A stretch of 64,000 nt of DNA from Agreia sp. VKM Ac-1783 (GTDB taxonomy: Bacteria; Actinomycetota; Actinomycetes; Actinomycetales; Microbacteriaceae): contig NZ_FXWI01000001.1 of the NCBI RefSeq assembly GCF_900177765.1, positions 310,001 to 374,000 on the forward strand, written 5' to 3'. Of this stretch, positions 1 to 64,000 are shown piece after piece. The translations under genes and the position numbers were made by a program. Every line of letters starts with the position of its first letter. Positions within the stretch are counted from its first letter, which is position 1. The notes under the pieces were generated by a model. That model was not told the origin of the DNA, searched no databases, and saw nothing but the letters and a program-made list of their open reading frames with translations.

Positions 1-1206
1 AGTAGGGGAGGGTCGAGCAACGACCAGCTCAGGCGCTACAACCTGTCGATGGTCATGACGCTCATCCACCACTCGGGCGGTTGCTCGAGGGCAGAGATCA
101 CGCGGCGAATGGGGCTGAACCGCTCCACGGTGGGCGCTCTGGTAGCCGAGCTGGTCGAGCTCGGGCTCGCCTTCGAGGGCGAGCCCGAGTCGGTCTCCGG
201 ACGGGTCGGACGACCGAGCGTGCAGGTGTTCCCGAACCCCGCGATCGTGGCGCTCGCCGTCTATCCCGACGTCGATGCGATCACGGTCTGCATCGTGGGA
301 CTCGGCGGCGAGGTGATTCGTCGCATCCGGTACGACACCGTGCGAGTGCCGACGGTGCACGAGACGGTCAACGTCGTCAAGGCGATCGTCGACGGCATGC
401 GCGGCGAGATCGAATCCAGCTTCAGAGTCGCCGGCGTGGGCGTGGCGGTTCCGGGCCTGGTGAACTCCAAAGACGGCCGGGTGCTCATCGCCCCGCACCT
501 GGGATGGCGAGATGCCTCCCTCGCCGCTGCGCTCACCAAGGCATTGGACTACCCGGTCTTCGCCGGCAACGACGCGAGCCTCGGTGCCATCGCCGAGAGC
601 CTGTTCGGCATCGCTCGAGGCATGGACGATCTCGTCTACCTCAACGGCAGCGCGAGCGGCATCGGCGGCGGGCTGATCATCGGCGGCTCGCCGCTGCGCG
701 GAACGAGCGGCTACGCGGGCGAGCTCGGCCACACTCTGGTGAACAACATGGGCTCGCGCTGTCACTGTGGCCGCACCGGGTGTCTCGAGACCGAGGTGAG
801 CCTCAGTCGGCTGCTCGCCGTGCTCAAGCTGGCCCGGGCGGACCAAGACGAGCTCGAGATAGCGCTCGGCGTCTCCCGAGACCCGAAGGTCATGCGTGAG
901 GTGCAGCGTCAGATCGACATGCTCTCCGAGGCCATCTCGAACTTCGTGAATATGTTCGACCCCGAGATCGTGATCCTCGGCGGGTTCCTCGCGTCGCTGC
1001 TCAGCGTCGGGCGAGAAAGACTGGCGGATGCCGTTCGCCTGCGTTCCATGAGCAGCATGGGTCACAGCGTGGTCATCGAGAAGGCGAGCCTGCGGTCGCG
1101 CATCATCATGGTCGGCGCGGCCGAGCTCGCGTTCGCCGGTCTGCTCGACGACCCCGCCGGCTTCGCTCGCGGGGCCGCCGGGCGGGCAGGTCAGCCTCGC
1201 GGGTGA
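1..1206 (+). CDS. ROK family transcriptional regulator, 5' end cut by the window
   Basis: The reading frame is open from base 1, and the residues before the first ATG (base 49) match the N-terminus of the next gene (SSNDQLRRYNLS against NSNDQARRHNLS), so the start lies upstream of the window. The visible 401 residues show an N-terminal winged helix-turn-helix (TRRMGLNRSTVGALVAELV) followed by a ROK sugar-kinase-like domain. That domain has the GIGGGLIIGG phosphate loop and the CHCGRTGCLE zinc-binding motif, as in NagC/XylR-type repressors. It probably senses a sugar or sugar phosphate and represses a carbohydrate operon. It lies 52 bp before a close paralogue on the same strand. The ligand cannot be told from the sequence. 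Confidence 0.9.
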   Translation, partial: SRGGSSNDQLRRYNLSMVMTLIHHSGGCSRAEITRRMGLNRSTVGALVAELVELGLAFEGEPESVSGRVGRPSVQVFPNPAIVALAVYPDVDAITVCIVGLGGEVIRRIRYDTVRVPTVHETVNVVKAIVDGMRGEIESSFRVAGVGVAVPGLVNSKDGRVLIAPHLGWRDASLAAALTKALDYPVFAGNDASLGAIAESLFGIARGMDDLVYLNGSASGIGGGLIIGGSPLRGTSGYAGELGHTLVNNMGSRCHCGRTGCLETEVSLSRLLAVLKLARADQDELEIALGVSRDPKVMREVQRQIDMLSEAISNFVNMFDPEIVILGGFLASLLSVGRERLADAVRLRSMSSMGHSVVIEKASLRSRIIMVGAAELAFAGLLDDPAGFARGAAGRAGQPRG

Positions 1207-1258
1207 GTCAGAATAGACGAGACAGCAGCGCCCAGCCGCAGTCGGCGAAGGGGAGCAC

Positions 1259-2455
1259 GTGAGCGTCGAGCAGCCCGCCCCGCTCAGCCGGGTCGGCAAC
1301 AGCAATGACCAGGCGCGGCGGCACAACCTCTCGACCGTGCTCACGCTGCTGCACCACGGCGGTTCTCGCACCCGAGCAGAGCTCACCCGTGCAACGGGCC
1401 TGAATCGCTCGACGATCGCCGCGCTGGTGAGTGAGTTGGGTGATCTGGGCCTGGTCTACGAGACCCAGCAGACCGACCCGGGCACGGTCGGCAGGCCCAG
1501 CCCCTTCGTGCATCTCACCGATCGCCTCCTCGCCGTGGCGGTCAACCCCGACCTCGACGCCGTCACCATCGGCCTCGTGCAGTTGGGCGGGCGAGTGCTC
1601 ACGCGCGTGCGCCATGAGACGACGCGGACACCGGGCCTCGACGAGACCGTCGCCATCGTGCAGCGCGAGGTGGCCGGTCTCGTCGCCGGTCTCGCCGACG
1701 ACCAGCACATCGTGGGCGTGGGGATCGCTGTGCCCGGTCTGGTGCGCAGCTCCGACGGCGTCGTCACTCTGGCGCCCCACCTGCTCTGGAACGACCAGCC
1801 CCTGGCCGAGCCGATCGCCGAGGCTCTCGGCATCCCGGCTTTCGCGGCGAATGACGCCCAGCTCGGACTGGTGGCGGAGAGCCTGTTCGGTGCCGGACGC
1901 GGTGTCGAAGACATCGTCTATCTCAACGGCTCGACCTCGGGGATCGGCGGGAGCGTGCTGGTGGCGGGCAACGCCCTGCGCGGCGCTCAGGGCTACGCGG
2001 GCGAGCTCGGCCACACGCTCGTCAACAGCGACGGGGTCACCTGCTTCTGTGGAAAGAGCGGATGCCTCGAGACCGAGGTCAATCTGGCCCGGCTGCTCGA
2101 GGTGCTGGGCACCGCGCCCGTCGACGGCGAGGAGTTCGACCGCATGCTGATCGCTGCGGCCGACGACGCCGTGCGCGCCGAGATCGACCGTCAGCTCGAT
2201 GTGCTGGGCACAGCGCTCGGCAACTTCGTGTCGATCTTCAACCCCTCGTCGATCATTCTCGGCGGGTTCCTCGGGTCGTTGTTCGCGGCGAATCCAGAGC
2301 GGTTGCAGGCGGGAATCCGCCGCGCATCGTTCGGGTCGCTCGGAGACGAGGTGACGGTGGAGCGTGCGCAGCTGCGCACTCGCCTCCTGATGGTCGGAGC
2401 GGCCGAACTCGCCTTCGCGCCCGTGCTCGCCGACCCCGCCGGGGTGCTCGGGTAG
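1259..2455 (+). CDS. ROK family transcriptional regulator (second of a tandem pair)
   Basis: This 398-residue protein starts at a GTG preceded by an AGGGGAG ribosome binding site. Its architecture matches the preceding gene: winged HTH (TRATGLNRSTIAALVSELG, about residues 40-60), ROK fold with a GIGGSVLVAGN loop near residue 225, and zinc motif CFCGKSGCLE near residue 260. It is likely a sugar-responsive DNA-binding repressor. The strong resemblance to its neighbour suggests tandem duplication followed by specialisation. A glycerate kinase gene follows within about 25 bp and may be co-transcribed. Confidence 0.93.
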   Translation: MSVEQPAPLSRVGNSNDQARRHNLSTVLTLLHHGGSRTRAELTRATGLNRSTIAALVSELGDLGLVYETQQTDPGTVGRPSPFVHLTDRLLAVAVNPDLDAVTIGLVQLGGRVLTRVRHETTRTPGLDETVAIVQREVAGLVAGLADDQHIVGVGIAVPGLVRSSDGVVTLAPHLLWNDQPLAEPIAEALGIPAFAANDAQLGLVAESLFGAGRGVEDIVYLNGSTSGIGGSVLVAGNALRGAQGYAGELGHTLVNSDGVTCFCGKSGCLETEVNLARLLEVLGTAPVDGEEFDRMLIAAADDAVRAEIDRQLDVLGTALGNFVSIFNPSSIILGGFLGSLFAANPERLQAGIRRASFGSLGDEVTVERAQLRTRLLMVGAAELAFAPVLADPAGVLG

Positions 2456-2480
2456 CGGGCCACCGGCTACCGTGGCGGGT

Positions 2481-3605
2481 ATGACCGCGCCGTCGACGAT
2501 CGTGTTCGCACCGGACTCCTTCAAGGGCTCGGCGACCGCGAGGCACGCCGCGTCTGCGATGGCCCGCGGCTGGGCCTCCGTTCGCCCACTCGACACGCTG
2601 GTGCTGAAGCCGATGGCCGATGGCGGCGAGGGTACGCTCGACGCCTTCGAGGCCGCGGTGCCGGGGTCGACACGTTTGCCAGTCAGCGTGATCGGGCCCG
2701 ACGACCGGCCCGTCGACGCGAGCTGGCTGCTGCTCGCCGACGGCACGGGCGTGGTCGAGCTGGCGAACACCAGCGGCATCACGCTGCTGAGTGAGCGTCG
2801 CCCTCATGACGCGCATTCCCGCGGATTCGGCCAGGCGATCGTCGCCGCGCTCGATGCCGGGGTGCGCCGCCTGGTGCTCGCCATCGGCGGCAGCTCGTCG
2901 ACCGACGGCGGCGTGGGTGTTCTCGACGAGCTCGGCGCCCGGTTTCTGGATGCGACGGGTCGGTCCGTGCGCGCCGGGAACCGTGGGCTGCATGACCTCG
3001 TGATCGCCGACCTCCACGCTCTGAGGCCGCTGCCTCCGGGCGGCGTCGACGTGCTGTGCGACGTGACGAATCCCCTGCTCGGAGCGAGCGGTGCGGCTGA
3101 GATCTACGGTCCGCAGAAGGGGGCGGCGACAGACGAGGCGGTGCACGTGCTCGAGGCGGGTCTCGCGACCCTTGATCGAGCGGTCTCGCGCTCAGCACCC
3201 GCCGCCCGCCGTGCGGTCGCCGACCCGACGCATCCGGGTGCCGGCGCCGCCGGCGGGGTGGGATTCGGTCTACTCGCGTGGGGTGCGCGGCTCGTACCCG
3301 GGTCGACCGGTGTGGCCGACGTCTGCGGACTGCCCGCGGCGATCGCGTCATGCGACGCCGTCGTCACAGGCGAGGGGAGCTTCGACTCACAATCGGCGGC
3401 GGGCAAGGCCGTGTCGGCGGTGCTGGCGGCGGCGAGCTCAGGAGCAGCGAGGGTCGAACTCGTCGCGGGCCGGATCTCGGCGCCCACCGAGCAGTTCGCA
3501 GACACGCTCTCGCTCACTGTGCTCGCAGGCTCCGCAGAAGCCGCCCAGGCCGAAGCGGAGTACTGGCTGCAGGTGGCCGGCGCCACCCTCGCCGAGCGCT
3601 ACTGA
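2481..3605 (+). CDS. Glycerate kinase (GlxK/GarK-type, glycerate kinase family 1)
   Basis: The product phosphorylates D-glycerate with ATP (2- or 3-phosphoglycerate depending on subtype), feeding glyoxylate or sugar-acid carbon into lower glycolysis. Family signatures are the N-terminal APDSFKGS motif, PMADGGEGT near residue 55, GGSSSTDGG near residue 140 and the C-terminal TGEGSFDSQSAAGKA segment. At 374 residues it has normal family length. The ATG at 2481 is used; an in-frame GTG at 2472 is an alternative, and neither has a strong ribosome binding site. It follows the two ROK regulators closely on the same strand, which suggests a shared carbohydrate theme. Confidence 0.92.
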   Translation: MTAPSTIVFAPDSFKGSATARHAASAMARGWASVRPLDTLVLKPMADGGEGTLDAFEAAVPGSTRLPVSVIGPDDRPVDASWLLLADGTGVVELANTSGITLLSERRPHDAHSRGFGQAIVAALDAGVRRLVLAIGGSSSTDGGVGVLDELGARFLDATGRSVRAGNRGLHDLVIADLHALRPLPPGGVDVLCDVTNPLLGASGAAEIYGPQKGAATDEAVHVLEAGLATLDRAVSRSAPAARRAVADPTHPGAGAAGGVGFGLLAWGARLVPGSTGVADVCGLPAAIASCDAVVTGEGSFDSQSAAGKAVSAVLAAASSGAARVELVAGRISAPTEQFADTLSLTVLAGSAEAAQAEAEYWLQVAGATLAERY

Positions 3606-3657
3606 CGACACCGAATCGGCGGTCTCGTGCGGATCCGTGACGAATCCGAATCACGAG

Positions 3658-3671
3658 TCGAATCGATTCGG
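3658..3671. promoter_or_regulatory. Palindromic operator-like site before the MFS exporter
   Basis: The sequence CGAATCGATTCG (3659-3670) is a perfect 12-bp palindrome about 50 bp upstream of the MFS start. It resembles, but does not equal, the LacI-type palindrome TCGAACCGGTTCGA found near 53 kb. No regulator is encoded next to it, so any role in repression is inference. Confidence 0.3.
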
Positions 3672-3719
3672 TAAGGTTGTTGTCATTCGTCCACTGCACC
3701 GATGTGCTCAAGGAATCCT

Positions 3720-4961
3720 GTGACCACCGACTCCATCACCGTCGTCCACGCGGGCGACTCGTTGTCGCGCCGCCAGCGCCTCGTCTATGTTCTGCTGCTC
3801 GGCGGGCTCACCGCGTTGGGGCCGCTCACGATCGACCTCTACCTGCCTGCGTTCCCCATCCTCGAAGAAGACCTGGGGGTGTCGGCGGGAGCGATCCAGT
3901 TGACCCTCACGGGTACGACGATCGGGTTCGCCCTCGGCCAGTTGGTCGTCGGCCCGTGGAGCGACAAGGTCGGGCGGCGGATTCCCTTGATCGTCGCGAC
4001 GCTGCTGCATATCGTGGCCTGCGTCGGCGCCGCGCTCGCGCCAGAGATCGTGACGCTCGGCATCTTCCGTGTTCTGCAGGGTGCGGGTGCCGCGGCCGGC
4101 GGCGTCGTCGCCATGGCCATGGTGCGCGACCTGTTCGGCGGACGCCCCTTGGTTCGCATGCTGTCGCGCCTGGCGCTCATCACGACCCTCGCGCCCCTGC
4201 TCGCCCCGCTCATCGGATCGCAGATGCTGCGCTTCACCGACTGGCGAGGAATCTTCTGGGCGCTCGCCATCTACGGCGTGCTCGTGGTGGTCGCCGTGTG
4301 GCTCTGGATCGTCGAGACTCTGCCCAAGGATCGTCCGCGCGACGGCGGGCATTCGACGCTGCGCCAGCGCTACAAATCCGTTCTCACCGACCGCATCTTC
4401 ATCGGTGTGGCAGTGATCGGTGGAATGACGTTCGCCGGCCTCTTCACCTACCTCTCGGCCTCGTCGTTCCTCTTCCAGCTCGTGTACAAACTCGACCCCC
4501 AACAGTACGGGCTGCTCTTCGCCATCAACTCCATCGGCATCGCCGCGGGCACGCAGGTGTCTGCCCGCCTCACGAAGTACGTGGCTCCCCAGTGGATCCT
4601 GGCCGGAACCACCATGGTCATGCTCGTCTGCGCCATCGCCATCGTTGTGCTCGATTCGGCGGGGGCGGGGTTGATCGGAATCCTCATCCCGCTCTGGTTC
4701 TTCATCGCCTCGTGCGGATTCGGGTTCCCGTGTGTTCAGGTGCTCGCCCTCGACGGGCACGGGCGTGAGGCGGGCACGGCGGCGTCGCTCCTCGGCGCCG
4801 TGAACTTCGGCCTCGCGGGGCTCATCTCTCCGATCGTCGGTTTTCTGGGCATCACGAGCGCTGTTCCGATGGGAGCGGTCATGGCGGTCACCGCGGCCGT
4901 CGCCGTCGCCGCGCTGTGGTTGATCGTTCGTCCGTCGACCGTTCCGGCACTGGGGGGCTGA
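3720..4961 (+). CDS. MFS multidrug exporter, Bcr/CflA (DHA1) family
   Basis: This is a 413-residue integral membrane protein with about 12 hydrophobic segments. Its N-terminal signature ALGPLTIDLYLPAFP is typical of Bcr/CflA drug-proton antiporters. The loop after the second helix contains GPWSDKVGRR, the motif-A equivalent. It probably exports drugs or small metabolites (bicyclomycin, chloramphenicol or cysteine-like substrates in known members). GTG 3720 is chosen because AAGGA lies five bases upstream; an upstream ATG at 3702 lacks a binding site. The actual substrate is unknown. Confidence 0.9.
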   Translation: MTTDSITVVHAGDSLSRRQRLVYVLLLGGLTALGPLTIDLYLPAFPILEEDLGVSAGAIQLTLTGTTIGFALGQLVVGPWSDKVGRRIPLIVATLLHIVACVGAALAPEIVTLGIFRVLQGAGAAAGGVVAMAMVRDLFGGRPLVRMLSRLALITTLAPLLAPLIGSQMLRFTDWRGIFWALAIYGVLVVVAVWLWIVETLPKDRPRDGGHSTLRQRYKSVLTDRIFIGVAVIGGMTFAGLFTYLSASSFLFQLVYKLDPQQYGLLFAINSIGIAAGTQVSARLTKYVAPQWILAGTTMVMLVCAIAIVVLDSAGAGLIGILIPLWFFIASCGFGFPCVQVLALDGHGREAGTAASLLGAVNFGLAGLISPIVGFLGITSAVPMGAVMAVTAAVAVAALWLIVRPSTVPALGG

Positions 4962-5013
4962 CACCGTTCGCAAGCCCTGCGCGGGTTTCCGGCGCAGCCG
5001 GTACGGTCGGGTG

Positions 5014-5715
5014 ATGACGAACGACCCTCCCGCTGAGCGCCCGCAGCCGAGCACAGACCAGAAGACCCGCACTGTTCAGAGGTTCTGGCCGCTCGTGAGC
5101 GCGTTCGCCGTTCTGGTCGTCGCGGTGCTGATCGGCGCCGTTGTGATGCTGCGCGGCGCCGGCAACCCTCTGGGCTTCGATACCGAGTGGATGGACGAGA
5201 TCCTCGAGCACCGATCGCCGGTGTGGGACGTGCCTTCGCTCGCGATGAACTACCTCGGGGGCGGCGTCATCGGGGTGTTCATCGTTCCGATCGCCATCAT
5301 CGTCGCTCTCTGCCTCTTCCGACGGTTCTGGGCCGCGGTCTTCTTCGCCGCCGCGACGATCCTGTCTGCCGGCCTCGTTCAGCTTCTGAAGGGCATCTTC
5401 GGCCGGGCCCGGCCCGAGCAGATCCTGGTGCACGCCGACTTCGGGTCGTTTCCATCCGGACACGTCGCCAATGCCACGACGATGGCGGTGGTGCTCGCGA
5501 TCGTTCTGCGTCGCACATGGGTGTGGGTCGCCGGCGTCGTCTATGTGATTCTGATGTTGCTGAGCCGAACGTACCTCGGAGCGCACTGGCTGAGCGATAC
5601 CGTCGGCGGACTCCTCCTCGGTGCCGGTGTCGCGGTCATCGTGTGGGCTCCGATCGCCAATCGGTTGTACCGAGAGAACGAGCGTCGGCACCGTCGCGAG
5701 ACCACTGCCCCCTGA
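5014..5715 (+). CDS. PAP2-family membrane phosphatase
   Basis: This 233-residue membrane protein carries the three phosphatidic acid phosphatase type 2 motifs in order: KGIFGRARP (lysine and arginine of motif 1), PSGHVANA (catalytic histidine of motif 2) and SRTYLGAHWLSD (motif 3). Such enzymes dephosphorylate lipid phosphates such as undecaprenyl pyrophosphate or phosphatidate at the membrane. About five transmembrane helices are visible. A GTG immediately upstream (5011) is an alternative start. It ends in the first copy of a tandem 67-bp repeat. Confidence 0.9.
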   Translation: MTNDPPAERPQPSTDQKTRTVQRFWPLVSAFAVLVVAVLIGAVVMLRGAGNPLGFDTEWMDEILEHRSPVWDVPSLAMNYLGGGVIGVFIVPIAIIVALCLFRRFWAAVFFAAATILSAGLVQLLKGIFGRARPEQILVHADFGSFPSGHVANATTMAVVLAIVLRRTWVWVAGVVYVILMLLSRTYLGAHWLSDTVGGLLLGAGVAVIVWAPIANRLYRENERRHRRETTAP

Positions 5716-5873
5716 GATGTCTCACATGGCGACCTGCGCCCACCGCGGAGCAGCCATCCGTGCCACCTCAGCGCAGGAACTACCCATCTACGGCACGCTC
5801 GCACCTCCTGAGATGTCACAAGCGGCGGCTTCCCCGCCCGCGGATGCCGCCATATGCGCCACCTCTGCGCGGG
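5711..5873. repeat. Two imperfect 67-bp tandem repeats in the intergenic region
   Basis: Copy 1 is 5711-5777 and copy 2 is 5807-5873, separated by 29 bp. Both begin CCTGAGATGTC, contain a CCGCGGA core in the middle and end with GCCACCTCNGCGC(A/G)GG. Copy 1 overlaps the stop of the PAP2 gene. The same boundary motifs recur in inverted orientation near 25.6 kb, so this is a dispersed intergenic repeat family rather than a local accident. Its function is not known. Confidence 0.7.
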
Positions 5874-5906
5874 CTTCGTGCTCACCCGCGCTCGATAGTG
5901 CGCGTT

Positions 5907-5922
5907 TCTGCAACGTTGTAGT
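5907..5922. promoter_or_regulatory. LacI-type operator, probable autoregulatory site
   Basis: GCAACGTTGTA (5910-5920) matches the core of the perfect palindrome TTTACAACGTTGTAAA found upstream of the operon-1 transporter. It sits 8 bp before the GTG of the LacI gene, so the regulator probably represses its own transcription. Confidence 0.6.
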
Positions 5923-5930
5923 CTCAACCC

Positions 5931-6941
5931 GTGGCCATAACCCTGCATGATGTCGCCCGGTTGGCGGGCGTGTCGATCAAGACCGTCTCGAATGTCATCA
6001 ACGACTACCCCCACATCAGGCCGGCCACGAGAGAAAAGGTCGAGGCCGCGATCGACGAGCTCGGCTATCAGCCCAATCTGTCGGCGCGCAGCCTGCGCTC
6101 GGGTCGCTCCGGCGTCATCAGCCTGCTCATCCCTGATCTGCGCAACGCCTATTTCGCCGAGCTGGCCGACGCGGTCATGAGAGCTGCGCGGGCCAAAGGG
6201 CTGTCGGTGATCATCGAGCAGATGCCGGGAGGCAAGAAGGAAGAGCTCGAAATCCTTCGCGGTCCTCGCATGCAGCTCGTCGACGGAATCCTCTACAGTG
6301 TGCTCGCACTGGGAGAGGAGGATGCGCATCACCTCGATAACTCCATGCCGATGGTGCTGCTCGGCGACCGCATCTTCCATGGCCCTAAAGACCACGTGAC
6401 CATGCAGAATACCGAGGGCTCCCGGGCGGCGACCGAGCACCTGCTGTCGTTGGGCAGGAGGCGCGTCGCCGCCCTCGGAGCGCACCCCGGCGAGGTGGTG
6501 GGCTCGGCCGGGCTCAGGCTCGACGGGTACCGGCAGGCTCTTGCAGAGCGCGGGGTCGAGTACGACCCCGCGCTGGTCATTCCGGTCATGAGCTGGCACA
6601 GGCAAGACGGGGCGGAGGCCATGCGGGCCTTTCTCGCCGAGGGCGTTGCCTTCGATGGCCTCGTGGGCTTCAACGACTCCATGGCGTTGGGCGCGATGCG
6701 CGTGATGCAGGAGGCCGGCTTGCAGATTCCGGGCGACGTCGCCGTGATCGGCTTCGACGATATCGATGAGACCCGGTACTCGATCCCATCGCTCTCGACG
6801 ATCGACCCCTCGAAAGATCAGATCGCCGAGACCGCGGTCGACCTGCTGCTCGAGCGCATCGAGAATCCCGATTCGGATGCTCCGGCCCGAGATCTCGCGA
6901 CCGAGTTCCGCGTTGTGCAGCGAGAGTCGAGCGCCAACTGA
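5931..6941 (+). CDS. LacI family repressor of arabinofuranoside operon 1
   Basis: This 336-residue protein has an N-terminal LacI helix-turn-helix (LHDVARLAGVSIKTVSNV, residues 4-21) with hinge NLSARSLRSGRSG (about residues 50-62), then a periplasmic-binding-protein-like effector domain with DHVTMQN and VIGFDDIDETRY motifs. The start is a GTG just downstream of an operator-like palindrome. It lies directly upstream of an ABC importer and a GH51 arabinofuranosidase and shares long motif blocks with the LacI at 53130-54173, which sits beside a paralogous GH51 operon. An arabinose or arabino-oligosaccharide effector is inferred from context. Confidence 0.92.
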   Translation: MAITLHDVARLAGVSIKTVSNVINDYPHIRPATREKVEAAIDELGYQPNLSARSLRSGRSGVISLLIPDLRNAYFAELADAVMRAARAKGLSVIIEQMPGGKKEELEILRGPRMQLVDGILYSVLALGEEDAHHLDNSMPMVLLGDRIFHGPKDHVTMQNTEGSRAATEHLLSLGRRRVAALGAHPGEVVGSAGLRLDGYRQALAERGVEYDPALVIPVMSWHRQDGAEAMRAFLAEGVAFDGLVGFNDSMALGAMRVMQEAGLQIPGDVAVIGFDDIDETRYSIPSLSTIDPSKDQIAETAVDLLLERIENPDSDAPARDLATEFRVVQRESSAN

Positions 6942-7026
6942 CAGGGCGCTGAGCGCGACGTGCGCGCCACCCGCACGCCCGATCGACGCGCTCTGTGTCA
7001 ATTGAGGAACATCGGGAATTCCGTAC

Positions 7027-7055
7027 TTGACACTCATCCGAGCGCAGTGCAGAAT
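7027..7055 (+). promoter_or_regulatory. Sigma-70-type promoter of arabinofuranoside operon 1
   Basis: A consensus -35 box TTGACA (7027-7032) is followed after exactly 17 bp by CAGAAT (7050-7055). Transcription would start near 7062, inside the first operator. The 370-bp gap between the LacI gene and the binding-protein gene holds this promoter, two operators and then roughly 220 bp of untranslated leader in which nothing else is recognised. Confidence 0.6.
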
Positions 7056-7059
7056 CACT

Positions 7060-7089
7060 TTTACAACGTTTACTTTACAACGTTGTAAA
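7060..7089. promoter_or_regulatory. Tandem LacI operators (one perfect palindrome, one partial)
   Basis: TTTACAACGTTGTAAA (7074-7089) is a perfect 16-bp palindrome with the central CG typical of LacI operators. It is preceded 14 bp upstream by TTTACAACGTTTAC (7060-7073), which repeats the left half and core. The pair covers the expected transcription start, so bound repressor would block initiation. The core ACAACGTTGTA also occurs just before the LacI gene. Confidence 0.75.
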
Positions 7090-7311
7090 TGACGGAAATT
7101 CGACGTGGTGGCACCCGCCATGATCGATTGCTCGAATCAAGGAGGATTCGTTGATGGTCACATGCCGCACCCTGTGGGCAGGCTCTCTCGCCGGACACTC
7201 CCACCCCTCTCCCGCTTCAGCGCCTGCATCGCAGCGCTAGGGATACGACGCACCCCACCCGAACTCGCGACAGCACCGTCGCGGTTCTTCTTTCGAAGGG
7301 AACCTTTCACA

Positions 7312-8682
7312 GTGAAGACCAAATCACTTCTGGCCGTGGTGAGCGCTGGCGCTCTCCTGGCCGCTCTCGCTGGCTGCTCGCCCGATGTCAGTGCAGGAGG
7401 CGGCAGCACAGACTCCGCCGGCGGCGGCGACGCAGGCTCGTGCAGCAACACGATCGTCAACAAAGACGCCCCTCAGGTGTCGGTGTGGGCGTGGTACCCG
7501 AACATCAACACGGTCGTGGACATGTTCAACAAGTCGCACGACGACGTGCAGGTCTGCTGGTCGAATGCGGGCCAGGGCGCCGACGAGTACGCCAAGTTCT
7601 CGACAGCGATCGCTGCAGGCACGGGTGCACCCGACGTCGTTATGCTCGAGGCCGAGGTCGTTCCCGGCTTCATCCTGCAGGACGCCCTCGTCGATCTGAG
7701 CGAGCACGGCGCCGACGATGTGAAGGCGAACTTCAGTGCAGGCGCGTGGAAAGACGTCTCGAGCGGCGACTCCGTCTACGCGATTCCGGTCGACGGCGGC
7801 CCTATGGCCATGATCTATCGCGCCGACATCTTCACGAAGTACGGCATCACTGTACCCACGACGTGGGACGAATACGCCGCTGCAGCGCAACAGCTCAAGG
7901 ACGCGGGCGGCCCGTTCATGGGTGACTTCGGCAGCAACGTGCCGGCGTGGTTCACGGCTCTGATGACGCAGAACGGCCAGAAGGCCTGGGATTACGAGTC
8001 GGCCGACCCCCAGAAGATCGGCATCGATCTGAACGACGACGGCAGCAAGAAGGTCGCCGACTATTGGCAGGACCTCGTCAAGAAGGGCCTCGTCGACACG
8101 AAGGACCAGTTCAACACCGACTACATCGGCGGTCTGGCCAACGGCTCGTACGCCACGTACGTCTCTGCCGCGTGGGCTCCCGGATACCTGACGGGAGCCG
8201 GAGCCTCGACCGAGGGCGACGGCGCTCAGTGGCAGGCGGCCCCGCTTCCCCAGTGGGATCCGGCGAACCCCGTCTCCGTGAACTGGGGTGGATCCACATT
8301 CGCCGTGACCACGCAGGCCAAGGACAAAGATCTGGCGGCGACCGTCGCCAAGGAGCTGTACGCATCCGACGAGGAGCTGCAGGATGGCGTCGACACGCAG
8401 ACGATCTTCCCTCTCAACCAGAAGATGCTCGCGTCTGACGCGTTCGCCACCACTCCCGTCAAGTTCTTCAACGGCCAGACGGCCAACAAGGACGTCTACA
8501 TTCCGGCGGAGAACGCGTACGAGGGTTACACCTACAGCCCGTTCACGACGTACTACTACTCGGAGCTGACGAAGTCGATGGTCTCGATCATCGATGGCAG
8601 CAAGTCCGGCTCGCAGTCGCTCGATGATCTGCAGAAGACCATGACCGACTACGCCAAGGCACAGGGCTTCACCGTCAAATAA
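7312..8682 (+). CDS. Sugar ABC transporter substrate-binding lipoprotein (operon 1)
   Basis: The protein is 456 residues when begun at GTG 7312, which has GAAGGG upstream. It opens with a lipoprotein signal peptide ending in lipobox LAGC (cysteine near residue 22) and a Ser/Gly-rich linker, followed by a family-1 extracellular solute-binding fold (VWAWYPNINTVVDMF, GAPDVVMLEA, YAIPVDGGPMAMIY). A longer in-frame ORF from 7105 would bury the signal peptide and is unlikely. It delivers an oligosaccharide, probably arabinose-containing, to the two permeases downstream. It shares the C-terminal GFTVK ending with the operon-2 binding protein. Confidence 0.92.
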   Translation: MKTKSLLAVVSAGALLAALAGCSPDVSAGGGSTDSAGGGDAGSCSNTIVNKDAPQVSVWAWYPNINTVVDMFNKSHDDVQVCWSNAGQGADEYAKFSTAIAAGTGAPDVVMLEAEVVPGFILQDALVDLSEHGADDVKANFSAGAWKDVSSGDSVYAIPVDGGPMAMIYRADIFTKYGITVPTTWDEYAAAAQQLKDAGGPFMGDFGSNVPAWFTALMTQNGQKAWDYESADPQKIGIDLNDDGSKKVADYWQDLVKKGLVDTKDQFNTDYIGGLANGSYATYVSAAWAPGYLTGAGASTEGDGAQWQAAPLPQWDPANPVSVNWGGSTFAVTTQAKDKDLAATVAKELYASDEELQDGVDTQTIFPLNQKMLASDAFATTPVKFFNGQTANKDVYIPAENAYEGYTYSPFTTYYYSELTKSMVSIIDGSKSGSQSLDDLQKTMTDYAKAQGFTVK

Positions 8683-8697
8683 CACGTCTGCACCCAT

Positions 8698-8737
8698 CGA
8701 CAGGCTCAGGGAACGACACCGTTCCCTGAGCCCGTCG
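8698..8737 (+). repeat. Inverted repeat / intercistronic hairpin between binding protein and permease
   Basis: CGACAGGCTCAGGGAAC (8698-8714) and GTTCCCTGAGCCCGTCG (8721-8737) form a 17-bp stem with one mismatch and a 6-nt loop. The arms belong to a dispersed repeat also seen at 14615-14637. There is no U-tract, so rather than a full terminator it may stabilise the upstream message or attenuate transcription, keeping permease levels below binding-protein levels. Confidence 0.75.
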
Positions 8738-8778
8738 AAGGGCCCCACTCTTCCCTCACAGTCGATCGAAGGACTGAC

Positions 8779-9699
8779 ATGACCAACCCCGCCGCCGTGC
8801 TGAGAGCACCGTCCCGGCGACGCAATCTGCGTCGCCCCTGGATAGGCTGGCTCTTCATCGCTCCGTTCGGAGTGATCTTCCTCGTCTTCCTCGTAGCGCC
8901 CCTCGTCTACGCGTTCTATCTCAGCCTCTTCTCCAAGGGCCTCGCCACCGGAACGACCTTCTCCGGAGCCGGCAACTACGTCAAGGCATTCACCGATCCA
9001 GAGTTCCTCTCCGGCATCTGGTTCGTGATCCGCTTCGCGGTCATCCTCATTCCCATCCAGATGGCCGTCTCACTCGCTGCGGCGCTCGTGCTCGACGCCC
9101 TCACCACGCGGCTCTCGCGCTTCGCCCGACTCGCCATCTTCGTGCCCTACGCCATCCCGGCCGTGGTCGGCACCCTCATGTGGGGCTTTCTTTACAGCCC
9201 GACTTTCGGGCCCCTCACCGACCTGTTCAAGGTGGTCAATCAGAGCGCACCCGAGATCCTGAGCTCGGGCAACATCTTCGGCGGGCTGCTCAACATCGTC
9301 GTCTGGCAGTGGGCCGGCTACTACATGATCATCATCTATGCGGCGCTGCGGGGCATCGACCCCAGCATCTACGAGGCAGCGCGGATCGACGGCGCCGGGC
9401 CACGTCAGATCGCATTCCGCATCAAGGTGCCCATGATCTCGAGCGCCATGGCGCTGATCCTGGTCTTCGCCCTCATCGGCACGCTGCAGTTCTTCACGGA
9501 GCCGCAGGTGCTGAGGCCGATCTCGAACGGCTCGATCACGTCGAGCTTCACCCCCAACATCTACGCCTTCGATCTCGCCTTCCGCTTCTCGCAGTTCAAC
9601 TACGCGTCGACCATCTCGTTCTCGCTCGGCATCGTGGTCTTCATCGCGGTGTACATCTTCTTATTCGCCAGCCGCAAGCGCCGGGGAGGACTGTCATGA
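8779..9699 (+). CDS. Sugar ABC transporter permease 1 (CUT1, MalF-like; operon 1)
   Basis: This 306-residue inner-membrane protein has six predicted helices, beginning with a positively charged N-terminus and WIGWLFIAPFGVIFLVF. The cytoplasmic EAA loop reads EAARIDGAGPRQIAFRIKVP, the site that docks the ATPase. Its stop codon overlaps the ATG of the next permease (ATGA), indicating translational coupling. No ATP-binding gene is present in this operon. Confidence 0.93.
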   Translation: MTNPAAVLRAPSRRRNLRRPWIGWLFIAPFGVIFLVFLVAPLVYAFYLSLFSKGLATGTTFSGAGNYVKAFTDPEFLSGIWFVIRFAVILIPIQMAVSLAAALVLDALTTRLSRFARLAIFVPYAIPAVVGTLMWGFLYSPTFGPLTDLFKVVNQSAPEILSSGNIFGGLLNIVVWQWAGYYMIIIYAALRGIDPSIYEAARIDGAGPRQIAFRIKVPMISSAMALILVFALIGTLQFFTEPQVLRPISNGSITSSFTPNIYAFDLAFRFSQFNYASTISFSLGIVVFIAVYIFLFASRKRRGGLS

Positions 9700-10577
9700 C
9701 GACCATCACCAGAATTCCCACGGCGAAGAAGAGGCCGAACATCACGGCGCACGTGTTCCTCGTGGCCCTGATCATCTACTTCCTGCTTCCGCTGTGGTGG
9801 CTGTTCGTTGCCAGCACCAAAGACCCGCAAGGACTCTTCACGGGCACGGGCGGCGCCCTGTGGTTCGACAAGAACTTCAACCTGCTGGCCAACATCCAGG
9901 AGCTGATCACCTACAAGGGCGGCATCTACTTCCGCTGGCTGGGCAACTCGGCGCTCTATTCCCTGTTGGGCGGAGTGGGCGCGACGATCCTGGCGGTTCT
10001 CGCGGGCTACGGCTTCGCGAAGTTCCCATTCAGGGGGCGAGACTTCTCGTTCGCCGTTCTGCTCGGCTCGGTGATGGTGCCGCTCACAGCGCTGGTGATC
10101 CCGACGTTCATGCTCATGTCTCAACTGCACCTCACGAACACGATCTGGGCGGTCATCCTGCCGTCGCTGCTGAGCCCGTTCGGTGTGTACCTGATGCGGG
10201 TCTACGCGGCAGACGCCGTTCCCGATGAACTGCTCGACGCGGCTCGGGTCGACGGTTCGGGAGAGCTGCGCACTTTCCTCACGGTCGCGCTGCCGCTCAT
10301 GCGCCCCGCTGTCGTCACCGTTCTGCTGCTCTCGGTCGTCGGAACGTGGAACAACTACTTCCTCCCTCTCGCGGTGCTCAGCGACCAGAATCTCTACCCC
10401 GTCACCGTCGGGCTGGGCGGATGGCAGGCACTCGCGGCATCCAATAACGGCGGTGGAACCTCGCTCTACACGCTCATCGTGGTCGGGTCGCTCATCTCGA
10501 TCATTCCGCTCGTGATCGCGTTCCTCTCGCTGCAGAAGTACTGGCAGGGCGGCCTCTCGCTCGGTGCCCTCAAGTAA
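9696..10577 (+). CDS. Sugar ABC transporter permease 2 (CUT1, MalG-like; operon 1)
   Basis: The 293-residue protein starts at ATG 9696, overlapping the previous stop by four bases with GGGGAGGA upstream. Six membrane segments are seen, with the EAA-type motif LLDAARVDGSGELRTFLTVALP and the C-terminal YWQGGLSLGALK typical of MalG-type subunits. It forms a heterodimer with permease 1. A longer ORF from 9180 merely runs through permease 1 in another frame and is rejected. Confidence 0.93.
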   Translation: MTTITRIPTAKKRPNITAHVFLVALIIYFLLPLWWLFVASTKDPQGLFTGTGGALWFDKNFNLLANIQELITYKGGIYFRWLGNSALYSLLGGVGATILAVLAGYGFAKFPFRGRDFSFAVLLGSVMVPLTALVIPTFMLMSQLHLTNTIWAVILPSLLSPFGVYLMRVYAADAVPDELLDAARVDGSGELRTFLTVALPLMRPAVVTVLLLSVVGTWNNYFLPLAVLSDQNLYPVTVGLGGWQALAASNNGGGTSLYTLIVVGSLISIIPLVIAFLSLQKYWQGGLSLGALK

Positions 10578-10632
10578 TCGCCGATCTCTTCACACCAATC
10601 CTTTCTTCACCCCCTTCGACTCGGGAGACACC

Positions 10633-12144
10633 ATGGTCACCGCACGCCTCATCCTCGATCCTCACTTCGCTGTCGGCGCGATCAACCGCCGCATCTTCGG
10701 CTCGTTCGTCGAACATCTCGGACGCTGCGTGTACGACGGCATCTACGAGCCCGGCCACCCGACGGCCGACGACGAGGGCTTCCGGGGCGACGTCATCGAT
10801 CTGGTCAAGGAGCTCGGAACCACCACGATCCGCTACCCCGGCGGCAACTTCGTCTCGGGGTTCAAGTGGGAAGACAGCGTCGGCCCGCGAGAAGACCGAC
10901 CTCGTCGCCTCGACCTGGCCTGGCACTCGACCGAGACCAACCAGATCGGGCTGCACGAGTTCTCGTCGTGGCTGAAGAAGGTCGACAGCGAGCTGATGCT
11001 GGCCATCAACCTGGGCACGCGCGGTGTCGAGGAGGCACTCGATCTGGTCGAGTACACGAACATCCGGTCGGGATCGACGCTGAGCGACCAGCGCATCGCC
11101 AACGGTCAGGTCGAGCCGTTCGGCGTCACGATGTGGTGCCTCGGCAACGAGATGGATGGCCCGTGGCAGCTCGGTCATCGCAACGCCGAGGACTACGGCA
11201 AGATCGCGAGCCAGACGGCGAAGGCCCTGCGCCAGCTCGACGAGCGCCTCGAGCTGGTCGTGTGCGGATCGTCGAGCGCGCAGATGCCCACCTTCGGATC
11301 GTGGGAGCGCACCGTACTTCAGCACAGCTACGAAGACGTCGACTACATCTCGTGCCACGCCTACTACGAGGAGCGCGGGGGAGACCTCACGAGCTTCCTC
11401 GCCTCCGGCGTCAACATGGATCACTTCATCGAGTCGGTCGTGGCGACGGCCGACAGCGTCAAGGCAGAGTTGCGGTCGTCGAAGCAGATCAACATCTCGT
11501 TCGACGAGTGGAACGTCTGGTACATCGACCGCTACCAGCAGGTCGACAGGATCACCGATGTCGAGGAATGGCCGGTCGCACCGCGCCTGCTCGAAGACGT
11601 GTATTCCGTGGCCGACGCGGTCGTGTTCGGCAGCCTGCTCATCTCTCTGCTCAAGCATGCCGATCGCGTGCAGTCGGCGTCGCTGGCACAGCTCGTCAAC
11701 GTGATCGCTCCGATCATGACCGAGCCGGGAGGAGACTCCTGGCGCCAGACCACGTTCTTCCCCTTTGCGGCCACCTCGCGCCTCGCGCAGGGCACGGTTC
11801 TCGAGGTGCGGCTCGAGAGCGACACGCACGAGACGAAGGAGTACGGCACCGTCGCCACCGTCGATGCTGTCGCAACGGTCGATGCCGAAGCCGGAACAGC
11901 CGCCGTCTTCCTCGTGAATCGCAGCGAGACCGAGGAGGCCACGGTCACGATCGATATCTCCGCACTCGGAGACCTCGGCGTGCTCGAGGCATCCACCCTC
12001 GCCGATGACGACGTCTACGCGGCGAACACCCTGGCCGATCAGAATCGTGTCGGGCTCACCCCCAACACGTCTGCTGAGATCGTCGACGGCGTGATCACGA
12101 TCACCCTGCCCGCAGTCTCGTGGAGCGCGGTGAGCCTGGGGTAG
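10633..12144 (+). CDS. abfA: Alpha-N-arabinofuranosidase, GH51 (operon 1)
   Basis: The enzyme removes terminal alpha-L-arabinofuranosyl residues from oligosaccharides. The 503-residue sequence has the GH51 TIM barrel and C-terminal beta-sandwich. The acid/base is Glu173 in CLGNEMDGPWQ and the nucleophile is Glu292 in SFDEWNVWY, with the normal family spacing. No signal peptide is present, so it acts in the cytoplasm on imported oligosaccharides. ATG 10633 is chosen with GGGAGA upstream; the extra 23 codons of the longer frame are not conserved in the paralogue at 54381. It closes the importer operon. Confidence 0.96.
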   Translation: MVTARLILDPHFAVGAINRRIFGSFVEHLGRCVYDGIYEPGHPTADDEGFRGDVIDLVKELGTTTIRYPGGNFVSGFKWEDSVGPREDRPRRLDLAWHSTETNQIGLHEFSSWLKKVDSELMLAINLGTRGVEEALDLVEYTNIRSGSTLSDQRIANGQVEPFGVTMWCLGNEMDGPWQLGHRNAEDYGKIASQTAKALRQLDERLELVVCGSSSAQMPTFGSWERTVLQHSYEDVDYISCHAYYEERGGDLTSFLASGVNMDHFIESVVATADSVKAELRSSKQINISFDEWNVWYIDRYQQVDRITDVEEWPVAPRLLEDVYSVADAVVFGSLLISLLKHADRVQSASLAQLVNVIAPIMTEPGGDSWRQTTFFPFAATSRLAQGTVLEVRLESDTHETKEYGTVATVDAVATVDAEAGTAAVFLVNRSETEEATVTIDISALGDLGVLEASTLADDDVYAANTLADQNRVGLTPNTSAEIVDGVITITLPAVSWSAVSLG

Positions 12145-12153
12145 CGTTCACCC

Positions 12154-13440
12154 ATGAGAATTCTCCTGGTCGGTGCCGGCGGCGTCGGTGACGCCATTGC
12201 CAAGATCGCAGCGCGGCGGTCGTTCTTCGAGCAGATCGTGGTGACCGACTACGACGTCTCGCGCGCCCAGCGCACCGTCGACTGGATCGCGTCGAAGCAC
12301 GGCAGCGAGGTCGCCGGCCGATTCGCGGTCGACGCGATCGACGCATCCGACCCCGACAACGTCGCCGACGTCGCCACGAGGCACGGCGCCACCCACGTGA
12401 TGAATGCTGTGGAGCCCAAGTTCGTGCCCACGATCTTCGCCGGTGCTCTCGCGGCCGGCGCCGACTACCTCGACATGGCGATGAGCCTCTCAGAGCCGCA
12501 CCCCACCGACCCGCACTCCGAAACGGGTGTGAAGCTCGGCGACGACCAGTTCGCGCAGGCGGCCGACTGGGAGACGGCGGGCCGTCTGGCGCTGGTGGGC
12601 ATCGGAGTAGAACCGGGGCTCAGCGACGTGTTCGCGCGCTATGCCGCCGATCACCTCTTCTCGGAGATCGACGAGCTCGGCACCCGCGACGGCGCCAACC
12701 TCGTGGTGCGCGACGAGGCCGGCAATGAGATCTTCGCGCCCAGCTTCTCGATCTGGACCACGATCGAGGAGTGCCTGAACCCTCCCGTGATCTGGGAGAA
12801 GGATCGGGGCTGGTTCACCACGCCGCCGTTCTCCGAGCCCGAGATCTTCACCTTTCCCGAGGGCATCGGCGATGTCGAGTGCGTCAACGTCGAGCACGAA
12901 GAAGTCCTGCTGATGCCGCGCTGGGTCGACGCCAAGCGCGTGACCTTCAAATACGGCCTCGGCAACGAGTTCATCGGCATTCTCAAGACACTGCACCAGC
13001 TCGGCCTCGACTCCACCGTTCCCGTGCGAGTGCGTTCGGCCGCCGGCCCCGTCGAGGTGGCGCCCCGCGACGTGGTCGCTGCCGGACTGCCCGACCCGGC
13101 GACCCTCGGCCCGCGCATGACGGGCAAGACCTGTGCCGGGCTGTGGGTCACGGGAACCGGCGTCGACGGTCGCCCGCGCGAGGTCTACCTCTACCACGTG
13201 GCCGACAACGAGTGGACGATGCGCGAGTACGAGGCGCAGTGCGTGGTGTGGCAGACGGCGCTGAACCCTGTGATCGGACTCGAGCTGCTCAGCACCGGCG
13301 CCTGGTCGGGTGTCGGTGTGCTCGGCCCGGAGGCGTTCGACGCCCGCGCCTTCCTCGAACTGATGCGGGCTCCCGAGTCCGACGGGGGCTACGGGCAGGC
13401 GTGGGGGCTCGAAGACCGCCTCGTTCCACTCATTTCGTGA
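12154..13440 (+). CDS. Saccharopine dehydrogenase-like NAD(P)-binding oxidoreductase
   Basis: This 428-residue protein begins with a Rossmann motif ILLVGAGGVGDAIAKIA (residues 3-19) and has the two-part layout of the saccharopine dehydrogenase superfamily: N-terminal nucleotide binding, then a catalytic/dimerisation region starting near VGIGVEPGLSDVFA. Members reduce or oxidise C-N bonds of amino-acid adducts (saccharopine, carboxynorspermidine), but the substrate here is not evident. It lies nine bases after the GH51 gene and 13 bases before a MenC-like gene, so the two enzymes may form a unit in amino-acid rather than sugar metabolism. Confidence 0.8.
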   Translation: MRILLVGAGGVGDAIAKIAARRSFFEQIVVTDYDVSRAQRTVDWIASKHGSEVAGRFAVDAIDASDPDNVADVATRHGATHVMNAVEPKFVPTIFAGALAAGADYLDMAMSLSEPHPTDPHSETGVKLGDDQFAQAADWETAGRLALVGIGVEPGLSDVFARYAADHLFSEIDELGTRDGANLVVRDEAGNEIFAPSFSIWTTIEECLNPPVIWEKDRGWFTTPPFSEPEIFTFPEGIGDVECVNVEHEEVLLMPRWVDAKRVTFKYGLGNEFIGILKTLHQLGLDSTVPVRVRSAAGPVEVAPRDVVAAGLPDPATLGPRMTGKTCAGLWVTGTGVDGRPREVYLYHVADNEWTMREYEAQCVVWQTALNPVIGLELLSTGAWSGVGVLGPEAFDARAFLELMRAPESDGGYGQAWGLEDRLVPLIS

Positions 13441-13453
13441 GCGGGCCGCGCGC

Positions 13454-14563
13454 ATGAAGATCGAGCGCGTCACCCTGCACCGCCTCGCCATGCCTCTCGT
13501 CAGGCCCTTCGAGACGAGCTTCGGAACGCAGACCGAACGCGATGTACTCCTCGTGCACGTCGTCACCTCCGACGGAGTCGAGGGGTGGGGCGAATGCGTG
13601 GCGGGAGCCGACCCCGTGTATTCGAGCGAGTACGTGTCGGGGTGCGAACACCTCATCGAAAACTACCTGGCTCCCGCGATTCTGGCCGAGCCCGACATCA
13701 CGGCCGAGACACTGGATGCGCGGCTGCGCTTCGTGGTCGGCCACCGCATGGCGAAGGCCGCCGTCGAGGCGGCCGTTCTGGATGCCCAGCTGCGCGCATC
13801 CGGAGTCTCATTCGGGAGTTACCTCGGCGCCGTGCGCGACGAGGTCGACTGCGGTGTCTCGGTAGGCATCGCGCCGACTCTCGACGAGCTGCTCGACGAG
13901 GTCTCGGGCTATGTTGCGGAGGGATATCGGCGCATCAAGTTGAAGATCAGGCCCGGCTGGGACCTGGAGCCCGTGGGCGCCGTGCGTGCGCTGATCGGTG
14001 ACGACGCCCTGCTGCAGGTCGACGCGAACACGGCGTACACGACCGACGACATCGACCACCTGCGCCAACTCGATCAGTTCGGGCTGCTGCTCATCGAGCA
14101 GCCCTTCGTCGAAGACGACATCGCGGCTCATGCGCTTCTCGCGGCTGCCATCGACACGCCGGTCTGCCTCGACGAGTCCATCACCTCGGCCGCCGTCGCG
14201 CGCGACGCGATCGAACGCGATGCGACATCGATCATCAACGTGAAGCCGGGCAGGGTCGGGGGATACCTCGAGTCGGTGCGCATCCACGATGTGTGCGCGG
14301 GGCGCGACATCGCCGCGTGGGTCGGCGGCATGCTCGAGACGGGATTGGGCAGAGCCGCCAATGTCGCTCTCGCCGCACTGCCCGGATTCACCCTGCCGGG
14401 AGACACCTCCGCGTCGCGCCGGTACTACGCGGAAGATCTCACGGAGCCTTTCGAGCTCGTCGACGGCCGCCTCCGGGTTCCCACGGGGCCGGGAACGGGA
14501 GTGACCGTGCGCCAGGAGCTCGTCGCCTCGTGGGCGACCCGCCCGCCGCTACTCCTCCGCTGA
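13454..14563 (+). CDS. menC: Enolase-superfamily MenC-like enzyme (o-succinylbenzoate synthase / N-succinylamino acid racemase type)
   Basis: The 369-residue protein aligns with the NSAR/OSBS family. An N-terminal capping domain (TSFGTQTERDVLLVHV, GWGECVAGADPVYSSEY) leads to a barrel. The catalytic pair is Lys162 and Lys164 (RIKLKIRPGWD), the metal ligands are Asp190, Glu215 and Asp240 (LQVDANTAY, LLIEQPF, CLDES), and the second general base is Lys264 (INVKPGRVGG). Members make o-succinylbenzoate for menaquinone or racemise N-succinylamino acids. No other men gene is nearby, while a saccharopine-dehydrogenase-like gene is adjacent, so amino-acid chemistry is plausible. Confidence 0.82.
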   Translation: MKIERVTLHRLAMPLVRPFETSFGTQTERDVLLVHVVTSDGVEGWGECVAGADPVYSSEYVSGCEHLIENYLAPAILAEPDITAETLDARLRFVVGHRMAKAAVEAAVLDAQLRASGVSFGSYLGAVRDEVDCGVSVGIAPTLDELLDEVSGYVAEGYRRIKLKIRPGWDLEPVGAVRALIGDDALLQVDANTAYTTDDIDHLRQLDQFGLLLIEQPFVEDDIAAHALLAAAIDTPVCLDESITSAAVARDAIERDATSIINVKPGRVGGYLESVRIHDVCAGRDIAAWVGGMLETGLGRAANVALAALPGFTLPGDTSASRRYYAEDLTEPFELVDGRLRVPTGPGTGVTVRQELVASWATRPPLLLR

Positions 14564-14614
14564 GCGGGCGCCGCCGTTTACTGAGCTGGGCCTTCGTACC
14601 CGGGCGGGGCCGTC

Positions 14615-14637
14615 GTTCCCTGAGCCTGTCGAAGGGC
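14615..14637. repeat. Single arm of the dispersed CTTCGACAGGCTCAGGGAAC repeat
   Basis: GTTCCCTGAGCCTGTCGAAG followed by GGC lies in the gap between the MenC-like and HerA-like genes. It matches the right arm of the inverted repeat at 8721-8743 except for one base. Such short elements are common in Microbacteriaceae intergenic regions; the function is unknown. Confidence 0.7.
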
Positions 14638-14748
14638 GGCCGCGAAAAGGTGCACTCCGGGCGCCAGCTCGTCGCTATACGACGAGGTGGCGCTGCAGCT
14701 GCACGAAATCGACAAAGCCGAGGCGCGCTGCGTGGGTAGAGTTTGGTC

Positions 14749-16581
14749 ATGACGAACGCCGACGGTTCTGTTCAGGATGCTGCTGCCGCACTCGCGCAGG
14801 CGAGGGCTGCGGCCGCCGCGGCGCAGGCTGCTGCGGATGCGGCTCAGGCCGCTCTCGACGAGGCGACGCAGCGGGCGGCGTCCGCAGGGGCCGCGGCGGC
14901 TGCGGACGCCGATGACCCGGCGCCTTCCGGGTCTTCGGCGCCCACCCGGCCCGTCGCATCCGGGCCCCTCAGTGATGCAGCGGTCGAGGCCGTTCGCGCG
15001 GGCTACGACTTCGAAGGCGAGGCCCTGCAGATGGGGGCACTCGTCAACGGAGAGGCGCTCGCCGATGTGCAGGTGCGCATTCCCCTCGGCATGATCGCGC
15101 GGCACGGACTCGTCGCCGGCGCCACCGGAACAGGAAAGACGAAGACGCTGCAGGGCCTCGCCGAGCAGCTCTCCGCGGCGGGCGTGCCCGTGTTCGCGGC
15201 AGACATCAAGGGCGACCTGTCGGGCATCGCCACGGCGGGCGCGTCGAGCGACAAACTCGCGGTGCGCACCCGAGGGATCGGGCAGGACTGGAAGCCGACC
15301 GCGTTTCCCACCGAGTACTTCACGCTGGGCGGCCTCGGCACCGGAGTGCCGATCCGCGCCACGATCACCAGTTTCGGACCGCTGCTGCTGTCGAAAGTGC
15401 TCGGTCTCAACGAGACGCAGGAGTCGAGCCTCGGGCTCGTGTTCCACTACGCCGACTCGCAGGGTCTGCCTCTCGTCGACCTCTCCGACCTGCGCTCGGT
15501 TCTGAGCTACCTGCAGAGCGACGAGGGTAAGGGCGAGCTTAAGGAGCTCGGCGGCCTCGCGCCCGCCACGGTCGGCGTGATCCTGCGCGAGCTCATCACC
15601 TTCGCCGACCAGGGCGCCGATGTGTTCTTCGGTGAACCAGAAATCGACACAGCCGACTTCCTGCGGCTCGCATCCGACGGCCGGGGCATCGTCAGCCTGC
15701 TCGAGGTTCCCGGTGTGCAGGACAAGCCCGCGCTGTTCTCCACTTTCCTCATGTGGCTGCTGGCCGACCTCATGAACGACCTCCCCGAGGTCGGAGACAT
15801 CGACAAGCCCAAGCTGGTCTTCTTCTTCGACGAGGCGCATCTCCTCTTCGCCGACGCTTCGAAGGATTTCCTCGCCGCCATCACCCAGACGGTGCGTCTC
15901 ATCCGTTCGAAGGGCGTGGGCATCTTCTTCGTCACCCAGACCCCGAAGGACGTGCCGGGCGACGTGCTCGCGCAACTCGGCTCGAGAGTGCAGCACCAGC
16001 TTCGTGCGCACACTCCGGATGATGCCAAGGCTCTGCGGCAGACCGTTCAGACCTACCCGGTGAGTGAATACGACCTGGGCGAGGTCTTGCAGAGCCTGGC
16101 AATCGGCGAGGCGATCGTCACGGTGATGAACGAGAAGGGTGCTCCGACCCCGGTCGCGTGGACGCGGATGCGCGCCCCTCAGGGGTCGATGGATCCGACC
16201 CCGGCGGCCGACATGCAGGCCACGGTGCAGGCGTCGCCGCTGCTGGCCCGCTACGGAGTCGCGGTCGACCCGGACTCGGCCAAGGAGATGCTGGCGCGTC
16301 GGCTCGACGCCGCATCCGCCGCTGCAGCGCAGAAGGAGGCCGCCGAGGCCGCCGCGGAACAGGCGGCGAAGAGCGAGAAGGAGCGCTTGGCCGCTCAGAA
16401 GAAGATCGACGCCGAATACGACCGGATGGCCAGGCAGAGCCAGCCTCGCCGCACAACGCGGGGGTCGTCGTCTCGGAGAACATCGAAGACGCCGATAGAG
16501 CAGGTGCTCGGATCGCCCGTCGCGAAGACGATCCTCACCGAGGTGATGCGCGGAATCTTCGGCAACGCTCGTCGACGCTGA
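14749..16581 (+). CDS. HerA-like / DUF853 ATPase
   Basis: The 610-residue protein starts with an alanine-rich, probably coiled-coil segment (residues 10-55). An AAA+/FtsK-HerA-type ATPase core follows: Walker A GATGTGKT at residues 124-131, Walker B LVFFFDEAHLLF with the catalytic Asp-Glu near residue 361, and a second alanine/charge-rich coiled coil near residues 520-560. This is the YjgR/DUF853 group, annotated as bipolar DNA helicase-like, but biochemical roles are poorly known. ATG 14749 is preferred over TTG 14743. It stands alone, so operon context gives no clue. Confidence 0.85.
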   Translation: MTNADGSVQDAAAALAQARAAAAAAQAAADAAQAALDEATQRAASAGAAAAADADDPAPSGSSAPTRPVASGPLSDAAVEAVRAGYDFEGEALQMGALVNGEALADVQVRIPLGMIARHGLVAGATGTGKTKTLQGLAEQLSAAGVPVFAADIKGDLSGIATAGASSDKLAVRTRGIGQDWKPTAFPTEYFTLGGLGTGVPIRATITSFGPLLLSKVLGLNETQESSLGLVFHYADSQGLPLVDLSDLRSVLSYLQSDEGKGELKELGGLAPATVGVILRELITFADQGADVFFGEPEIDTADFLRLASDGRGIVSLLEVPGVQDKPALFSTFLMWLLADLMNDLPEVGDIDKPKLVFFFDEAHLLFADASKDFLAAITQTVRLIRSKGVGIFFVTQTPKDVPGDVLAQLGSRVQHQLRAHTPDDAKALRQTVQTYPVSEYDLGEVLQSLAIGEAIVTVMNEKGAPTPVAWTRMRAPQGSMDPTPAADMQATVQASPLLARYGVAVDPDSAKEMLARRLDAASAAAAQKEAAEAAAEQAAKSEKERLAAQKKIDAEYDRMARQSQPRRTTRGSSSRRTSKTPIEQVLGSPVAKTILTEVMRGIFGNARRR

Positions 16582-16606
16582 CCAGCCGACGCTCTAGGAT
16601 CGCCTC

Positions 16607-17017
16607 ATGATCGAAGACGCTCCCATTATCGCCCCCTTCGAGATCGCCGGCTGGGAACAGCAGCCGTACGGCGATGAGGGGGAGCGCAACGAACTGGCCC
16701 AGGTGACGGTGACGAAGATCTTCACCGGAGACATCGAAGGGCAGAGCGTGGCTCGGCTTCTGATGGCGGGCAATCCTGCCGGCGCCGGGTACCTCGCATC
16801 CGAGATTTTCACGGGCGTCGTGGGAACCAGGTCGGGATCGTTCGTGGTGCAGCACGGCGGTCTGGTCGACGGAGCAGACGCCCACTCCTTCGGAAGCATC
16901 GTTCCCGGGTCAGGAACGGGCGAGTTGGCCGGCGTGAGAGGTGAGGCAATCTACGCGAACAACGAGGAAGGGCACACGCTGACGTTGACCCTGCGCTTCG
17001 TCGACGAGTCGGCCTAG
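16607..17017 (+). CDS. DUF3224 domain protein
   Basis: This 136-residue soluble protein has the small barrel-like pattern of DUF3224: an opening FEIAGWEQQPYGDEG, a central FTGDIEGQSVARLLMA and a closing GSGTGELAGVRGEA segment with TLTLRFVD. Family members are abundant in actinobacteria, and their folds resemble allene-oxide-cyclase-like barrels, but no activity is established. Its stop overlaps the convergent stop of the next gene by four bases. Confidence 0.85.
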   Translation: MIEDAPIIAPFEIAGWEQQPYGDEGERNELAQVTVTKIFTGDIEGQSVARLLMAGNPAGAGYLASEIFTGVVGTRSGSFVVQHGGLVDGADAHSFGSIVPGSGTGELAGVRGEAIYANNEEGHTLTLTLRFVDESA

Positions 17018-17670
17018 CGCACCACGAGGTTCTCGGGGGACATGAGAAGGATGAGAACCAGCGACAGCGCCGCGATCGCGCCGGCCGAGACCGCTGCGCC
17101 GAGCCATGGCCAGCGCTCGAACCAGTAGAGGATCGATGAGAAGTCGCGGCGCAACTCCGCCCGCGTCAACGGCTCCTCGATGCGCTTGACGGGAACGTCG
17201 AACGCCGATGCCATGGCCTCGATGCTGGCGGATGACCAGAACTGCCCTCGCATTCGCAGGAGCGCTTCACCGTTCGTATCGAGAAGGAAGAGCTGCAGCA
17301 CCGTGTCGAGCGATTGACCGCGGTAGGCGGTGATGATGAGCACGCTTTCGATGCGCTTGCTCGCGACTCTGTTGCTCGTGAAAAAGCCGCGCTCCGAGAC
17401 GCAGTCGTGTGCGAGGCGAATCGACACGCGCGACAGGAGGAACGAGGCCGTGGCGTAGATCGCGGTCACGACGAGCAGGGCGACGAAGACCCGCGGCCAC
17501 GTTCCCCGCGGGATGGAGAACCAGAAGACGGCGGCGAAAACCGGGATGAGCAGCGCGGCCGTGACGAGGCGGGTCTGCCCGTGCAACTGGTCTATGGGGC
17601 GAAGAACGCGGTCGGTGCGCGACTGGGGATTCTGTATCACCGCGACCTCGATCCTTCGATGCAGAGCCAC
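17014..17670 (-). CDS. Hypothetical membrane protein with PH-like central region
   Basis: The family is not recognised. The 218-residue protein has two adjacent membrane segments (about residues 33-53 and 57-77), then a soluble stretch of alternating beta-strand character (CVSERGFFTSNRV, ESVLIITAYRG, LQLFLLDTNGEALLRM) that resembles a bacterial PH-like domain. A final helix lies near residues 188-210. The short positively charged N-terminus faces the cytoplasm in the likely topology. The gene is convergent with the DUF3224 gene. Confidence 0.65.
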   Translation of the reverse strand: MALHRRIEVAVIQNPQSRTDRVLRPIDQLHGQTRLVTAALLIPVFAAVFWFSIPRGTWPRVFVALLVVTAIYATASFLLSRVSIRLAHDCVSERGFFTSNRVASKRIESVLIITAYRGQSLDTVLQLFLLDTNGEALLRMRGQFWSSASIEAMASAFDVPVKRIEEPLTRAELRRDFSSILYWFERWPWLGAAVSAGAIAALSLVLILLMSPENLVVR

Positions 17671-17760
17671 GAGTGGGCACGCCTGCTTCGATCATCGTAG
17701 GTCGACGGGTGACGCACCCGACAGCCGCATTAATGAGGACATGCCTGTCGGCACGCGCTC

Positions 17761-18312
17761 CTAGCTGGCGGCGACGGTCTCGCTCGACCCGACCAGCTCG
17801 ACGGCCACATCGGCGAGACGCTCGATCAGCTCGTCGGAGGCGGGCTTGTGCAACACGAGTTCGCTGAAGTAGACGGGGCCCACGAGCTCGGCAAACTGTT
17901 CGATCGACACCGGTCCGACCAACTCGCGCAGCTGCTCGAGGCGCTTGCCGCTCATGTCGTCCATCGACGCGACTGCCTTGTCCTCCTGGGTTGCGTGGTT
18001 GATCAATGAGGTCAGGGCGACTTTGGTGATCGGCTCGTGGATGCCGTCGCGCACGCTGGTCAGAAAGTGCACGACGCGTTCCCGCGTCGACAGACCCTCC
18101 GGGTCGAATCCGTCGGAGCCAGGAGCGAGGCTGACCGCCTCGCTGATGACCTGCTCGATCGTGCCCCAGTGCACGTACAGCGTGCGGCGGGAGACCTCAG
18201 CCTCTTTCGCGAGGCTGCTCAGCGTGATGGTCTCGCCGTTTCGCTCGGAGAGCATGCGGCGCGTCGTCTCGAGGACGTGCAGTCGGGTTCTTTTGATTCG
18301 AGGATCGGTCAC
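17761..18312 (-). CDS. TetR family transcriptional regulator
   Basis: Starting at GTG 18312 gives 183 residues with a typical TetR N-terminal HTH (ITLSSLAKEAEVSRRTLYVHW, about residues 27-47) and a helical ligand-binding region. The much longer upstream extension of the frame (to 18450) has no TetR character and is discarded. The gene is divergent from an aldo/keto reductase whose promoter contains a palindrome of TetR-operator type, so it probably represses that reductase and perhaps itself. Its inducer is unknown. Confidence 0.85.
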   Translation of the reverse strand: MTDPRIKRTRLHVLETTRRMLSERNGETITLSSLAKEAEVSRRTLYVHWGTIEQVISEAVSLAPGSDGFDPEGLSTRERVVHFLTSVRDGIHEPITKVALTSLINHATQEDKAVASMDDMSGKRLEQLRELVGPVSIEQFAELVGPVYFSELVLHKPASDELIERLADVAVELVGSSETVAAS

Positions 18313-18550
18313 GACAGTAATGATAGGCGGTACGTATCCTTTGCAGCATGAGCTTGACTCGACTCGCGACGCCCTGTAGGTCTTTTCCAAGAATTCACCA
18401 ATACCGTCGGATCGGCGTGAACGGAAGAGCGCGCATCTCGAGAGATACATTTTTCACCTCATGAATCACCCCTGGAGCTCCGAATAATCAGAGTGAGGCA
18501 CGATCAGCGACGCAGCGGAGACGCCACGACCGCCCTAGTCTTGCGATTCA

Positions 18551-18582
18551 TATAATACAGTGTGTATATAAAACCGAAGGAG
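18551..18582 (+). promoter_or_regulatory. Aldo/keto reductase promoter with overlapping TetR-type operator
   Basis: TATAAT (18551-18556), a perfect -10 box, overlaps the palindrome ATACA-GTG-TGTAT (18555-18567). GAAGGAG (18576-18582) then forms the ribosome binding site six bases before ATG 18589. No good -35 box is seen at standard spacing. A repressor on this palindrome would occlude RNA polymerase; the divergent TetR gene is the obvious candidate. Confidence 0.6.
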
Positions 18583-18588
18583 TCACCC

Positions 18589-19530
18589 ATGACTGTCATT
18601 GGATCATCCGATCTCACCGTTTTTCCGCTCGCTCTGGGCGCAAACACCTTCGGGTGGACGAGTGACGAGGCGTCGTCGCACGAGGTGCTCGACGCGTTCG
18701 TCGCCGGCGGTGGCGACCTCATCGATACGGCAGATGTCTACTCGGCGTGGGTGCCCGGCAACACGGGCGGCGAATCGGAGTCGATCATCGGCCGGTGGAT
18801 GGCGGACCGCGGCAACAGGTCGAACGTCGTCGTCTCGACCAAGGTGAGTCAGCACCCCGAGTTCAGTGGTCTCTCGGCCGCTAACGTCGCAGCGGCAGCT
18901 GATGCGAGCCTCGCCCGCCTGGCGACCGACTACATCGACCTCTACTACGCGCACTACGACGACGAGAACACGCCGCTCGAAGAAACGGTGGCCGCGTTCG
19001 ACGCACTGGTCACTGCAGGAAAGATCCGCTACGTCGGCATCTCGAACTTCTCTGCCGAGCGCGTGTCGGAGTGGGTCGGCATCGCCAGGCGCAACGGCTT
19101 CGCGGCACCGGTGGCGCTTCAGCCTCATTACAACCTCGTGCACCGATCAGACTTCGAGGAGCACCTCGCGCCCGTCGCCGAACGCGCGCAGTTGGGCGTT
19201 CTTCCCTACTTCGGGCTGGCATCCGGCTTCCTGACCGGCAAGTACCGTACTGCCGCCGACCTCGACCAGAGCAGTCGAGGCGCTGGCGTGAAGGACTATC
19301 TGACTGACGAGGGTCTGGGCGTCGTCTCGGCCCTGGCGACGATTGCGGATGCGCGGGGCGTGGCCATCGCGAGTGTCGCGCTGGCATGGTTGTTGGCCCG
19401 CCCGACCGTCGTCGCACCCATCGCCAGCGCGCGAACGCGCGCGCAGCTGCCTGATCTACTCGAGGGCGCGCGTCTCGAGCTCACCGAGCAGGAGATCGCA
19501 CTTCTCGACGACGCGTCTTCGGGTTTTTAG
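18589..19530 (+). CDS. Aldo/keto reductase
   Basis: The 313-residue protein shows the AKR barrel signatures. They are the N-terminal LALGANTFGW, the catalytic region DLIDTADVYSAW (Asp and Tyr of the tetrad), the STKVSQHP strand with the catalytic Lys, and the IDLYYAHYDD strand carrying the fourth tetrad position. The cofactor-binding end is PIASARTRAQLPDLLEGA. It reduces aldehydes or ketones with NADPH. ATG 18589 has a good binding site; the longer start at 18562 would lie in the promoter. Its stop overlaps the convergent kinase gene's stop by four bases. Confidence 0.92.
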   Translation: MTVIGSSDLTVFPLALGANTFGWTSDEASSHEVLDAFVAGGGDLIDTADVYSAWVPGNTGGESESIIGRWMADRGNRSNVVVSTKVSQHPEFSGLSAANVAAAADASLARLATDYIDLYYAHYDDENTPLEETVAAFDALVTAGKIRYVGISNFSAERVSEWVGIARRNGFAAPVALQPHYNLVHRSDFEEHLAPVAERAQLGVLPYFGLASGFLTGKYRTAADLDQSSRGAGVKDYLTDEGLGVVSALATIADARGVAIASVALAWLLARPTVVAPIASARTRAQLPDLLEGARLELTEQEIALLDDASSGF

Positions 19531-20918
19531 GCTTGAACCGATGCTGCGCCGGAGACGCGGCGCAGCTCGAGGCGCAACTCGAGTTCGCTCATGACCATCG
19601 CCGCGAGATCGCTCAGGGTCTGCAGATCGGACGAGGTCGTCTCGCGCGGTTCGAAGTCGAGCACGCAGAGCGTGCCAAGATTGTGGCCGTCACGACTGGT
19701 CAGCGGAACGCCTGCGTAGAACTTCAGCCCGAATTCTCCAGCCACGAGTGGATTCGCCATCGCGCGCGGATCGAACGTGGCATCATCCACGACCCACGGC
19801 TCGCCGCCGAGGATCGCGGACGCGCACAGACCCGCGTCACGACCGATCTCGGTGATCTCGAGCCCGTGATGCGATTTGAACCAGATGCGGTCGAAGTCGA
19901 CGATGCTGACGATGGCGACGGGCACGTCGAACAGCCGGGCGGCCAAGGCGGTGATCCGGTCGAACGCGCCGTCGGGCGGGGTGTCCAGCACGTCGTATCT
20001 TCTGACCGCCGCGAGCCGTGTCGCTTCGTCGCTGGGCAGTACGCCCGCCTCGGGGGCGCTGTGCCGCCCGGAGTCGGTGAGAAAGGCGCGCCGGAAGAAC
20101 AGGATGATCTCGCCCAAAGCGGGCCTGTCGGCGACCGAGCGCGACGTCATCCCCGTGAGCAGGATGCGCCAATCCACCGGCAGATCGTCGGGAACCTCGG
20201 GGTCGTCGATGAGGCGCGCCATTGCCGCCTGAAGCTTCGGCCCGGTGAAGGAGGGCACTCCGCTCAGACATTCGAGAAGAACGAGTCCGAGCGAATACAC
20301 GTCGCTCGCCGGCCCGAGGGCCTCGCCCCGCGCCTGCTCCGGGCTGAGGTATGCGGCCGTTCCTGTGGCGGATCCTTCGCTGGCCGGCAGCCCGTTGCGC
20401 GACTGTGCGATGCCGAAGTCGGCGAGCTTGGCCCGGGTGCGAACGCCGTGCTCCGTGTACTCGGCCAGCAGGATGTTCGCAGGCTTGACGTCGCGGTGCA
20501 CGACGCCGTGGTGGTGGGCGTACTCGAGTCCTTCGGCCAGGTCGTAGGCGAGCTGCGCGACCTGGCGTCTGACCATCGGGCCTTCGGCCAGGGCCTCTTT
20601 GAGGTTCTTGCCCTTGACGAGTTCCATGACCAGAAAGCGACGGGGGTTCGCGGGGTCGGTACGGTCGATCCCGGCGTCGTGCAGGGTGACGAGGCTCGGG
20701 TGGTTGAGGCTGGCCAGCACGGCCAGCTCGTGGTGCTGACGAGCGAGTTCCTCGGTGTTGGCCGGAGCCGGCTCGAAGAGCTTCACAGCCACGTCTCTGC
20801 CGAGCAATTGATCATGGGCTCGATAGACCGAGGCCATGCCGCCCTTGCCTACGAAAGAATCGATGCGGTACCGATTGTGCAGCACCGAGTAAGGATGTCG
20901 TGTCGCGGTCTCGCTCAT
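19527..20918 (-). CDS. Serine/threonine protein kinase fused to a C-terminal GAF domain
   Basis: The 463-residue protein has an N-terminal Hanks-type kinase (about residues 17-275): glycine loop GKGGMASVY, Lys46 (VAVKLF), HRDVKPANIL at 141-150, DFG at 167-169 and SPEQARGEA in the activation/APE region. A GAF domain follows (about residues 300-455; DVPVAIVSIVDFDRIWFKS, GLCASAI, YAGVPL, LGTLCVLD). No membrane helix or PASTA repeats are present, so it is a soluble kinase probably gated by a small ligand or redox signal at the GAF domain. No partner gene is adjacent. Confidence 0.92.
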   Translation of the reverse strand: MSETATRHPYSVLHNRYRIDSFVGKGGMASVYRAHDQLLGRDVAVKLFEPAPANTEELARQHHELAVLASLNHPSLVTLHDAGIDRTDPANPRRFLVMELVKGKNLKEALAEGPMVRRQVAQLAYDLAEGLEYAHHHGVVHRDVKPANILLAEYTEHGVRTRAKLADFGIAQSRNGLPASEGSATGTAAYLSPEQARGEALGPASDVYSLGLVLLECLSGVPSFTGPKLQAAMARLIDDPEVPDDLPVDWRILLTGMTSRSVADRPALGEIILFFRRAFLTDSGRHSAPEAGVLPSDEATRLAAVRRYDVLDTPPDGAFDRITALAARLFDVPVAIVSIVDFDRIWFKSHHGLEITEIGRDAGLCASAILGGEPWVVDDATFDPRAMANPLVAGEFGLKFYAGVPLTSRDGHNLGTLCVLDFEPRETTSSDLQTLSDLAAMVMSELELRLELRRVSGAASVQA

Positions 20919-21054
20919 CGTGCAGCCCCCATCCCCCGTGGATGCCGTTCACCCCTCTATGTGATCGTAGGTGCGGATCCGACGGAACCTCACCAATGAC
21001 CTCGGGGGTTGACGAGCGGCGTATGCCGTGCTGCGACGGGCTCAACCGCTTCGT

Positions 21055-21069
21055 ATGCACATGGTGCAT
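21055..21069. promoter_or_regulatory. Inverted repeat upstream of the GNAT gene
   Basis: ATGCAC-ATG-GTGCAT is a perfect 6-bp inverted repeat with a 3-bp spacer, 56 bp before the acetyltransferase start. It has the size of a dimeric-regulator site. No regulator gene is adjacent, so its function is speculative. Confidence 0.35.
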
Positions 21070-21125
21070 CCCGCGACAGGTGCCGCACAAGGACAAAACG
21101 CCTATTTGTTTGCGAGGATTGTCTG

Positions 21126-21632
21126 ATGCCCGAAATGATCGAACTCCAGATTCACCACGTCGCCTGGTCCGATCCACGAGCGATCGCGCTTCGCGACGTC
21201 ATGGATGCGGAGATGCAGGTGCGGTACGGCTTGTCGAGCCCGGCCGACGCCGAGTTGTCGGAGGCGATCCACCGTGCGCTCGCGGTCGACGAGTCGACGG
21301 TCGTCGACACGGTACTGCTCGTCGACGATGGCGTGCCCGTCGCGCACGCCGGGCTTCGGATGCTGCAGACCGATTCGGGCGCGGAGTGGGAGGTCAAGAG
21401 GGTCATCGTCGACGGCACGCGACGCGGGCGAGGTCTCGGTCGCGCGCTGATGAACGAGATCATCGACATCGCGCGACAGGGTGGTGCCCGGCGCCTCATC
21501 CTGCAGGCGGGTGACCGTCAGCCCGAAGCCGTGGGTCTGTACTCCAGCCTCGGATTCACGCCGATCCCTGTCTATGCGCCCTATGCCGAACATATGCCGC
21601 AGTCGCTGTGCTTCGAGCTCATTCTTCACTGA
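21126..21632 (+). CDS. GNAT family N-acetyltransferase
   Basis: The 168-residue protein shows the GNAT core: a substrate-side N-terminal region, strand VKRVIVDGTRRGRGLGRALM with the acetyl-CoA pyrophosphate loop RRGRGLGRA (about residues 98-106), then LILQAGDRQPEAVGLYSSLGF, the conserved C-terminal helix-strand. It transfers an acetyl group to an unknown amine. ATG 21126 has AGGA seven bases upstream and is preferred over the longer TTG-started frame from 21009. Confidence 0.9.
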   Translation: MPEMIELQIHHVAWSDPRAIALRDVMDAEMQVRYGLSSPADAELSEAIHRALAVDESTVVDTVLLVDDGVPVAHAGLRMLQTDSGAEWEVKRVIVDGTRRGRGLGRALMNEIIDIARQGGARRLILQAGDRQPEAVGLYSSLGFTPIPVYAPYAEHMPQSLCFELILH

Positions 21633-21685
21633 CCCGCCGAGCACTTTTCGATACTCTGGCGGCACACGCAGCGTGAGGAGTGATC

Positions 21686-22288
21686 GTGGACACGAAGACC
21701 GGCCCCGATGATCTGGATGCCGACCCGAACGACGGTCGCCGCGAGACACTGACCGAGAGGCTCGATCGCAACTGGGACGAGATTCTTCAGGAACTGCGGG
21801 TAATCCAGACCGGAACGCAGATTCTCACCGGATTTCTTCTCGCCGCTGTCTTTCAGAGCAGGTTCACCGACCTCGACGACTACCAGAAAGTCGTCTACGC
21901 CTCGCTCGTGGTCGTCACCATTCTCACGACCGTAATGGGGCTCGCCCCGGTGAGCCTGCACCGCATTCTCTTTCGACAGCACGCGAAGGCGACGATCGTG
22001 GGCGCGACAGACCGCTTCCTTCAGCTGACCATGACCGGTGTCGCCGTCACCCTGGCCGGAACGGCCATGCTCATCTTCGACTTCGTGTTCGGCCGCGCGG
22101 GTGGCATCGTCGCCGGCGTCGGCGTGCTGCTCCTCGTCACGCTGCTGTGGGTGGTTGTACCGCGTCGTCTGCGTTCGCGTGTCTCTGCGGCGGCGAGCGC
22201 GAGCGCGGGCGCAGCTCCCGATCGGCCGGGCGCTCAACTCGAAGCGAGCGACGACGGGATCTCGACCTCGAAGGAGCGACGCGAGTAG
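21686..22288 (+). CDS. DUF6328 family membrane protein
   Basis: This 200-residue protein matches actinobacterial DUF6328 proteins, with the opening block TERLDRNWDEILQELRVIQTG. About four membrane helices follow in two pairs (residues 50-62 and 70-92; 120-138 and 144-162), then a disordered Ser/Ala-rich tail. GTG 21686 is chosen because GAGGAG precedes it by five bases. No function is known. The last 55 bases overlap the 3' end of the convergent glycosylase gene. Confidence 0.8.
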   Translation: MDTKTGPDDLDADPNDGRRETLTERLDRNWDEILQELRVIQTGTQILTGFLLAAVFQSRFTDLDDYQKVVYASLVVVTILTTVMGLAPVSLHRILFRQHAKATIVGATDRFLQLTMTGVAVTLAGTAMLIFDFVFGRAGGIVAGVGVLLLVTLLWVVVPRRLRSRVSAAASASAGAAPDRPGAQLEASDDGISTSKERRE

Positions 22289-23385
22289 CGCCGCCCGTTG
22301 ATCTGCAGTTCGATCACGTGGGTGCCCGGGTAGTGCACGCGGGTGGTCATCTGATGGATGGCGTGCCGCTTGCGCAGCACCAGAGTCTCGCCGGGTTGCA
22401 CGTCTCTGGTGCTGAGTTTGAACACCTTCTCCGCCAGCGCGCCGGAGCTCTTGACGTACGAGACGACGTAGTCGATCGCGAGTCTCGCGGCGTCATCGCC
22501 CGCGTTGGTGATGCTGAACGAGAGGGCGAGTGACCCCGGCAGAGTCACCATCTCGTCGGCGAGCGCGATCGGCGAGACCCGCAGCGTGGCATCCGAGAAG
22601 CCCATCAGCGCCAACGCGCCGGGGTCGGCTTTCTTGATCAGAGTCCGGAGACCGTGCCGAACGACCCACGCCGTGTTCTCGTCGGGTTCGGCGAGCCAGC
22701 GCTCAGCCGTCTGCGCGACCAGCGCCGGGCTCTGTCGACTGAGGTCGTTCAGATGGTTGGCGACCGAGCGGCGCACATACTCACTCGGATCTGTGCGGAG
22801 GGCATCGAGAATCGGCACCGTCTTCTCGGGTGACGAGGTGAGTGAGGCGACGCGCACCGCCCACGGCAGGAACGGGCGGGTGCCCTCGGAGGCGAGGCGC
22901 CGCACATGCTCGTCGGGACTGCGCGTCCAGGGCAGGATGTTCGTCAACGCGCGATCGAGATCCGAGGCGAGGAATCGCCGGATGGCGAACTCTGCGGTGA
23001 GTCGTGGAGTCAACTCCGCCAGGAGGAGAAGCCCATCATCGAAGCGCTCCTGAGCCTCACGAGAGTCGTTCGAGTACCCGCGACGCGCGGCTGTTGTGAC
23101 CGCCTCTGACACGGGCCAGATCATCCAGCCGGTGAAGCTGGCGGTCTCGAGCGCTCGTCGAATCGTTACGGCCAACCTGTCATACCCGGAGGCCTCGTCG
23201 TCGATCACGGTGTCGTTGTCGGACAGGATCGCCTGCGCGACGAGATCGCTGCGCGCACGCAACTGTAGGCCGTCGACCCGCTCGGCTGCCTTTTCGACAG
23301 CGAGCCACTCGCCATCGGCTCCGCTGAGGATTTTCGCGAGGCTGCGGACCGTGCCCTGATTGATCAGCTCGTTCATCGCACCCAT
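22234..23385 (-). CDS. DNA alkylation repair glycosylase, AlkC-type (HEAT-like repeats plus Ig-like domain)
   Basis: The 383-residue protein consists of helical HEAT-like repeats (about residues 20-270; repeated patterns such as SPDEHVRRLASEGTRP and DPSEYVRRSVANHLNDLSR). A C-terminal beta-rich Ig-like domain follows (about 280-375; LALSFSITNAGDDAARLAIDYVV, THVIELQINGRRY). This arrangement is characteristic of AlkC, which excises 3-methyladenine without base flipping. It probably protects against alkylation damage. An internal ATG three codons in is an alternative start. The 3' end overlaps the convergent DUF6328 gene by 55 bp. Confidence 0.85.
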   Translation of the reverse strand: MGAMNELINQGTVRSLAKILSGADGEWLAVEKAAERVDGLQLRARSDLVAQAILSDNDTVIDDEASGYDRLAVTIRRALETASFTGWMIWPVSEAVTTAARRGYSNDSREAQERFDDGLLLLAELTPRLTAEFAIRRFLASDLDRALTNILPWTRSPDEHVRRLASEGTRPFLPWAVRVASLTSSPEKTVPILDALRTDPSEYVRRSVANHLNDLSRQSPALVAQTAERWLAEPDENTAWVVRHGLRTLIKKADPGALALMGFSDATLRVSPIALADEMVTLPGSLALSFSITNAGDDAARLAIDYVVSYVKSSGALAEKVFKLSTRDVQPGETLVLRKRHAIHQMTTRVHYPGTHVIELQINGRRYSRRSFEVEIPSSLASS

Positions 23386-23440
23386 GCCATCACGTTACTG
23401 GCGCGCTCGTCCGCGCACGGCGAAGGTGCTGACCGAAGCG

Positions 23441-23746
23441 CTACAGCTGCGTCAACAGCCGGGCGCGAGCGACGTCGTATTCGTTGCTGCTGATGGTGCC
23501 GGCCGCGCGCAACTGTTCGATCTTTTCGAGCCGCGCCTCGACGCTGGGCTGCGAACTCAGCATGTCGCTGTCGAGCAGCTTCGTCGCGATGTCGGTCTGC
23601 ATCGTGAGCGGATTGTGCCCGGCGCGGCGTGCACGCATTACGTTGGCGATCACGCTGACGACCACAATGACGAAGACCAGGGCGATGATGCCGCCGACGA
23701 TCCAGAAGAGGATCGGCATGAAGTCGGGGGTGGTGCTTCCAGGCAT
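23441..23746 (-). CDS. SHOCT domain membrane protein
   Basis: The 101-residue protein has one N-terminal transmembrane helix (ILFWIVGGIIALVFVIVVV) and a C-terminal SHOCT motif (ARLEKIEQLRAAGTISSNEYDVARARLL, residues about 70-97). The start has AAGGGAAG upstream. SHOCT segments are short oligomerisation-type modules; function is unknown. The same frame is confirmed by normal codon use despite the small size. Confidence 0.85.
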   Translation of the reverse strand: MPGSTTPDFMPILFWIVGGIIALVFVIVVVSVIANVMRARRAGHNPLTMQTDIATKLLDSDMLSSQPSVEARLEKIEQLRAAGTISSNEYDVARARLLTQL

Positions 23747-23828
23747 GGTGCTTCCCTTCTCTCGATCCCTCCATCCTGCCCGGGATCAGCCCCGAATGGG
23801 GGTCATGCGGAGGAAGCTCGGAGGTGGC

Positions 23829-24185
23829 TCAGGCGTCGATGATCGCGATGAAGCGTGTGCCGATGCCGTCGAGCTCACTGCGCTTGAGGCCGTCGGCCGG
23901 CAGCGGAATGTCGCCGATGCTGTGGTGATCGCAGGTGAGATAGGTGAACTCGGGCCACCACTTCTTCGGGCGAACCGACTCCTCGAAGCCGCAGACATCG
24001 CAGCGCAGCTGCACCCAGACGGCCTTCTTGCCCGTGCGATTCGCCCGCGACTGCGCCAACCACGGCGGAGGGTTGTCGTTCATCTCCGTGAGCTCGGTCT
24101 CGGAGATCTTGGCGGCGATGCCGTGTCTGCGCGCCATCTCCATCGAGATGTCGAGGCGGAGGGCGGCTTCTCGTCGAGTGATCAT
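23829..24185 (-). CDS. Hypothetical protein with possible zinc-binding cysteines
   Basis: The family is not recognised. The 118-residue protein starts with a helical region containing TRREAALRLDISMEMARRHG, which could be a DNA-binding-like helix pair. A segment with CDVCGFEES and a later CDHH pair follows, suggesting a zinc ribbon. A TTG at 24191 would add two residues. It sits back-to-back with thymidylate synthase (55 bp between starts), so the two share a divergent promoter region. Confidence 0.6.
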   Translation of the reverse strand: MITRREAALRLDISMEMARRHGIAAKISETELTEMNDNPPPWLAQSRANRTGKKAVWVQLRCDVCGFEESVRPKKWWPEFTYLTCDHHSIGDIPLPADGLKRSELDGIGTRFIAIIDA

Positions 24186-24240
24186 CGTCAAGCAAGGATA
24201 GTTCGTCCCGTCAGGGCATCCGTTCGATTAAGCTCGCAGG

Positions 24241-25047
24241 GTGCCCACACTTCAGACGCCCTACGAAGATCTGTTGCGCCATGTGCTTGAGACGGGGGCT
24301 GCCAAGTCCGACCGCACGGGCACAGGAACGACCAGCGTGTTCGGCGCGCAGCTCCGCTTCGATCTGAGCGAGGGCTTTCCTTTGATCACCACCAAGCGGG
24401 TGCATTTCAAGTCGATCGCCTACGAACTCCTCTGGTTCTTGCGCGGGGAGAGCAACGTGGGATGGCTGCGCGATAACGGCGTGACCATCTGGGACGAGTG
24501 GGCCGACGCCGACGGCGAGCTCGGCCCGGTCTATGGGGTGCAGTGGCGCTCTTGGCCCACCCCGTCGGGTGGTCACATCGATCAGATCGCGCAGGTGATC
24601 GAGACCCTGAAGAGCGACCCGGATTCGCGGCGCATCATCGTCTCGGCATGGAACGTCGCCGAGATCCCCGAGATGGCCCTCGCCCCCTGCCACGCCCTCT
24701 TCCAGTTCTACGTCGCCGACGGCAAGCTCTCGTGCCAGCTCTATCAGCGCAGCGCCGACCTGTTCCTCGGCGTGCCCTTCAACATCGCGAGCTACGCGTT
24801 GCTGACCCACATGGTGGCGCAGCAGGCGGGCCTCGAAGTCGGCGACTTCATCTGGACCGGCGGCGATTGTCACATCTACGACAACCATGTCGAACAGGTC
24901 ACCGAGCAGCTCACCCGCGAGCCGTACGCGCTGCCGAAGCTGCGCATCACGCGCACTCCCGACAGCATCTTCGACTACCGGTACGACGACTTCGAGATCG
25001 TCGACTACGTGCACCACCCCGCCATCAAGGCGCCTGTCGCCGTATGA
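24241..25047 (+). CDS. thyA: Thymidylate synthase
   Basis: The enzyme methylates dUMP to dTMP using methylenetetrahydrofolate. The 268-residue protein has the normal bacterial length and all key blocks: DRTGTGT near residue 25, the catalytic Cys150 in [10 protein letters not shown], the nucleotide-binding [17 protein letters not shown] and the folate-site DCHIYDNH. Translation starts at GTG 24241. The stop overlaps the start of folA in ATGA, so dTMP formation and dihydrofolate recycling are translationally coupled. Confidence 0.98.
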
Positions 25048-25547
25048 CCATCGCGCTCATCTGGGCCGAGGCCCGTGGGGGAGTCATCGGCGACGCCGGC
25101 ACGATCCCGTGGCACCTGCCCGAAGACCTCGCGCACTTCAAAGAGGTCACGCTCGGCGGCACGGTTGTGATGGGGCGGCGCACCTGGCAGTCCCTGCCTG
25201 AGCGGTTCCGACCTCTGCCGGGCCGTCGCAACGTCGTCGTGACCCGCGACGCCGCCTGGTCGGCAGACGGTGCCGAGATCGCGCATTCGCTCGACGAGAT
25301 TCTGGATGCCGGCGGTTCCGACGACACATCGGCCCCGGTCTGGGTGATCGGAGGCGGCGAGATCTACGCGCAGTCGCTGGCGCGTGCATCCCGGCTCGAG
25401 GTCACCGAGGTCGACCTCGACGTCGCGGGCGACACGAGAGCGCCCACGATCGATCACGCTGTGTGGCAGGTCGCACACGAGACCGAGTGGGTCGAGTCGC
25501 GCACCGGCACCCGCTACCGTTTCCTGAGCTACGAGCGGCGCCGTTAG
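25044..25547 (+). CDS. folA: Dihydrofolate reductase
   Basis: The 167-residue enzyme reduces dihydrofolate produced by ThyA. Signatures are the N-terminal [25 protein letters not shown] (substrate loop and Asp of the active site), [12 protein letters not shown] and the cofactor strand [12 protein letters not shown]. The ATG at 25044 overlaps the thyA stop by four bases; the much longer ORF upstream is just the shadow of thyA. Confidence 0.97.
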
Positions 25548-25603
25548 CGCTCTCCGCGCTGGTCACCTAGCCTGAGCCCGTCTGCGGACGCAGCGTTCCG
25601 AGA

Positions 25604-25709
25604 CTGACATGGCACGAAGGGCGACCTCGCCCGACCCTGGACCACACTCTGCGACATCTCACCGAGCTGACACGCTCAGTTGTGATGCTGAGGTGGCGCA
25701 TCTGACGAG
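25604..25709 (-). repeat. Inverted partial copy of the 5.7-kb intergenic repeat
   Basis: Read on the minus strand, this stretch contains the end motif ATGCGCCACCTCAGC (near 25700-25686), then a short spacer and the start motif GAGATGTC (25660-25653), and finally a GTGCCATGTCAG end motif (25615-25604). The order and spacing reproduce the junction between the two 67-bp repeats at 5711-5873. The gap between folA and the MFS gene holds nothing else recognisable. Confidence 0.5.
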
Positions 25710-25743
25710 TTTGCCCGGGTGACGAGCCGCCGTACGCGTCATC

Positions 25744-27039
25744 TCACCGCCGGGGGTCTTCGTCGCGGGCCGTGCGGTGCCAGTCGTCTTCGAGCATCCG
25801 GGGCCGTGCGACCACTCGGCCCGCGACAGCGATGACGACGAGGGTGAGCAGCAGGAACGCGAGGGGTGCGGTCCAGCCTCCGGAGAGCTCGTGCAGAACG
25901 CCGACGAGCAGCGGTCCCAGTGCCCCGAGCGCGTAGCCCACACCCTGCGTGAACCCGCTGAGCGCGACGGTTCCCTGCGGCGTGCGGCTCCGCAACCCGA
26001 CGAGAACGAGCACGAGAGGAAACGTCAGCGGCCCGGCGCCGACGAGCGCCACCCATACCCAGGGAAGCGCGGCCGGCGCGAGCAGGAGGCCTGCGTACCC
26101 GGCCGCGAAGCAGACGATCCCGAGCGCGATCAGCGGCGCCACCGATCGCATCCGGCTCGCGAGAATCGGCACGGCGAGGGAGAACGGAATGCCCATACCG
26201 GCGTACAGCGAGAGCAGAACTCCCGCCTGAGCAGGTGACACCCCGGCGAGGTCCGTCAAGAGTTCGGGAAGCCACGCGAAGGCAGCGTAGACGTTGAGGC
26301 TCGTCATGCCGAAGAGCAAGCCCATCGACCAGGCCAGGGGCGAGCGCCACACCCGGCCGACGAGGGCGGGTGAGATCTCCGGCAGCGGCTCGGCGTCGAG
26401 GCGCGAATCGGATGCCGCCGGTGCGGCCGTCGCCGCCGCCCGGCGGTCGCGCATCCACAGACCGAGCCACGGAACGATCGCGACCACGGCGAGCGCCGCC
26501 CACATCGAGACACTGACGCGCCAGCCGATCGAGTCGGCCACGGGCACCGCGACGAGCGGCGGGATCAGACTGAACAGCGCCATGATCGTGACGTACATCG
26601 AGGTGAGCGGGCCGATCGAGGCGGGGAAGTACTTCTTGACGACCGGCGGAAGAACCACGTTCGCCACGCCCATGCCGGCGAAGGTGAGCACGCTCGCCAG
26701 GGCGAGAACGGCGTAATTCGGTGCGAGGCCGCGAGCCAGGTGCCCGATCAGGATGGCGCCCAGTGCGACGATCAACAGGGTCTCGAGGCGCAGGTGCCGC
26801 TTCAGAACGGGGGCCAGCAGTCCGAAGGCGGCGAAGCAGAGCGGAGGAAGCGTTCCGAGGAGGCCCACGCCCACGCTGTCGACGGGAACGTCGACGCTGA
26901 TCTGGGAGAAGATCGGCGACAGTGCTGCCACGGCCGTGCGCAGATTCACGGCGACGAGAACGATGCCGACGAGAGCGAGCGCTCGGCCTCCTGCTCGCGA
27001 GGCCGGTGCCCCGCTCGCAAGATCTGGGCTGGTCGACAC
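25744..27039 (-). CDS. MFS transporter, CynX/NimT family
   Basis: The 431-residue protein has 12 predicted helices. The opening block LVAVNLRTAVAALSPIFSQI and the ASVLTFAGMGVANVVLPPVVKKYFP segment are typical of the cyanate/2-nitroimidazole transporter branch of the major facilitator superfamily. The transported compound is unknown; known members export 2-nitroimidazole or handle cyanate. It is divergent from the AI-2E family permease with only 51 bp between starts. Confidence 0.88.
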   Translation of the reverse strand: MSTSPDLASGAPASRAGGRALALVGIVLVAVNLRTAVAALSPIFSQISVDVPVDSVGVGLLGTLPPLCFAAFGLLAPVLKRHLRLETLLIVALGAILIGHLARGLAPNYAVLALASVLTFAGMGVANVVLPPVVKKYFPASIGPLTSMYVTIMALFSLIPPLVAVPVADSIGWRVSVSMWAALAVVAIVPWLGLWMRDRRAAATAAPAASDSRLDAEPLPEISPALVGRVWRSPLAWSMGLLFGMTSLNVYAAFAWLPELLTDLAGVSPAQAGVLLSLYAGMGIPFSLAVPILASRMRSVAPLIALGIVCFAAGYAGLLLAPAALPWVWVALVGAGPLTFPLVLVLVGLRSRTPQGTVALSGFTQGVGYALGALGPLLVGVLHELSGGWTAPLAFLLLTLVVIAVAGRVVARPRMLEDDWHRTARDEDPRR

Positions 27040-27090
27040 CGGCCAAGTCTAGGGGGATGGCAATATTCGATCTTTCCCTAGGGTGTGTAT

Positions 27091-28206
27091 ATGACCGTTC
27101 CCTCTGGTGAGCCCTCGGCTACTCCGTCTCTGCGTTCCTTGCTCACCGACAAGATGGGGGCTCTGGCCATTCGCAGTGGCCAGATCATCATCGTGCTGGC
27201 GCTGGCCGTGATCGTCGTGTTCGCGCTCGTGCAGCTCAAGCTCGTGGTGATTCCCGTGCTGATCGCGCTCATCATCGCGGCGGCGGCGTCTCCCATCATG
27301 CGGTTCCTCAAGAACCGAGGCATGTCGGCGATTCTCGCGACCTGGCTCACGCTGCTCGCGGGCATCCTCGTGATCGGCGGCCTCGTCACGCTCATCGTCT
27401 TCGCCGTGCGCGGCCAGTGGGACACGCTGGCGTCATCGGCCAAGGACGGCCTCGATCAGCTGCAGGACTTCATCACGAACGGGCCGATACCCGTCGATGC
27501 ATCGCAGATCGAGTCGGGCAAGCAGGCGCTGATCGACTTCGCGACGAGCAGCCAGGCAGGATCGGGTGCGCTGGCCGGCGCGTCTGTCGTGGGTGAACTG
27601 GCCACGGGCGCCGCGCTGGCCGTCGTCATCCTGTTCTTCTTCCTCAAAGACGGACCCACGATCTGGGCCTTCTTCCTGCGCCCGTTCCGAGGTCACCGCA
27701 AGGCCCGCGGAGAGCGGATCGGCGCGACCGCAGTTCGCGTTCTGGGTGGCTATGTTCGTGGGACCGCCATCATCGCCTTCGTCGACGCGGCCGGCATCGG
27801 CATCGGCCTCGCGATTCTCGGCGTCCCCCTGGCCCTGCCGCTCGCCGTGATCGTGTTCGTCACCGCGTTCATCCCCATCGTGGGTGCGACCGCCGCGGGA
27901 ATCCTCGCCGCACTCGTCGCCCTGGTGGCGAACGGCCCCGTAGTCGCCCTCATCGTGGTCATCATCGTGGTGGTCGTCAACCAGCTCGAGGGCAACTTCC
28001 TGCAGCCCGTGGTCATGGCGCAGTCGCTGAAACTGCACCCCCTCGTCATCCTGGTCGCCCTCACCGCAGGAACGATCCTCGGCGGCATCACGGGAGCGGT
28101 GCTCGCCGTACCGATCGCCGCCGTCGGATGGGCCATCGTCAAGACGTGGAACGACGACGCGCCGCACGCTCCAGCCCCGGCGGTTAGGCAGCCCGAAAAG
28201 CCGTGA
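27091..28206 (+). CDS. AI-2E family (PerM-like) membrane transporter
   Basis: This 371-residue protein has the family's eight-helix arrangement. It includes a double N-terminal hairpin (IIIVLALAVIVVFALVQL, VVIPVLIALIIAAAASPI), the GGYVRGTAIIAFVDAAGIGIGL segment and the hallmark QLEGNFLQPVVMAQSLKLHPL near residue 300. Family members were linked to autoinducer-2 or Na+/H+ exchange; the function here is open. ATG 27091 is chosen; GTG 27085 is an alternative. Confidence 0.9.
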   Translation: MTVPSGEPSATPSLRSLLTDKMGALAIRSGQIIIVLALAVIVVFALVQLKLVVIPVLIALIIAAAASPIMRFLKNRGMSAILATWLTLLAGILVIGGLVTLIVFAVRGQWDTLASSAKDGLDQLQDFITNGPIPVDASQIESGKQALIDFATSSQAGSGALAGASVVGELATGAALAVVILFFFLKDGPTIWAFFLRPFRGHRKARGERIGATAVRVLGGYVRGTAIIAFVDAAGIGIGLAILGVPLALPLAVIVFVTAFIPIVGATAAGILAALVALVANGPVVALIVVIIVVVVNQLEGNFLQPVVMAQSLKLHPLVILVALTAGTILGGITGAVLAVPIAAVGWAIVKTWNDDAPHAPAPAVRQPEKP

Positions 28207-28221
28207 ATCCGGGCTTTTCGG
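28193..28221 (+). terminator. Hairpin at the end of the AI-2E transporter gene
   Basis: CCGAAAAGCC (28193-28202) pairs with GGCTTTTCGG (28212-28221) across a 9-nt loop that includes the stop codon. There is no clear U-run afterwards, so it may be a weak terminator or an RNA-stabilising hairpin. Confidence 0.5.
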
Positions 28222-28305
28222 CGCTCAGCGCGGAGGCCGGCTGGCATTCTTGAAGCCTCAACGACGAGCAGTACTTCTTGTTCGTCGTGAAAGGTCTCCC
28301 ATCGC

Positions 28306-28869
28306 ATGGCCCTCTGGTCTGTCTTCTTCGTTGCGCTCGGAGTCTCGGCCGACGCGTTCGCCATCGCTCTCGGCAAGGGCATGCACATGCGCCGATTCAA
28401 CCTGCGCAATGCGCTCGTCATCGCCGCGGCGTTCGGCCTGTTCCAGGGCGTGATGCCGGTCATCGGGTGGTTGCTCGGCACGCAGTTCGCGTCGTACATC
28501 ACGGGCATCGACCACTGGGTCGCCTTCGTGCTTCTCGGCCTCATCGGCGGAAAGATGTTGTGGGAGGCGTTCTCGAACCCTGAGGACAAAGAAGTCGACG
28601 ATCGATTGAAGATTCGCGAACTCCTGGTGCTCTCGGTGGCCACGAGTGTCGACGCGCTCGCGGTGGGCCTGTCGTTCGCCTTCCTCGCGATCTCGATCAC
28701 CGAGACGGCCGTTCTCATCGGAGTAACGACGTTCGTGCTCACTCTCGCTGGAATCGTGATCGGCCATAGGGCGGGCGTCAAATTCCGGCGCCCCGCTGAG
28801 ATCGCGGGTGGGGTGATCCTCATCCTCATCGGCACCCGGATTCTCCTCGACCACCTCGGAATCCTCTGA
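28306..28869 (+). CDS. mntP: Manganese efflux pump MntP
   Basis: The 187-residue protein has six helices in two related halves, each with the MntP signature around a conserved aspartate: GVSADAFAIALGKGM (residues 12-26) and SVATSVDALAVGLSF in the second half. It exports Mn2+ and protects against manganese excess. No yybP-ykoY manganese riboswitch could be recognised in the 99 bp upstream. Confidence 0.95.
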   Translation: MALWSVFFVALGVSADAFAIALGKGMHMRRFNLRNALVIAAAFGLFQGVMPVIGWLLGTQFASYITGIDHWVAFVLLGLIGGKMLWEAFSNPEDKEVDDRLKIRELLVLSVATSVDALAVGLSFAFLAISITETAVLIGVTTFVLTLAGIVIGHRAGVKFRRPAEIAGGVILILIGTRILLDHLGIL

Positions 28870-28899
28870 TACTCGCGCCGATTAGACGGCCGAGGCGGC

Positions 28900-29379
28900 T
28901 CAGGCTCCGTCGAGGCGCGCCGCGACGTCTGCCGGGAATCCTCCCGTGGAGACAGGGCTCCAGCGAGTGGGCGTGATGCGCAGCAGCGACTTGTTCTGGA
29001 GGGCCATGGCGGCGCGGTACTCCTGCCAGTCGGGGTGCTCGCCGGCGATGCTGCGGTAGTAGTCGACGAGCGCGTCGGACGCCTCTGGCATGTGCAGCAC
29101 CTCGGCATCGCCGTCGACCTGGATCCAGGCGTCGTTCCAGTCGTCCGAGAGCACCAGTACCGAGACGTCCGAGCGGCGCTCGGCGTTGCGGGTCTTCGCG
29201 CGTGCGGGATACGTGGAGATCACGATCCGGCCCTCGTCGTCGACTCCGCCGGAGACCGGCGACATCTGGGGCCGGCCGTCTGCGCGCGTCGTGGCCACGA
29301 GCATCCGGTGTCGTGGGCGCACGAATTCGAGCATGCCCTCGCGGTCGACGGAGGTGTTGGTGGAGATCGTTCGTGCCAT
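28900..29379 (-). CDS. PPOX-class F420-dependent oxidoreductase (pyridoxamine oxidase-like)
   Basis: The 159-residue split-barrel protein opens with VRPRHRMLVATTRADGRPQMSPVSGGVDDEGRIVIST. It then has the TRNAERRSDVSVLVL block found in actinobacterial F420-binding PPOX enzymes. Members reduce biliverdin, quinones or other conjugated substrates; the particular substrate is unknown. It is co-directional with the CGNR protein upstream (23 bp apart). Confidence 0.85.
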   Translation of the reverse strand: MARTISTNTSVDREGMLEFVRPRHRMLVATTRADGRPQMSPVSGGVDDEGRIVISTYPARAKTRNAERRSDVSVLVLSDDWNDAWIQVDGDAEVLHMPEASDALVDYYRSIAGEHPDWQEYRAAMALQNKSLLRITPTRWSPVSTGGFPADVAARLDGA

Positions 29380-29402
29380 GCGACAAGGCTATCTGCGTGA
29401 GG

Positions 29403-29960
29403 CTAGGTGCTGTCGGCCGCGGCGCGCTCGCGAAACGCGATCATGTTCATGCGGTTGCCGCAGCGCACGCTGCAGAATCTCTTCGAACCATTGCGCGAGA
29501 GGTCGGCGAAGATGCCCTCGCAATCGGATGCCGCGCACGAGCGGAGCCGGGTCATCTCATCGGTGCGGATCACGTCGATGAAGGCCAGCGAGGCCTCGCT
29601 GAGGATGCGATCGGCCAGGGGTTCGTCGTCGTCGGACGCGTGCAGGTGCCAGTCGAAGGCATCGTGGCGAACGAGCTGGGGGAGCGCGCGGGTCTGCCGC
29701 AGCATCGCGTTGACTTCGACCGCGGCCGCGTCGCGTTCGAGGTTCCAGACGTGTCGGAGTTGCGTGCGGACGCGATGCACCTGCGCGAGTTCCCGCTCGT
29801 CGCGGTCGAAACGGCCCGTGTAGCCGTGCGCGTCGAGAAGCTCCGTGAGCTGCACCGGCGTGGCGATCTCGTCCGCGCCGGTCCGTGAGGCACCGGCGAC
29901 CGTATTTCCGAGGGTGACGATGAAACCGAGGATGTCTTCTGTGTCAGGGGCAAAATGCAA
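29403..29960 (-). CDS. CGNR zinc finger protein (ABATE-type regulator)
   Basis: The 185-residue protein has the N-terminal ABATE-like helical domain and the C-terminal CGNR zinc finger, with ligands in CAASDC and FCSVRCGNRMN (about residues 142-172). These proteins are predicted stress-response transcription regulators of actinobacteria. Translation appears to begin at a TTG preceded by AAGGAG five bases away. It is divergent from the DMT transporter. Confidence 0.88.
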   Translation of the reverse strand: MHFAPDTEDILGFIVTLGNTVAGASRTGADEIATPVQLTELLDAHGYTGRFDRDERELAQVHRVRTQLRHVWNLERDAAAVEVNAMLRQTRALPQLVRHDAFDWHLHASDDDEPLADRILSEASLAFIDVIRTDEMTRLRSCAASDCEGIFADLSRNGSKRFCSVRCGNRMNMIAFRERAAADST

Positions 29961-30031
29961 ATTGACTCCTTACTCACTGTGAGACTAGCGTCTGGATCAG
30001 AGCATCTCAACAGCCGGTGAAAGGGAATCGC

Positions 30032-31021
30032 ATGCAACGGTCGTCAACTTCGGCGGGTCTGGTCATCGCCGTCATCGCCGCCGCCACATTCGGCACGTCC
30101 GGCGCCCTCGTGAAGCCCCTGCTCGAGGCAGGCTGGAGCCCGGCCGCCGCGGTCACCGTGCGCGCGCTGGTCGGTGCCGTGGTGCTCGCGCCCGTCACCA
30201 TCCTCTTACTGCGCGGCCGCTGGTCGGCTCTGTGGCGTTCGCGGGGCCGCGTTCTCGCGATGGCGCTCATCGGCGTCGCAGGAACCCAGCTCCTCTACTT
30301 CGCTGCGATCCAACGAATCCCGGTGGGCACCGGCATCCTCATCGAGTACATGGCGCCGCTACTGCTCGTCGCCCTCGCGTGGGCGCGCACGCGCCGGATG
30401 CCGAAGGTCGTCGTTCTCGTCGGCTCGGTCGTCGCGCTCGCCGGCCTGGTGATGGTCGTGTCGCCCGGCGGAGCGGCGAGTCTCGACGTGCTCGGGCTGA
30501 CGCTCGCCGTCGCCGCGATGGTGGGATGCGCCGTGTTCTACCTCGTCGCGGCGCGTCCCGACGACGGCCTTCCGCCGGTGGCGCTCGCGGCCGCCGGCCT
30601 TCTCATCGGAGGACTCGCACTCGGAGCCGTCGGCCTCACGGGGCTGGTTCCGTTCACTGCCTCGGTCGCCGACGTCGTGCTCTTCGGCAATGCGACACCC
30701 TGGTGGATTCCTCTGCTGCTGGTCGGGATCGTGTCGACAGGGGTCGCCTACGCGGCGAGTATCACGGCCACCGCAATACTCGGCTCGAGGCTCGCCTCGT
30801 TCGTGGGCCTGCTCGAAGTCGTCGCAGCCACGTTCTATGCGTGGCTTCTGCTGGGTGAGCAGCTCACTCTGCCTCAGCTGCTCGGCGGCGTGCTCATCCT
30901 GGTCGGAATCGGTTTCGTGCGCAGCGAGAAGACGGACGTGCCGATCGAGACGGCCTCACTAGCCGTGGATGAGTCGGCTGCGGCCGGTGGGTCGATGACG
31001 CCACCCGGGCGAACCGGGTAG
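30032..31021 (+). CDS. EamA/DMT superfamily transporter
   Basis: The 329-residue protein has ten hydrophobic helices organised as two EamA repeats (first opening AAATFGTSGALVKPLLEAGWSP; second around LGLTLAVAAMVGCAVFYL). It ends with the YAWLLLGEQLTLPQLLGGVLILVG motif typical of the second repeat. Such proteins export amino acids or small metabolites. ATG 30032 is preferred over GTG 30017 because AAGGGA lies between them. The gene is divergent from the CGNR regulator, which may control it. Confidence 0.9.
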   Translation: MQRSSTSAGLVIAVIAAATFGTSGALVKPLLEAGWSPAAAVTVRALVGAVVLAPVTILLLRGRWSALWRSRGRVLAMALIGVAGTQLLYFAAIQRIPVGTGILIEYMAPLLLVALAWARTRRMPKVVVLVGSVVALAGLVMVVSPGGAASLDVLGLTLAVAAMVGCAVFYLVAARPDDGLPPVALAAAGLLIGGLALGAVGLTGLVPFTASVADVVLFGNATPWWIPLLLVGIVSTGVAYAASITATAILGSRLASFVGLLEVVAATFYAWLLLGEQLTLPQLLGGVLILVGIGFVRSEKTDVPIETASLAVDESAAAGGSMTPPGRTG

Positions 31022-31058
31022 TGTCCACTGCAGATCAGTACCGACGAGGAGTAGGTCC

Positions 31059-31496
31059 ATGGCAGAACTCAGCATCACCCGATCATTCGCGGCGACGCCG
31101 CAAGCCGTCTTCGATGCGTGGACCGACCCCGAGAAGTTCGCGGTATGGTTCGGTACCGACGGCGTCGACGTGCCCGCCGAGACCCTGTCGATGGATGTCC
31201 GCCCCGGAGGTTCGTGGCAGGCGGTCATGAAGCTGCCCGACGACACATCGATCAGCTGGGTGGGCGAATACCTCGAGGTCGATGCCCCGAACCGCCTCGT
31301 CATGACGATCACCGACAATCCTGCGCTCGACGCCCGCGGCGTGATCACGGTCGACCTCGCGGAGGTCGGAGACGGCACCCAGATGGTCATGAAGCAGGAA
31401 TCTCCCGGCTTCGACGAGGGACAGCTCGAGCAGACCGCGATCGGGTACAACGCGTTCTTCGATGTGATGGGCACCCTGGTCGCCGAGAGCGAGTAA
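31059..31496 (+). CDS. SRPBCC (AHSA1-type) domain protein
   Basis: The 145-residue protein matches START-like AHSA1 proteins: ITRSFAATPQAVFDAWTDPEKFAVWFG at the N-terminus and FFDVMGTLVAE in the final helix, with a hydrophobic ligand cavity expected. Function is unknown; relatives act as stress-linked small-molecule binders. Its stop overlaps the ATG of the AlkD-like gene (TAATG), indicating coupled translation. Confidence 0.88.
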   Translation: MAELSITRSFAATPQAVFDAWTDPEKFAVWFGTDGVDVPAETLSMDVRPGGSWQAVMKLPDDTSISWVGEYLEVDAPNRLVMTITDNPALDARGVITVDLAEVGDGTQMVMKQESPGFDEGQLEQTAIGYNAFFDVMGTLVAESE

Positions 31497-31996
31497 TGGA
31501 GGCGCAGCGCGCTGTCGAGGCCTGTGGGCTCATCGACGAGGCGTTGCAGTACGAGTCGTCGTGGCAGCGCGCCGAAGAGCATCGTGCGCTGCTCGGCGAC
31601 GGCATCGGCTACTACGGCACGTCGGTGGGGGCGATCCGAGCCACCCTTCGCGACACGCTGCGCCGATTCGCGGTGCTCACGCACGACGAGGTCACGGCCT
31701 TGAGCTCGCTGCTCTGGGCGGTCGAGGTATACGAACGGCGACTCGCGGCGACCATCATTCTACAAACCCATCTCGACGTGCTCGTGGTGTCTGACCTCAC
31801 GAGACTCGAGGGCTTCCTTCGATCGAGCGCCGTCGATGAACTCGCCCGCGTTCTCGCGCGCGACGTGATCAGTCCACTCCTCGGCGGTCTCGGAGACCGC
31901 GACCGGGTGCGCGCCGAGTCGGTTACAGCCCGGTGGGCAGAGAGCGAGGATGCCCGCCTTCGCCATGCCGCAGAGGTCGCGACGTTCGATTCCTGA
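31496..31996 (+). CDS. Truncated AlkD-like DNA alkylation repair protein
   Basis: This 166-residue protein resembles the first four or five HEAT-like repeats of AlkD-type glycosylases ([51 protein letters not shown]). Typical AlkD proteins have about 220-240 residues, and this one stops inside a repeat ([14 protein letters not shown]). The aromatic residue expected just before the conserved active-site aspartate (usually TW..VD) is replaced by SA..VD. It may be a decaying gene or a shortened, non-catalytic relative. It is translationally coupled to the SRPBCC gene. Confidence 0.7.
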
Positions 31997-32085
31997 GTGT
32001 TCGCCGACCGTGGAACATCCGACGAGGCCTGCCTGTTCTACCTGATAACCGCGGCAGCCAGCCGCGCACCCACAAGGAGACAACA

Positions 32086-32574
32086 GTGTCAGCCCAGTAC
32101 GTCAAGAGCCCGGAGGCGATCGCCCGCCTCACCCGACAGCAGCGCCGAGTAACCCAAGACGACGCAACAGAGCCCGCCTTCCAGAACGAGTTCTGGGACA
32201 AGAAAGACGCCGGCCTCTACGTCGATATCGTGTCGGGGGAGCCCCTGTTCGCATCGACCGACAAGTACGACAGCCGTTCCGGCTGGCCCAGCTTCACCGT
32301 CCCGATCGATCCCGACAACATCGTGATCAAGACAGACAAGGCCTTCGGCATGGTGCGCACCGAGGTGCGTTCTGCCCAGGGAGACAGCCACCTCGGACAC
32401 GTCTTCGACGACGGTCCTGTCGAGGCCGGGGGACTTCGCTACTGCATCAACTCCGCGTCGCTTCGCTTCATCGCAGAGGCAGACCTCGAGAAGGAGGGCT
32501 ACGGTGATTACCGCGGCCTGTTCACCACATCCACACCCACCGCATCCACAAGCACCGAGGAGATCTCACGATGA
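32086..32574 (+). CDS. msrB: Peptide-methionine (R)-S-oxide reductase
   Basis: The 162-residue enzyme repairs methionine-R-sulfoxide. It shows RSGWPSF (residues 64-70), the catalytic Cys120 in [11 protein letters not shown] and HLGHVF. The CxxC pairs that bind structural zinc in many MsrB proteins are absent ([10 protein letters not shown] in the first position), so this is the zinc-free type. GTG 32086 follows AAGGAGA by five bases. The stop overlaps the msrA start by four bases. A Thr/Ser-rich tail of about 15 residues is unusual but not disruptive. Confidence 0.96.
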
Positions 32575-33089
32575 CCACGACCACTGAAACCGCCATTCTG
32601 GCCGGCGGATGCTTCTGGGGCGTCCAGGACCTGATCCGCAAGCGCCCGGGAGTCATCTCCAGCCGCACCGGATACTCCGGCGGCAACACCCCGAACGCCA
32701 CCTACCGCAACCACGGCTCCCATGCCGAGGCCCTCGAGATCGTGTTCGATCCCTCGCAGATCAGCTACCGCGACCTGCTCGAGTTCTTCTTCCAGATTCA
32801 CGACCCGTCGACGAAGAACCGCCAGGGAAACGACGTGGGCGAGAGCTACCGCTCGGCCATCTTCTACACCTCAGACGAGCAGAAGCAGGTCGCGCTCGAC
32901 ACGATCGCCGACGTCGACGCATCCGGTCTCTGGCCCGCGAAGGTCGTCACCGAGGTCGAGCCGGCGGGCGACTTCTGGGAGGCCGAGGAGGAGCACCAGG
33001 ACTACCTCGAGAAGTACCCCAACGGGTACACGTGCCACTACGTGCGCCCGGGCTGGAAGCTGCCCCGCAGGGAGGAGTCGGTCGCCTAA
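32571..33089 (+). CDS. msrA: Peptide-methionine (S)-S-oxide reductase
   Basis: The 172-residue enzyme reduces methionine-S-sulfoxide. The catalytic Cys14 lies in GGCFWGVQD, and the family blocks [25 protein letters not shown] and [14 protein letters not shown] are intact. It overlaps msrB in ATGA, so both stereoisomers of methionine sulfoxide are repaired from one transcript. It ends at a strong terminator. Confidence 0.97.
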
Positions 33090-33111
33090 CGACTGAGTCT
33101 CGGCAAGAACC

Positions 33112-33154
33112 GCCGGGTTTACCGCGTCATGTTCGCGGTGAACCCGGCTTTTCT
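33112..33154. terminator. Rho-independent terminator, probably bidirectional
   Basis: GCCGGGTTTACCGCG (33112-33126) pairs with CGCGGTGAACCCGGC (33134-33148) across a 7-nt loop, with one G-U pair, and is followed by TTTTCT. It terminates the msrB-msrA transcript. Its right arm lies in the 3' end of the convergent TMEM175-like gene, so it may also end that message. Confidence 0.85.
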
Positions 33155-33799
33155 GTTCTGCGGCGGAGCGCTTTCGTCACGAACCCGTCGACGGCGAGAA
33201 GCAGAAGCGACCACGGCCCGATAGCGGGCACCAGCACGGCGAGCACCAGCGCGACGGTCAACGCGACGGATGCGACCACGCCACCGGTCAGGCGCGCCGT
33301 GCCTCGGCTCTCGGGACTCTGCAGAGACGGGGTGCGCTTGACGTGCCATTGCATCGTCAGTGCGGCCAGACAGGTGATGAGCATGTTGCCGATGTACACG
33401 CCGGTGGTGGCCGGGTCGCTGCTATCGGATGTTCCGATCAGGCCGGTCGTGAACGGCAGCAGGACGATCGACACCATCCACACCGCGTTCGCCCAGAACA
33501 GAGGCGCGTCGAATGTGACGAGGTTGCGCATGATGTCGTGATGATTGAGCCAGAATCGGCAGATCACGAAGAACCCGAGGAGCAGCAGCAGAATCTGACC
33601 GCCGCTTTCGCCGACGATCTCGCCGAGGGTGGGCGTTCCCCCGCGAGTGGCATTCTCGGCGAGGGGCAACACGAGCAAGGTCGCGGCGATCGCCACGACC
33701 GCGTCGCTGAACGTGACGAGCCGGGCGAGATCGCCGGGATTCTGGTCAGCCGCGGCGCCGCTCCCTTACGGGAGTCTTGCCGGTCGGTCGGATCACCAT
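33127..33799 (-). CDS. TMEM175-family potassium channel protein, apparent frameshift near the N-terminus
   Basis: The continuous frame from GTG 33696 gives 189 residues with several membrane helices (IAATLLVLPLAENAT, LLLLLGFFVICRFWLNHHDIM, LFWANAVWMVSIVLLPF) typical of bacterial TMEM175 (DUF1211). The diagnostic RLVTFSDAVVAIA motif of helix 1 lies upstream in the same frame but has no start codon after an in-frame TAA. An ATG at 33799 opens a short frame (MVIRPTGKTPVRERRRG) that would join it only by a one-base shift near 33746-33765, in GC-rich sequence. It is either a sequencing error or a real frameshift. Confidence 0.7.
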
Positions 33800-33823
33800 G
33801 ACCAGCACTGTAGCGCGGGCTGG

Positions 33824-34153
33824 TCAGTATTCGAGTTCGAAATCCGGGTAGACGGCGCCATCACCCGAAATCGCGGTGATCGGTCGGTGCAACGACGCGA
33901 TGCGCTCGCGCAGTTCGGTGACCTTGGATGAGTCGTCGAGCCCCTCGGCCGTCTGGGTTGCGGGCGTGCAGTAGATCTGCGTGGTCGGCCCCAACAGGAT
34001 GTTCGACTCGTCGATCTGACCGTTCACCAGAATCGGCACGGTGATCAGGTCGGACCTGCCGACTCGTGCCAACGCCAGGGCGTAGTCGAACACAGCCGTG
34101 CAGACCTCTCGGCCGACGACCAGGGTTCCGCCCCCATAGTGAAGCTCTCTCAT
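33824..34153 (-). CDS. Hypothetical protein (DUF-like, 109 residues)
   Basis: The family is not recognised. Starting at ATG 34153 gives MRELHYGGGTLVVGREVC, followed by a mixed alpha/beta pattern with LITVPILVNGQIDESNILLGP. The earlier in-frame ATG (34189) adds 12 residues without family-like character. No membrane segment or cofactor motif is visible. The preceding 165 bp on the same strand hold only an ABC-F relic. Confidence 0.55.
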   Translation of the reverse strand: MRELHYGGGTLVVGREVCTAVFDYALALARVGRSDLITVPILVNGQIDESNILLGPTTQIYCTPATQTAEGLDDSSKVTELRERIASLHRPITAISGDGAVYPDFELEY

Positions 34154-34238
34154 TTGACTACTCTCGTTCTCCCATCGCTTCGGGTGCAATGGGGTTGCAC
34201 GTGCTGCTGCCCATGGCTATGGTCAGCCTAAATCGCTC

Positions 34239-34334
34239 GATCACAAGATGATCGACGCTCACTGTATCGAGGTTGTTGGTGGGTTCGTCGAAGATCATCA
34301 GGGCGGCGGAGGTCGAGCTCAGCGTCGTGAGCGC
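34239..34334 (-). pseudogene. Relic of an ABC-F type ATPase (Walker B fragment)
   Basis: On the minus strand the frame reads LSSTSAALMIFDEPTNNLDTVS followed by VDHLV, which includes the Walker B LMIFDEPTNNLD of ABC-F (duplicated ATPase) proteins. No signature motif precedes it and no switch histidine follows, and the flanking DNA encodes other things, so only about 30 codons of a former gene survive. Its 5' edge overlaps the end of the DUF1992 gene. Confidence 0.6.
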
Positions 34335-34912
34335 CGCGCACGGCGGCGCTCGCGCCATCCCATGGCTCTATAGGCGGCTTCCTCGCGTTCCCGAGCTTCC
34401 GTGTATTGCCGGTAACGCGCATCCCGCCGTTCGCGCCAACGTTGCACCTCGACGTCGACGTCGCGTGGGGACGTGACCACCGGCGGTCCGCCCTGCAGCT
34501 GCCGGCGCGCCTCGATGATGCGGGCGTTGAAGTCGTTCAGCATGCTGCGAACGGCGTCTTCCGAGGGGGCGCCATCGAGCCTCTCCTCGAGCTGAGCGTC
34601 CTCCGTGCGCAACGTCAAAGCGGGTGGACCGAGGCCGGTGAGTCGCTCGCGTTCGATCTTCTGCCTGATCCACCAATTGGGATCGTAGGCGTTCTGCAGT
34701 CCGGTCAGCGGTTTTCCGGCACCGGGAAGGTCGTCGAAGTCGCCCCGTCGCATGGCCTGCTGGATCGAGATCTCGACGATCTGCGCCCGCTGCTCCATCG
34801 TCGGCTGACCCGCGTCGCTCGTGTCGTCGCGTTCGCTCTCAGGGGTCAACTTGTCGACCTGGTAGCGAGCGACGTTCAGTCGCGAGTCACGAGGTTCCGT
34901 GGGGCCGCCCAT
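34319..34912 (-). CDS. DUF1992 (DnaJ homologue subfamily C member 28-like) protein
   Basis: The 197-residue protein contains the conserved DUF1992 block: VEISIQQAMRRGDFDDLPGAGKPL, then NWWIRQKIERE, followed by a helical region with LNDFNARIIEARR. A long, arginine- and glutamate-rich C-terminus (about residues 150-197) is likely coiled-coil or disordered. No activity is known for the bacterial members. The 3' end runs into the ABC-F relic. Confidence 0.88.
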   Translation of the reverse strand: MGGPTEPRDSRLNVARYQVDKLTPESERDDTSDAGQPTMEQRAQIVEISIQQAMRRGDFDDLPGAGKPLTGLQNAYDPNWWIRQKIERERLTGLGPPALTLRTEDAQLEERLDGAPSEDAVRSMLNDFNARIIEARRQLQGGPPVVTSPRDVDVEVQRWRERRDARYRQYTEAREREEAAYRAMGWRERRRARRSRR

Positions 34913-34931
34913 GTATCAAGCCTACGAGTGC

Positions 34932-35444
34932 TCACCCGTGAGCGAGCAGTTCGAGACCCACGACCGCCGCGCCGACGGCGAACTCCGCGCCCAGCACGAC
35001 GAGGCGTTGCCACCAGGCCATTTTCACCCGGCGCGCGGCGAGGAAGCCGATGGCGATCAGCGAGATGGTGAGCGCGATGGTGGATGCGCGCAGGGCCGCG
35101 TCGACGCTCCAGCGATCAAGAGCGGCGAACCCGATGAAGAGGAGAGGGAGCACAGCCGTAGCGAAGGCCCCGAAGCTCACCGCTGCCATCCGCCGGATCT
35201 CCGTGGCCGTCGGCACAGTCGCGTGCACCGCGAGATGCGAGACGACGTCGGCCACGAAGACCGCCAGCAGGGTGCCGAACACCGTGATGCTGAGGGTCGA
35301 TGCCGCCTCGCCAGCGCTCAGCTCCTCAGCGGAGTGCGACTGCATCGCCAAGACGACCGCGAGGCTCGTGAAAGTGACGTAGACGCGCTCCTTCAACGCC
35401 TCCGCGCGGTGCTCCGCGGAGTCCGTCGCCGGATTTTTCCGCAC
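34932..35444 (-). CDS. Hypothetical membrane protein, VIT/DUF-like
   Basis: The 170-residue protein has about five hydrophobic helices (YVTFTSLAVVLAM, LSITVFGTLLAVFVADVVSHL, AVSFGAFATAVLPLLFIGFAAL, STIALTISLIAIGFLAARR, AVGAAVVGLELLAHG). A short charged N-terminus precedes them. The pattern is found in uncharacterised actinobacterial membrane proteins; I cannot assign a transported substrate. It lies five bases downstream of the glutathione peroxidase stop and may be co-transcribed. Confidence 0.65.
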   Translation of the reverse strand: MRKNPATDSAEHRAEALKERVYVTFTSLAVVLAMQSHSAEELSAGEAASTLSITVFGTLLAVFVADVVSHLAVHATVPTATEIRRMAAVSFGAFATAVLPLLFIGFAALDRWSVDAALRASTIALTISLIAIGFLAARRVKMAWWQRLVVLGAEFAVGAAVVGLELLAHG

Positions 35445-35449
35445 TGTTG

Positions 35450-35938
35450 CTACTGGGTCGCGGCGGGCAGCGACTTCTCGATCACCTCGAGGATGGCGGG
35501 GTCGTCGGGCTCGGTGCGGGGGCTGAAGCGGTGCACCGCACCGTCAGGGGTCACCACGAACTTCTCGAAGTTCCAGCTGATGCGCCCGGTCTTGCCGTTG
35601 ACGTCGGGCGTCTTCGTGAGCTCCTTGTAGAGCGGGTGCGCGTTGCGGCCGTTGACCCTGATCTTCTCGAAGATCGGGAACGTGACGCCCCACGTCATCG
35701 AGCAGTATTCCTGGATCGCCTCGTCGGTGGAGAGTTCTTGCAGGAACTGGTTGCTCGGGAAGCCGAGCACCGTGAAGCCCTTGTCGCCGTAAGTCTTCTG
35801 CAGCGTCTCGAGCTTCTCGTATTGCGGCGCGAGACCGCAGCGGCTCGCCACGTTGACGATCAATCTGACCCCGTCGAACGCGCCCAGCGTCGTCTCTTCG
35901 CCGGTGGTCGTGGTGATGGGAATGTCGTCGAGGTTCAT
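35450..35938 (-). CDS. Glutathione peroxidase (thiol peroxidase of the GPx family)
   Basis: The 162-residue protein has the peroxidatic Cys34 in NVASRCGLAPQYEKLE, the active-site FPSNQF (cysteine of the plant-type FPCNQF replaced by serine), a probable resolving Cys79 (QEYCSMTWGV) and the closing WNFEKF block. As a cysteine-type GPx it probably uses thioredoxin-like reductants (mycothiol/thioredoxin) to remove hydroperoxides. It sits near methionine sulfoxide reductases, a loose redox neighbourhood. Confidence 0.93.
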   Translation of the reverse strand: MNLDDIPITTTTGEETTLGAFDGVRLIVNVASRCGLAPQYEKLETLQKTYGDKGFTVLGFPSNQFLQELSTDEAIQEYCSMTWGVTFPIFEKIRVNGRNAHPLYKELTKTPDVNGKTGRISWNFEKFVVTPDGAVHRFSPRTEPDDPAILEVIEKSLPAATQ

Positions 35939-36120
35939 ACGTCGAAGTCTACGATCGGCGGGTGTGAATCACTCGGGAACCGCCGCGTCAAGTCCCACAT
36001 GGCGCACGCCTCCGACGAACTACCGTTGCAGTCAGTTGGCGGCGTCGTTGCTCGGGACGAGCCTCACGTTCGATGAGGTCGCGCAGCGCCGCTGCCACGC
36101 CATTCCTTTGAGCGCGAAGC

Positions 36121-36750
36121 TCAGGTCATGTCGCCCGTCGCGGGCACCTCGCCCGTCGGCCGATAGCGCAGCAGGAGCGTCCCGTCCGGTGAGATCGTCG
36201 AGGACGAGGTCGGTTCTAGCCTGACGGCCGGGCCATCGGCCGGGAAGAGGCGTTTGCCGGAGCCGAGGACGATCGGGTAGACCCAGAGGTTCAACTGATC
36301 GTAGAGCGACTCCGCGATCAGGGTGCGAGCGAAGTCGACGCTGCCGATCACGTGGATCTCGCGATGGCGCTCGCGCAGCATCTCGATCTCGGATGCGATG
36401 TCGGGCCCGAGCAGGTGGGAATCGTTCCACGTCAGGGCAGGCTCCGAGCGTGAGGCGACGTACTTGGGGATCGCGTCGAACGCCGAGGCGATCTCGTTCT
36501 CGGCGCCGCCGGGGCCGTCGAGCTGCTTCGGCCAATACGCGGCGAAGATCTCGTAGGTGCGTCGGCCCAGCACAAGAGCGTCCATGCGCCGGATGCCGTC
36601 GATCACCTGATCGCCGACAGCCGGATCGTTCATCGGCGCCTGCCATCCGCCGAAGGTGAATCCGCCCGACGGGTCTTCCTCGGGGCCGCCCGGGGCCTGC
36701 ATCACACCGTCGAGTGTGCTGAACAGATCGATTTCGATGCGACCGGCCAT
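36121..36750 (-). CDS. Dihydrofolate reductase family protein (RibD C-terminal-like)
   Basis: The 209-residue protein starts at ATG 36750 (AGGAGA seven bases upstream) with IEIDLFSTLDGVMQAPGG. It shows the RibD_C/DHFR-like blocks MDALVLGRRTYEIFAAYWP, IHVIGSVDFARTLI and LNLWVYPIVLGSGKRLF. These are NADPH-binding reductases of unknown substrate, separate from the true FolA in this window. The frame extends to 36843, but this part overlaps pgi and lacks family character. Confidence 0.9.
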   Translation of the reverse strand: MAGRIEIDLFSTLDGVMQAPGGPEEDPSGGFTFGGWQAPMNDPAVGDQVIDGIRRMDALVLGRRTYEIFAAYWPKQLDGPGGAENEIASAFDAIPKYVASRSEPALTWNDSHLLGPDIASEIEMLRERHREIHVIGSVDFARTLIAESLYDQLNLWVYPIVLGSGKRLFPADGPAVRLEPTSSSTISPDGTLLLRYRPTGEVPATGDMT

Positions 36751-36769
36751 GGGCGGCTCTCCTGTTCTC

Positions 36770-38497
36770 CTAGTCGCGCAACTCGAGATACTTCGCGATG
36801 AGTGACTTGCTCGACGAGTCCTGGCTCTCGAGGGCCGCGGCATCGCCGGCTACCGCAGGCGTGATCTGCAGAGCGAGCTGCTTGCCGAGCTCCACCCCCC
36901 ACTGATCGAACGAGTCGATTCCCCAGACCGTACCCTCGACGAAGACGATGTGCTCGTACAGCGCGATGAGCTGGCCCACCACGCTGGGGGTCAGAGCAGG
37001 AGCCAGAATCGACGTCGTCGGCTTGTTGCCCGCGAACTCCCGTGCGGGAACGACGGACTCCTTGGTGCCCTCGGCGCGCACCTCGTCGGCCGTCTTGCCG
37101 AAGGCGAGCGCCTTGGTCTGCGCGAAGAAGTTGGCCATGAACAGGGTGTGCACGTCTTGGCCAGGCTCGACGCCCGCGCCATCGCCCGTGGCGTCTTTCA
37201 GCGGATGCGCCGGGTTGGCCACCGCGATGAAATCGGCGGGGATGAGACGAGTGCCCTGGTGGATGAGCTGGTAGAACGCGTGCTGACCGTTCGTGCCGGG
37301 CTCACCCCAGAAGATCTCTCCGGTATCGCTGGTGACGGGCGAGCCGTCCCATCGCACGCTCTTGCCGTTCGACTCCATCGTGAGCTGCTGCAGGTAGGCG
37401 GCGAAGCGGTGCAGATACTGGGCATAGGGCAGAACGGCGTGGCTCTGTGCTCCGAGGAAGTTCGTGTACCAGACGTTCAGCAGACCCATCAGGACGGGCA
37501 CGTTGGCTTCGAGCGGGGCGGTGCGCATGTGCTCGTCGACGGCGTGGAATCCGGCGAGGAACTCGCGCCAGTTGTCGGGCCCGATGGCGATCACGACGGA
37601 GGTGCCGATGGCGGAGTCGACCGAGTACCGGCCGCCCACCCAGTCCCAGAATCCGAAGGCGTTCTGCGGGTCGATGCCGAATGCCTCGACCTTGTCGAGG
37701 GCGGTCGAGACGGCGACGAAGTGCTTGGCGACGGCGCCCTTGCGGGCCTCGTCGGTATCGTCGAGAACGCCAGCGGCACTCAGCTCGGCCCACAGCCACT
37801 CGCGGGCGAGCCGGGCGTTGGTGAGCGTCTCGAGGGTGCCGAAGGTCTTCGACGCGACGATGAAGAGCGTGGTCTCCGGATCGAGACCCACCGTCTTCTC
37901 GTAGACATCGTTGGGGTCGATGTTCGAGACGAAGCGTGCCTCGATGCCGGCCTGCACGTAGGGCTTCAGCGCCTCGTAGACCATGACCGGACCCAGATCA
38001 GAGCCGCCGATACCGATGTTGACGACGGTCTCGATGCGCTTGCCGGTGACGCCGGTCCACTCACCGGAGCGGACCTTGTCGGCGAACGCGTAGACCTTGT
38101 CGAGGGTGGCGTGAACGTCTCCGTCGATGTCCTGCCCGTCGACGATGAAGCCCTTCGGCGGAACGAGGCCCTCTCCGTCTTTGGGGCGTCGGAGAGCCGT
38201 GTGCAGAACGGCGCGGTCTTCGGTGACGTTGATGTGTTCGCCCGCGATCATAGCCGCATAGCGACCCGAGACGTCGACGTCTTTCGCGAGCTGAAGGAGG
38301 TTGGCGAGGATCTCCTCGGTGACGAGCCCCTTCGACAGGTCGACCGTGAGGTCTGCCGCTTGAAAGGTGTAGCGCTCGGCGCGGAGGGCGTCATCGGCGA
38401 ACCACGCGCGGAGATCGGGCGAGAAGCCATCGGCGATGGCAGCGAGCTTCTTCCAGGCCTCGGTGGTGGTGGGATCGACGGGAGCAGATTCGGTCAA
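36770..38497 (-). CDS. pgi: Glucose-6-phosphate isomerase
   Basis: The 575-residue enzyme interconverts glucose-6-phosphate and fructose-6-phosphate. It shows [18 protein letters not shown] (sugar-phosphate loop), the catalytic base region near [14 protein letters not shown], and [14 protein letters not shown] with the active-site residues before [19 protein letters not shown]. It has the long bacterial Pgi length. The gene is single and divergent from the sigma factor, with about 240 bp between them. Confidence 0.97.
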
Positions 38498-38735
38498 GGG
38501 GGTCTCCAGAGTGCCGGCGGCGCGCAGCCCGCGACTCTCGCTGCGGTGCGAGGCGGGCCATCGACAAGCCTATTCCTGTGCGGACGACCTCGCGACGTCT
38601 GCTTGACGCGTCTGCATTCGACGCATACACGTCCGAATTGCGAGTCCCTCGCTTTGGGGGCATGAACGCGGCAATCCCCAGCTCACGGGTGGTCCGAACT
38701 ATGCGTACACATATTGTTCGACACCTGGAGACAGC

Positions 38736-39269
38736 ATGCTCGCCACCATCCCCACGACCCGCACACCGAATGCGGATGACGCGATGTTCCAGCAGATCGT
38801 GCACCGCCACTCGGCGATGCTCCGTTCGGTCGCACGCCGCACCCTGGGCGGCACAGCAGACGTCGACGACGTCGTGCAGGAGGCTTTTCTCGCCGCCTGG
38901 ACACACGCGGAGAGTGTCGTCGACAGCGACACGATCGCCGGTTGGCTCGTGACGACCGTGCGTCGGCGCAGCTACGACCGCCTTCGCTCCGCGACGTCAC
39001 GACGACGTGCCGACCTCGACGACGACATTCTCGTGCCTCTCCATGACGACCCCGCAGCGGTTGCTCATTGCCAGTCACTCGCATCCGAAGCCAGACGGAT
39101 ACTCGACTCGATGCCCGAGCTTCAGCGCCGATGCTGGGAGCTTCGACAACTCGATCAGCTGGGCTACGCGGCGATCGCGCTCGAGCTGACGATCCCCGTT
39201 ACGACCGTGCGCGGCCTCCTTGTGCGCGCTCGCGGACGACTGGCCCGAGAGTTGGCCGACTGGCGCTGA
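38736..39269 (+). CDS. ECF-type RNA polymerase sigma factor
   Basis: The 177-residue protein has sigma region 2 (FQQIVHRHSAMLRSVARRTLGGTADVDDVVQEAFLAAW, about residues 18-55), a WLVTTVRRRSYDRLRS region and sigma-4-like LDSMPELQRRCWELRQLDQLGYAAIALELTIPVTTVRGLLVRARGRL at the C-terminus. A GGAG ribosome site lies upstream. No anti-sigma gene is adjacent, which is unusual for ECF systems, so its control is not visible here. Confidence 0.9.
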   Translation: MLATIPTTRTPNADDAMFQQIVHRHSAMLRSVARRTLGGTADVDDVVQEAFLAAWTHAESVVDSDTIAGWLVTTVRRRSYDRLRSATSRRRADLDDDILVPLHDDPAAVAHCQSLASEARRILDSMPELQRRCWELRQLDQLGYAAIALELTIPVTTVRGLLVRARGRLARELADWR

Positions 39270-39291
39270 CGAATCGTATGTCGTGGTCGAC

Positions 39292-40389
39292 CTACGCCTG
39301 CTCTGCGACCGTGCGCAACGGAACGGGTGCGGGCCGCTCGACGGTACTGGAGATCGCGATGGCCTCGTCCCGAGCGCTGGAGAGCTGGATGGCATCCATG
39401 ATCTCGAGCACGTGCAGCCCGAGTCGACCCGAAGCGCGGTGAGGCAGGTCGTGCTCGATCGCTTCGGCGAGGTCGGCCAGGCCGACGCCGCGTCCCGTAT
39501 CGATGTACCCCGCCGAATCGGGGAGGTGTTCCCACTCGCGGGTCTCGCTGCGCGCGAGTTCCACGGGCTCAGAGAACTGATTCGGATCGGGAACGGCGAG
39601 GGTTCCGGTCGAACCGTAGACCTCGAACAGAGGGGAGCGGGTTTTCCAGATCTCGAAACTCACGGTGATGGTCGACGAGACTCCGCCGGCGTGTTCGAGG
39701 AGGGCGGTGACGTGGGTGTCGACCGAGACGGGGATCTCAGTGCCCTCCAGCACGCCCGAACCGACCGTGCGCATCCGGTTCGAACGGCTGGTGAGACCGC
39801 TGACCCTCAGCACCGGCCCGAAGAAGTGAACGAGTGAGGTGAGGTAGTACGGACCCATGTCGAGCAGCGGCCCGCCGCCCTCCTGGTAGTAAAAGGCGGG
39901 AGCCGGATGCCAGGACTCGTGGCCGGGCGACGACCAGAAGGCCTGCGCCGCGATCGGCTCGCCGATCAGACCCGAGTCGATGGCGCGACGGGCTGTCTGG
40001 ATGCCTGTGCCGAGCACAGTGTCGGGCGCGCTGCCGAATCTCAGGCCGAGTTCTTCGGCGAGGTCGAGCATGGGTGCCGCCTCCGCCGCGTTCAAACCCA
40101 GAGGCTTCTCTGCGAAGACGTGCTTGCCGGCCAGAAGGGCACGGGTACCGATCTCGACGTGGGCGGCGGGAATGGTGAGGTTCAGAACGGCATCGACCTC
40201 GGCGTCGTCGAGAAGCTCGTCGACCGTCAGCGCGCGAACGCCGTGTTGTTCGGCGACCTGTCGGGCCCTGGCCTCGTCGAGGTCGGCGACGGCCACGAGC
40301 CGAAGACTGGGAAAGCTTGGGAGATTCGCGAGATACTGCTCGCTGATCTTTCCGACGCCGATGATTCCGACGTTCAGCGGGATGCCCAC
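39292..40389 (-). CDS. Gfo/Idh/MocA family oxidoreductase
   Basis: Beginning at GTG 40389 (AAAGGGGA upstream) gives 365 residues. The N-terminal Rossmann motif GIIGVGKISEQY binds NAD(P), EKPLGLN supplies the conserved lysine, and GGPLLDMGPYYLTSLVHFFGP is the C-terminal dimer/catalytic region. Such enzymes oxidise sugar C3 or inositol hydroxyls. It overlaps the upstream ThuA gene by 16 bp, so the pair is translationally coupled; a 3-keto sugar pathway is likely by analogy with thuAB. Confidence 0.92.
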   Translation of the reverse strand: MGIPLNVGIIGVGKISEQYLANLPSFPSLRLVAVADLDEARARQVAEQHGVRALTVDELLDDAEVDAVLNLTIPAAHVEIGTRALLAGKHVFAEKPLGLNAAEAAPMLDLAEELGLRFGSAPDTVLGTGIQTARRAIDSGLIGEPIAAQAFWSSPGHESWHPAPAFYYQEGGGPLLDMGPYYLTSLVHFFGPVLRVSGLTSRSNRMRTVGSGVLEGTEIPVSVDTHVTALLEHAGGVSSTITVSFEIWKTRSPLFEVYGSTGTLAVPDPNQFSEPVELARSETREWEHLPDSAGYIDTGRGVGLADLAEAIEHDLPHRASGRLGLHVLEIMDAIQLSSARDEAIAISSTVERPAPVPLRTVAEQA

Positions 40390-41090
40390 AGGAGTCCCCT
40401 TTCGATGATGGTCTTGACGTTGGGGTTCTCGAGGATCTCGACCCGGTGGCCCGGCGTGGAGACGAAGATGCGCCCGGCGCCCCAGTTCCTGGTCCAGATG
40501 GCGGGTGATGTGATGGGCCGATTCCAGGGATCCCATTCCCGCACGGCCTGCGTGGTGGTCGCCAGCACGTCGTTGTAGTCGTCGTGCAGCACCCAGTACT
40601 GCTCTGTCACCAGCTCGAAGTCGCCGATGCCGTGTGTGATGGGGTGAGCTGCCGCGGCTTCGGTCATCTCGATCATGTGGGGAACGTAGTTGTCGGATTG
40701 CTCGCCCGTGCGCTCGCTCGGGTGCTTGCCGGGGTGCGAGGCGAACTGACCGCCGACCATCTGGAGGTAATCGGAGTTATTTCGGTAGGAGTCGGCGATG
40801 CCGCCGTGCCAGCCGGCGAAGCCTGCGCCCGCCTCGATCGCAGCCCTCAACCCGGTGAACTCTGCGGCTTCGATCGACGACATGGTGTTGAGCTGCACGA
40901 TGAGGTCGACGGTGGGCAGGTATGCGTTGTCGGCGTAGATGGCCGGCGACTCCTCGACGCGCACGTCGTAGCCGTTCGCGGCCAGGAAGGGCAGAAACAG
41001 CTCTGTGGCCTCGACCGGCTGATGTCCGTCCCACCCTCCGCGCACCACGAGCGCTCTCTTCGCCGGAGCGGTCTGTTGTGTGTCAGTCAT
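40374..41090 (-). CDS. ThuA-like domain protein
   Basis: The 238-residue protein has the ThuA (class I glutamine amidotransferase-like) fold: ALVVRGGWDGHQPVEA at the N-terminus, AGAGFAGWHGGIADSY in the centre and YWVLHDDYNDVLATT plus RIFVSTPGHRVE near the end. ThuA partners NAD-dependent oxidoreductases in trehalose and related disaccharide catabolism through 3-keto intermediates. ATG 41090 has AAGGA five bases away; longer starts are less likely. It is the first gene of a two-gene unit divergent from a LacI regulator. Confidence 0.9.
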   Translation of the reverse strand: MTDTQQTAPAKRALVVRGGWDGHQPVEATELFLPFLAANGYDVRVEESPAIYADNAYLPTVDLIVQLNTMSSIEAAEFTGLRAAIEAGAGFAGWHGGIADSYRNNSDYLQMVGGQFASHPGKHPSERTGEQSDNYVPHMIEMTEAAAAHPITHGIGDFELVTEQYWVLHDDYNDVLATTTQAVREWDPWNRPITSPAIWTRNWGAGRIFVSTPGHRVEILENPNVKTIIERGLLWASR

Positions 41091-41136
41091 CATCGTCCTT
41101 GAGGTGCTGGGTCGCGCGTGGTGAAGCGAGCAGATG

Positions 41137-41144
41137 TTGCGCAA
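41137..41144. promoter_or_regulatory. LacI-type operator TTGCGCAA near the thuA promoter
   Basis: The 8-bp palindrome lies 47 bp before the ThuA start, within the longer GTTGCGCAAAC, and next to a TAGTTT sequence on the minus strand that could be a -10 box. An identical palindrome sits at 41235-41242. The pair probably binds the divergent LacI protein. Confidence 0.65.
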
Positions 41145-41220
41145 ACTAGGTTCGTGCTCGCGTCGTTCGACGTCTAGTCTGACTCAGACCGCTGCGCCGG
41201 ACAAGCCCTAAGTACCGAGT

Positions 41221-41249
41221 TTGTCGGCAAAAACTTGCGCAACTTATGT
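41221..41249 (+). promoter_or_regulatory. LacI gene promoter with operator TTGCGCAA in its spacer
   Basis: TTGTCG (41221-41226) and TTATGT (41244-41249) are spaced by 17 bp and lie 12-40 bp before the LacI ATG. TTGCGCAA (41235-41242) falls between the two boxes, so repressor binding would block polymerase and give autoregulation. The two operators, 98 bp apart centre to centre, could also support looping. Confidence 0.6.
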
Positions 41250-41260
41250 AGAGTCGACGC

Positions 41261-42304
41261 ATGCCAACTCCGATCGACCCGCCGCGGTCGCCGACTCTCG
41301 CGCAGATCGCCGCGCTCGCGGGCATCAGCGTGCCCACCGTGTCGAAAGTGCTGAACGGGGGAACCGACGTGTCGGAGTCGACGCGCCGCCGCGTGATGGC
41401 GTCCGCTCAGGAGCTGGGATACCGGCGCAAGACGCGAGCGCGCCTCGGCGACGAGGGCCGAATCGCAGTTCCGCTCATCGACGTCGTTGTGAAGCACGTC
41501 GAAGGGAGCTGGATCAGCCGGGTGCTGGAAGGTGTCGAGGCTGCTGCCGCGGCCGACGGAATCGACGTCGTCCTCACCGTCGCCCGTTCCGACGACCACT
41601 GGATGCGTCGCCTGCTCAGAAGGCCGTCGCTGGGAGCGATCATCGTTCTCGTCGACACGACCGCGGCTCAGCTGAACATGCTGACGACCGCGAACATCCC
41701 CGTCGTGGTCATCGACCCGATCACCCGGCCCCCGGCAGACGTCGCCAGCATCGGGGCGACGAACTGGGACGGCGGGCGCCTGGCCGCGGAGCACCTGCTC
41801 GAGCTGGGGCATACACGGATCGGAGTCGTCGGCGGCAGGCGCTCCGAGCTGTCGAGCAGCGCGCGAATTGACGGCTTCGTCACGGCGCTCAGGGAGCAGG
41901 GGGTCACTGTTCCCGCGGAGTGGCTCGCCTACGGCGACTGGGATCGTGAGCAGGCGCACCGGATGGCGTCAGCCATGCTCTCGTCGGGCGCGGCCAGACC
42001 ATCGGCGATCTTCGCGTGCTCCGACTTCATGGCGCTGGGCGTCTACGACGCCGCCCGCGATGCGTCCCTGTCGATCCCCGAACGCTTGAGCGTCGTCGGT
42101 TTCGACGACATCCAGGAGTCAGGCTGGGCGACGCCGCCGATGACGACCGTGCAACAGCCGATCGTCGAGATGGGCGCGGCCGCATACCGGATGCTCCGCG
42201 AAGCCGACCGCACCACGTCACCTCGGACGCCCGGCGGCTCGGCCATCCGGATGGAGCTGGAGACCCGACTGATCACGCGCCTCTCGACCGGGCGACCCGG
42301 TTAG
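41261..42304 (+). CDS. LacI family transcriptional regulator of the thuA/oxidoreductase genes
   Basis: This 347-residue repressor has the LacI HTH (LAQIAALAGISVPTVSKVLNG, residues 13-33) and a sugar-binding effector domain with GARPSAIFACSDFMALGV-type and LSVVGFDDIQESGWATPPMTT segments. Its -35/-10 promoter contains a TTGCGCAA palindrome; the same palindrome precedes the divergent ThuA gene. It is more distant from the other LacI proteins in the window. The effector is probably the disaccharide or keto sugar handled by the adjacent enzymes. Confidence 0.92.
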   Translation: MPTPIDPPRSPTLAQIAALAGISVPTVSKVLNGGTDVSESTRRRVMASAQELGYRRKTRARLGDEGRIAVPLIDVVVKHVEGSWISRVLEGVEAAAAADGIDVVLTVARSDDHWMRRLLRRPSLGAIIVLVDTTAAQLNMLTTANIPVVVIDPITRPPADVASIGATNWDGGRLAAEHLLELGHTRIGVVGGRRSELSSSARIDGFVTALREQGVTVPAEWLAYGDWDREQAHRMASAMLSSGAARPSAIFACSDFMALGVYDAARDASLSIPERLSVVGFDDIQESGWATPPMTTVQQPIVEMGAAAYRMLREADRTTSPRTPGGSAIRMELETRLITRLSTGRPG

Positions 42305-42311
42305 AGCGTGC

Positions 42312-44027
42312 TCAGCCGCCGAATCCACGCTGTTCGGCTTCGCGGGCGAAGGTAAGGTAGCAGCTCGCCGTCCAGGTGTAGGCGCGGTCGCGCAGCCCTT
42401 CGCCCGTCAGAGCATCGAAGTTCTCGGCGAAGCCCGAGCGCTCGCAGAGGCGGCGGAAGCGTTCGCTGATCGCATCGGCGAGGTCGGTCTCGCCCGCCCG
42501 ACGCAGTCCGTCTTCGATGATCGCCGTCGAGGGCGCCCAGATGGGCCCGCGCCAATAGCCGTCTGACTCGTACTCGTCGCTGTCGACCAGTTGAGTGGCG
42601 GGGCCGAATTCGGTGACGTGTTCAGAGATGCGCGCCGACAGTGTCTCGATGATGCCCTCGGGCAGGTGGGGGGCCGCGACGATGGGAAGCTTGTTGAGCA
42701 GCGAGCTCGTCTTGCTCTCGCGACCGTTCAGAGGGGCCTTCGCGACGAAGGCGTCGCCGTTCCACAGATCGAGGAGTGCGCTCCGCACGGCCTTCGCCTC
42801 GTCGTTCCAGGATGCCGCTTCGCCGGCCAGGTCCAATTCGGCCGCGAGCTCTGAGAGCACTTCGAGCTGCACCAGGAAGAAGGCGGCGAGATCGGGTGCC
42901 TCGATCACGCGGTCGTGATCGAAGGTCGTCGAATTGTCCCATCCGCTGTCGTTTCCGTGTTGGTAGTGCGGAAGCACGTGCCCTTCGACTCGTCTGCGCT
43001 CGAGCCAGAATCGCGTCCAGCGCACGAGCGAGTCGTAGACGTCGGCCACCGCCTGCCGCTCGAGGGGAGCCTCGAGTGTGGCGCGGAGCTTGCGGAAGGC
43101 CCAGCCGTGGATGGGCGGTTTCACGAAGTTGTAGAGCACCTCGGAGTGGGTGACCGAGTCGGGAAGGGCTCCGCTCGCATCCTGAAAATCGAAGACGATC
43201 TGGAACTGGTCGAGGGCTTCGCGGGGCAGGCCCGGTGCGAGCGCCAGAGCGTTGAAGCAGTGATCCCAGCTCCAGACCTTGTCCATCCAGTGCTTGGACA
43301 TGAAGATCGACTCTCTTTCGAGAAAGCCGCTCGGTGAGACGGTCGCCGACCACAGCACGTAGCAGGCCGCTGCGACGCCTGGCGTGTGCTCGCTGCGCCA
43401 GGAGGCGATGCGCTCGACGTAGTCGTCGAACTCTCGAGCCACGAGCGCCGCGGCCTCGTCGAACGCCTGCGCCGCCCGATAGGGAGCGCGAGCAGCATCG
43501 AACTCCTCGATGGCGACCTCCCACTCGCTACCGGTCGTGTCGACAGAACGCTCGCCGGCGCCCAGCGCCTCCGATCCTGTAATCGCGAGGGAGCCAGAAA
43601 CGGCGGTGATGCGATAGCGCCGCCCCGTCTCGTACGAGGTGAAGACGGCCGATCCGTCGATCGGGTCGGTGAAGAGGTAGGTGCCGCTGAACGGTGTCAA
43701 CTCGGGCGTCGCATCCGCGATTCTCAGTTGCGCCGACCGCCCGCGCAGCCGAAGCACGCTGTCGCTCTCGAAGACAGCCTCGATCTCGCCCTCGGGTGTC
43801 GACCAACGCAGTGTCGTGGGCGTCGCATCCACGACCGCGTCGACGGCAACGCCGTTCTGCAGCGGCTCGAACACGAAGATGGCGTGCATGCCGGTCTTGT
43901 GTGAGACCAGGTGCAGCTTCTCGCGCACGGTGTGCAGCGCGACCACCGGGGAGATGTCGAGCCATGATCCTCTGCGGCTGAAAGGGATCTCGCGGATGTC
44001 GAACGGTGTTGCCGAGGGCGCTGTCAC
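42312..44027 (-). CDS. MGH1-like glycoside hydrolase (GH63/GH37-related)
   Basis: Starting at GTG 44027 with AGGAG upstream gives 571 residues. A beta-rich N-terminal domain (about 1-185) is followed by an (alpha/alpha)6 barrel with family blocks FMSKHWMDKVWSWDHCFNALAL (catalytic aspartate in WSWDH), GWAFRKLRATLEAP, GNDSGWDNSTTFD and SDGYWRGPIWAPST. The family includes alpha-glucosidases and mannosyl/arabinosyl-trimming enzymes; the substrate is not determined. No signal peptide is seen, so it is cytoplasmic. It is last in the operon with GH127 and the anchored enzyme. Confidence 0.88.
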   Translation of the reverse strand: MTAPSATPFDIREIPFSRRGSWLDISPVVALHTVREKLHLVSHKTGMHAIFVFEPLQNGVAVDAVVDATPTTLRWSTPEGEIEAVFESDSVLRLRGRSAQLRIADATPELTPFSGTYLFTDPIDGSAVFTSYETGRRYRITAVSGSLAITGSEALGAGERSVDTTGSEWEVAIEEFDAARAPYRAAQAFDEAAALVAREFDDYVERIASWRSEHTPGVAAACYVLWSATVSPSGFLERESIFMSKHWMDKVWSWDHCFNALALAPGLPREALDQFQIVFDFQDASGALPDSVTHSEVLYNFVKPPIHGWAFRKLRATLEAPLERQAVADVYDSLVRWTRFWLERRRVEGHVLPHYQHGNDSGWDNSTTFDHDRVIEAPDLAAFFLVQLEVLSELAAELDLAGEAASWNDEAKAVRSALLDLWNGDAFVAKAPLNGRESKTSSLLNKLPIVAAPHLPEGIIETLSARISEHVTEFGPATQLVDSDEYESDGYWRGPIWAPSTAIIEDGLRRAGETDLADAISERFRRLCERSGFAENFDALTGEGLRDRAYTWTASCYLTFAREAEQRGFGG

Positions 44028-44052
44028 GGGGTGTTCTCCTAGAAATGGATGA

Positions 44053-44092
44053 CCCGGGTCGCGCTCCGCAGACAGGCGAGGCGCAACCCGGG
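44053..44092 (-). repeat. Intercistronic hairpin between the anchored enzyme and the MGH1-like gene
   Basis: CCCGGGTCGCGC (44053-44064) and GCGCAACCCGGG (44081-44092) form a 12-bp stem with one mismatch and a 16-nt loop in the 74-bp gap. It has no U-tract and may stabilise the upstream message or reduce downstream expression. Confidence 0.5.
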
Positions 44093-44101
44093 GCAGGTGG
44101 G

Positions 44102-46795
44102 TCAAACGAAGGTTGCCTTGGACTTCTGACGCAGCACCAGTGCGCCCGCGGCGAGCATCAGGAATCCGAGGAGAGCGATGAAGCTCCAGTCGCCACCGGT
44201 CGCTGCCAGTTTTGCCGCCGCCGGGGCCGCTCCGGTCGAGGCGTTGCCTCCCGGGCCCGACGGCGAGCCGGGGCTGGTCGTTCCCGAGCCGCCGGGCTCG
44301 CCGCTCCCGGTTCCCGGGTCGACTGCGGCGGGGGCCAGGGTCCAGAAGTGATCGGCCGTCTGGGCATCCGTCGACGTCGTTGTGGCGTTGGTGCCGTTGC
44401 CCGCGCTTTCGCCGTTCACGATCGTTCCATTCCTGGCTGCACCCGATGAGTCCGGAACGCTCGCGCCGGTGTTCTCGTCGAAACTGTACTTCACCACGTT
44501 GCCGGTGCCGGCGACGCCCGTGCTGAGGTTGAGGACCTCGTCGGCGCTGAGGGCGCGGTCATAGATGTTGAAGTCGTCGAGCAGACCGTTGAACGGGGGA
44601 TCAGACGAGTACTGCGACTTGCCTAGATAGTTCTGGGTGCTCTGCCCGAAGTCCGAGGGGTGCACGGTCATGTTCTCGTTAGTGGCCACGAGCTGGCTGC
44701 CCACGTACAGCTTGCCCGTGGTTCCCGACAGAGTGACGGTCACCAGCGACCACTGGTTCAGCGGCAGGCTTCCCGAACTGCTCACGAGTCGCTGCTCACC
44801 GCCCGCTCCGCCGGTCGTGATGACGAAGCGAACCTTCGAGCCGTCGTTGACCGTCAAGAACATGCTCTTCTGACTTCCTGTGCCGATGTCGAACACGCGC
44901 TGCCAGGTGCCGCTCGAGGCGGGGTTTACCCAGGTCGAGACACTGAAGTCTCCGGTCAGGGTGCTCACAGCTCCGGTGGGAAGCGCCACGTACGCGCTGG
45001 TGCCGCAGAAGTTCACCGCGTCGCCGAGCTTGCCCGGCTGACGGGGGCCTGCCGCGGTGCAGCTCGACGAGGGGTTGCCGTCGAGCCACTGGACCACCTG
45101 GGCTCCGTCGTCCTTGCTCATTCCCTCGATGGCGAGTACGCGGCCCGTGGCGTAGTTGCCGAAGCGATACGCGCCCTTGCCATCCGGAATCGCCTGCCAG
45201 AGCTGATCATCGCTTCCACTATCGGCGGCGACAACGACCTTCGTGTTGTTGTTCGCATCGACGGCCTGCATGCCGAGGACGAGCCCACTCGTGGCGTTCA
45301 CCATCTTGTAGAGACCCGATCCGGCAGCGACCAGCTTCCAGGTCTGGTCGGCCGTTGCCCCCGGCGTGCGCTGAGCGGCCAGGGCACCGGTCTCAGACTC
45401 GCCCTCGGCCGTGCCGAGAGCGAGTCCACTGTTCACGTTCGTGACCGTGTAGGAACCGGTGAGGTCCGTCGCTGCTCCGGCCGGAGTCACAACGATGTGG
45501 TAACCGTAGGCGGGGTTCATCGTGATGGGCACACTGATCGAACCGTCTGAACCGACCGCGTAGGTGGTGTTCGAGATCGTAACCGGTCCGTCGACCGCGA
45601 CTGTGCGTCCGTAGCTCGGGGTGTATTCGAGCTTCACGTTCACGCTTCCGCTTGAACCGACCGCGAGCTGATCGAGTCCGTCGACCGTGATCGCGGTCGC
45701 CCCGCTGTTGCCGCCGGTGATGACCTCCACCTGGTTCTTGTCGCTCGTGACAGAGGCTGCTGCGTCGAAGTTGTTGTTCGCCGGCGGCGTGGTCGTGACC
45801 ATATCGCCGGACATATCGGCGTACCAGGTGTACATCCAGTAGGCGCCGTTCGGAACGCCGTCGCGCTCGGTGAGCAGGTCGCCGAGGGTACCCGACTGAT
45901 TCCAGAACGGAAGTTCGGCGTCGTGGATGCCGAGCCTCTCGAACTTGGCGACGTAGCCGATGAGGGACCCGGGGATTCCCGCCTCTGCTGGAGCCGCGTA
46001 CTCTTCGATCGAGATCGGCCGCTCGGCGATGCCGAGATCGCTCAGAATGCCGCTGATCGTCTTCATATCGTCGACGATCTTCGATGAACGGATGAGCTCG
46101 TGCCACGCCAGAATGTCAGGCACGGTGTTGGTCGCCTTGGCCACGGTGAAGAACTGCCGCGCTTCCGAGATGTTGTCGGAGTAGCTCGGGCCCTGAATCG
46201 GCGTGTCAGGGTCGAGGCTGCGGATGAGGTTGTAGGTGTGCACCCAGAAGTCCTCGAACGAGCCGTTCTTCGCAGCATCCCAGGTTCCGGTCGATTCGTT
46301 CCACGGCGCCCAGGCAGCCAGGTTCGTCATGCCCGACTCCTTGGCCTGGCGCACCTGATCGGTGACCATCTGATCCCAGGTCGCCCAGTCGAACTGATAG
46401 GGCCAACCGGCGTAGTAGTCGGAGAGCCGGATCACGACGTTGGCACCGTGGTCGGCTGCCACCTTCCAGGTATCGCCGACGTCGCCGGTGGGCTGCTGCT
46501 TGCCGCCGAACGGCTTTTGGATGAAGGTGTGCGGCTTGATCGCCGAGATCAACTCGCTGGATGGCGAGTCGGCGTCGGCCAGGCCGTACAGGCTGCCCGA
46601 CGCCATGTGGGTGACCGGCCTGAATGCCTGGTCGGCGTTCACTGTCACAGTGTTTGCGGCGCTGGGCGCGGCCTGAGCCGCCGGCGCGGCCACTGCCACT
46701 CCGGCGATCGCCACCGTGGCGGCAGCCAGAACCGACGCGACCCGGAGGGTTCGCCTTCTTCGCGTCGGTGGGGTCGATAAGGGTGTGATGCCCAT
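44102..46795 (-). CDS. Secreted, sortase-anchored GH39-like glycoside hydrolase with ricin-type and LamG domains
   Basis: The 897-residue protein has a signal peptide (RRRRTLRVASVL, cleavage after AQA near residue 43). A TIM-barrel domain follows (about 50-340) with AWAPWNES (probable acid/base Glu167) and ISIEEY (probable nucleophile Glu264 or Glu265). A beta domain spans about 345-445, and a ricin-type lectin region runs from about 450. The ricin region is interrupted by a LamG-like domain (about 580-790). The C-terminus is LAATGG, a hydrophobic helix and RQKSKATFV, a class-E-type sortase signal. It would act on plant polysaccharide at the cell wall. GH39 assignment is by motif only. Its operon carries GH127 and an importer. 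Confidence 0.85.
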   Translation of the reverse strand: MGITPLSTPPTRRRRTLRVASVLAAATVAIAGVAVAAPAAQAAPSAANTVTVNADQAFRPVTHMASGSLYGLADADSPSSELISAIKPHTFIQKPFGGKQQPTGDVGDTWKVAADHGANVVIRLSDYYAGWPYQFDWATWDQMVTDQVRQAKESGMTNLAAWAPWNESTGTWDAAKNGSFEDFWVHTYNLIRSLDPDTPIQGPSYSDNISEARQFFTVAKATNTVPDILAWHELIRSSKIVDDMKTISGILSDLGIAERPISIEEYAAPAEAGIPGSLIGYVAKFERLGIHDAELPFWNQSGTLGDLLTERDGVPNGAYWMYTWYADMSGDMVTTTPPANNNFDAAASVTSDKNQVEVITGGNSGATAITVDGLDQLAVGSSGSVNVKLEYTPSYGRTVAVDGPVTISNTTYAVGSDGSISVPITMNPAYGYHIVVTPAGAATDLTGSYTVTNVNSGLALGTAEGESETGALAAQRTPGATADQTWKLVAAGSGLYKMVNATSGLVLGMQAVDANNNTKVVVAADSGSDDQLWQAIPDGKGAYRFGNYATGRVLAIEGMSKDDGAQVVQWLDGNPSSSCTAAGPRQPGKLGDAVNFCGTSAYVALPTGAVSTLTGDFSVSTWVNPASSGTWQRVFDIGTGSQKSMFLTVNDGSKVRFVITTGGAGGEQRLVSSSGSLPLNQWSLVTVTLSGTTGKLYVGSQLVATNENMTVHPSDFGQSTQNYLGKSQYSSDPPFNGLLDDFNIYDRALSADEVLNLSTGVAGTGNVVKYSFDENTGASVPDSSGAARNGTIVNGESAGNGTNATTTSTDAQTADHFWTLAPAAVDPGTGSGEPGGSGTTSPGSPSGPGGNASTGAAPAAAKLAATGGDWSFIALLGFLMLAAGALVLRQKSKATFV

Positions 46796-46864
46796 ATGGT
46801 CATGCTCCTTTGCGTGATGGTGCGTGCTGGATTGGCGGGGCGATTGTGGGCCGCGCCGGCGTTG

Positions 46865-48790
46865 TCAGCCGGTAACGGGGATGAAGATGCGCATGGCAGC
46901 AGGGCCACGCTCTGCCCACCGGTGGTAGGGCACAAGAGTGACGTCGACGGGTTTCGGATCCGAGACGATCGGCCTGACCCCGCCGAAGGGAAGGGGGCCC
47001 GAACTCTCTGCCGGGGCGCAGACGACGCCGTTGGCGCGCGCACCGTCCGCGTGCGCAAGCAGAGGGAGATCGGGATCGAGGCGCACGTCTTCGATGGGCG
47101 CATACGACGGCAGATCCGTCGATTCCAGGCACAGCACAAGAGGCCCCCGTTCGACGGCTACTGCGCCGCGCACGGCGTCGATGCGTGCGTCAGGCCAACT
47201 GAGTCGGGGCGCGAGGGGCAGTTCGAGGAGTACTTCGTCACCGGGCTCGAACATGCGACGCAAATCAGCCCATCCGGGAGCGACGTCGGTCGCCTCGCCC
47301 CCGTTCACGCTCAGCGTCGCAGAGTCGGTCCAGCCCGGGATGCGCAGTCGAATCCGTGATTCGTCGTCGGGCGCCGCGACGATCAGCACGCGCACGGTTC
47401 CCTCGTCGGGATAACGGGTCTGCACTCGCAGGACGAAGTCTCCGGCCCGGATCTCGCCCGCCGCGTACTGCAGCACCGCGATGCCCTCGTCATCGATGGA
47501 GGCTATGTAGGCGCCCAGCGACGCGACCGTGCGGGCGACGTTCGTGGGGCAGCACGAGACGTCGAACCACGGAGCCCGCACACCGCCCTCGGCCCTGTTG
47601 TTGACACCGTCGCTCGCGCTCGCGCCCGGCTCACGTACGTGCAGAGGATTGGCGTAGAAGAACGACCTGCCGTCTTTGCTGGGCGAGGTAGCTACGACGT
47701 TGAAGAGGGTCCGCTCGATGAGGTCCGGGTACCGGGCCTCGCCGGTCGCCAGGTACAGCCGCCAGGCGAGCATCACCGAGGCGACGCCCGCGCACGTCTC
47801 GCAGTAGGCGCGATCGGCCGGTAGTTCCCAGTCGTCGCCGAAGCCCTCATCCTGGTGCCGGGAGCCCATACCTCCCGTCAAGTAGGTACGGCGGGCGACC
47901 GTGTTGCGCCACTGGTCGGTGACCGCATCAGCGAGCTCGTCATCGCCGGTCTCGACCGCCACATCGAAAGCACCGGCCGAGAGATAGAGCGCCCGCACGG
48001 CGTGCCCGCGAAGAACGGAAGCCTCTCGCACGGGGATTTCGTCTTGGAAGTACTCCGCAGACAGAAGCGGCCGCACGGGCAGCGTGCCGCGTCCGCGCCG
48101 CTCGACGAACAAGCGCGCCTGTTCGAGATAGCGACGCTCGCCGAATGCGCGCCCCGCCTCGACAAGCGCCACCTCTATCTCGGGGTGACCACAGATCGCG
48201 TCGCGACCGTCCGCCCCGAATTCTTCACAGACCTGATCGGCAGCGCGTCGCGCGATCTGCACGAGTCGATCGTCGTTCCCGGTGCGCAGCCGCGCGACGG
48301 CGGCCTGCAGCAGGTGGCCCGTGTTGTACAGCTCGTGGCCCATCGCCATGTCTGAATACCGCGGCGGCAGACCTGGATGCCCGTGGGCCGTGTTCAGATA
48401 ACCGTCGTCGTCTTGGGCCGCGCCCACCCGGTCGACCAGCGCATCGAACGAAGCCGCCAACGAGGCATCCGGGCGACGGCCGAGCTCCCAGGCCATCGCC
48501 TCCAGCAGCTTGTAGATCTCCGAATCCGAGAACTGCCATCCGGGCCGGTTCACGGTGGTCTCGCCGCGGGCCACGCGATCAAAGTTTCCGATCCAGCCCA
48601 GGTGCTCCATCCAGTCGAGGCAGTGTTGCAGAGTGGCCCCGGCATTGACGGCCTGACGGGTTCCCCAAAAGCCCGAGGGGTCGAGGTTCACGTCGGCGAC
48701 GCCGAGGCCGCGCTGGGCCGATGTGACGGGCGCCACAGGGCCGGTGGCCGGACGGAGCTTCTCGTGCGCGGGCGCAGCAGACAGGGTCAC
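46865..48790 (-). CDS. Beta-L-arabinofuranosidase, GH127 (HypBA1-like)
   Basis: The 641-residue enzyme matches HypBA1, which hydrolyses beta-L-arabinofuranosyl linkages of hydroxyproline-rich plant glycoproteins. All zinc/active-site positions are present with HypBA1 spacing: Glu315 (acid/base, RHQDEGF), Glu331 and Cys333 (YCETCAGV), and Cys413-Cys414 (VSCCPTN), where the first cysteine is the expected nucleophile. The N-terminal half forms the (alpha/alpha)6 barrel and the C-terminus a beta domain. No signal peptide: it works on imported oligosaccharide. It follows the second permease by three bases. Confidence 0.95.
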   Translation of the reverse strand: MTLSAAPAHEKLRPATGPVAPVTSAQRGLGVADVNLDPSGFWGTRQAVNAGATLQHCLDWMEHLGWIGNFDRVARGETTVNRPGWQFSDSEIYKLLEAMAWELGRRPDASLAASFDALVDRVGAAQDDDGYLNTAHGHPGLPPRYSDMAMGHELYNTGHLLQAAVARLRTGNDDRLVQIARRAADQVCEEFGADGRDAICGHPEIEVALVEAGRAFGERRYLEQARLFVERRGRGTLPVRPLLSAEYFQDEIPVREASVLRGHAVRALYLSAGAFDVAVETGDDELADAVTDQWRNTVARRTYLTGGMGSRHQDEGFGDDWELPADRAYCETCAGVASVMLAWRLYLATGEARYPDLIERTLFNVVATSPSKDGRSFFYANPLHVREPGASASDGVNNRAEGGVRAPWFDVSCCPTNVARTVASLGAYIASIDDEGIAVLQYAAGEIRAGDFVLRVQTRYPDEGTVRVLIVAAPDDESRIRLRIPGWTDSATLSVNGGEATDVAPGWADLRRMFEPGDEVLLELPLAPRLSWPDARIDAVRGAVAVERGPLVLCLESTDLPSYAPIEDVRLDPDLPLLAHADGARANGVVCAPAESSGPLPFGGVRPIVSDPKPVDVTLVPYHRWAERGPAAMRIFIPVTG

Positions 48791-48793
48791 TGG

Positions 48794-49612
48794 TCAGTCC
48801 TTTACTGCGCCGGCGGTGACACCGGCGGCAACGTAGCGCTGGGCCACGACGAGCAGGATCGCGGCCGGGATGGAGGCGACAACGGCGGTAGCCATGATGG
48901 CATTCCACTGGGTCGTGTTGTTGCCTATGTATGAGTAGATGCCGAGAGTCACCGGCTTGAGGGCCGAGTTGCGGGCGAGCGTCGAGGCGAAGACGAAGTC
49001 AGACCAGGCCCACAGAAAGGCGAAGAGCGCGACGGTGATCGCGGAGTTACGACTCAGCGGCATCACGACCGAGGTGAAGGTGCGCCATGCATTCGCGCCG
49101 TCAATGCGCGCCGCCTGCAGTAGTTCGCGGGGCAAGCCGCTCATGAATGCCGTGAAGAGCAGCACGCCGAACGGCACAGCGACGGTCGAGTCGGCGAGGA
49201 TGAGTCCCCAGACGCTGTTGAGCATGCCCAGCCGGACATAGATCGCGTAGAAGCCCATGGCCATGACGACGCCGGGGATCATCTGAGCGACCAGCAGGAC
49301 GAAGTTGAGGGTGCGGCCCCCGCGCAGATTCAGCAGCGAGATCGCGTAGGCGGCCGGAGCCGCGATGACCACCGTCAGGGCCACGGTCCCCAGGCCGATG
49401 AGCAGGCTGGTGCCGAGGTTGGGCAGCTGCTGACGCAGAACCTCCGCGTACCCGTCGAGCGTCGGGTCGAGGGGGAACAGGTGCGGCGGGCTCAGCCTCA
49501 GATCCGCGGTCTTCGTGAACGATACGTTGACCATCCAGTAGACCGGGAACAGCATAAGAGCGGTGAAGACGACTCCGAGAGCTGTCTTCCACCAGGGGCG
49601 GCGGGCGGTCAT
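48794..49612 (-). CDS. Sugar ABC transporter permease 2 (MalG-like; GH127 operon)
   Basis: Starting at ATG 49612 (AGGAG five bases upstream) gives 272 residues and six membrane segments. The EAA loop reads LLQAARIDGANAWRTFTSVVMP, and the C-terminus is AQRYVAAGVTAGAVKD. The ATG overlaps the stop of permease 1 (ATGA), a translational coupling seen in CUT1 systems. The longer ORF to 50476 is a shadow of permease 1. Confidence 0.93.
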   Translation of the reverse strand: MTARRPWWKTALGVVFTALMLFPVYWMVNVSFTKTADLRLSPPHLFPLDPTLDGYAEVLRQQLPNLGTSLLIGLGTVALTVVIAAPAAYAISLLNLRGGRTLNFVLLVAQMIPGVVMAMGFYAIYVRLGMLNSVWGLILADSTVAVPFGVLLFTAFMSGLPRELLQAARIDGANAWRTFTSVVMPLSRNSAITVALFAFLWAWSDFVFASTLARNSALKPVTLGIYSYIGNNTTQWNAIMATAVVASIPAAILLVVAQRYVAAGVTAGAVKD

Positions 49613-50580
49613 GATTGCTCCTGACGTCGCTGCATCCGCAGGTATATGAACCCGAAGATCAGCGCGATGACGATGAGGATGTTGCCGACGGCGGCAGCGG
49701 GGGAGAGGTCGGGCTGGCCCGTGCCGAAGGCTTCTCGGTACGACCAGATGGCGAGCGTGGTGGTCGAGTTCGCTGGTCCTCCACTGGTCATGATCCAGAT
49801 GATGTCGACCACCTTGAGCGTGTAGACGAGGCCCAACAGCAGGGTGATCGCGGAGACCGGGCGGAGCAGCGGAAAAGTGATGCTCCAGAACTGGCGCCAC
49901 GGGCCTGCGCCGTCGAGTGCTGCGGCCTCGTAGAGGTCGCCAGAGATGTTCTGCAAGCCGGAGTAGAGGATGACCAGGTTGAAGGGGATGCCCAGCCAGA
50001 TGTTCGCGATGATCACCGCGAGCATCGAGGTGTCGGGTGAGGTGAGCCAGTTGATCTGGCCGATACCGAACGCTTGAAGGAACGAGTTGACGATGCCGTT
50101 GTCGCTGTTGAGCATCCAGGCCCAGGCCGACCCAGAGACGATCAGCGGCAGCAGCCACGGCACCAGGAACAGGGCTCGAAGGATTCCGCTCAGGCGGAAG
50201 TTGCCGCGGAAGAAGACGGCCAGGGCGAGACCAAGCACGTACTGGAAGATCAACGAGCCGAAGACGAAGACCACGGTGTTCCACGCGGCCTGCCCGAACA
50301 GGGGGGATGAGATGACGTCGATGTAGTTCTTGAGACCCACGAACTCGGCATTGCCTTGAACGAAGGCGCGCACGTTGTAGTCGTGGATGCTCAGGTCGAT
50401 ACTGCGGATCAGCGGATACGCGTAGAACGCGAGCAGGTAGGCCAGCAGCGGAGCCGCGAATGCCACTGCGACCCATCGAGAGCCGCCCGTTCCGCCGCCC
50501 TTGGCGCGCCTGGGGCGCGGAGCGCTGGGCTTGGGGTCGGGTGCCGGCCGTACAGCCGGCGCCGCAGAGATCGTCATCAT
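49609..50580 (-). CDS. Sugar ABC transporter permease 1 (MalF-like; GH127 operon)
   Basis: The 323-residue protein has a proline- and arginine-rich cytoplasmic N-terminus of about 35 residues and six helices beginning VAVAFAAPLLAYLLAFYAYP. The EAA motif reads YEAAALDGAGPWRQFWSITFP. Two adjacent ATG codons (50580, 50577) are possible starts with AAGGA upstream. It is separated from the binding-protein gene by a perfect 12-bp hairpin. Confidence 0.93.
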   Translation of the reverse strand: MMTISAAPAVRPAPDPKPSAPRPRRAKGGGTGGSRWVAVAFAAPLLAYLLAFYAYPLIRSIDLSIHDYNVRAFVQGNAEFVGLKNYIDVISSPLFGQAAWNTVVFVFGSLIFQYVLGLALAVFFRGNFRLSGILRALFLVPWLLPLIVSGSAWAWMLNSDNGIVNSFLQAFGIGQINWLTSPDTSMLAVIIANIWLGIPFNLVILYSGLQNISGDLYEAAALDGAGPWRQFWSITFPLLRPVSAITLLLGLVYTLKVVDIIWIMTSGGPANSTTTLAIWSYREAFGTGQPDLSPAAAVGNILIVIALIFGFIYLRMQRRQEQS

Positions 50581-50599
50581 GTGTCCTTCGTCAGGGGTT

Positions 50600-50628
50600 C
50601 CGGGGGCGGGCTCGGCGCCCGCCCCCGG
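50600..50628 (-). repeat. Intercistronic hairpin between binding protein and permease 1
   Basis: CCGGGGGCGGGC (50600-50611) and GCCCGCCCCCGG (50617-50628) form a perfect 12-bp GC stem with a 5-nt loop in the 56-bp gap. Like the hairpin at 8698-8737 in operon 1, it stands exactly at the binding-protein/permease junction, and it probably raises the ratio of binding-protein to permease message. Confidence 0.75.
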
Positions 50629-50636
50629 CTGGGGGA

Positions 50637-51896
50637 TTACTTGCCTTCGGTCGCCGAGGCGGCGGCCTTCTGGGCTGCGGCCAGCGCGTCCTTGGGCGAG
50701 GAGGCGCCCGAGAGGGAGCTCTGCACCGCTGTCCACAGCTGCTCGGAGATCAGCGGGTAGTTCGTTCCCAGGTTGTCGCTCGTGCGGCCCTTCGCGGCCT
50801 TGACGGCCGACACCCACGTGTCGAGGTCGGGGTGCTGCTCGAGCAGCTGGTCCTGGCCGTCGCTTGTCGGCGGGATGTAGTACGCGAAGGTGTTGGCCGT
50901 CTCGACGAATCCCTCGGGAGTCGTCATGCAGTCAACGATCTTCTTGGTGACGTCGTAGCGCGCGGTGTCCTTCTGCACGGGAGCGGTGATGAACTCTCCG
51001 CCGGTCGGAGCGGGGGCCACCCCGGAGTCGACGGCGGGCAGCTCGATCACGCCGGTCTTGAACGGCTGCTCGGCCGCGCTGTTGACCTGCCACGTGCCGT
51101 TCTCGGCGAAGGCGAAGTCACCCGTGATGAACTCCTCCCAACTCGTGTTCTGCGAGTTGCCGATCACCGACTGAGGCGCATAACCCTTGTTGACCCAGTC
51201 GGTCCAGAGCGTCAGAGCGCTGACAGCCTCGGGCGAGTCGAGCTTGGAGAGATCGGCGCCGGCTCCCCAGAACCAGGGCAGGAACTGGAAGGATCCCTCT
51301 TCGGTGTTGATACCGGCGAAGGTGATGCCCTTCTTGCCCGCGGCCGTGACCTTCGAGAGAGCGTCGGTCAACGCGGCCCAGCTCGTGATGCTGGCCGGGT
51401 CGACGCCCGCCGCGCTGAGGATATCGGCGTTGTAGTACAGGGCGAGGGTGTTGGCGCCCACCGGCACTCCGTAGTCCTTGCCGTCGAGTTCTCCCGCTGC
51501 CAGGAGGTTGGAGTCGACCTTGGAGGTGTCGAGCCCGAGCTCCTCTGTCGTGGTGAGCATTCCCGTGTCGGCGAGCGTCGAGACCGCCGGGTTATCGAGC
51601 AGGATGACGTCGGGAGACGTGCCTTCCTGCGCGGCGAGCAGCGCCTGATTCGTCAACGACGTCGTGTCGTACGCCGTGCGCTCGATGGTGACCCCGGCAT
51701 CCGTGCCGCAGGCCTGCACGCGCTTCGCCCAGTCGGAGCCTTCTTCGTGCTGGGGGTACGGATCCCACCAGGTGTAGGTCCCTCCCGCGGCGTCGGTCGA
51801 CCCGGCATCGCCCGAACTCGAGCAGCCCGCGAGGGCTCCGAGTGCGACGACGGTGACCGCTATGGCAAGCGGCTTCCGTAGCGTGGTGCTCAACAT
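50637..51896 (-). CDS. Sugar ABC transporter substrate-binding lipoprotein (GH127 operon)
   Basis: Starting at ATG 51896 after a strong AAGGAGG site gives 419 residues. The signal peptide ends in LAGC (cysteine near residue 25), then a Ser/Gly-rich linker and a family-1 binding fold (TYTWWDPYPQHEEGSDW, GTSPDVILLDNP, VPVGANTLALYYNADIL). It is anchored to the outer face of the membrane and should capture arabino-oligosaccharides released by the wall enzyme. The nine-residue upstream extension of the frame is unlikely. Confidence 0.93.
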   Translation of the reverse strand: MLSTTLRKPLAIAVTVVALGALAGCSSSGDAGSTDAAGGTYTWWDPYPQHEEGSDWAKRVQACGTDAGVTIERTAYDTTSLTNQALLAAQEGTSPDVILLDNPAVSTLADTGMLTTTEELGLDTSKVDSNLLAAGELDGKDYGVPVGANTLALYYNADILSAAGVDPASITSWAALTDALSKVTAAGKKGITFAGINTEEGSFQFLPWFWGAGADLSKLDSPEAVSALTLWTDWVNKGYAPQSVIGNSQNTSWEEFITGDFAFAENGTWQVNSAAEQPFKTGVIELPAVDSGVAPAPTGGEFITAPVQKDTARYDVTKKIVDCMTTPEGFVETANTFAYYIPPTSDGQDQLLEQHPDLDTWVSAVKAAKGRTSDNLGTNYPLISEQLWTAVQSSLSGASSPKDALAAAQKAAASATEGK

Positions 51897-51914
51897 GTGT
51901 TCCTCCTTGAACGT

Positions 51915-51930
51915 GTCCGGCATACCGGAC
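51915..51930. promoter_or_regulatory. Inverted repeat upstream of the GH127-operon binding protein
   Basis: GTCCGG-CATA-CCGGAC is a perfect inverted repeat with a 4-nt spacer in the 47-bp gap after the LacI gene. It is too short to be a terminator and could be an operator or a small hairpin in the leader of the transporter genes. Confidence 0.4.
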
Positions 51931-51943
51931 CTCTTGGTGTTTT

Positions 51944-52966
51944 TCAGTGACGGGCTGGCGGTACCGCGGTACTGCCGCGGTCATCGATCCGTGGTGTGAT
52001 CAGATCGACGATCGGTGGTTCCGCATCCGAGGTGCTCTCGATGCGGGAGACGAGGCGTTCGACAGCCCGCCGACCGAGTTCGTCGGCGGCGCTGTCAATG
52101 GCCGTGTAGGGGAGCGAGAAGGTTCGGGCGAAATCGTCGGAGTAGCGGCCGATGACGGAGATGTCTTCGGGGGCTGTCAGACCGCGGTCTCTCAGTACGC
52201 TCGGTAGGGCTGCCGCGGCAGCCTCGTTGTTCAACAACAGGCCCGTCGCATCGGGGTGGGCGTCGAGCAGCCGCGCGAGCTCCGAGCCGATCTGGGGCTG
52301 GCTGGAGGGAGCGAAGTGGTGGTGCAGTTCGACACCGAGCTCACGAGCCCGATCCTGCGCCGCGTTGGCGAGCCGAGACACGTAGGCGCCGCCTCGCTCC
52401 AGCACGTGCTCGGGCTGCGAGACCAGGATCATGGTGCGGTGGCCGAGCTCGTGCAGCGTCTCCACCATCAGCCGGCCCGCCGCCACGAAATCGAGGTCGA
52501 ACACGTCGATGCCGCTCGGGTCACCCGGCAGTCCGACCAGTGAGCCCGGCTGGGCCGCGGCGCGAAGGATGCCGAGGCGGTCGTCGTTCTCGGCCACGTT
52601 CAGCAGGATGAAGCCATCGACCATTCGCGAATCGGAGATGCGGCGGAGCGCCGAGACCCCGTCTTCGTCGGTCAGAAGCAGAGTGTCGTAACCGCGTTCG
52701 CGGGCGCGGTTCGTGACGCCGAGGATGTACTGCAGCATGGCGGGCGCGAACTCGTCTTCGAGAAAGCGAGCCAGCAGGCCGATCACTTTCGTCTGCGACG
52801 TGGCCAAGGCTCGGGCTCCGGCGTTCGGGGTGTAGTCGAGGCTGCGCACAGCCTGCTCGACCTTCGCCCGAACCTCGGCAGAGATCGATCGCTTGCCCGA
52901 CAACGCGTATGACGCGGTGCTGCGCGACACGCCCGCGACACGGGCCACGTCTCCGATTGTTGCCAT
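51944..52966 (-). CDS. LacI family repressor of the GH127 operon
   Basis: The 340-residue protein has a LacI HTH (ATIGDVARVAGVSRSTASYALSG, residues 2-24), hinge TPNAGARALATSQTK, and an effector domain with DFDFVAAG-like, ATGLLLNNEAAAAALPSV and ISVIGRYSDDFARTFSLP segments. It is co-directional with, and 47 bp upstream of, the binding-protein gene. Two TCGAACCGGTTCGA palindromes lie 21 bp before its start and probably mediate autoregulation and control of the whole operon. Confidence 0.92.
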   Translation of the reverse strand: MATIGDVARVAGVSRSTASYALSGKRSISAEVRAKVEQAVRSLDYTPNAGARALATSQTKVIGLLARFLEDEFAPAMLQYILGVTNRARERGYDTLLLTDEDGVSALRRISDSRMVDGFILLNVAENDDRLGILRAAAQPGSLVGLPGDPSGIDVFDLDFVAAGRLMVETLHELGHRTMILVSQPEHVLERGGAYVSRLANAAQDRARELGVELHHHFAPSSQPQIGSELARLLDAHPDATGLLLNNEAAAAALPSVLRDRGLTAPEDISVIGRYSDDFARTFSLPYTAIDSAADELGRRAVERLVSRIESTSDAEPPIVDLITPRIDDRGSTAVPPARH

Positions 52967-52987
52967 GAGGTCTCCATTGACGGTGTT

Positions 52988-53016
52988 TCGAACCGGTTCG
53001 ATTCGAACCGGTTCGA
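52988..53016. promoter_or_regulatory. Tandem LacI operators TCGAACCGGTTCGA (two copies)
   Basis: Perfect 14-bp palindromes at 52988-53001 and 53003-53016, one base apart (repeat 15 bp), precede the LacI gene at 52966. The central CG and length fit LacI-family operators. With 15-bp spacing, repressors on both sites would be rotated relative to each other but could still crowd the promoter. Confidence 0.8.
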
Positions 53017-53129
53017 CGATAACAGAATCGTCTGCGATCTCGCAAGGGTGTTTTCGGCGCGCTGCTCAGGGCGCGAGGGCGGTGCTGGTCGAGCGCGAGT
53101 TGCGGGCGGTCTTCTCAGATGCCGAGGAG

Positions 53130-54173
53130 TTAGTCGCTGTCGTCCGCGTTGTGGAATCCTGTGGATTCCCGCGCGACGATACTGAAGCCCGCCTTGACGG
53201 TTCTCGCGGGCATCCGGTCGCCCTTCTCTTGGATTCGCTCGACGAGCAGATCGACCGCTGTTTCGGCGATCTCGAGGCGGCCCGGGTCGACCGTGGTCAA
53301 CGACGGCAACGAGAATCGCCCCTCGTCGATGTTGTCGAATCCGATGACCGCGACGTCGTCGGGAATGCGTAAGCCTGCCTCGCCCAGGGCTCTGAGCGCG
53401 CCGAGCGCGAGGGTGTCGTTGAGGGCGAAGACGGCGTCGAACTCGATCCCGTCTCTCCGCAGGGAGCGGATCGCCGCAGCCCCGGTCTCGCGGCCCCAGT
53501 GGCCCTCCCGCACGATCAGTCGATCGTCGCTCGCGATGCCCGCCGCCTCCAGCGCGCGGAGGTATCCCTGCTCGCGGAGGCTGGCCGAGCTGGCGTTGTC
53601 TTCGGTCTCGACAGGGGCCCCGATCAGGGCGATCCGTGTTCTTCCGATGGAGAGTAGATGCTCCACGGCGGCACACGATGACGAGCTGTTGTGCATGGTG
53701 ACGTGGTCGGTGGGTCCGCCGAAGATGCGTTCGCCGAGAAGCACGACGGGTCCTCGGGTGGCGAGGAGATCCACGTCTTTCTGGCCGAGCTGTGCAGGGC
53801 TGAAGAGCAGTCCATCGACGAAGCGCAGCTGCCCGCCCGAGAGGGCCTCGATCTCGAGTTCGCGGTCGCCGTTCGTCTGCTCGATCACGACGCGGAGACC
53901 TCGACGGGCGGCAGCACGGATGACCGAGTCCGCGAGTTCTGCGAAGTAGTTCTCGCGAAGAGAGGGTACGGCGAGGGCGATCATGCTGGTCTTGCCCGAG
54001 CGAAGGCCCCGTGCCGAGAGATTGGGGCGGTAGCCCAGTTCGTCGATCAGTCGCAGGATCCGTGCCCGGGTGTCGGGCCCGACCTTCGGGTTGTCGTTCA
54101 GCACGTTGGAGACGGTCTTGATCGAGACGCCGGCCGCGCGGGCGACATCGTGAATGGTCGGAACCGTACTCAC
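53130..54173 (-). CDS. LacI family repressor of arabinofuranoside operon 2
   Basis: The 347-residue protein shares motif blocks with the operon-1 LacI throughout: HTH IHDVARAAGVSIKTVSNVLND, hinge NLSARGLRSGKTS, DHVTMHN and VIGFDNIDEGRFSLPSLTT. It lies divergently next to the GH51-transporter-catabolic operon 2, whose promoter contains GGTACAACGATGTACC, an operator related to TTTACAACGTTGTAAA. It probably responds to arabinose-related ligands. Confidence 0.92.
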   Translation of the reverse strand: MSTVPTIHDVARAAGVSIKTVSNVLNDNPKVGPDTRARILRLIDELGYRPNLSARGLRSGKTSMIALAVPSLRENYFAELADSVIRAAARRGLRVVIEQTNGDRELEIEALSGGQLRFVDGLLFSPAQLGQKDVDLLATRGPVVLLGERIFGGPTDHVTMHNSSSSCAAVEHLLSIGRTRIALIGAPVETEDNASSASLREQGYLRALEAAGIASDDRLIVREGHWGRETGAAAIRSLRRDGIEFDAVFALNDTLALGALRALGEAGLRIPDDVAVIGFDNIDEGRFSLPSLTTVDPGRLEIAETAVDLLVERIQEKGDRMPARTVKAGFSIVARESTGFHNADDSD

Positions 54174-54263
54174 GCCGGATGCCTCCCGCTCTGCGGCATC
54201 GCCTGGTGGGGCCGCTCATAAACCTTAGCTTCAGCGCTCTGACGACGACGTTTCGACTCGTCC

Positions 54264-54292
54264 TTGACGTTCGCGGATCGCGCTCCTACTAT
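54264..54292 (+). promoter_or_regulatory. Sigma-70-type promoter of arabinofuranoside operon 2
   Basis: TTGACG (54264-54269) and TACTAT (54287-54292) are separated by exactly 17 bp. Transcription would begin near 54299, inside the operator. The arrangement is the same as that of the operon-1 promoter at 7027-7055. Confidence 0.65.
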
Positions 54293-54295
54293 CTA

Positions 54296-54311
54296 GGTAC
54301 AACGATGTACC
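54296..54311. promoter_or_regulatory. LacI operator of arabinofuranoside operon 2
   Basis: GGTACAACGATGTACC is a 16-bp near-palindrome (only the central pair of A/T positions breaks symmetry). It shares ACAACG and the spacing with the operon-1 operators. It covers the predicted transcription start about 70 bp before the GH51 ATG. Confidence 0.7.
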
Positions 54312-54380
54312 ACGCACAGTGCTGTGCACGACTTCTCCGAAGATCGAGCACACGCTGAGGCCCTTCCCGACGGAGACTTC

Positions 54381-55892
54381 ATGCTGAACGCCCACCTCGA
54401 CCTCGATCCGGCCTCCCTCGTCGGCCCCGTCAACCGACGCGTCTTCGGCTCCTTCGTGGAGCACCTGGGGCGATGCGTCTACGACGGCATCTACGAGCCG
54501 GGTCACCCGGCGGCGAACGCCGATGGCTTTCGCACCGACGTCGTCGATCTGGTGCGCGAACTCGGAGTCTCGACCGTTCGCTACCCCGGCGGCAACTTCG
54601 TCTCGGGCTACCGCTGGGAGGACGGCACGGGGCCCCGCGAGTCGAGGCCGAGCCGCCTCGACCTCGCCTGGCACTCCATCGAGAGCAATGAGATCGGCCT
54701 CGACGAATTCTCGCGCTGGCTCACGCTGGTCGACGGCGAACTGATGTACGCGGTCAATCTGGGCACGCGCGGGGTCCAAGAGGCGCTCGACGTTCTGGAG
54801 TATGCCAACATCCGCTCGGGAACCGAGCTGTCGAACCAGCGCATCGCCAACGGGTCGCCGCAACCCCACGGCATCCGGATCTGGTGTCTCGGCAACGAGA
54901 TGGACGGCCCCTGGCAGCTCGGCCATTCGACGGCGGCGGAGTACGCGCAACGTGCCGCCCAGACCGCTCGCGCCATGCGTCAGGTCGACGCGACGCTCGA
55001 GCTCGTCGTCTGCGGCAGCTCGGGGGCAGGGATGCCGACCTTCGGCGAGTGGGAGCGCATCGTTCTCGAGAAGACCTACGACGAGGTCGACTTCATCTCA
55101 TGCCACGCGTACTACGAGCCGGTGGAGGGAGACTTCGCCAGCTTTCTCGCATCCGCCGTCGACATGGACCGGTTCATCGAATCCGTCGTGGCGACCGCAG
55201 ATCACGTGAAGGCCCTCCGCCGAAGCGAGAAGACGGTGAACGTCTCGTTCGACGAGTGGAACGTCTGGTACCAGTCGCGCTACAACGAGGTCGAGAAGAT
55301 CACCGATGCCGACACCTGGCCTCAGGCGCCGCGCCTGCTCGAAGACTCCTACTCGGTCATGGACGCCGTCGTCTTCGGAGGCCTGCTGATCTCTCTGCTC
55401 CGTCATGCCGACCGGGTGACGGCGGCGAGCCTCGCCCAGCTCGTCAACGTGATCGCACCGATCATGACGGAGCCGGGCGGGCCGGCTTGGCGGCAGACCA
55501 CGTTCTACCCGTTCTCCATCACCTCGAGACTCGCGAGGGGCGCGGCTCTGCGGGTCAGGCTCGATTCCCCCAGCACGCCCACGGATGCCTACGGCGACGT
55601 ACAGATGGTCGATGCTGTGGCGACTCACGATGAGGCATCCGGCGCCACGTCGGTGTTCCTCGTGAACCGCAGTCTCACAGAGACCGTGACGGTCGACATC
55701 GCCGTCGACCGACTCGGTATCGAGAGCCTCGACAGCGTCGAGAGCATCTTCGACGACGACATCCACGCGGCGAACACCCTGACGCACCCCGATCGGGTGG
55801 TGCCCAAGACCAACACCACAGCGCGACTGCACGACGGCACGGTGACCATCAGCCTGCCGCCGGTCTCATGGACCGCACTCGCCATGCACTGA
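54381..55892 (+). CDS. abfA: Alpha-N-arabinofuranosidase, GH51 (operon 2)
   Basis: The 503-residue protein is collinear with the operon-1 GH51: same length, acid/base Glu173 (CLGNEMDGPWQ) and nucleophile Glu292 (SFDEWNVWY), and a C-terminal beta-sandwich with FYPFSITSRLARG. It has no signal peptide, so it processes imported oligosaccharides. ATG 54381 is preceded by GGAG; the longer frame start at 54324 lies in the leader. It is the first gene of a seven-gene operon, whereas its paralogue is the last gene of operon 1. Confidence 0.96.
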   Translation: MLNAHLDLDPASLVGPVNRRVFGSFVEHLGRCVYDGIYEPGHPAANADGFRTDVVDLVRELGVSTVRYPGGNFVSGYRWEDGTGPRESRPSRLDLAWHSIESNEIGLDEFSRWLTLVDGELMYAVNLGTRGVQEALDVLEYANIRSGTELSNQRIANGSPQPHGIRIWCLGNEMDGPWQLGHSTAAEYAQRAAQTARAMRQVDATLELVVCGSSGAGMPTFGEWERIVLEKTYDEVDFISCHAYYEPVEGDFASFLASAVDMDRFIESVVATADHVKALRRSEKTVNVSFDEWNVWYQSRYNEVEKITDADTWPQAPRLLEDSYSVMDAVVFGGLLISLLRHADRVTAASLAQLVNVIAPIMTEPGGPAWRQTTFYPFSITSRLARGAALRVRLDSPSTPTDAYGDVQMVDAVATHDEASGATSVFLVNRSLTETVTVDIAVDRLGIESLDSVESIFDDDIHAANTLTHPDRVVPKTNTTARLHDGTVTISLPPVSWTALAMH

Positions 55893-55926
55893 GCACGTCA
55901 CACACCCACAGAAGAAGGAGCACGAA

Positions 55927-57240
55927 GTGAAAAAGAGAGTTCTTGCCGCCGCCGTGGCAACCGTGGCCACGCTGGTCGCGCTCACCGGATGCACAGGGAG
56001 CAGCGACGCTCCCTCGGGCGCCGGCGTCCCCACAGACAAGCCCATCACTCTGAAAGTGTGGAGCTGGGACGGCACCGTCAAAGAAGCCGTGCCCGGTTTC
56101 GAGAAGCTCTACCCCAACATCACGGTCGATGTGATCAACGCGGGTTCGTCGACCGATGAATACACGGCCCTCGACAACGCGATCCAGGCAGGATCGGGCG
56201 TGCCCGACATCGCCATGTTCGAATACTTCTCCCTGCCGCTCTTCGCGATCCCCGGCAAGCTCACCGATCTCTCCGAGTTCGGGGCCGAGGACATCGCATC
56301 CGACTATGTCGACGCCGCGTGGGGCAACGTCACGATCGACGGCAAGCCCTATGCCCTCCCGTCTGACTACGGGCCCGCCGCCCTGTTCTACAACCAAGCC
56401 GTTCTGACCGAGGCCGGAGTGACGGCGCCGCCTGCTACCTGGGACGAGTTCTACGAGGCCGCGAAGAAGGTGCGGGCGCTGGGAGGAGATCACTACATCA
56501 CCAACGACTCGGCTGACATCTTCCTTCTCCTGTCGCTGATCTGGGAGGGCGGCGGACGGCCGTTCAAGGTCGACGGCTCGAACGTGACGATCGACTTCAC
56601 CGATGAGGGAACCACCCGCGCGGTCGAGTTCTGGCAGAAGATGCTCGACGAAGACCTGGTCAACACCAAGGTCACCGGATGGTCTGACGACTGGAACCGC
56701 GGCCTGAACGAGGGCACCATCGCCACGCAGATCATCGGCAGCTGGTTCACCTCGACCCTCCCCGAGCGGGCTCCGGATGCCGCGGGCGACTTCCGCATCG
56801 CACCGCTGCCTCAGTGGGAGGCCGGCGAGACCTCGGGTTCGGAGAACGGCGGCAGCGCCATGGCGATTCCGGCCGATGCGAAGAACAAGGAGGCCGCGTA
56901 CGCCTTCCTCGAGTACTTCACGCACGGCGACGGCCTGCAGTCGCGAATCGACGCCGGAGCCTTCGTGCCCAACCTCTCCAACCTCGACGACGAGAAGTTC
57001 CTCGGTACGACCAACGAGTTCTTCGGCGACCAGAAATACAACGAGGTGCTGGCCGAGGCATCGAAGAACGTAGCCACAGGCTGGCAGTACCCGCCGTTCT
57101 TCGGATGGGCGCGCACGAGCTATGAAGACGTGTCGGCACCGCTCTACAACAGCGGCAAGGGCACACTCGCCGACGTGCTGGAGACGTGGAAGCAGCGCAG
57201 CATCGAGTACGGCAACGAACAGGGATTCACGGTCAAGTAG
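55927..57240 (+). CDS. Sugar ABC transporter substrate-binding lipoprotein (operon 2)
   Basis: This 437-residue protein starts at GTG 55927 with AGAAGGAG upstream. The signal peptide ends in LTGC (cysteine 22), followed by a Ser/Gly linker and a family-1 binding fold (LKVWSWDGTVKEAVPGFEKL, GVPDIAMFEYF, YALPSDYGPAALFYN). It parallels the operon-1 binding protein in fold landmarks and shares its GFTVK C-terminus. The next permease gene begins directly after its stop, with no intervening hairpin. Confidence 0.93.
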   Translation: MKKRVLAAAVATVATLVALTGCTGSSDAPSGAGVPTDKPITLKVWSWDGTVKEAVPGFEKLYPNITVDVINAGSSTDEYTALDNAIQAGSGVPDIAMFEYFSLPLFAIPGKLTDLSEFGAEDIASDYVDAAWGNVTIDGKPYALPSDYGPAALFYNQAVLTEAGVTAPPATWDEFYEAAKKVRALGGDHYITNDSADIFLLLSLIWEGGGRPFKVDGSNVTIDFTDEGTTRAVEFWQKMLDEDLVNTKVTGWSDDWNRGLNEGTIATQIIGSWFTSTLPERAPDAAGDFRIAPLPQWEAGETSGSENGGSAMAIPADAKNKEAAYAFLEYFTHGDGLQSRIDAGAFVPNLSNLDDEKFLGTTNEFFGDQKYNEVLAEASKNVATGWQYPPFFGWARTSYEDVSAPLYNSGKGTLADVLETWKQRSIEYGNEQGFTVK

Positions 57241-58143
57241 ATGTCGTCGGCCACCACGAACGCCATCAGGGTTCACAAACGCCCGAAGGTGGGCCTGCTC
57301 TTCATCGCCCCCTTCGCCGTGCTTTTCCTCTTCGTTCTCGTCATTCCGATCTGCTACTCCGCGTACATCAGCCTGTTCCAGAACAAGCTCATCGGTGGGA
57401 ACGCGTTCGTGGGGCTCGACAACTACATCAAGCTCTTCAACGATCCGCAGTTCTACGACGGCGCGATCCGCGTTGTGGTCTTCACGGCGATCCAGGTGCC
57501 GATCATGCTCCTCAGCGCGATCGCGCTGGCCCTGGCGATCGACTCGCTCCGCCTGCACGGAACGAAGTTCTTCAGGGTCGTCGTCTTCCTCCCCTACGCG
57601 ATCCCGGCGATCGTGTCGACGCTCATGTGGGGCTTTATGCTCGGCATCCGCTACGGGCTGATCGGCAGTCTGAACGAGGCGGCGGGAACCTCCTTCGATC
57701 CCTTCGCACCCGAGACGACGATGATCTCGATCGGGGTCATGGCCACGTGGGGTTTCACCGGCTACAACATGCTGATCTTCTATGCCGCGCTGCGGGCGGT
57801 GCCACGCGAGTTGTACGAGGCCGCGGCGATCGACGGCGCGAACGAGTTCCACATCGTGCGCTACATCAAATTGCCTGCACTTCGCGGGTCGCTGGTGGTC
57901 ACGATCATCTTCTCGATCATCGGCACGTTCCAACTGTTCAACGAGCCCAACATCTTGGCGACGCTCGTCTCGAACAGCGGCATCACGTCGTACTACACGC
58001 CGAATCTGTATGCCTACAACCTGGCGTTCACAGGCTCGCAACAGGGGTACGCCGCGGCTCTGGCGATCGTCATGGCGCTCTTCACCATCGCCATCGCCTA
58101 CGTCGTGCAGATCAAGGGAATGAAGAATGTCCTCAACAAGTAG
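57241..58143 (+). CDS. Sugar ABC transporter permease 1 (MalF-like; operon 2)
   Basis: The ATG abuts the stop of the binding protein. The 300-residue protein has six helices (VGLLFIAPFAVLFLFVLVIP first) and the EAA motif LYEAAAIDGANEFHIVRYIKLP. It resembles permease 1 of operon 1 in the PYAIPAIVSTLMWGF segment. Its 3' end overlaps the next gene by 17 bases. Confidence 0.93.
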   Translation: MSSATTNAIRVHKRPKVGLLFIAPFAVLFLFVLVIPICYSAYISLFQNKLIGGNAFVGLDNYIKLFNDPQFYDGAIRVVVFTAIQVPIMLLSAIALALAIDSLRLHGTKFFRVVVFLPYAIPAIVSTLMWGFMLGIRYGLIGSLNEAAGTSFDPFAPETTMISIGVMATWGFTGYNMLIFYAALRAVPRELYEAAAIDGANEFHIVRYIKLPALRGSLVVTIIFSIIGTFQLFNEPNILATLVSNSGITSYYTPNLYAYNLAFTGSQQGYAAALAIVMALFTIAIAYVVQIKGMKNVLNK

Positions 58144-59026
58144 CGCCCTCGCTCGAGGCAAGAAGCTCTATACGCTCTCGAATCCGCGCAAGAGCACGAC
58201 GCTCACGCTCCTGACCGGGCTCTTCGCGCTGTACTGTCTGCTGCCGATGGTCTGGCTCGTGATCAACGCCACGAAGTCACAGCAGGATTTCGTGTCGTCG
58301 TTCGGACTCGCTTTCGGCGATCACTTCGCGCTGTGGGACAACGTGGTGCAGGTGTTCACCTTTCAAGAGGGCATCTTCGCTCGTTGGTTGCTGAACACCG
58401 TGCTCTACGTCGTCGTCGGAGCGCTGGTGTCGACGCTCCTCGCCGCCCTCGGCGGCTACGCGCTGGCCAAGCACGACTTCATCGGAAAGCGCGTCTTCCT
58501 CCTGGTCGTGCTGGGCTCCATCTCGGTGCCCGGAATCGCGCTCGCGATCCCGCAGTTCTTGCTGTTCGCGCAGCTGGGAATCACGAACACCCCGTGGGCC
58601 ATCCTCATCCCGTCGTTCATCAACCCCTTCGGGCTGTACCTCATGTGGGTCTTCACGGCCCAGGCGGTACCCGACGGGCTCATCGAGGCCGCCCGCATCG
58701 ACGGCGCGGGAGAGTTCCGCATCTTCAGGCAGATCGCGTTTCCGCTGCTCGCCCCCGCCACCGTCACGGTGCTGCTCTTCTCGTTCGTGTCGATCTGGAA
58801 CAACTACTTCCTGCCGCTGATCATGTTGAAGGACCCGGCCTGGTATCCGCTCACCATCGGTATCAATCAGTGGAACAAGCTGGGCTCGACGGCGGGAAAC
58901 GGAGAATTGATCCAGAACCTGGTGATCACCGCGTCGTTGCTGACGATCATCCCTCTCGTCATCGCGTTCCTGAGTCTTCAGCGCTATTGGCAGTCCGGCC
59001 TTGCGCTGGGCGCGATCAAAGACTGA
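58127..59026 (+). CDS. Sugar ABC transporter permease 2 (MalG-like; operon 2)
   Basis: The 299-residue protein starts inside the 3' end of permease 1 (17-bp overlap), so translation is coupled. Six helices are evident, with the EAA motif LIEAARIDGAGEFRIFRQIAFP and C-terminal YWQSGLALGAIKD. As in the other importers, no ATPase gene is linked. Confidence 0.93.
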   Translation: MSSTSSALARGKKLYTLSNPRKSTTLTLLTGLFALYCLLPMVWLVINATKSQQDFVSSFGLAFGDHFALWDNVVQVFTFQEGIFARWLLNTVLYVVVGALVSTLLAALGGYALAKHDFIGKRVFLLVVLGSISVPGIALAIPQFLLFAQLGITNTPWAILIPSFINPFGLYLMWVFTAQAVPDGLIEAARIDGAGEFRIFRQIAFPLLAPATVTVLLFSFVSIWNNYFLPLIMLKDPAWYPLTIGINQWNKLGSTAGNGELIQNLVITASLLTIIPLVIAFLSLQRYWQSGLALGAIKD

Positions 59027-59069
59027 TGATGCACTTCACGCACGGCAATCGATCACGACGAGGTCAACG

Positions 59070-60065
59070 ATGAGTCTCTCCCGAAACGACTGGCCCATCG
59101 CTGCCAGCATGCTCCCGTTCTCGGACGTGGCGCCCAGCGGTGTTCCGGTGCAGGATGCCGGGCCCGAGGAGTGGGCGCGGGTGCTCGGTGAGGTGGCGGA
59201 CGCGGGTTTCGACTGCGTCGATTTCACCGACAACTGGGTGAAGGTCGGCGACCTGTCGCCTGCGCGACTCGACGATCTTGCCGCCGCGTCGGCCCAGGCG
59301 GGTCTTCGGCCCGCGTCGGTGTCGGCGATCAGGCGCAGCGTCATCGATGCGGAGAACGGAGCGGACAACCTCGCCTACAGTCACCGCACTCTCGAGGCGG
59401 CCGCGCGACTGGGCATCGAGGTCGTCTCGTTCGGGCTGCACCAGGCGCTCACCCGAGAGCAGCGCGAGCAGCTCTGGTTCTGGACCGTCGATGGACATCG
59501 CGACGATCCCGACGACGTCGAGGCCTGGATGCTCGCGGTGGCGCGACTTCGCGAGCTCGGCCGTCACGCCGAGGAACTCGGCCAGCTCGTCTCGCTGGAG
59601 CTCTACGAGGACACGTACCTCGGAACGGCGGATTCATCGGTGCGGCTCGTCGAGGAGATAGGCCTCGAGAATGTCGGTCTGAACCCCGACATCGGAAATC
59701 TGATCCGGTTGCATCGTCGGGTGGAGTCGTGGGAGGAAATCGTCGCGAAGACGGTGCCATACGCCAACTTCTGGCACGTCAAGAACTACGCTCGCGACGA
59801 GGACAGGGCGCGCGAGCAGTACTTCGCTGTGCCGGCTCCGATGGAGTCGGGCCTCATCAACTATCGAGCCGCCATCGCATCCGCGATCGCGGCGGGATTC
59901 CAGGGCATCCTGTGCACCGAGAATTACGGTGGCGACGGACTCAGCGTGTGCGCGGCCAATCGCGACTACCTGCGCAGACACGCTCTGCCCAAATCGGCCG
60001 ATTACGTGCCCGGCCGCAGCCGCGTGCGCCAGGGCTCGTTGAGCGTCGAGCGATCGACCCCCTAG
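59070..60065 (+). CDS. Sugar phosphate isomerase/epimerase (xylose isomerase-like TIM barrel)
   Basis: The 331-residue protein from ATG 59070 shows the AP-endonuclease-2/xylose isomerase-like barrel. Landmarks are FDCVDFTDNW, VSLELYEDTYLGTADSSVRLVEEIGLENVGLNPDIGN (metal ligands in Glu and Asp), NFWHVKNYARD and GFQGILCTENYGGDG. Such enzymes isomerise or epimerise sugars, and this one lies between the importer and a DAK-family kinase. It probably converts the imported monosaccharide to a keto form; the substrate is inferred only. Confidence 0.88.
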   Translation: MSLSRNDWPIAASMLPFSDVAPSGVPVQDAGPEEWARVLGEVADAGFDCVDFTDNWVKVGDLSPARLDDLAAASAQAGLRPASVSAIRRSVIDAENGADNLAYSHRTLEAAARLGIEVVSFGLHQALTREQREQLWFWTVDGHRDDPDDVEAWMLAVARLRELGRHAEELGQLVSLELYEDTYLGTADSSVRLVEEIGLENVGLNPDIGNLIRLHRRVESWEEIVAKTVPYANFWHVKNYARDEDRAREQYFAVPAPMESGLINYRAAIASAIAAGFQGILCTENYGGDGLSVCAANRDYLRRHALPKSADYVPGRSRVRQGSLSVERSTP

Positions 60066-60124
60066 ACCGAGATTCTTTATCCGGTTTCAGGTTTCTCACG
60101 CAGGTTTCTAGCAAAGGAGATGCA

Positions 60125-61852
60125 ATGACGCGTCTATTCAACAATCCAGACGATTTCACGTCGGAGGCGCTGAAGGGCTTCGCTCGGGTGCACGCAGACG
60201 CCGTCGAACTCGTCGACGGCGGAGTGGTACGGCGCCACCGCCCGGACGGACCCCGGGTGGCGGTCGTGATCGGGGGCGGATCGGGGCACTATCCGGCGTT
60301 CGCCGGAGTGGTCGGGCCGGGGCTGGCGACCGCCGCCGTCTGCGGCCAGGTGTTCACCTCTCCCTCTGCCGGCCAGGCCTATCGGGTGGCGGCCGCCGCC
60401 GAGTCCGGAGCGGGAGTCCTCTTCAGCTTCGGCAACTATGCCGGCGACGTTCTGCACTTCGCCGCCGCAGAAGAGAAGCTGCGCGCCGAGGGCCACGATG
60501 TGCGCACCGTTCTCGTCACAGACGACATCGCGAGTGCTCCGCTCGGCGAGATGGAGAAGCGCCGCGGCATTGCCGGCGACTTCGCCGTGTTCAAGGTGGC
60601 CGGAGCGGCGGCAGAGCGAGGATTCTCGCTCGACGACGTGGAGCGCGTCGCCCGCGAGGCCAACCGTCGAACGCGCAGCCTCGGCGTGGCCTTCAGCGGC
60701 TGCACGTTTCCCGGGTCCGACAAGCCGCTGTTCACGGTTCCCGAGGGGCAGATGTCGATCGGCCTCGGCATCCACGGCGAACCGGGCATCGACGAGGTGC
60801 CGATGACGGGTGCCGCCGAGCTCGCGAAGCTCCTCGTTTCGCGTCTGCTCGACGACGCTCCAGACGACCGCGGTAGTCGAGTGGCCGTGATGGTCAACGG
60901 GCTCGGCACGGTGAAATACGAAGAGCTCTTCGTGCTGTATTCGGGCGTCGCCGACGAACTCGAGGCAGCGGGCCTGACCATCGTCGAGCCCGAATGCGGC
61001 GAACTCGTCACGAGCCTCGACATGGCCGGGGTGTCGGTGACGCTCGTGTGGCTCGATGACGAGATCGAGCAACTGTGGCGTGATCCGGCCTGGTCGCCCG
61101 CCTATCGCAAGGGCGACACGCGGTCGGCTGCGTTCTCGCGCGACGCGCCCCGGGCATCCACCGAGTCGCGCCCGTCGGAGGGCGCCGGTGCTGCCGTGGC
61201 GCCTGACGACGTGTCACCGGCCTCGGCGGCGCGAGCCGCACTCGCGCTGCGCCTGATGGTGGCAGTGCGTGAGACGCTGCACGAGAACCGCGACGAACTC
61301 GGCCGCATCGATGCGATCGCGGGCGACGGCGACCACGGGGCCGGCATGGTGCACGGCATCGATGCGGCCGTGCGCAGCGCCCGCGACGCACCCGGTGTCG
61401 GAGTCCGAGAGCTCTTGGCGAACGCGGGCGATGCCTGGAGCGACGAAGCGGGTGGCACATCCGGCGCTCTCTGGGCCGCTGCGCTCCAGGCCATGGGAGA
61501 GGCCGCGGAGAACGGTTCCGACTCAGATGAGGAGACGGCCGTCGCTGTGGCCCGAGCTGCGCTCGACGGCATCCAGCGTCTGGGCAAGGCTCAGCCGGGC
61601 GACAAGACCATGATCGACTCTCTCGTGCCCTACGTCGACACGCTCTCCGACGAGATCGCCGCCGGTGTCTCGCTTGACGCGGCTCTCCAGACGGCGGCCT
61701 CCGCTGCGACCCGGGCCGCCGTCGAGACCGCGCGGCTGCGGCCCGCGCTCGGCCGGGCGCGTCCGCTCGCAGAAAAGAGCCTCGGGCATCCGGATGCCGG
61801 CGCGACGTCGCTCGCGCTCATCGCCGAACGCATTGCGACCGAGATCTCGTGA
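60125..61852 (+). CDS. Dihydroxyacetone kinase family protein (DhaK-DhaL fusion; candidate ketotetrose/apulose kinase)
   Basis: Starting at ATG 60125 with AAAGGAG upstream gives 575 residues. The DhaK (DAK1) half has GGGSGHYPAFAG, GNYAGDVL and the substrate-binding His217 in GLGIHGEPG. The DhaL (DAK2) half carries the ATP site GDGDHG near residue 402 and GGTSGALWAAAL. ATP-dependent members phosphorylate dihydroxyacetone, L- or D-erythrulose or D-apulose. Because the gene follows an isomerase in a sugar operon, a keto-sugar other than dihydroxyacetone is plausible. Confidence 0.9.
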   Translation: MTRLFNNPDDFTSEALKGFARVHADAVELVDGGVVRRHRPDGPRVAVVIGGGSGHYPAFAGVVGPGLATAAVCGQVFTSPSAGQAYRVAAAAESGAGVLFSFGNYAGDVLHFAAAEEKLRAEGHDVRTVLVTDDIASAPLGEMEKRRGIAGDFAVFKVAGAAAERGFSLDDVERVAREANRRTRSLGVAFSGCTFPGSDKPLFTVPEGQMSIGLGIHGEPGIDEVPMTGAAELAKLLVSRLLDDAPDDRGSRVAVMVNGLGTVKYEELFVLYSGVADELEAAGLTIVEPECGELVTSLDMAGVSVTLVWLDDEIEQLWRDPAWSPAYRKGDTRSAAFSRDAPRASTESRPSEGAGAAVAPDDVSPASAARAALALRLMVAVRETLHENRDELGRIDAIAGDGDHGAGMVHGIDAAVRSARDAPGVGVRELLANAGDAWSDEAGGTSGALWAAALQAMGEAAENGSDSDEETAVAVARAALDGIQRLGKAQPGDKTMIDSLVPYVDTLSDEIAAGVSLDAALQTAASAATRAAVETARLRPALGRARPLAEKSLGHPDAGATSLALIAERIATEIS

Positions 61853-61898
61853 CCGAACCGACCCCCGAATCGAAGCACAGACACCGAGGAGAAACATC

Positions 61899-62849
61899 AT
61901 GATCAGGACAGTCGCCGTCATCGGTTCGGGATACATGGGCGGTGGCATCGCGCAGGTACTGGCCCTCTCCGGAGCCTCGGTCCGCCTGGCGGACATCTCC
62001 GAGGAGATCGCCGCGAAGAACCTCGCGCGGGTGATCGCCGAGGCGACTCAGTTCGAGTCGGAGGGCCTCTTTCCCGAGTGCGCCGCGGCCACCATCGAGC
62101 GCAACATCTCGGCCGCCGCGTCGATCGAGGAGGCGGTCGTCGGCGTCGACTTCGTCGAAGAGGCCGTGCCGGAGATCCTCTCGGTCAAGCACGAGACGCT
62201 CGCGAGGATCAGCTCGGCCGCCGGCCCCGAGACCATCATCGGCAGCAATACCTCGACGATCTCGATCAACGCCCTGGCCGAGGCCGTGGTCGCACCCGAG
62301 CGTTTCCTCGGCATCCACTTCTCGAACCCGGCGCCGTTCATCCCGGGCGTCGAGTTGATTCCGCACGATGGCACGGATGCGGCGATCCTCCCTCCCGTCG
62401 AAGAGCTGCTCACAGCGGCAGGAAAGTCGAGTGCGCGCATCACAGATTCCACCGGGTTCGTACTCAACAGGCTGCAATACGCCCTCTTTCACGAGGCGAC
62501 GCAGCTCGTCGAGGAGGGTGTGGCGACACCCGAGGACATCGACACGATCGTGCGCACGACCTTCGGATTCCGCCTGCCCTTCTTCGGGCCGTTCCTCATC
62601 GCCGATATGGCCGGGCTCGACGTGTACTCGTTCTGCTACACCTCCCTGCAGACGCGGTTCGACGAGAGGTTCGCCACACCGAAGATCCTGAGCGACCTGG
62701 TCGATGCCGGCAGACTGGGCACGAAGACGGGCGGCGGTTTCATCGACATCGCATCCGACAGAACGCCGGAGCTCATCGCCTACCGCAATAAGGCCTACGT
62801 GAAGATGCAGCAGCTGCTCGACGAGCTGGGTCCTGCTCCGACCGCCTGA
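61899..62849 (+). CDS. 3-hydroxyacyl-CoA dehydrogenase family protein (sugar-acid dehydrogenase candidate)
   Basis: The 316-residue protein starts at ATG 61899 after GAGGAGAAA. The N-terminal Rossmann motif VAVIGSGYMGGGIAQVLA binds NAD. The HCDH blocks GSNTSTISINALAEAV, FLGIHFSNPAPFIPGVELIP (catalytic His) and SSARITDSTGFVLNRLQYALFHEA follow, then a C-terminal helical domain. The family includes L-gulonate 3-dehydrogenase and carnitine dehydrogenase as well as fatty-acid enzymes; the sugar operon favours a polyol- or sugar-acid substrate. It ends the seven-gene operon. Confidence 0.88.
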   Translation: MIRTVAVIGSGYMGGGIAQVLALSGASVRLADISEEIAAKNLARVIAEATQFESEGLFPECAAATIERNISAAASIEEAVVGVDFVEEAVPEILSVKHETLARISSAAGPETIIGSNTSTISINALAEAVVAPERFLGIHFSNPAPFIPGVELIPHDGTDAAILPPVEELLTAAGKSSARITDSTGFVLNRLQYALFHEATQLVEEGVATPEDIDTIVRTTFGFRLPFFGPFLIADMAGLDVYSFCYTSLQTRFDERFATPKILSDLVDAGRLGTKTGGGFIDIASDRTPELIAYRNKAYVKMQQLLDELGPAPTA

Positions 62850-62929
62850 TCGATATCTGGCACCCACCACGAACCGGCGCGCGAGCAATGCGCGCTATCG
62901 GTTAGGATAGTCAGGTTCGTAAGAACAGA

Positions 62930-63017
62930 GGTGGCGTACTCAAGCGGCCGAAGAGGCACGCTTGGAAAGCGTGTATAGGGCAACCTATCGAGAGTTCGAA
63001 TCTCTCCGCCACCGCCA
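62930..63017 (+). tRNA. tRNA-Ser (anticodon GGA)
   Basis: The acceptor arms GGTGGCG (62930-62936) and CGCCACC (63007-63013) pair fully, followed by discriminator G and an encoded CCA (63015-63017). The anticodon stem-loop contains CTTGGAAAG, giving GGA. A long variable arm (about 17 nt, TATAGGGCAACCTATCG) is typical of serine tRNAs, and GTTCGAATC forms the T loop. Confidence 0.97.
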
Positions 63018-63020
63018 ACA

Positions 63021-63056
63021 CCCCTGATCGAAGCCACTGCTTCGGTCAGGGGTTTG
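63021..63056 (+). terminator. Terminator of the tRNA-Ser gene
   Basis: CCCCTGATCGAAG (63021-63033) pairs with CTTCGGTCAGGGG (63040-63052) around a 6-nt loop with one G-U pair, followed by a short U run (TTTGT). It begins four bases after the tRNA CCA. Confidence 0.85.
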
Positions 63057-63103
63057 TGCGTTAAGGGTGCGCGCGGTTCTGGGTCTTCGCGGGCGAGAAG
63101 GCT

Positions 63104-63757
63104 CTAGTAGCGTGCCATGGTGAGAGCCTCGGCTACGGGGTCGTCGCCCTCGACCGCCTCGAACTGCGCGTGCAATCCGACTCCGTCGACGAGGCTGCAG
63201 AAGACGAGAGCGGCCACGTCAGCGCGGGGGATCGAGCCGCGGCCCGTGCTCTCTGCGAGACGCACGAGGCCGGTTCCGGGATCGTCGGTAAGGGCCCCGG
63301 GCCTGATGATCGTCCAGTCGAGGTCACGCTGGCGTAGGGCCGAGTCGGCTTCGCTCTTCGCCCGCAGGTACACCTGGAACACATCGTCGGAATCCGGCTC
63401 GAAAGAGTCGGCCGACATCGCCGAGATCATGACGTAACGACGGATGCCGGCGATCACGGCCGCATCGGCGAGGAGCACGGCCGCATCCCGATCGACGGTG
63501 AGCTTTCGATCCGCCCCCGAATCGGGACCGGCGCCGGCGGCGAACACCACGGCATCCACCCCGGCGAGATCGGCGGCGAGGGTCTCGGCCGAAACCTGCT
63601 CGAGATCGAGAACCACGGGGATGCCGCCGGCCACGAGCAGATCACCCGCCTGATCGGGTTTGCGGATGAGGCCGACGGCTTCGTGGCCTGCCTCACTGAG
63701 AAGCTTCTGGAGAATAAGGGCGATCTTGCCGTGACCTCCGGCGATTGCAATACGCAT
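63104..63757 (-). CDS. NAD(P)-binding protein, atypical SDR family
   Basis: The 217-residue protein has an N-terminal nucleotide-binding motif (IAIAGGHGKIALIL), an NAD(P)-interacting VDAVVFAAGAGPDSG segment, YVMISAMSAD, and WTIIRPGALTDDPGTG near the substrate side. This arrangement is typical of NmrA/YwnB-type atypical short-chain dehydrogenases that act as reductases or redox sensors. The gene is divergent from the SRP RNA gene. Confidence 0.9.
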   Translation of the reverse strand: MRIAIAGGHGKIALILQKLLSEAGHEAVGLIRKPDQAGDLLVAGGIPVVLDLEQVSAETLAADLAGVDAVVFAAGAGPDSGADRKLTVDRDAAVLLADAAVIAGIRRYVMISAMSADSFEPDSDDVFQVYLRAKSEADSALRQRDLDWTIIRPGALTDDPGTGLVRLAESTGRGSIPRADVAALVFCSLVDGVGLHAQFEAVEGDDPVAEALTMARY

Positions 63758-63800
63758 ACCTCAAGTACACCTCAGGTCGCGATCAGCACACAACCTCGCG

Positions 63801-63806
63801 TAAAGT
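63801..63806 (+). promoter_or_regulatory. Possible -10 box of the SRP RNA gene
   Basis: TAAAGT lies eight bases before the predicted 5' end of the RNA, at the expected distance for a -10 element (TANNNT). No good -35 box is obvious. Confidence 0.35.
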
Positions 63807-63813
63807 GGTTGAC

Positions 63814-63901
63814 GGCTCCCCGCGTGGCGCCATCCAGGCCAACTCCCCCAGGACGGAAACGTAGCAAGGGTAACCGGGCTCTGGCGGGTGCGCGGGGGGT
63901 C
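63814..63901 (+). ncRNA. ffs: Signal recognition particle RNA, small (4.5S) type
   Basis: The conserved SRP apical loop GGACGGAAACGTAGCAAGG is present (about 63851-63869), with its symmetric bulge. The outer arms GGCTCCCCGCG (63814-63824) and CGCGGGGGGTC (63891-63901) pair to close an approximately 88-nt hairpin. TTTTCTTTT follows directly and acts as the terminator. The RNA scaffolds Ffh and targets membrane proteins to the FtsY receptor. Confidence 0.95.
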
Positions 63902-63987
63902 TTTTCTTTTGTGCCCAGTACTACTGGGGCCCGAGACGGCGACTACTGGAATGTCGGCCTCTCTCTGCTGGACATTACGCATTCGTG

Positions 63988-64000
63988 ATGTCCGCCGCTC
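63988..64000 (+). CDS. Possible first codons of dnaX or another gene, cut by the window
   Basis: GTGATGTCCGCCGCTC at 63985-64000 offers start codons at 63985 and 63988 (M-S-A-A) running off the window. In many bacteria dnaX follows the SRP RNA gene, which is the only reason for suggesting it. The 86 bp between the SRP RNA and this point show nothing else recognisable. Confidence 0.25.

Follow-up and report, generated by a model that had tools for sequence, protein, structure and literature searches.

Which compound is handled by a metal-dependent TIM barrel, a DhaK-DhaL fused kinase (DAK) and a 3-hydroxyacyl-CoA-dehydrogenase-family (HCDH) enzyme that are encoded behind an arabinofuranosidase in Agreia sp. 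VKM Ac-1783? These three genes (the trio) are intact plus-strand open reading frames closing a GH51/ABC-importer operon in the window, i.e. the whole 64-kb stretch of DNA analyzed, which begins at C7:310001 (Table 1). The sequence itself shows the gene identities, the layout of the operon, the recurrence of the trio, its pairing with RpiB and the operator. The sequence-only reading had named the same families within 59070-62849 and had the GH51/importer genes continue into them; both points were confirmed, with three complete frames. The barrel gene starts 43 bp past the end of the last permease gene, and the spacers within the trio are 59 bp (barrel-DAK) and 46 bp (DAK-HCDH). In the annotated records, the barrel is a 'sugar phosphate isomerase/epimerase family protein' and the kinase a 'dihydroxyacetone kinase family protein'. 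We see close to an even chance that the trio turns a sugar acid into D-erythrulose and then into a central metabolite within the arabinose regulon.

Table 1. Features of the trio operon, its control region, the paralogous operon and the unlinked isomerase (window positions unless a contig is named)
Feature	Position	Strand	Basis or remark
Second operator, 1 mismatch	5909..5920	.	before LacI_A of paralogous GH51 operon
Paralogous operon A: LacI_A, binding protein, two permeases, GH51 ArfA	5931..12144	+	
Third operator, exact	7076..7087	.	before solute-binding protein of paralogous GH51 operon
LacI-family regulator LacI_B, divergent from GH51 operon	53130..54173	-	profile matches
Sigma-70-like promoter of operon, TTGACG-17-TACTAT	54264..54292	+	motif search
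LacI-type operator GGTACAACGATGTACC	54296..54311	.	palindrome; 72 bp before GH51 start codon 54384
GH51 arabinofuranosidase, ArfA type	54384..55892	+	NF051901 702.8 bits, cutoff 625
ABC importer solute-binding protein	55927..57240	+	PF01547
First ABC importer permease	57241..58143	+	PF00528
Last ABC importer permease	58127..59026	+	PF00528
Xylose-isomerase-like metal TIM barrel, 331 aa	59070..60065	+	PF01261
DhaK-DhaL fused kinase (DAK), 575 aa	60125..61852	+	NF011049 737 bits; Dak1+Dak2
HCDH-family enzyme, 316 aa	61899..62849	+	PF02737+PF00725, 3HCDH_N+3HCDH
Unlinked RpiB-type isomerase	G000:C6:900816-901283		intact frame

The earlier remark that araA, araB and araD are missing holds for the 64-kb window but not for the genome. 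A profile search of the genome gave an AraA_N (PF02610) match at G000:C7:301224, where araB (558 aa), araD (240 aa) and araA (505 aa) follow one another on the other strand (C7:298802-302711) with xylB and xylA beyond them; araA was named by Pfam, and the other four genes were recognized from their translations. Since this row precedes the window start by about 7-11 kb, the absence is an effect of the window. Moreover, araA is present in all 14 relatives with a GH51-linked barrel copy. The argument from missing araBAD therefore fails, and the trio was rejected as an araBAD substitute.

The membership of the GH51 enzyme in the ArfA type exceeds the model cutoff, and GH51 ArfA operons with LacI and an ABC importer contain the same kinds of genes as the trio operon. 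The window holds such an operon without the trio (operon A, whose second permease was recognized in the frame 9180-10577), while the trio operon (B) adds the putative erythrulose cassette; LacI_A and LacI_B are 54% identical, and the two GH51 proteins 66%. With at most one mismatch, the operator TACAACGWTGTA occurs at four sites genome-wide, compared to none for the reversed control, and it marks both GH51 operons of the window and, in some relatives, also the barrel gene. We propose TACAACGATGTA as the candidate LacI_B operator sequence, and operons A and B probably belong to the same regulon. An operator-like site with one mismatch is also located at C6:883142. The promoter motif directly adjoins the operator of operon B but is weak by itself, since shuffled sequences average 0.8 matches against the one found.

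The comparison set consisted of the best 80 of 117 loci encoding a relative of the barrel, and all locus counts below refer to it. GH51-linked loci hold all 14 exact operator sites of this set, with sites in 12 of the 14 such loci and none in L007 and L009, and a LacI_B homologue scoring at least 200 bits occurs in 13 of the 80. HCDH homologues were present in 67 loci, DAK homologues in 64 and both in 57; the incomplete sets comprise ten loci with HCDH only, seven with DAK only and six with neither. This recurrence exceeds chance, and the trio was rejected as a passenger. A DerI-like RpiB isomerase was found in 50 of the best 80 loci, including 26 where it lies between DAK and HCDH. TPI-like LerI (33/80) and acid-type transporters (37/80) are marks of erythrulose-phosphate metabolism in many other loci.

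These frequencies bear on a simpler neutral-sugar step, in which the barrel isomerizes or epimerizes a pentose or tetrose and DAK acts as the kinase of the ketose, with HCDH being incidental. The GH51/GH3 and ABC-importer context and the barrel fold agree with such a step; however, the acid-type transporters point elsewhere, and HCDH is not incidental because it occurs in 67 of the best 80 barrel loci, directly behind the barrel in 35. We regard this explanation as improbable.

The barrel tree separates the loci further. Among GH51-linked barrels, 13 of 15 tree rows fall within one clade (support 97/93). Its 19 loci include 16 with RpiB but none with LerI or acid-type transporters, and the other 61 loci account for all 33 LerI genes and all 37 acid-type transporters. 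The two GH51 loci outside the clade (L036 and L039, of 14) have no DAK in the locus, and the same is true for L002 inside it. PdxA-family enzymes oxidize 3-hydroxy acids, and HCDH is missing from all five PdxA loci among the best 80 of 117, so that PdxA and HCDH may occupy one pathway slot. The gene order on S. meliloti pSymB, determined by tblastn, is GntR, PdxA, TctC, TctA, barrel and DAK. Other hydroxy-acid or sugar-lactone genes in the best 80 loci are SMP-30-type (3), FMN-dependent dehydrogenase (3) and ALO/alditol-oxidase-like (5).

The barrel protein is a xylose-isomerase-like TIM barrel (PF01261, 89.3 bits). Its E177, D207 and E284 are conserved in 40 of 40 alignment rows, and H236 in 35, with Gln in the other five; we take this Glu/Asp/His/Glu set to be the metal-binding residues. 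The closest solved structure is 5tnv from M. smegmatis with Mg, an entry naming no function, and the 50 structural matches listed are mostly 3-epimerases and isomerases. We propose that the barrel is either a 3-oxo-acid decarboxylase or a ketose 3-epimerase. The epimerase could also define a different pathway, namely a side branch of arabinose use in which HCDH would oxidize L-arabinonate at C3, spontaneous decarboxylation would yield L-erythrulose, and the barrel, as an erythrulose 3-epimerase, would supply D-erythrulose to DAK and RpiB. UlaE and D-psicose, D-tagatose and L-ribulose 3-epimerases among the structural neighbors favor this branch, as do the arabinofuranoside context with its operator, a genome without LerI, and a weak match to the NCBIfam D-psicose 3-epimerase model, although the latter (NF051856) reaches only 20.1 bits against a cutoff of 300. 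Yet araBDA is available in the same genome, as is araA in all 14 GH51-type genomes, and LerI, superfluous given an epimerase, is linked in 33 of the best 80 loci. Overall, the side branch is rather doubtful.

The kinase belongs to the DAK family (PF02733, Dak1, 382 bits; PF02734, Dak2, 154.3 bits) but falls below the cutoff for glycerone (dihydroxyacetone) kinase proper (TIGR02361, 363 vs 574.95), and its profile matches include no erythrulose-kinase model. Based on the RpiB pairing, we propose it as an erythrulose kinase (LerK/DerK-like). Since the kinase is repeatedly paired with DerI-like RpiB, the best fit is a route for short-chain (C4) sugars that employs a DAK kinase, in keeping with the sequence-only reading. 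The window kinase was rejected as the sole DAK-like protein of the cell, as the genome contains separate DhaK-like and DhaL-like matches outside this gene. DAK family membership would also suit a C4 acid, threonate or erythronate, that is oxidized at C3 and decarboxylated to dihydroxyacetone, with DAK forming DHAP; DUF1537-kinase-like and L-threonate-dehydrogenase-like genes are each found in 10 of the best 80 loci. We consider this unlikely, because RpiB, linked in 50 loci, would have no role there, neither C4-acid gene occurs in the clade holding most GH51-linked barrels (19 loci), and this genome has the separate DhaK-like and DhaL-like matches.

The third enzyme has both HCDH domains, and S119, H140, E152 and N190, presumably the catalytic Ser/His/Glu/Asn of the family, are conserved in 33 of 33 rows (the window plus 32 of the 67 HCDH-bearing loci). 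It scores below the cutoffs of the 3-hydroxybutyryl-CoA dehydrogenase equivalog (best 219.8 vs 427) and the carnitine dehydrogenase models (123.7 vs 592 and 111.4 vs 414). Family matches of this kind are common to enzymes of CoA esters and of free sugar acids and do not separate the two, and the fold search with the HCDH model answers at the family level. L-gulonate 3-dehydrogenase (lambda-crystallin, CRYL1) and FHMPC 5-dehydrogenase are HCDH-family enzymes acting on free acids; they share the family, the fold, the NAD-type Rossmann domain and the conserved Ser/His/Glu/Asn with the window protein at 26-32% identity in the fold search. We propose that the latter is a C3 dehydrogenase of a sugar acid.

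In the Agreia genome, the RpiB partner would be encoded on contig C6. The identity of this RpiB to the linked copies picked up by gene calling (31) averages 65%, compared to 27% for the genome's other RpiB, and it scores 182.1 on RPI_actino (cutoff 168.2); the linked RpiB of L006 scores 200.2 on the same model and 156.2 on NF051858. In all four genus relatives fetched (G020, G021, G022 and G026), the C6-type RpiB lies within an ApnO-OiaC-LerI-RpiB-DAK-MFS cluster; G023 and G024, counted without the surrounding region, also have it, while G025 has no RpiB. At the syntenic site here, RpiB alone is left; its frame is open, its flanks are the same, and it lies beside a 67-bp stretch 78% like the DAK gene lost here. 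Retention of RpiB is as expected if the window DAK still needs it, although it could have another cause. The genome encodes one TPI and no LerI (best 102.5 bits, 36%, with a LerI query) and thus lacks the M. smegmatis-type L-erythrulose set of LerI, DerI and kinase, which would leave the D-erythrulose branch as the only complete one. Of 19 genomes of relatives tested, 16 have a LerI gene at some site, among them 9 of the 12 GH51-type genomes; two lack it and one has it in two pieces. These relatives may also use the L-erythrulose branch.

The sequence-only reading had suggested apiose or a tetrose, released with arabinose from pectin, as a possible substrate; such release from pectin may occur. 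The D-apionate route likewise employs an AP_endonuc_2 barrel, DAK, LerI and DerI, and DAK homologues about 50-58% identical occur in apionate-like clusters. However, relatives have the D-apionate-like cluster (an ApnL-like protein, a PGDH_C oxidoreductase, another AP_endonuc_2 barrel, LerI, RpiB and DAK) at a locus of its own, and none was detected in the present genome; on these grounds the trio was rejected as the known D-apionate cluster. The name of that cluster reflects gene content: its ApnL-like protein stays below the model cutoff (211.9 vs 750), and the ApnO and OiaC models gave no match. ApnO-, OiaC-, ApnL-, PGDH_C- and apiosidase-like genes are absent from the best 80 of 117 trio loci at the limits set. 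PF16896 and NF049900 have no match in the genome, which is weak alone as the control genomes have none either. At C3, moreover, apionate has a tertiary carbon, which an HCDH enzyme cannot oxidize. Apiose is thus an unlikely operon substrate, and degradation of D-apiose or D-apionate by the cassette is very improbable.

In the sugar-acid route to D-erythrulose, all substrates and reactions are inferred, most of all the starting acid and how it forms. The operon would import arabinofuranose-containing sugars for trimming by GH51, with the three-gene cassette under the same LacI control. The HCDH-family enzyme would oxidize a C5 sugar acid at C3, and the resulting 3-oxo acid would lose CO2 to give D-erythrulose, with the barrel catalyzing the decarboxylation (or epimerizing the ketose formed). 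DAK would then form D-erythrulose-4-phosphate, and the C6 RpiB would convert it to D-erythrose-4-phosphate, feeding the pentose phosphate pathway. Several points count against this scheme: the operon contains no sugar dehydrogenase or lactonase making the acid, a decarboxylating barrel should be superfluous in the PdxA loci if PdxA already decarboxylates, and epimerases and isomerases prevail among the barrel's listed structural matches. The incomplete gene sets, the LerI genes of relatives and the two GH51-linked loci without operator weigh the same way. A more specific form, an undescribed oxidative pentose pathway in the arabinofuranoside regulon of actinobacteria, is tentative: HCDH would oxidize a free pentonate at C3, the barrel would decarboxylate the product to D-erythrulose, and this would enter metabolism as erythrose-4-phosphate. 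Running beside araBAD, it would mirror the 6-phosphogluconate dehydrogenase step with an unphosphorylated substrate one carbon shorter.

Tetritol catabolism in M. (Mycolicibacterium) smegmatis uses a DAK-family kinase (DerK), and OiaC of the D-apionate pathway is an AP_endonuc_2 barrel that decarboxylates a 3-oxo acid. Carter et al. 2018 reportedly described D-apiose and D-apionate pathways with an L-erythrulose kinase and isomerases. In PMC10733421, which describes the roles of LerK, LerI and DerI, and in PMC12780249, an RpiB-type isomerase of the tetritol route leads to D-erythrose-4-phosphate as proposed here. Its erythrulose comes from polyol dehydrogenases, whereas a barrel and an HCDH-family enzyme in an arabinofuranosidase regulon are proposed here, and its LerI is matched in the loci of other lineages. 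The D-apiose/D-apionate pathways, according to PMC6302742 and PMC11747546, likewise proceed from a sugar acid through a 3-oxo acid and decarboxylation to an L-erythrulose kinase and isomerases; in contrast, the trio has a different barrel, HCDH in place of the PGDH_C enzyme and, in the GH51-holding clade, no linked LerI. The literature searched yielded no description of the barrel, DAK and HCDH gene set, in line with the earlier suggestion of an undescribed route.

If this reading is true, it would assign a function to a cassette that many actinobacteria carry and that has related genes in rhizobia, and would add it to the few tetrulose pathways. As new tools, the HCDH and barrel enzymes would serve to make or use C4 sugars, and the cassette would offer a handle on a plant sugar or sugar acid used alongside arabinose.

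The xylose-isomerase-like barrel (PF01261), the DhaK-DhaL kinase (DAK) and the HCDH-family gene lie where the sequence-only reading had placed them, and all three are complete. Upstream of this trio, on the same strand and with small gaps or none, are GH51 ArfA, the importer's solute-binding protein and its two permeases. These four genes and the trio make up operon B; 80 bp downstream of it there is a tRNA-Ser (GGA) gene. The same reading had reported that araA, araB and araD are absent, which holds within the window (C7:310001-374000) and fails for the genome of Agreia sp. VKM Ac-1783, where an araB-araD-araA group occurs with xylB and xylA beyond it. Also, araA was present in all 14 genomes with GH51 in the barrel locus. 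These genes rule out the trio as an arabinose-route substitute and therefore make it an addition to the ordinary arabinose route.

Coordinates of the features discussed (window positions unless a contig or locus is named)
Feature	Position	Length	Remark
Xylose-isomerase-like barrel	59070-60065	331 aa	complete
DhaK-DhaL fusion	60125-61852	575 aa	complete
HCDH-family protein	61899-62849	316 aa	complete
tRNA-Ser (GGA)	62930-63017		operon strand
Palindrome GGTACAACGATGTACC	54296-54311
TACAACGWTGTA site			this operon
TACAACGWTGTA sites	5909; 7076		operon A
TACAACGWTGTA site	C6:883142
Saccharopine-dehydrogenase-like gene	12154-13440		operon A tail
MenC-like enolase-superfamily gene	13454-14563		operon A tail
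araB, araD, araA	C7:298802-302711
Second barrel copy, gene row	L148:7481-14210		C6 ~873.5-880.2 kb
ApnO-like and siderophore-interacting protein, joint ORF	L098:1282-2994	570 aa	Agreia sp. Leaf210
LerI homologue	G014:C1:1138535-1139226		two adjacent pieces

A barrel-protein search of the species-genome collection gave 157 candidate stretches and 117 relatives, of which the best 80 were retained; genes were counted at fixed score limits, and the counts are lower bounds because contig ends cut some loci. Among these best 80 of 117, HCDH homologues were found in at least 67 loci, DAK in at least 64 and both together in at least 57; ten loci had HCDH without DAK, seven DAK without HCDH and six neither. 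DerI-like RpiB occurred in at least 50 of the 80, acid-type transporters (MFS, GntP or Tct) in at least 37, the TPI-like isomerase LerI in at least 33 and GH51 in at least 14. The cassette is recurrent and uncharacterised. PdxA was found in at least five of the best 80 loci, none of these five with HCDH. In the rhizobial plasmid loci L084, L085 and L086, the barrel and DAK are accompanied by GntR, PdxA and a Tct transporter. This form of the cassette with PdxA is also found on Sinorhizobium meliloti 1021 pSymB; L085 additionally has a 3-hydroxyacyl-CoA dehydrogenase on the opposite strand, adjoining fatty-acid genes.

The tree of 82 barrels (one from each of the 80 loci, one from the window and another copy from the window's genome) contains a 20-row clade (support 97/93) with 13 of the 15 GH51-linked rows, window counted. 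Its 19 loci besides the window carry HCDH (18), DAK (17), RpiB (16), GH51 (12) and a homologue of operon B's LacI-family regulator (11), and none of the 19 has LerI, an acid transporter or an SDR. Outside the clade, LerI is found in 33 of the 61 loci, an acid transporter in 37 and the SDR in 36. Within it, the Microbacterium loci L003-L006 have an ALO/alditol-oxidase-like gene, accompanied in L003-L005 by a GH3-type gene. The L031 record is titled Planococcus sp. (Bacillota), yet its barrel clusters with Microbacterium barrels; the assembly is possibly mislabelled or contaminated.

The sequence-only reading had proposed a route for a branched or short-chain sugar such as apiose. The known apiose route was rejected, with ApnO-, OiaC-, ApnL- and apiosidase-like genes in 0 of the best 80 of 117 loci at fixed score limits and apionate-like genes at a separate locus. 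This second locus (L099-L105), found in the examined GH51-type or trio-bearing Microbacterium genomes, contains an ApnL-like protein, a PGDH_C protein (PF16896), a different AP_endonuc_2 barrel, LerI, RpiB and DAK, with an MFS transporter in most cases and an apiosidase-like gene in L101, L104 and L105. Judged by gene content, this locus is the D-apionate route. The ApnL-like protein of L099 scored 211.9 bits against NF049900 (E 1.7e-62), below the cutoff of 750. Neither PF16896 nor NF049900 matched in the Agreia genome, and the control genomes likewise gave no match in either search.

Two RpiB genes are present in the Agreia genome, with mean identities to 31 trio-linked RpiBs of 65% (contig C6) and 27% (contig C7). 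In the genus relatives G020, G021, G022 (by position Agreia sp. Leaf210) and G026, the C6-type RpiB belongs to a cluster of ApnO-like, OiaC-like, LerI, RpiB, DAK and MFS genes, flanked on one side by the gene for a siderophore-interacting protein and on the other by an MMPL gene. In our genome RpiB alone is left between these flanks; ~2.4 kb is absent on one side of it and ~3.3 kb on the other, and a remnant of 67 bp next to it is 78% similar to the DAK gene. RpiB also occurs in G023 and G024 and is absent from G025, the cluster context having been read in the former four relatives. Since G021 and G026 (2/4) have the cluster without a close barrel, its loss here is the simpler account. LerI was not found in the Agreia genome, which has one TPI. 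Retention of RpiB after cluster loss would be expected if RpiB acts on the product of the window's DAK. In Leaf210, the PGDH_C (ApnO-like) frame runs without a stop into the siderophore-interacting protein to form an ORF of 570 aa, and in the Pseudolysinimonas genome of L039 the LerI gene is possibly broken.

The operon B palindrome adjoins promoter-like hexamers, and TACAACGWTGTA with at most one mismatch has four sites in the 3.76-Mb genome (reversed control, 0). Across the 80 barrel loci there are 14 exact sites, all within 12 of the 14 GH51-linked loci, and a site directly precedes the barrel gene in 7 of 20 loci scanned site by site (exact in L031; one mismatch in L002, L026, L028, L032, L037 and L038). 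The cassette is therefore probably regulated, the trio and GH51/importer genes probably forming a single LacI regulon in these lineages. In 11 other loci, trio-near binding proteins score 55-60% to those of the paralogous GH51 operon A versus 27-31% to operon B's, and LacI and GH51 are closer to operon B's in nine of the 11 (exceptions L036 and L039). The two-gene tail of operon A (within 5931-14563) is odd for an arabinofuranosidase operon.

The predicted barrel model (pLDDT 94.4) best matches 5tnv, an Mg-containing M. smegmatis protein with no stated function, followed by hits that include UlaE and the 3-epimerases of psicose, tagatose and ribulose. Its metal ligands are conserved, except that five of 40 aligned rows have Gln in place of His; the rows are a selection comprising one from the window, 37 from the 80 barrel loci and two from plasmid loci. 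The HCDH model (pLDDT 93.6) matches its family generally, including lambda-crystallin and FHMPC dehydrogenase, whose substrates are free acids, and the presumed catalytic residues are invariant in 33/33 rows. The second barrel copy (57% identity) closes a row of genes that also includes an SMP-30-type lactonase and a sugar ABC importer of the ribose type, the importer being recognised from its translations; DAK and HCDH are absent from the row.

The kinase, RpiB and LerI jointly define erythrulose-phosphate metabolism; roles for LerK, LerI and DerI are among those described in PMC10733421. A hydroxy acid may feed the cassette, as suggested by HCDH, PdxA and, in some loci, lactonase or hydroxyacid-dehydrogenase genes, and a C5 acid would lose one carbon to give erythrulose, with the barrel acting as either decarboxylase or epimerase. 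The D form is suggested by the occurrence of RpiB in the absence of LerI. PMC12780249 includes an account of Curtobacterium isolates from tetrose enrichments, among them L-erythrulose; most Curtobacterium loci in the barrel tree are of the acid-linked kind, so these isolates serve as background only. Of the proposed short-chain sugar route, what stands is that the cassette is most likely an erythrulose-forming branch, with its feed put forward on gene content.
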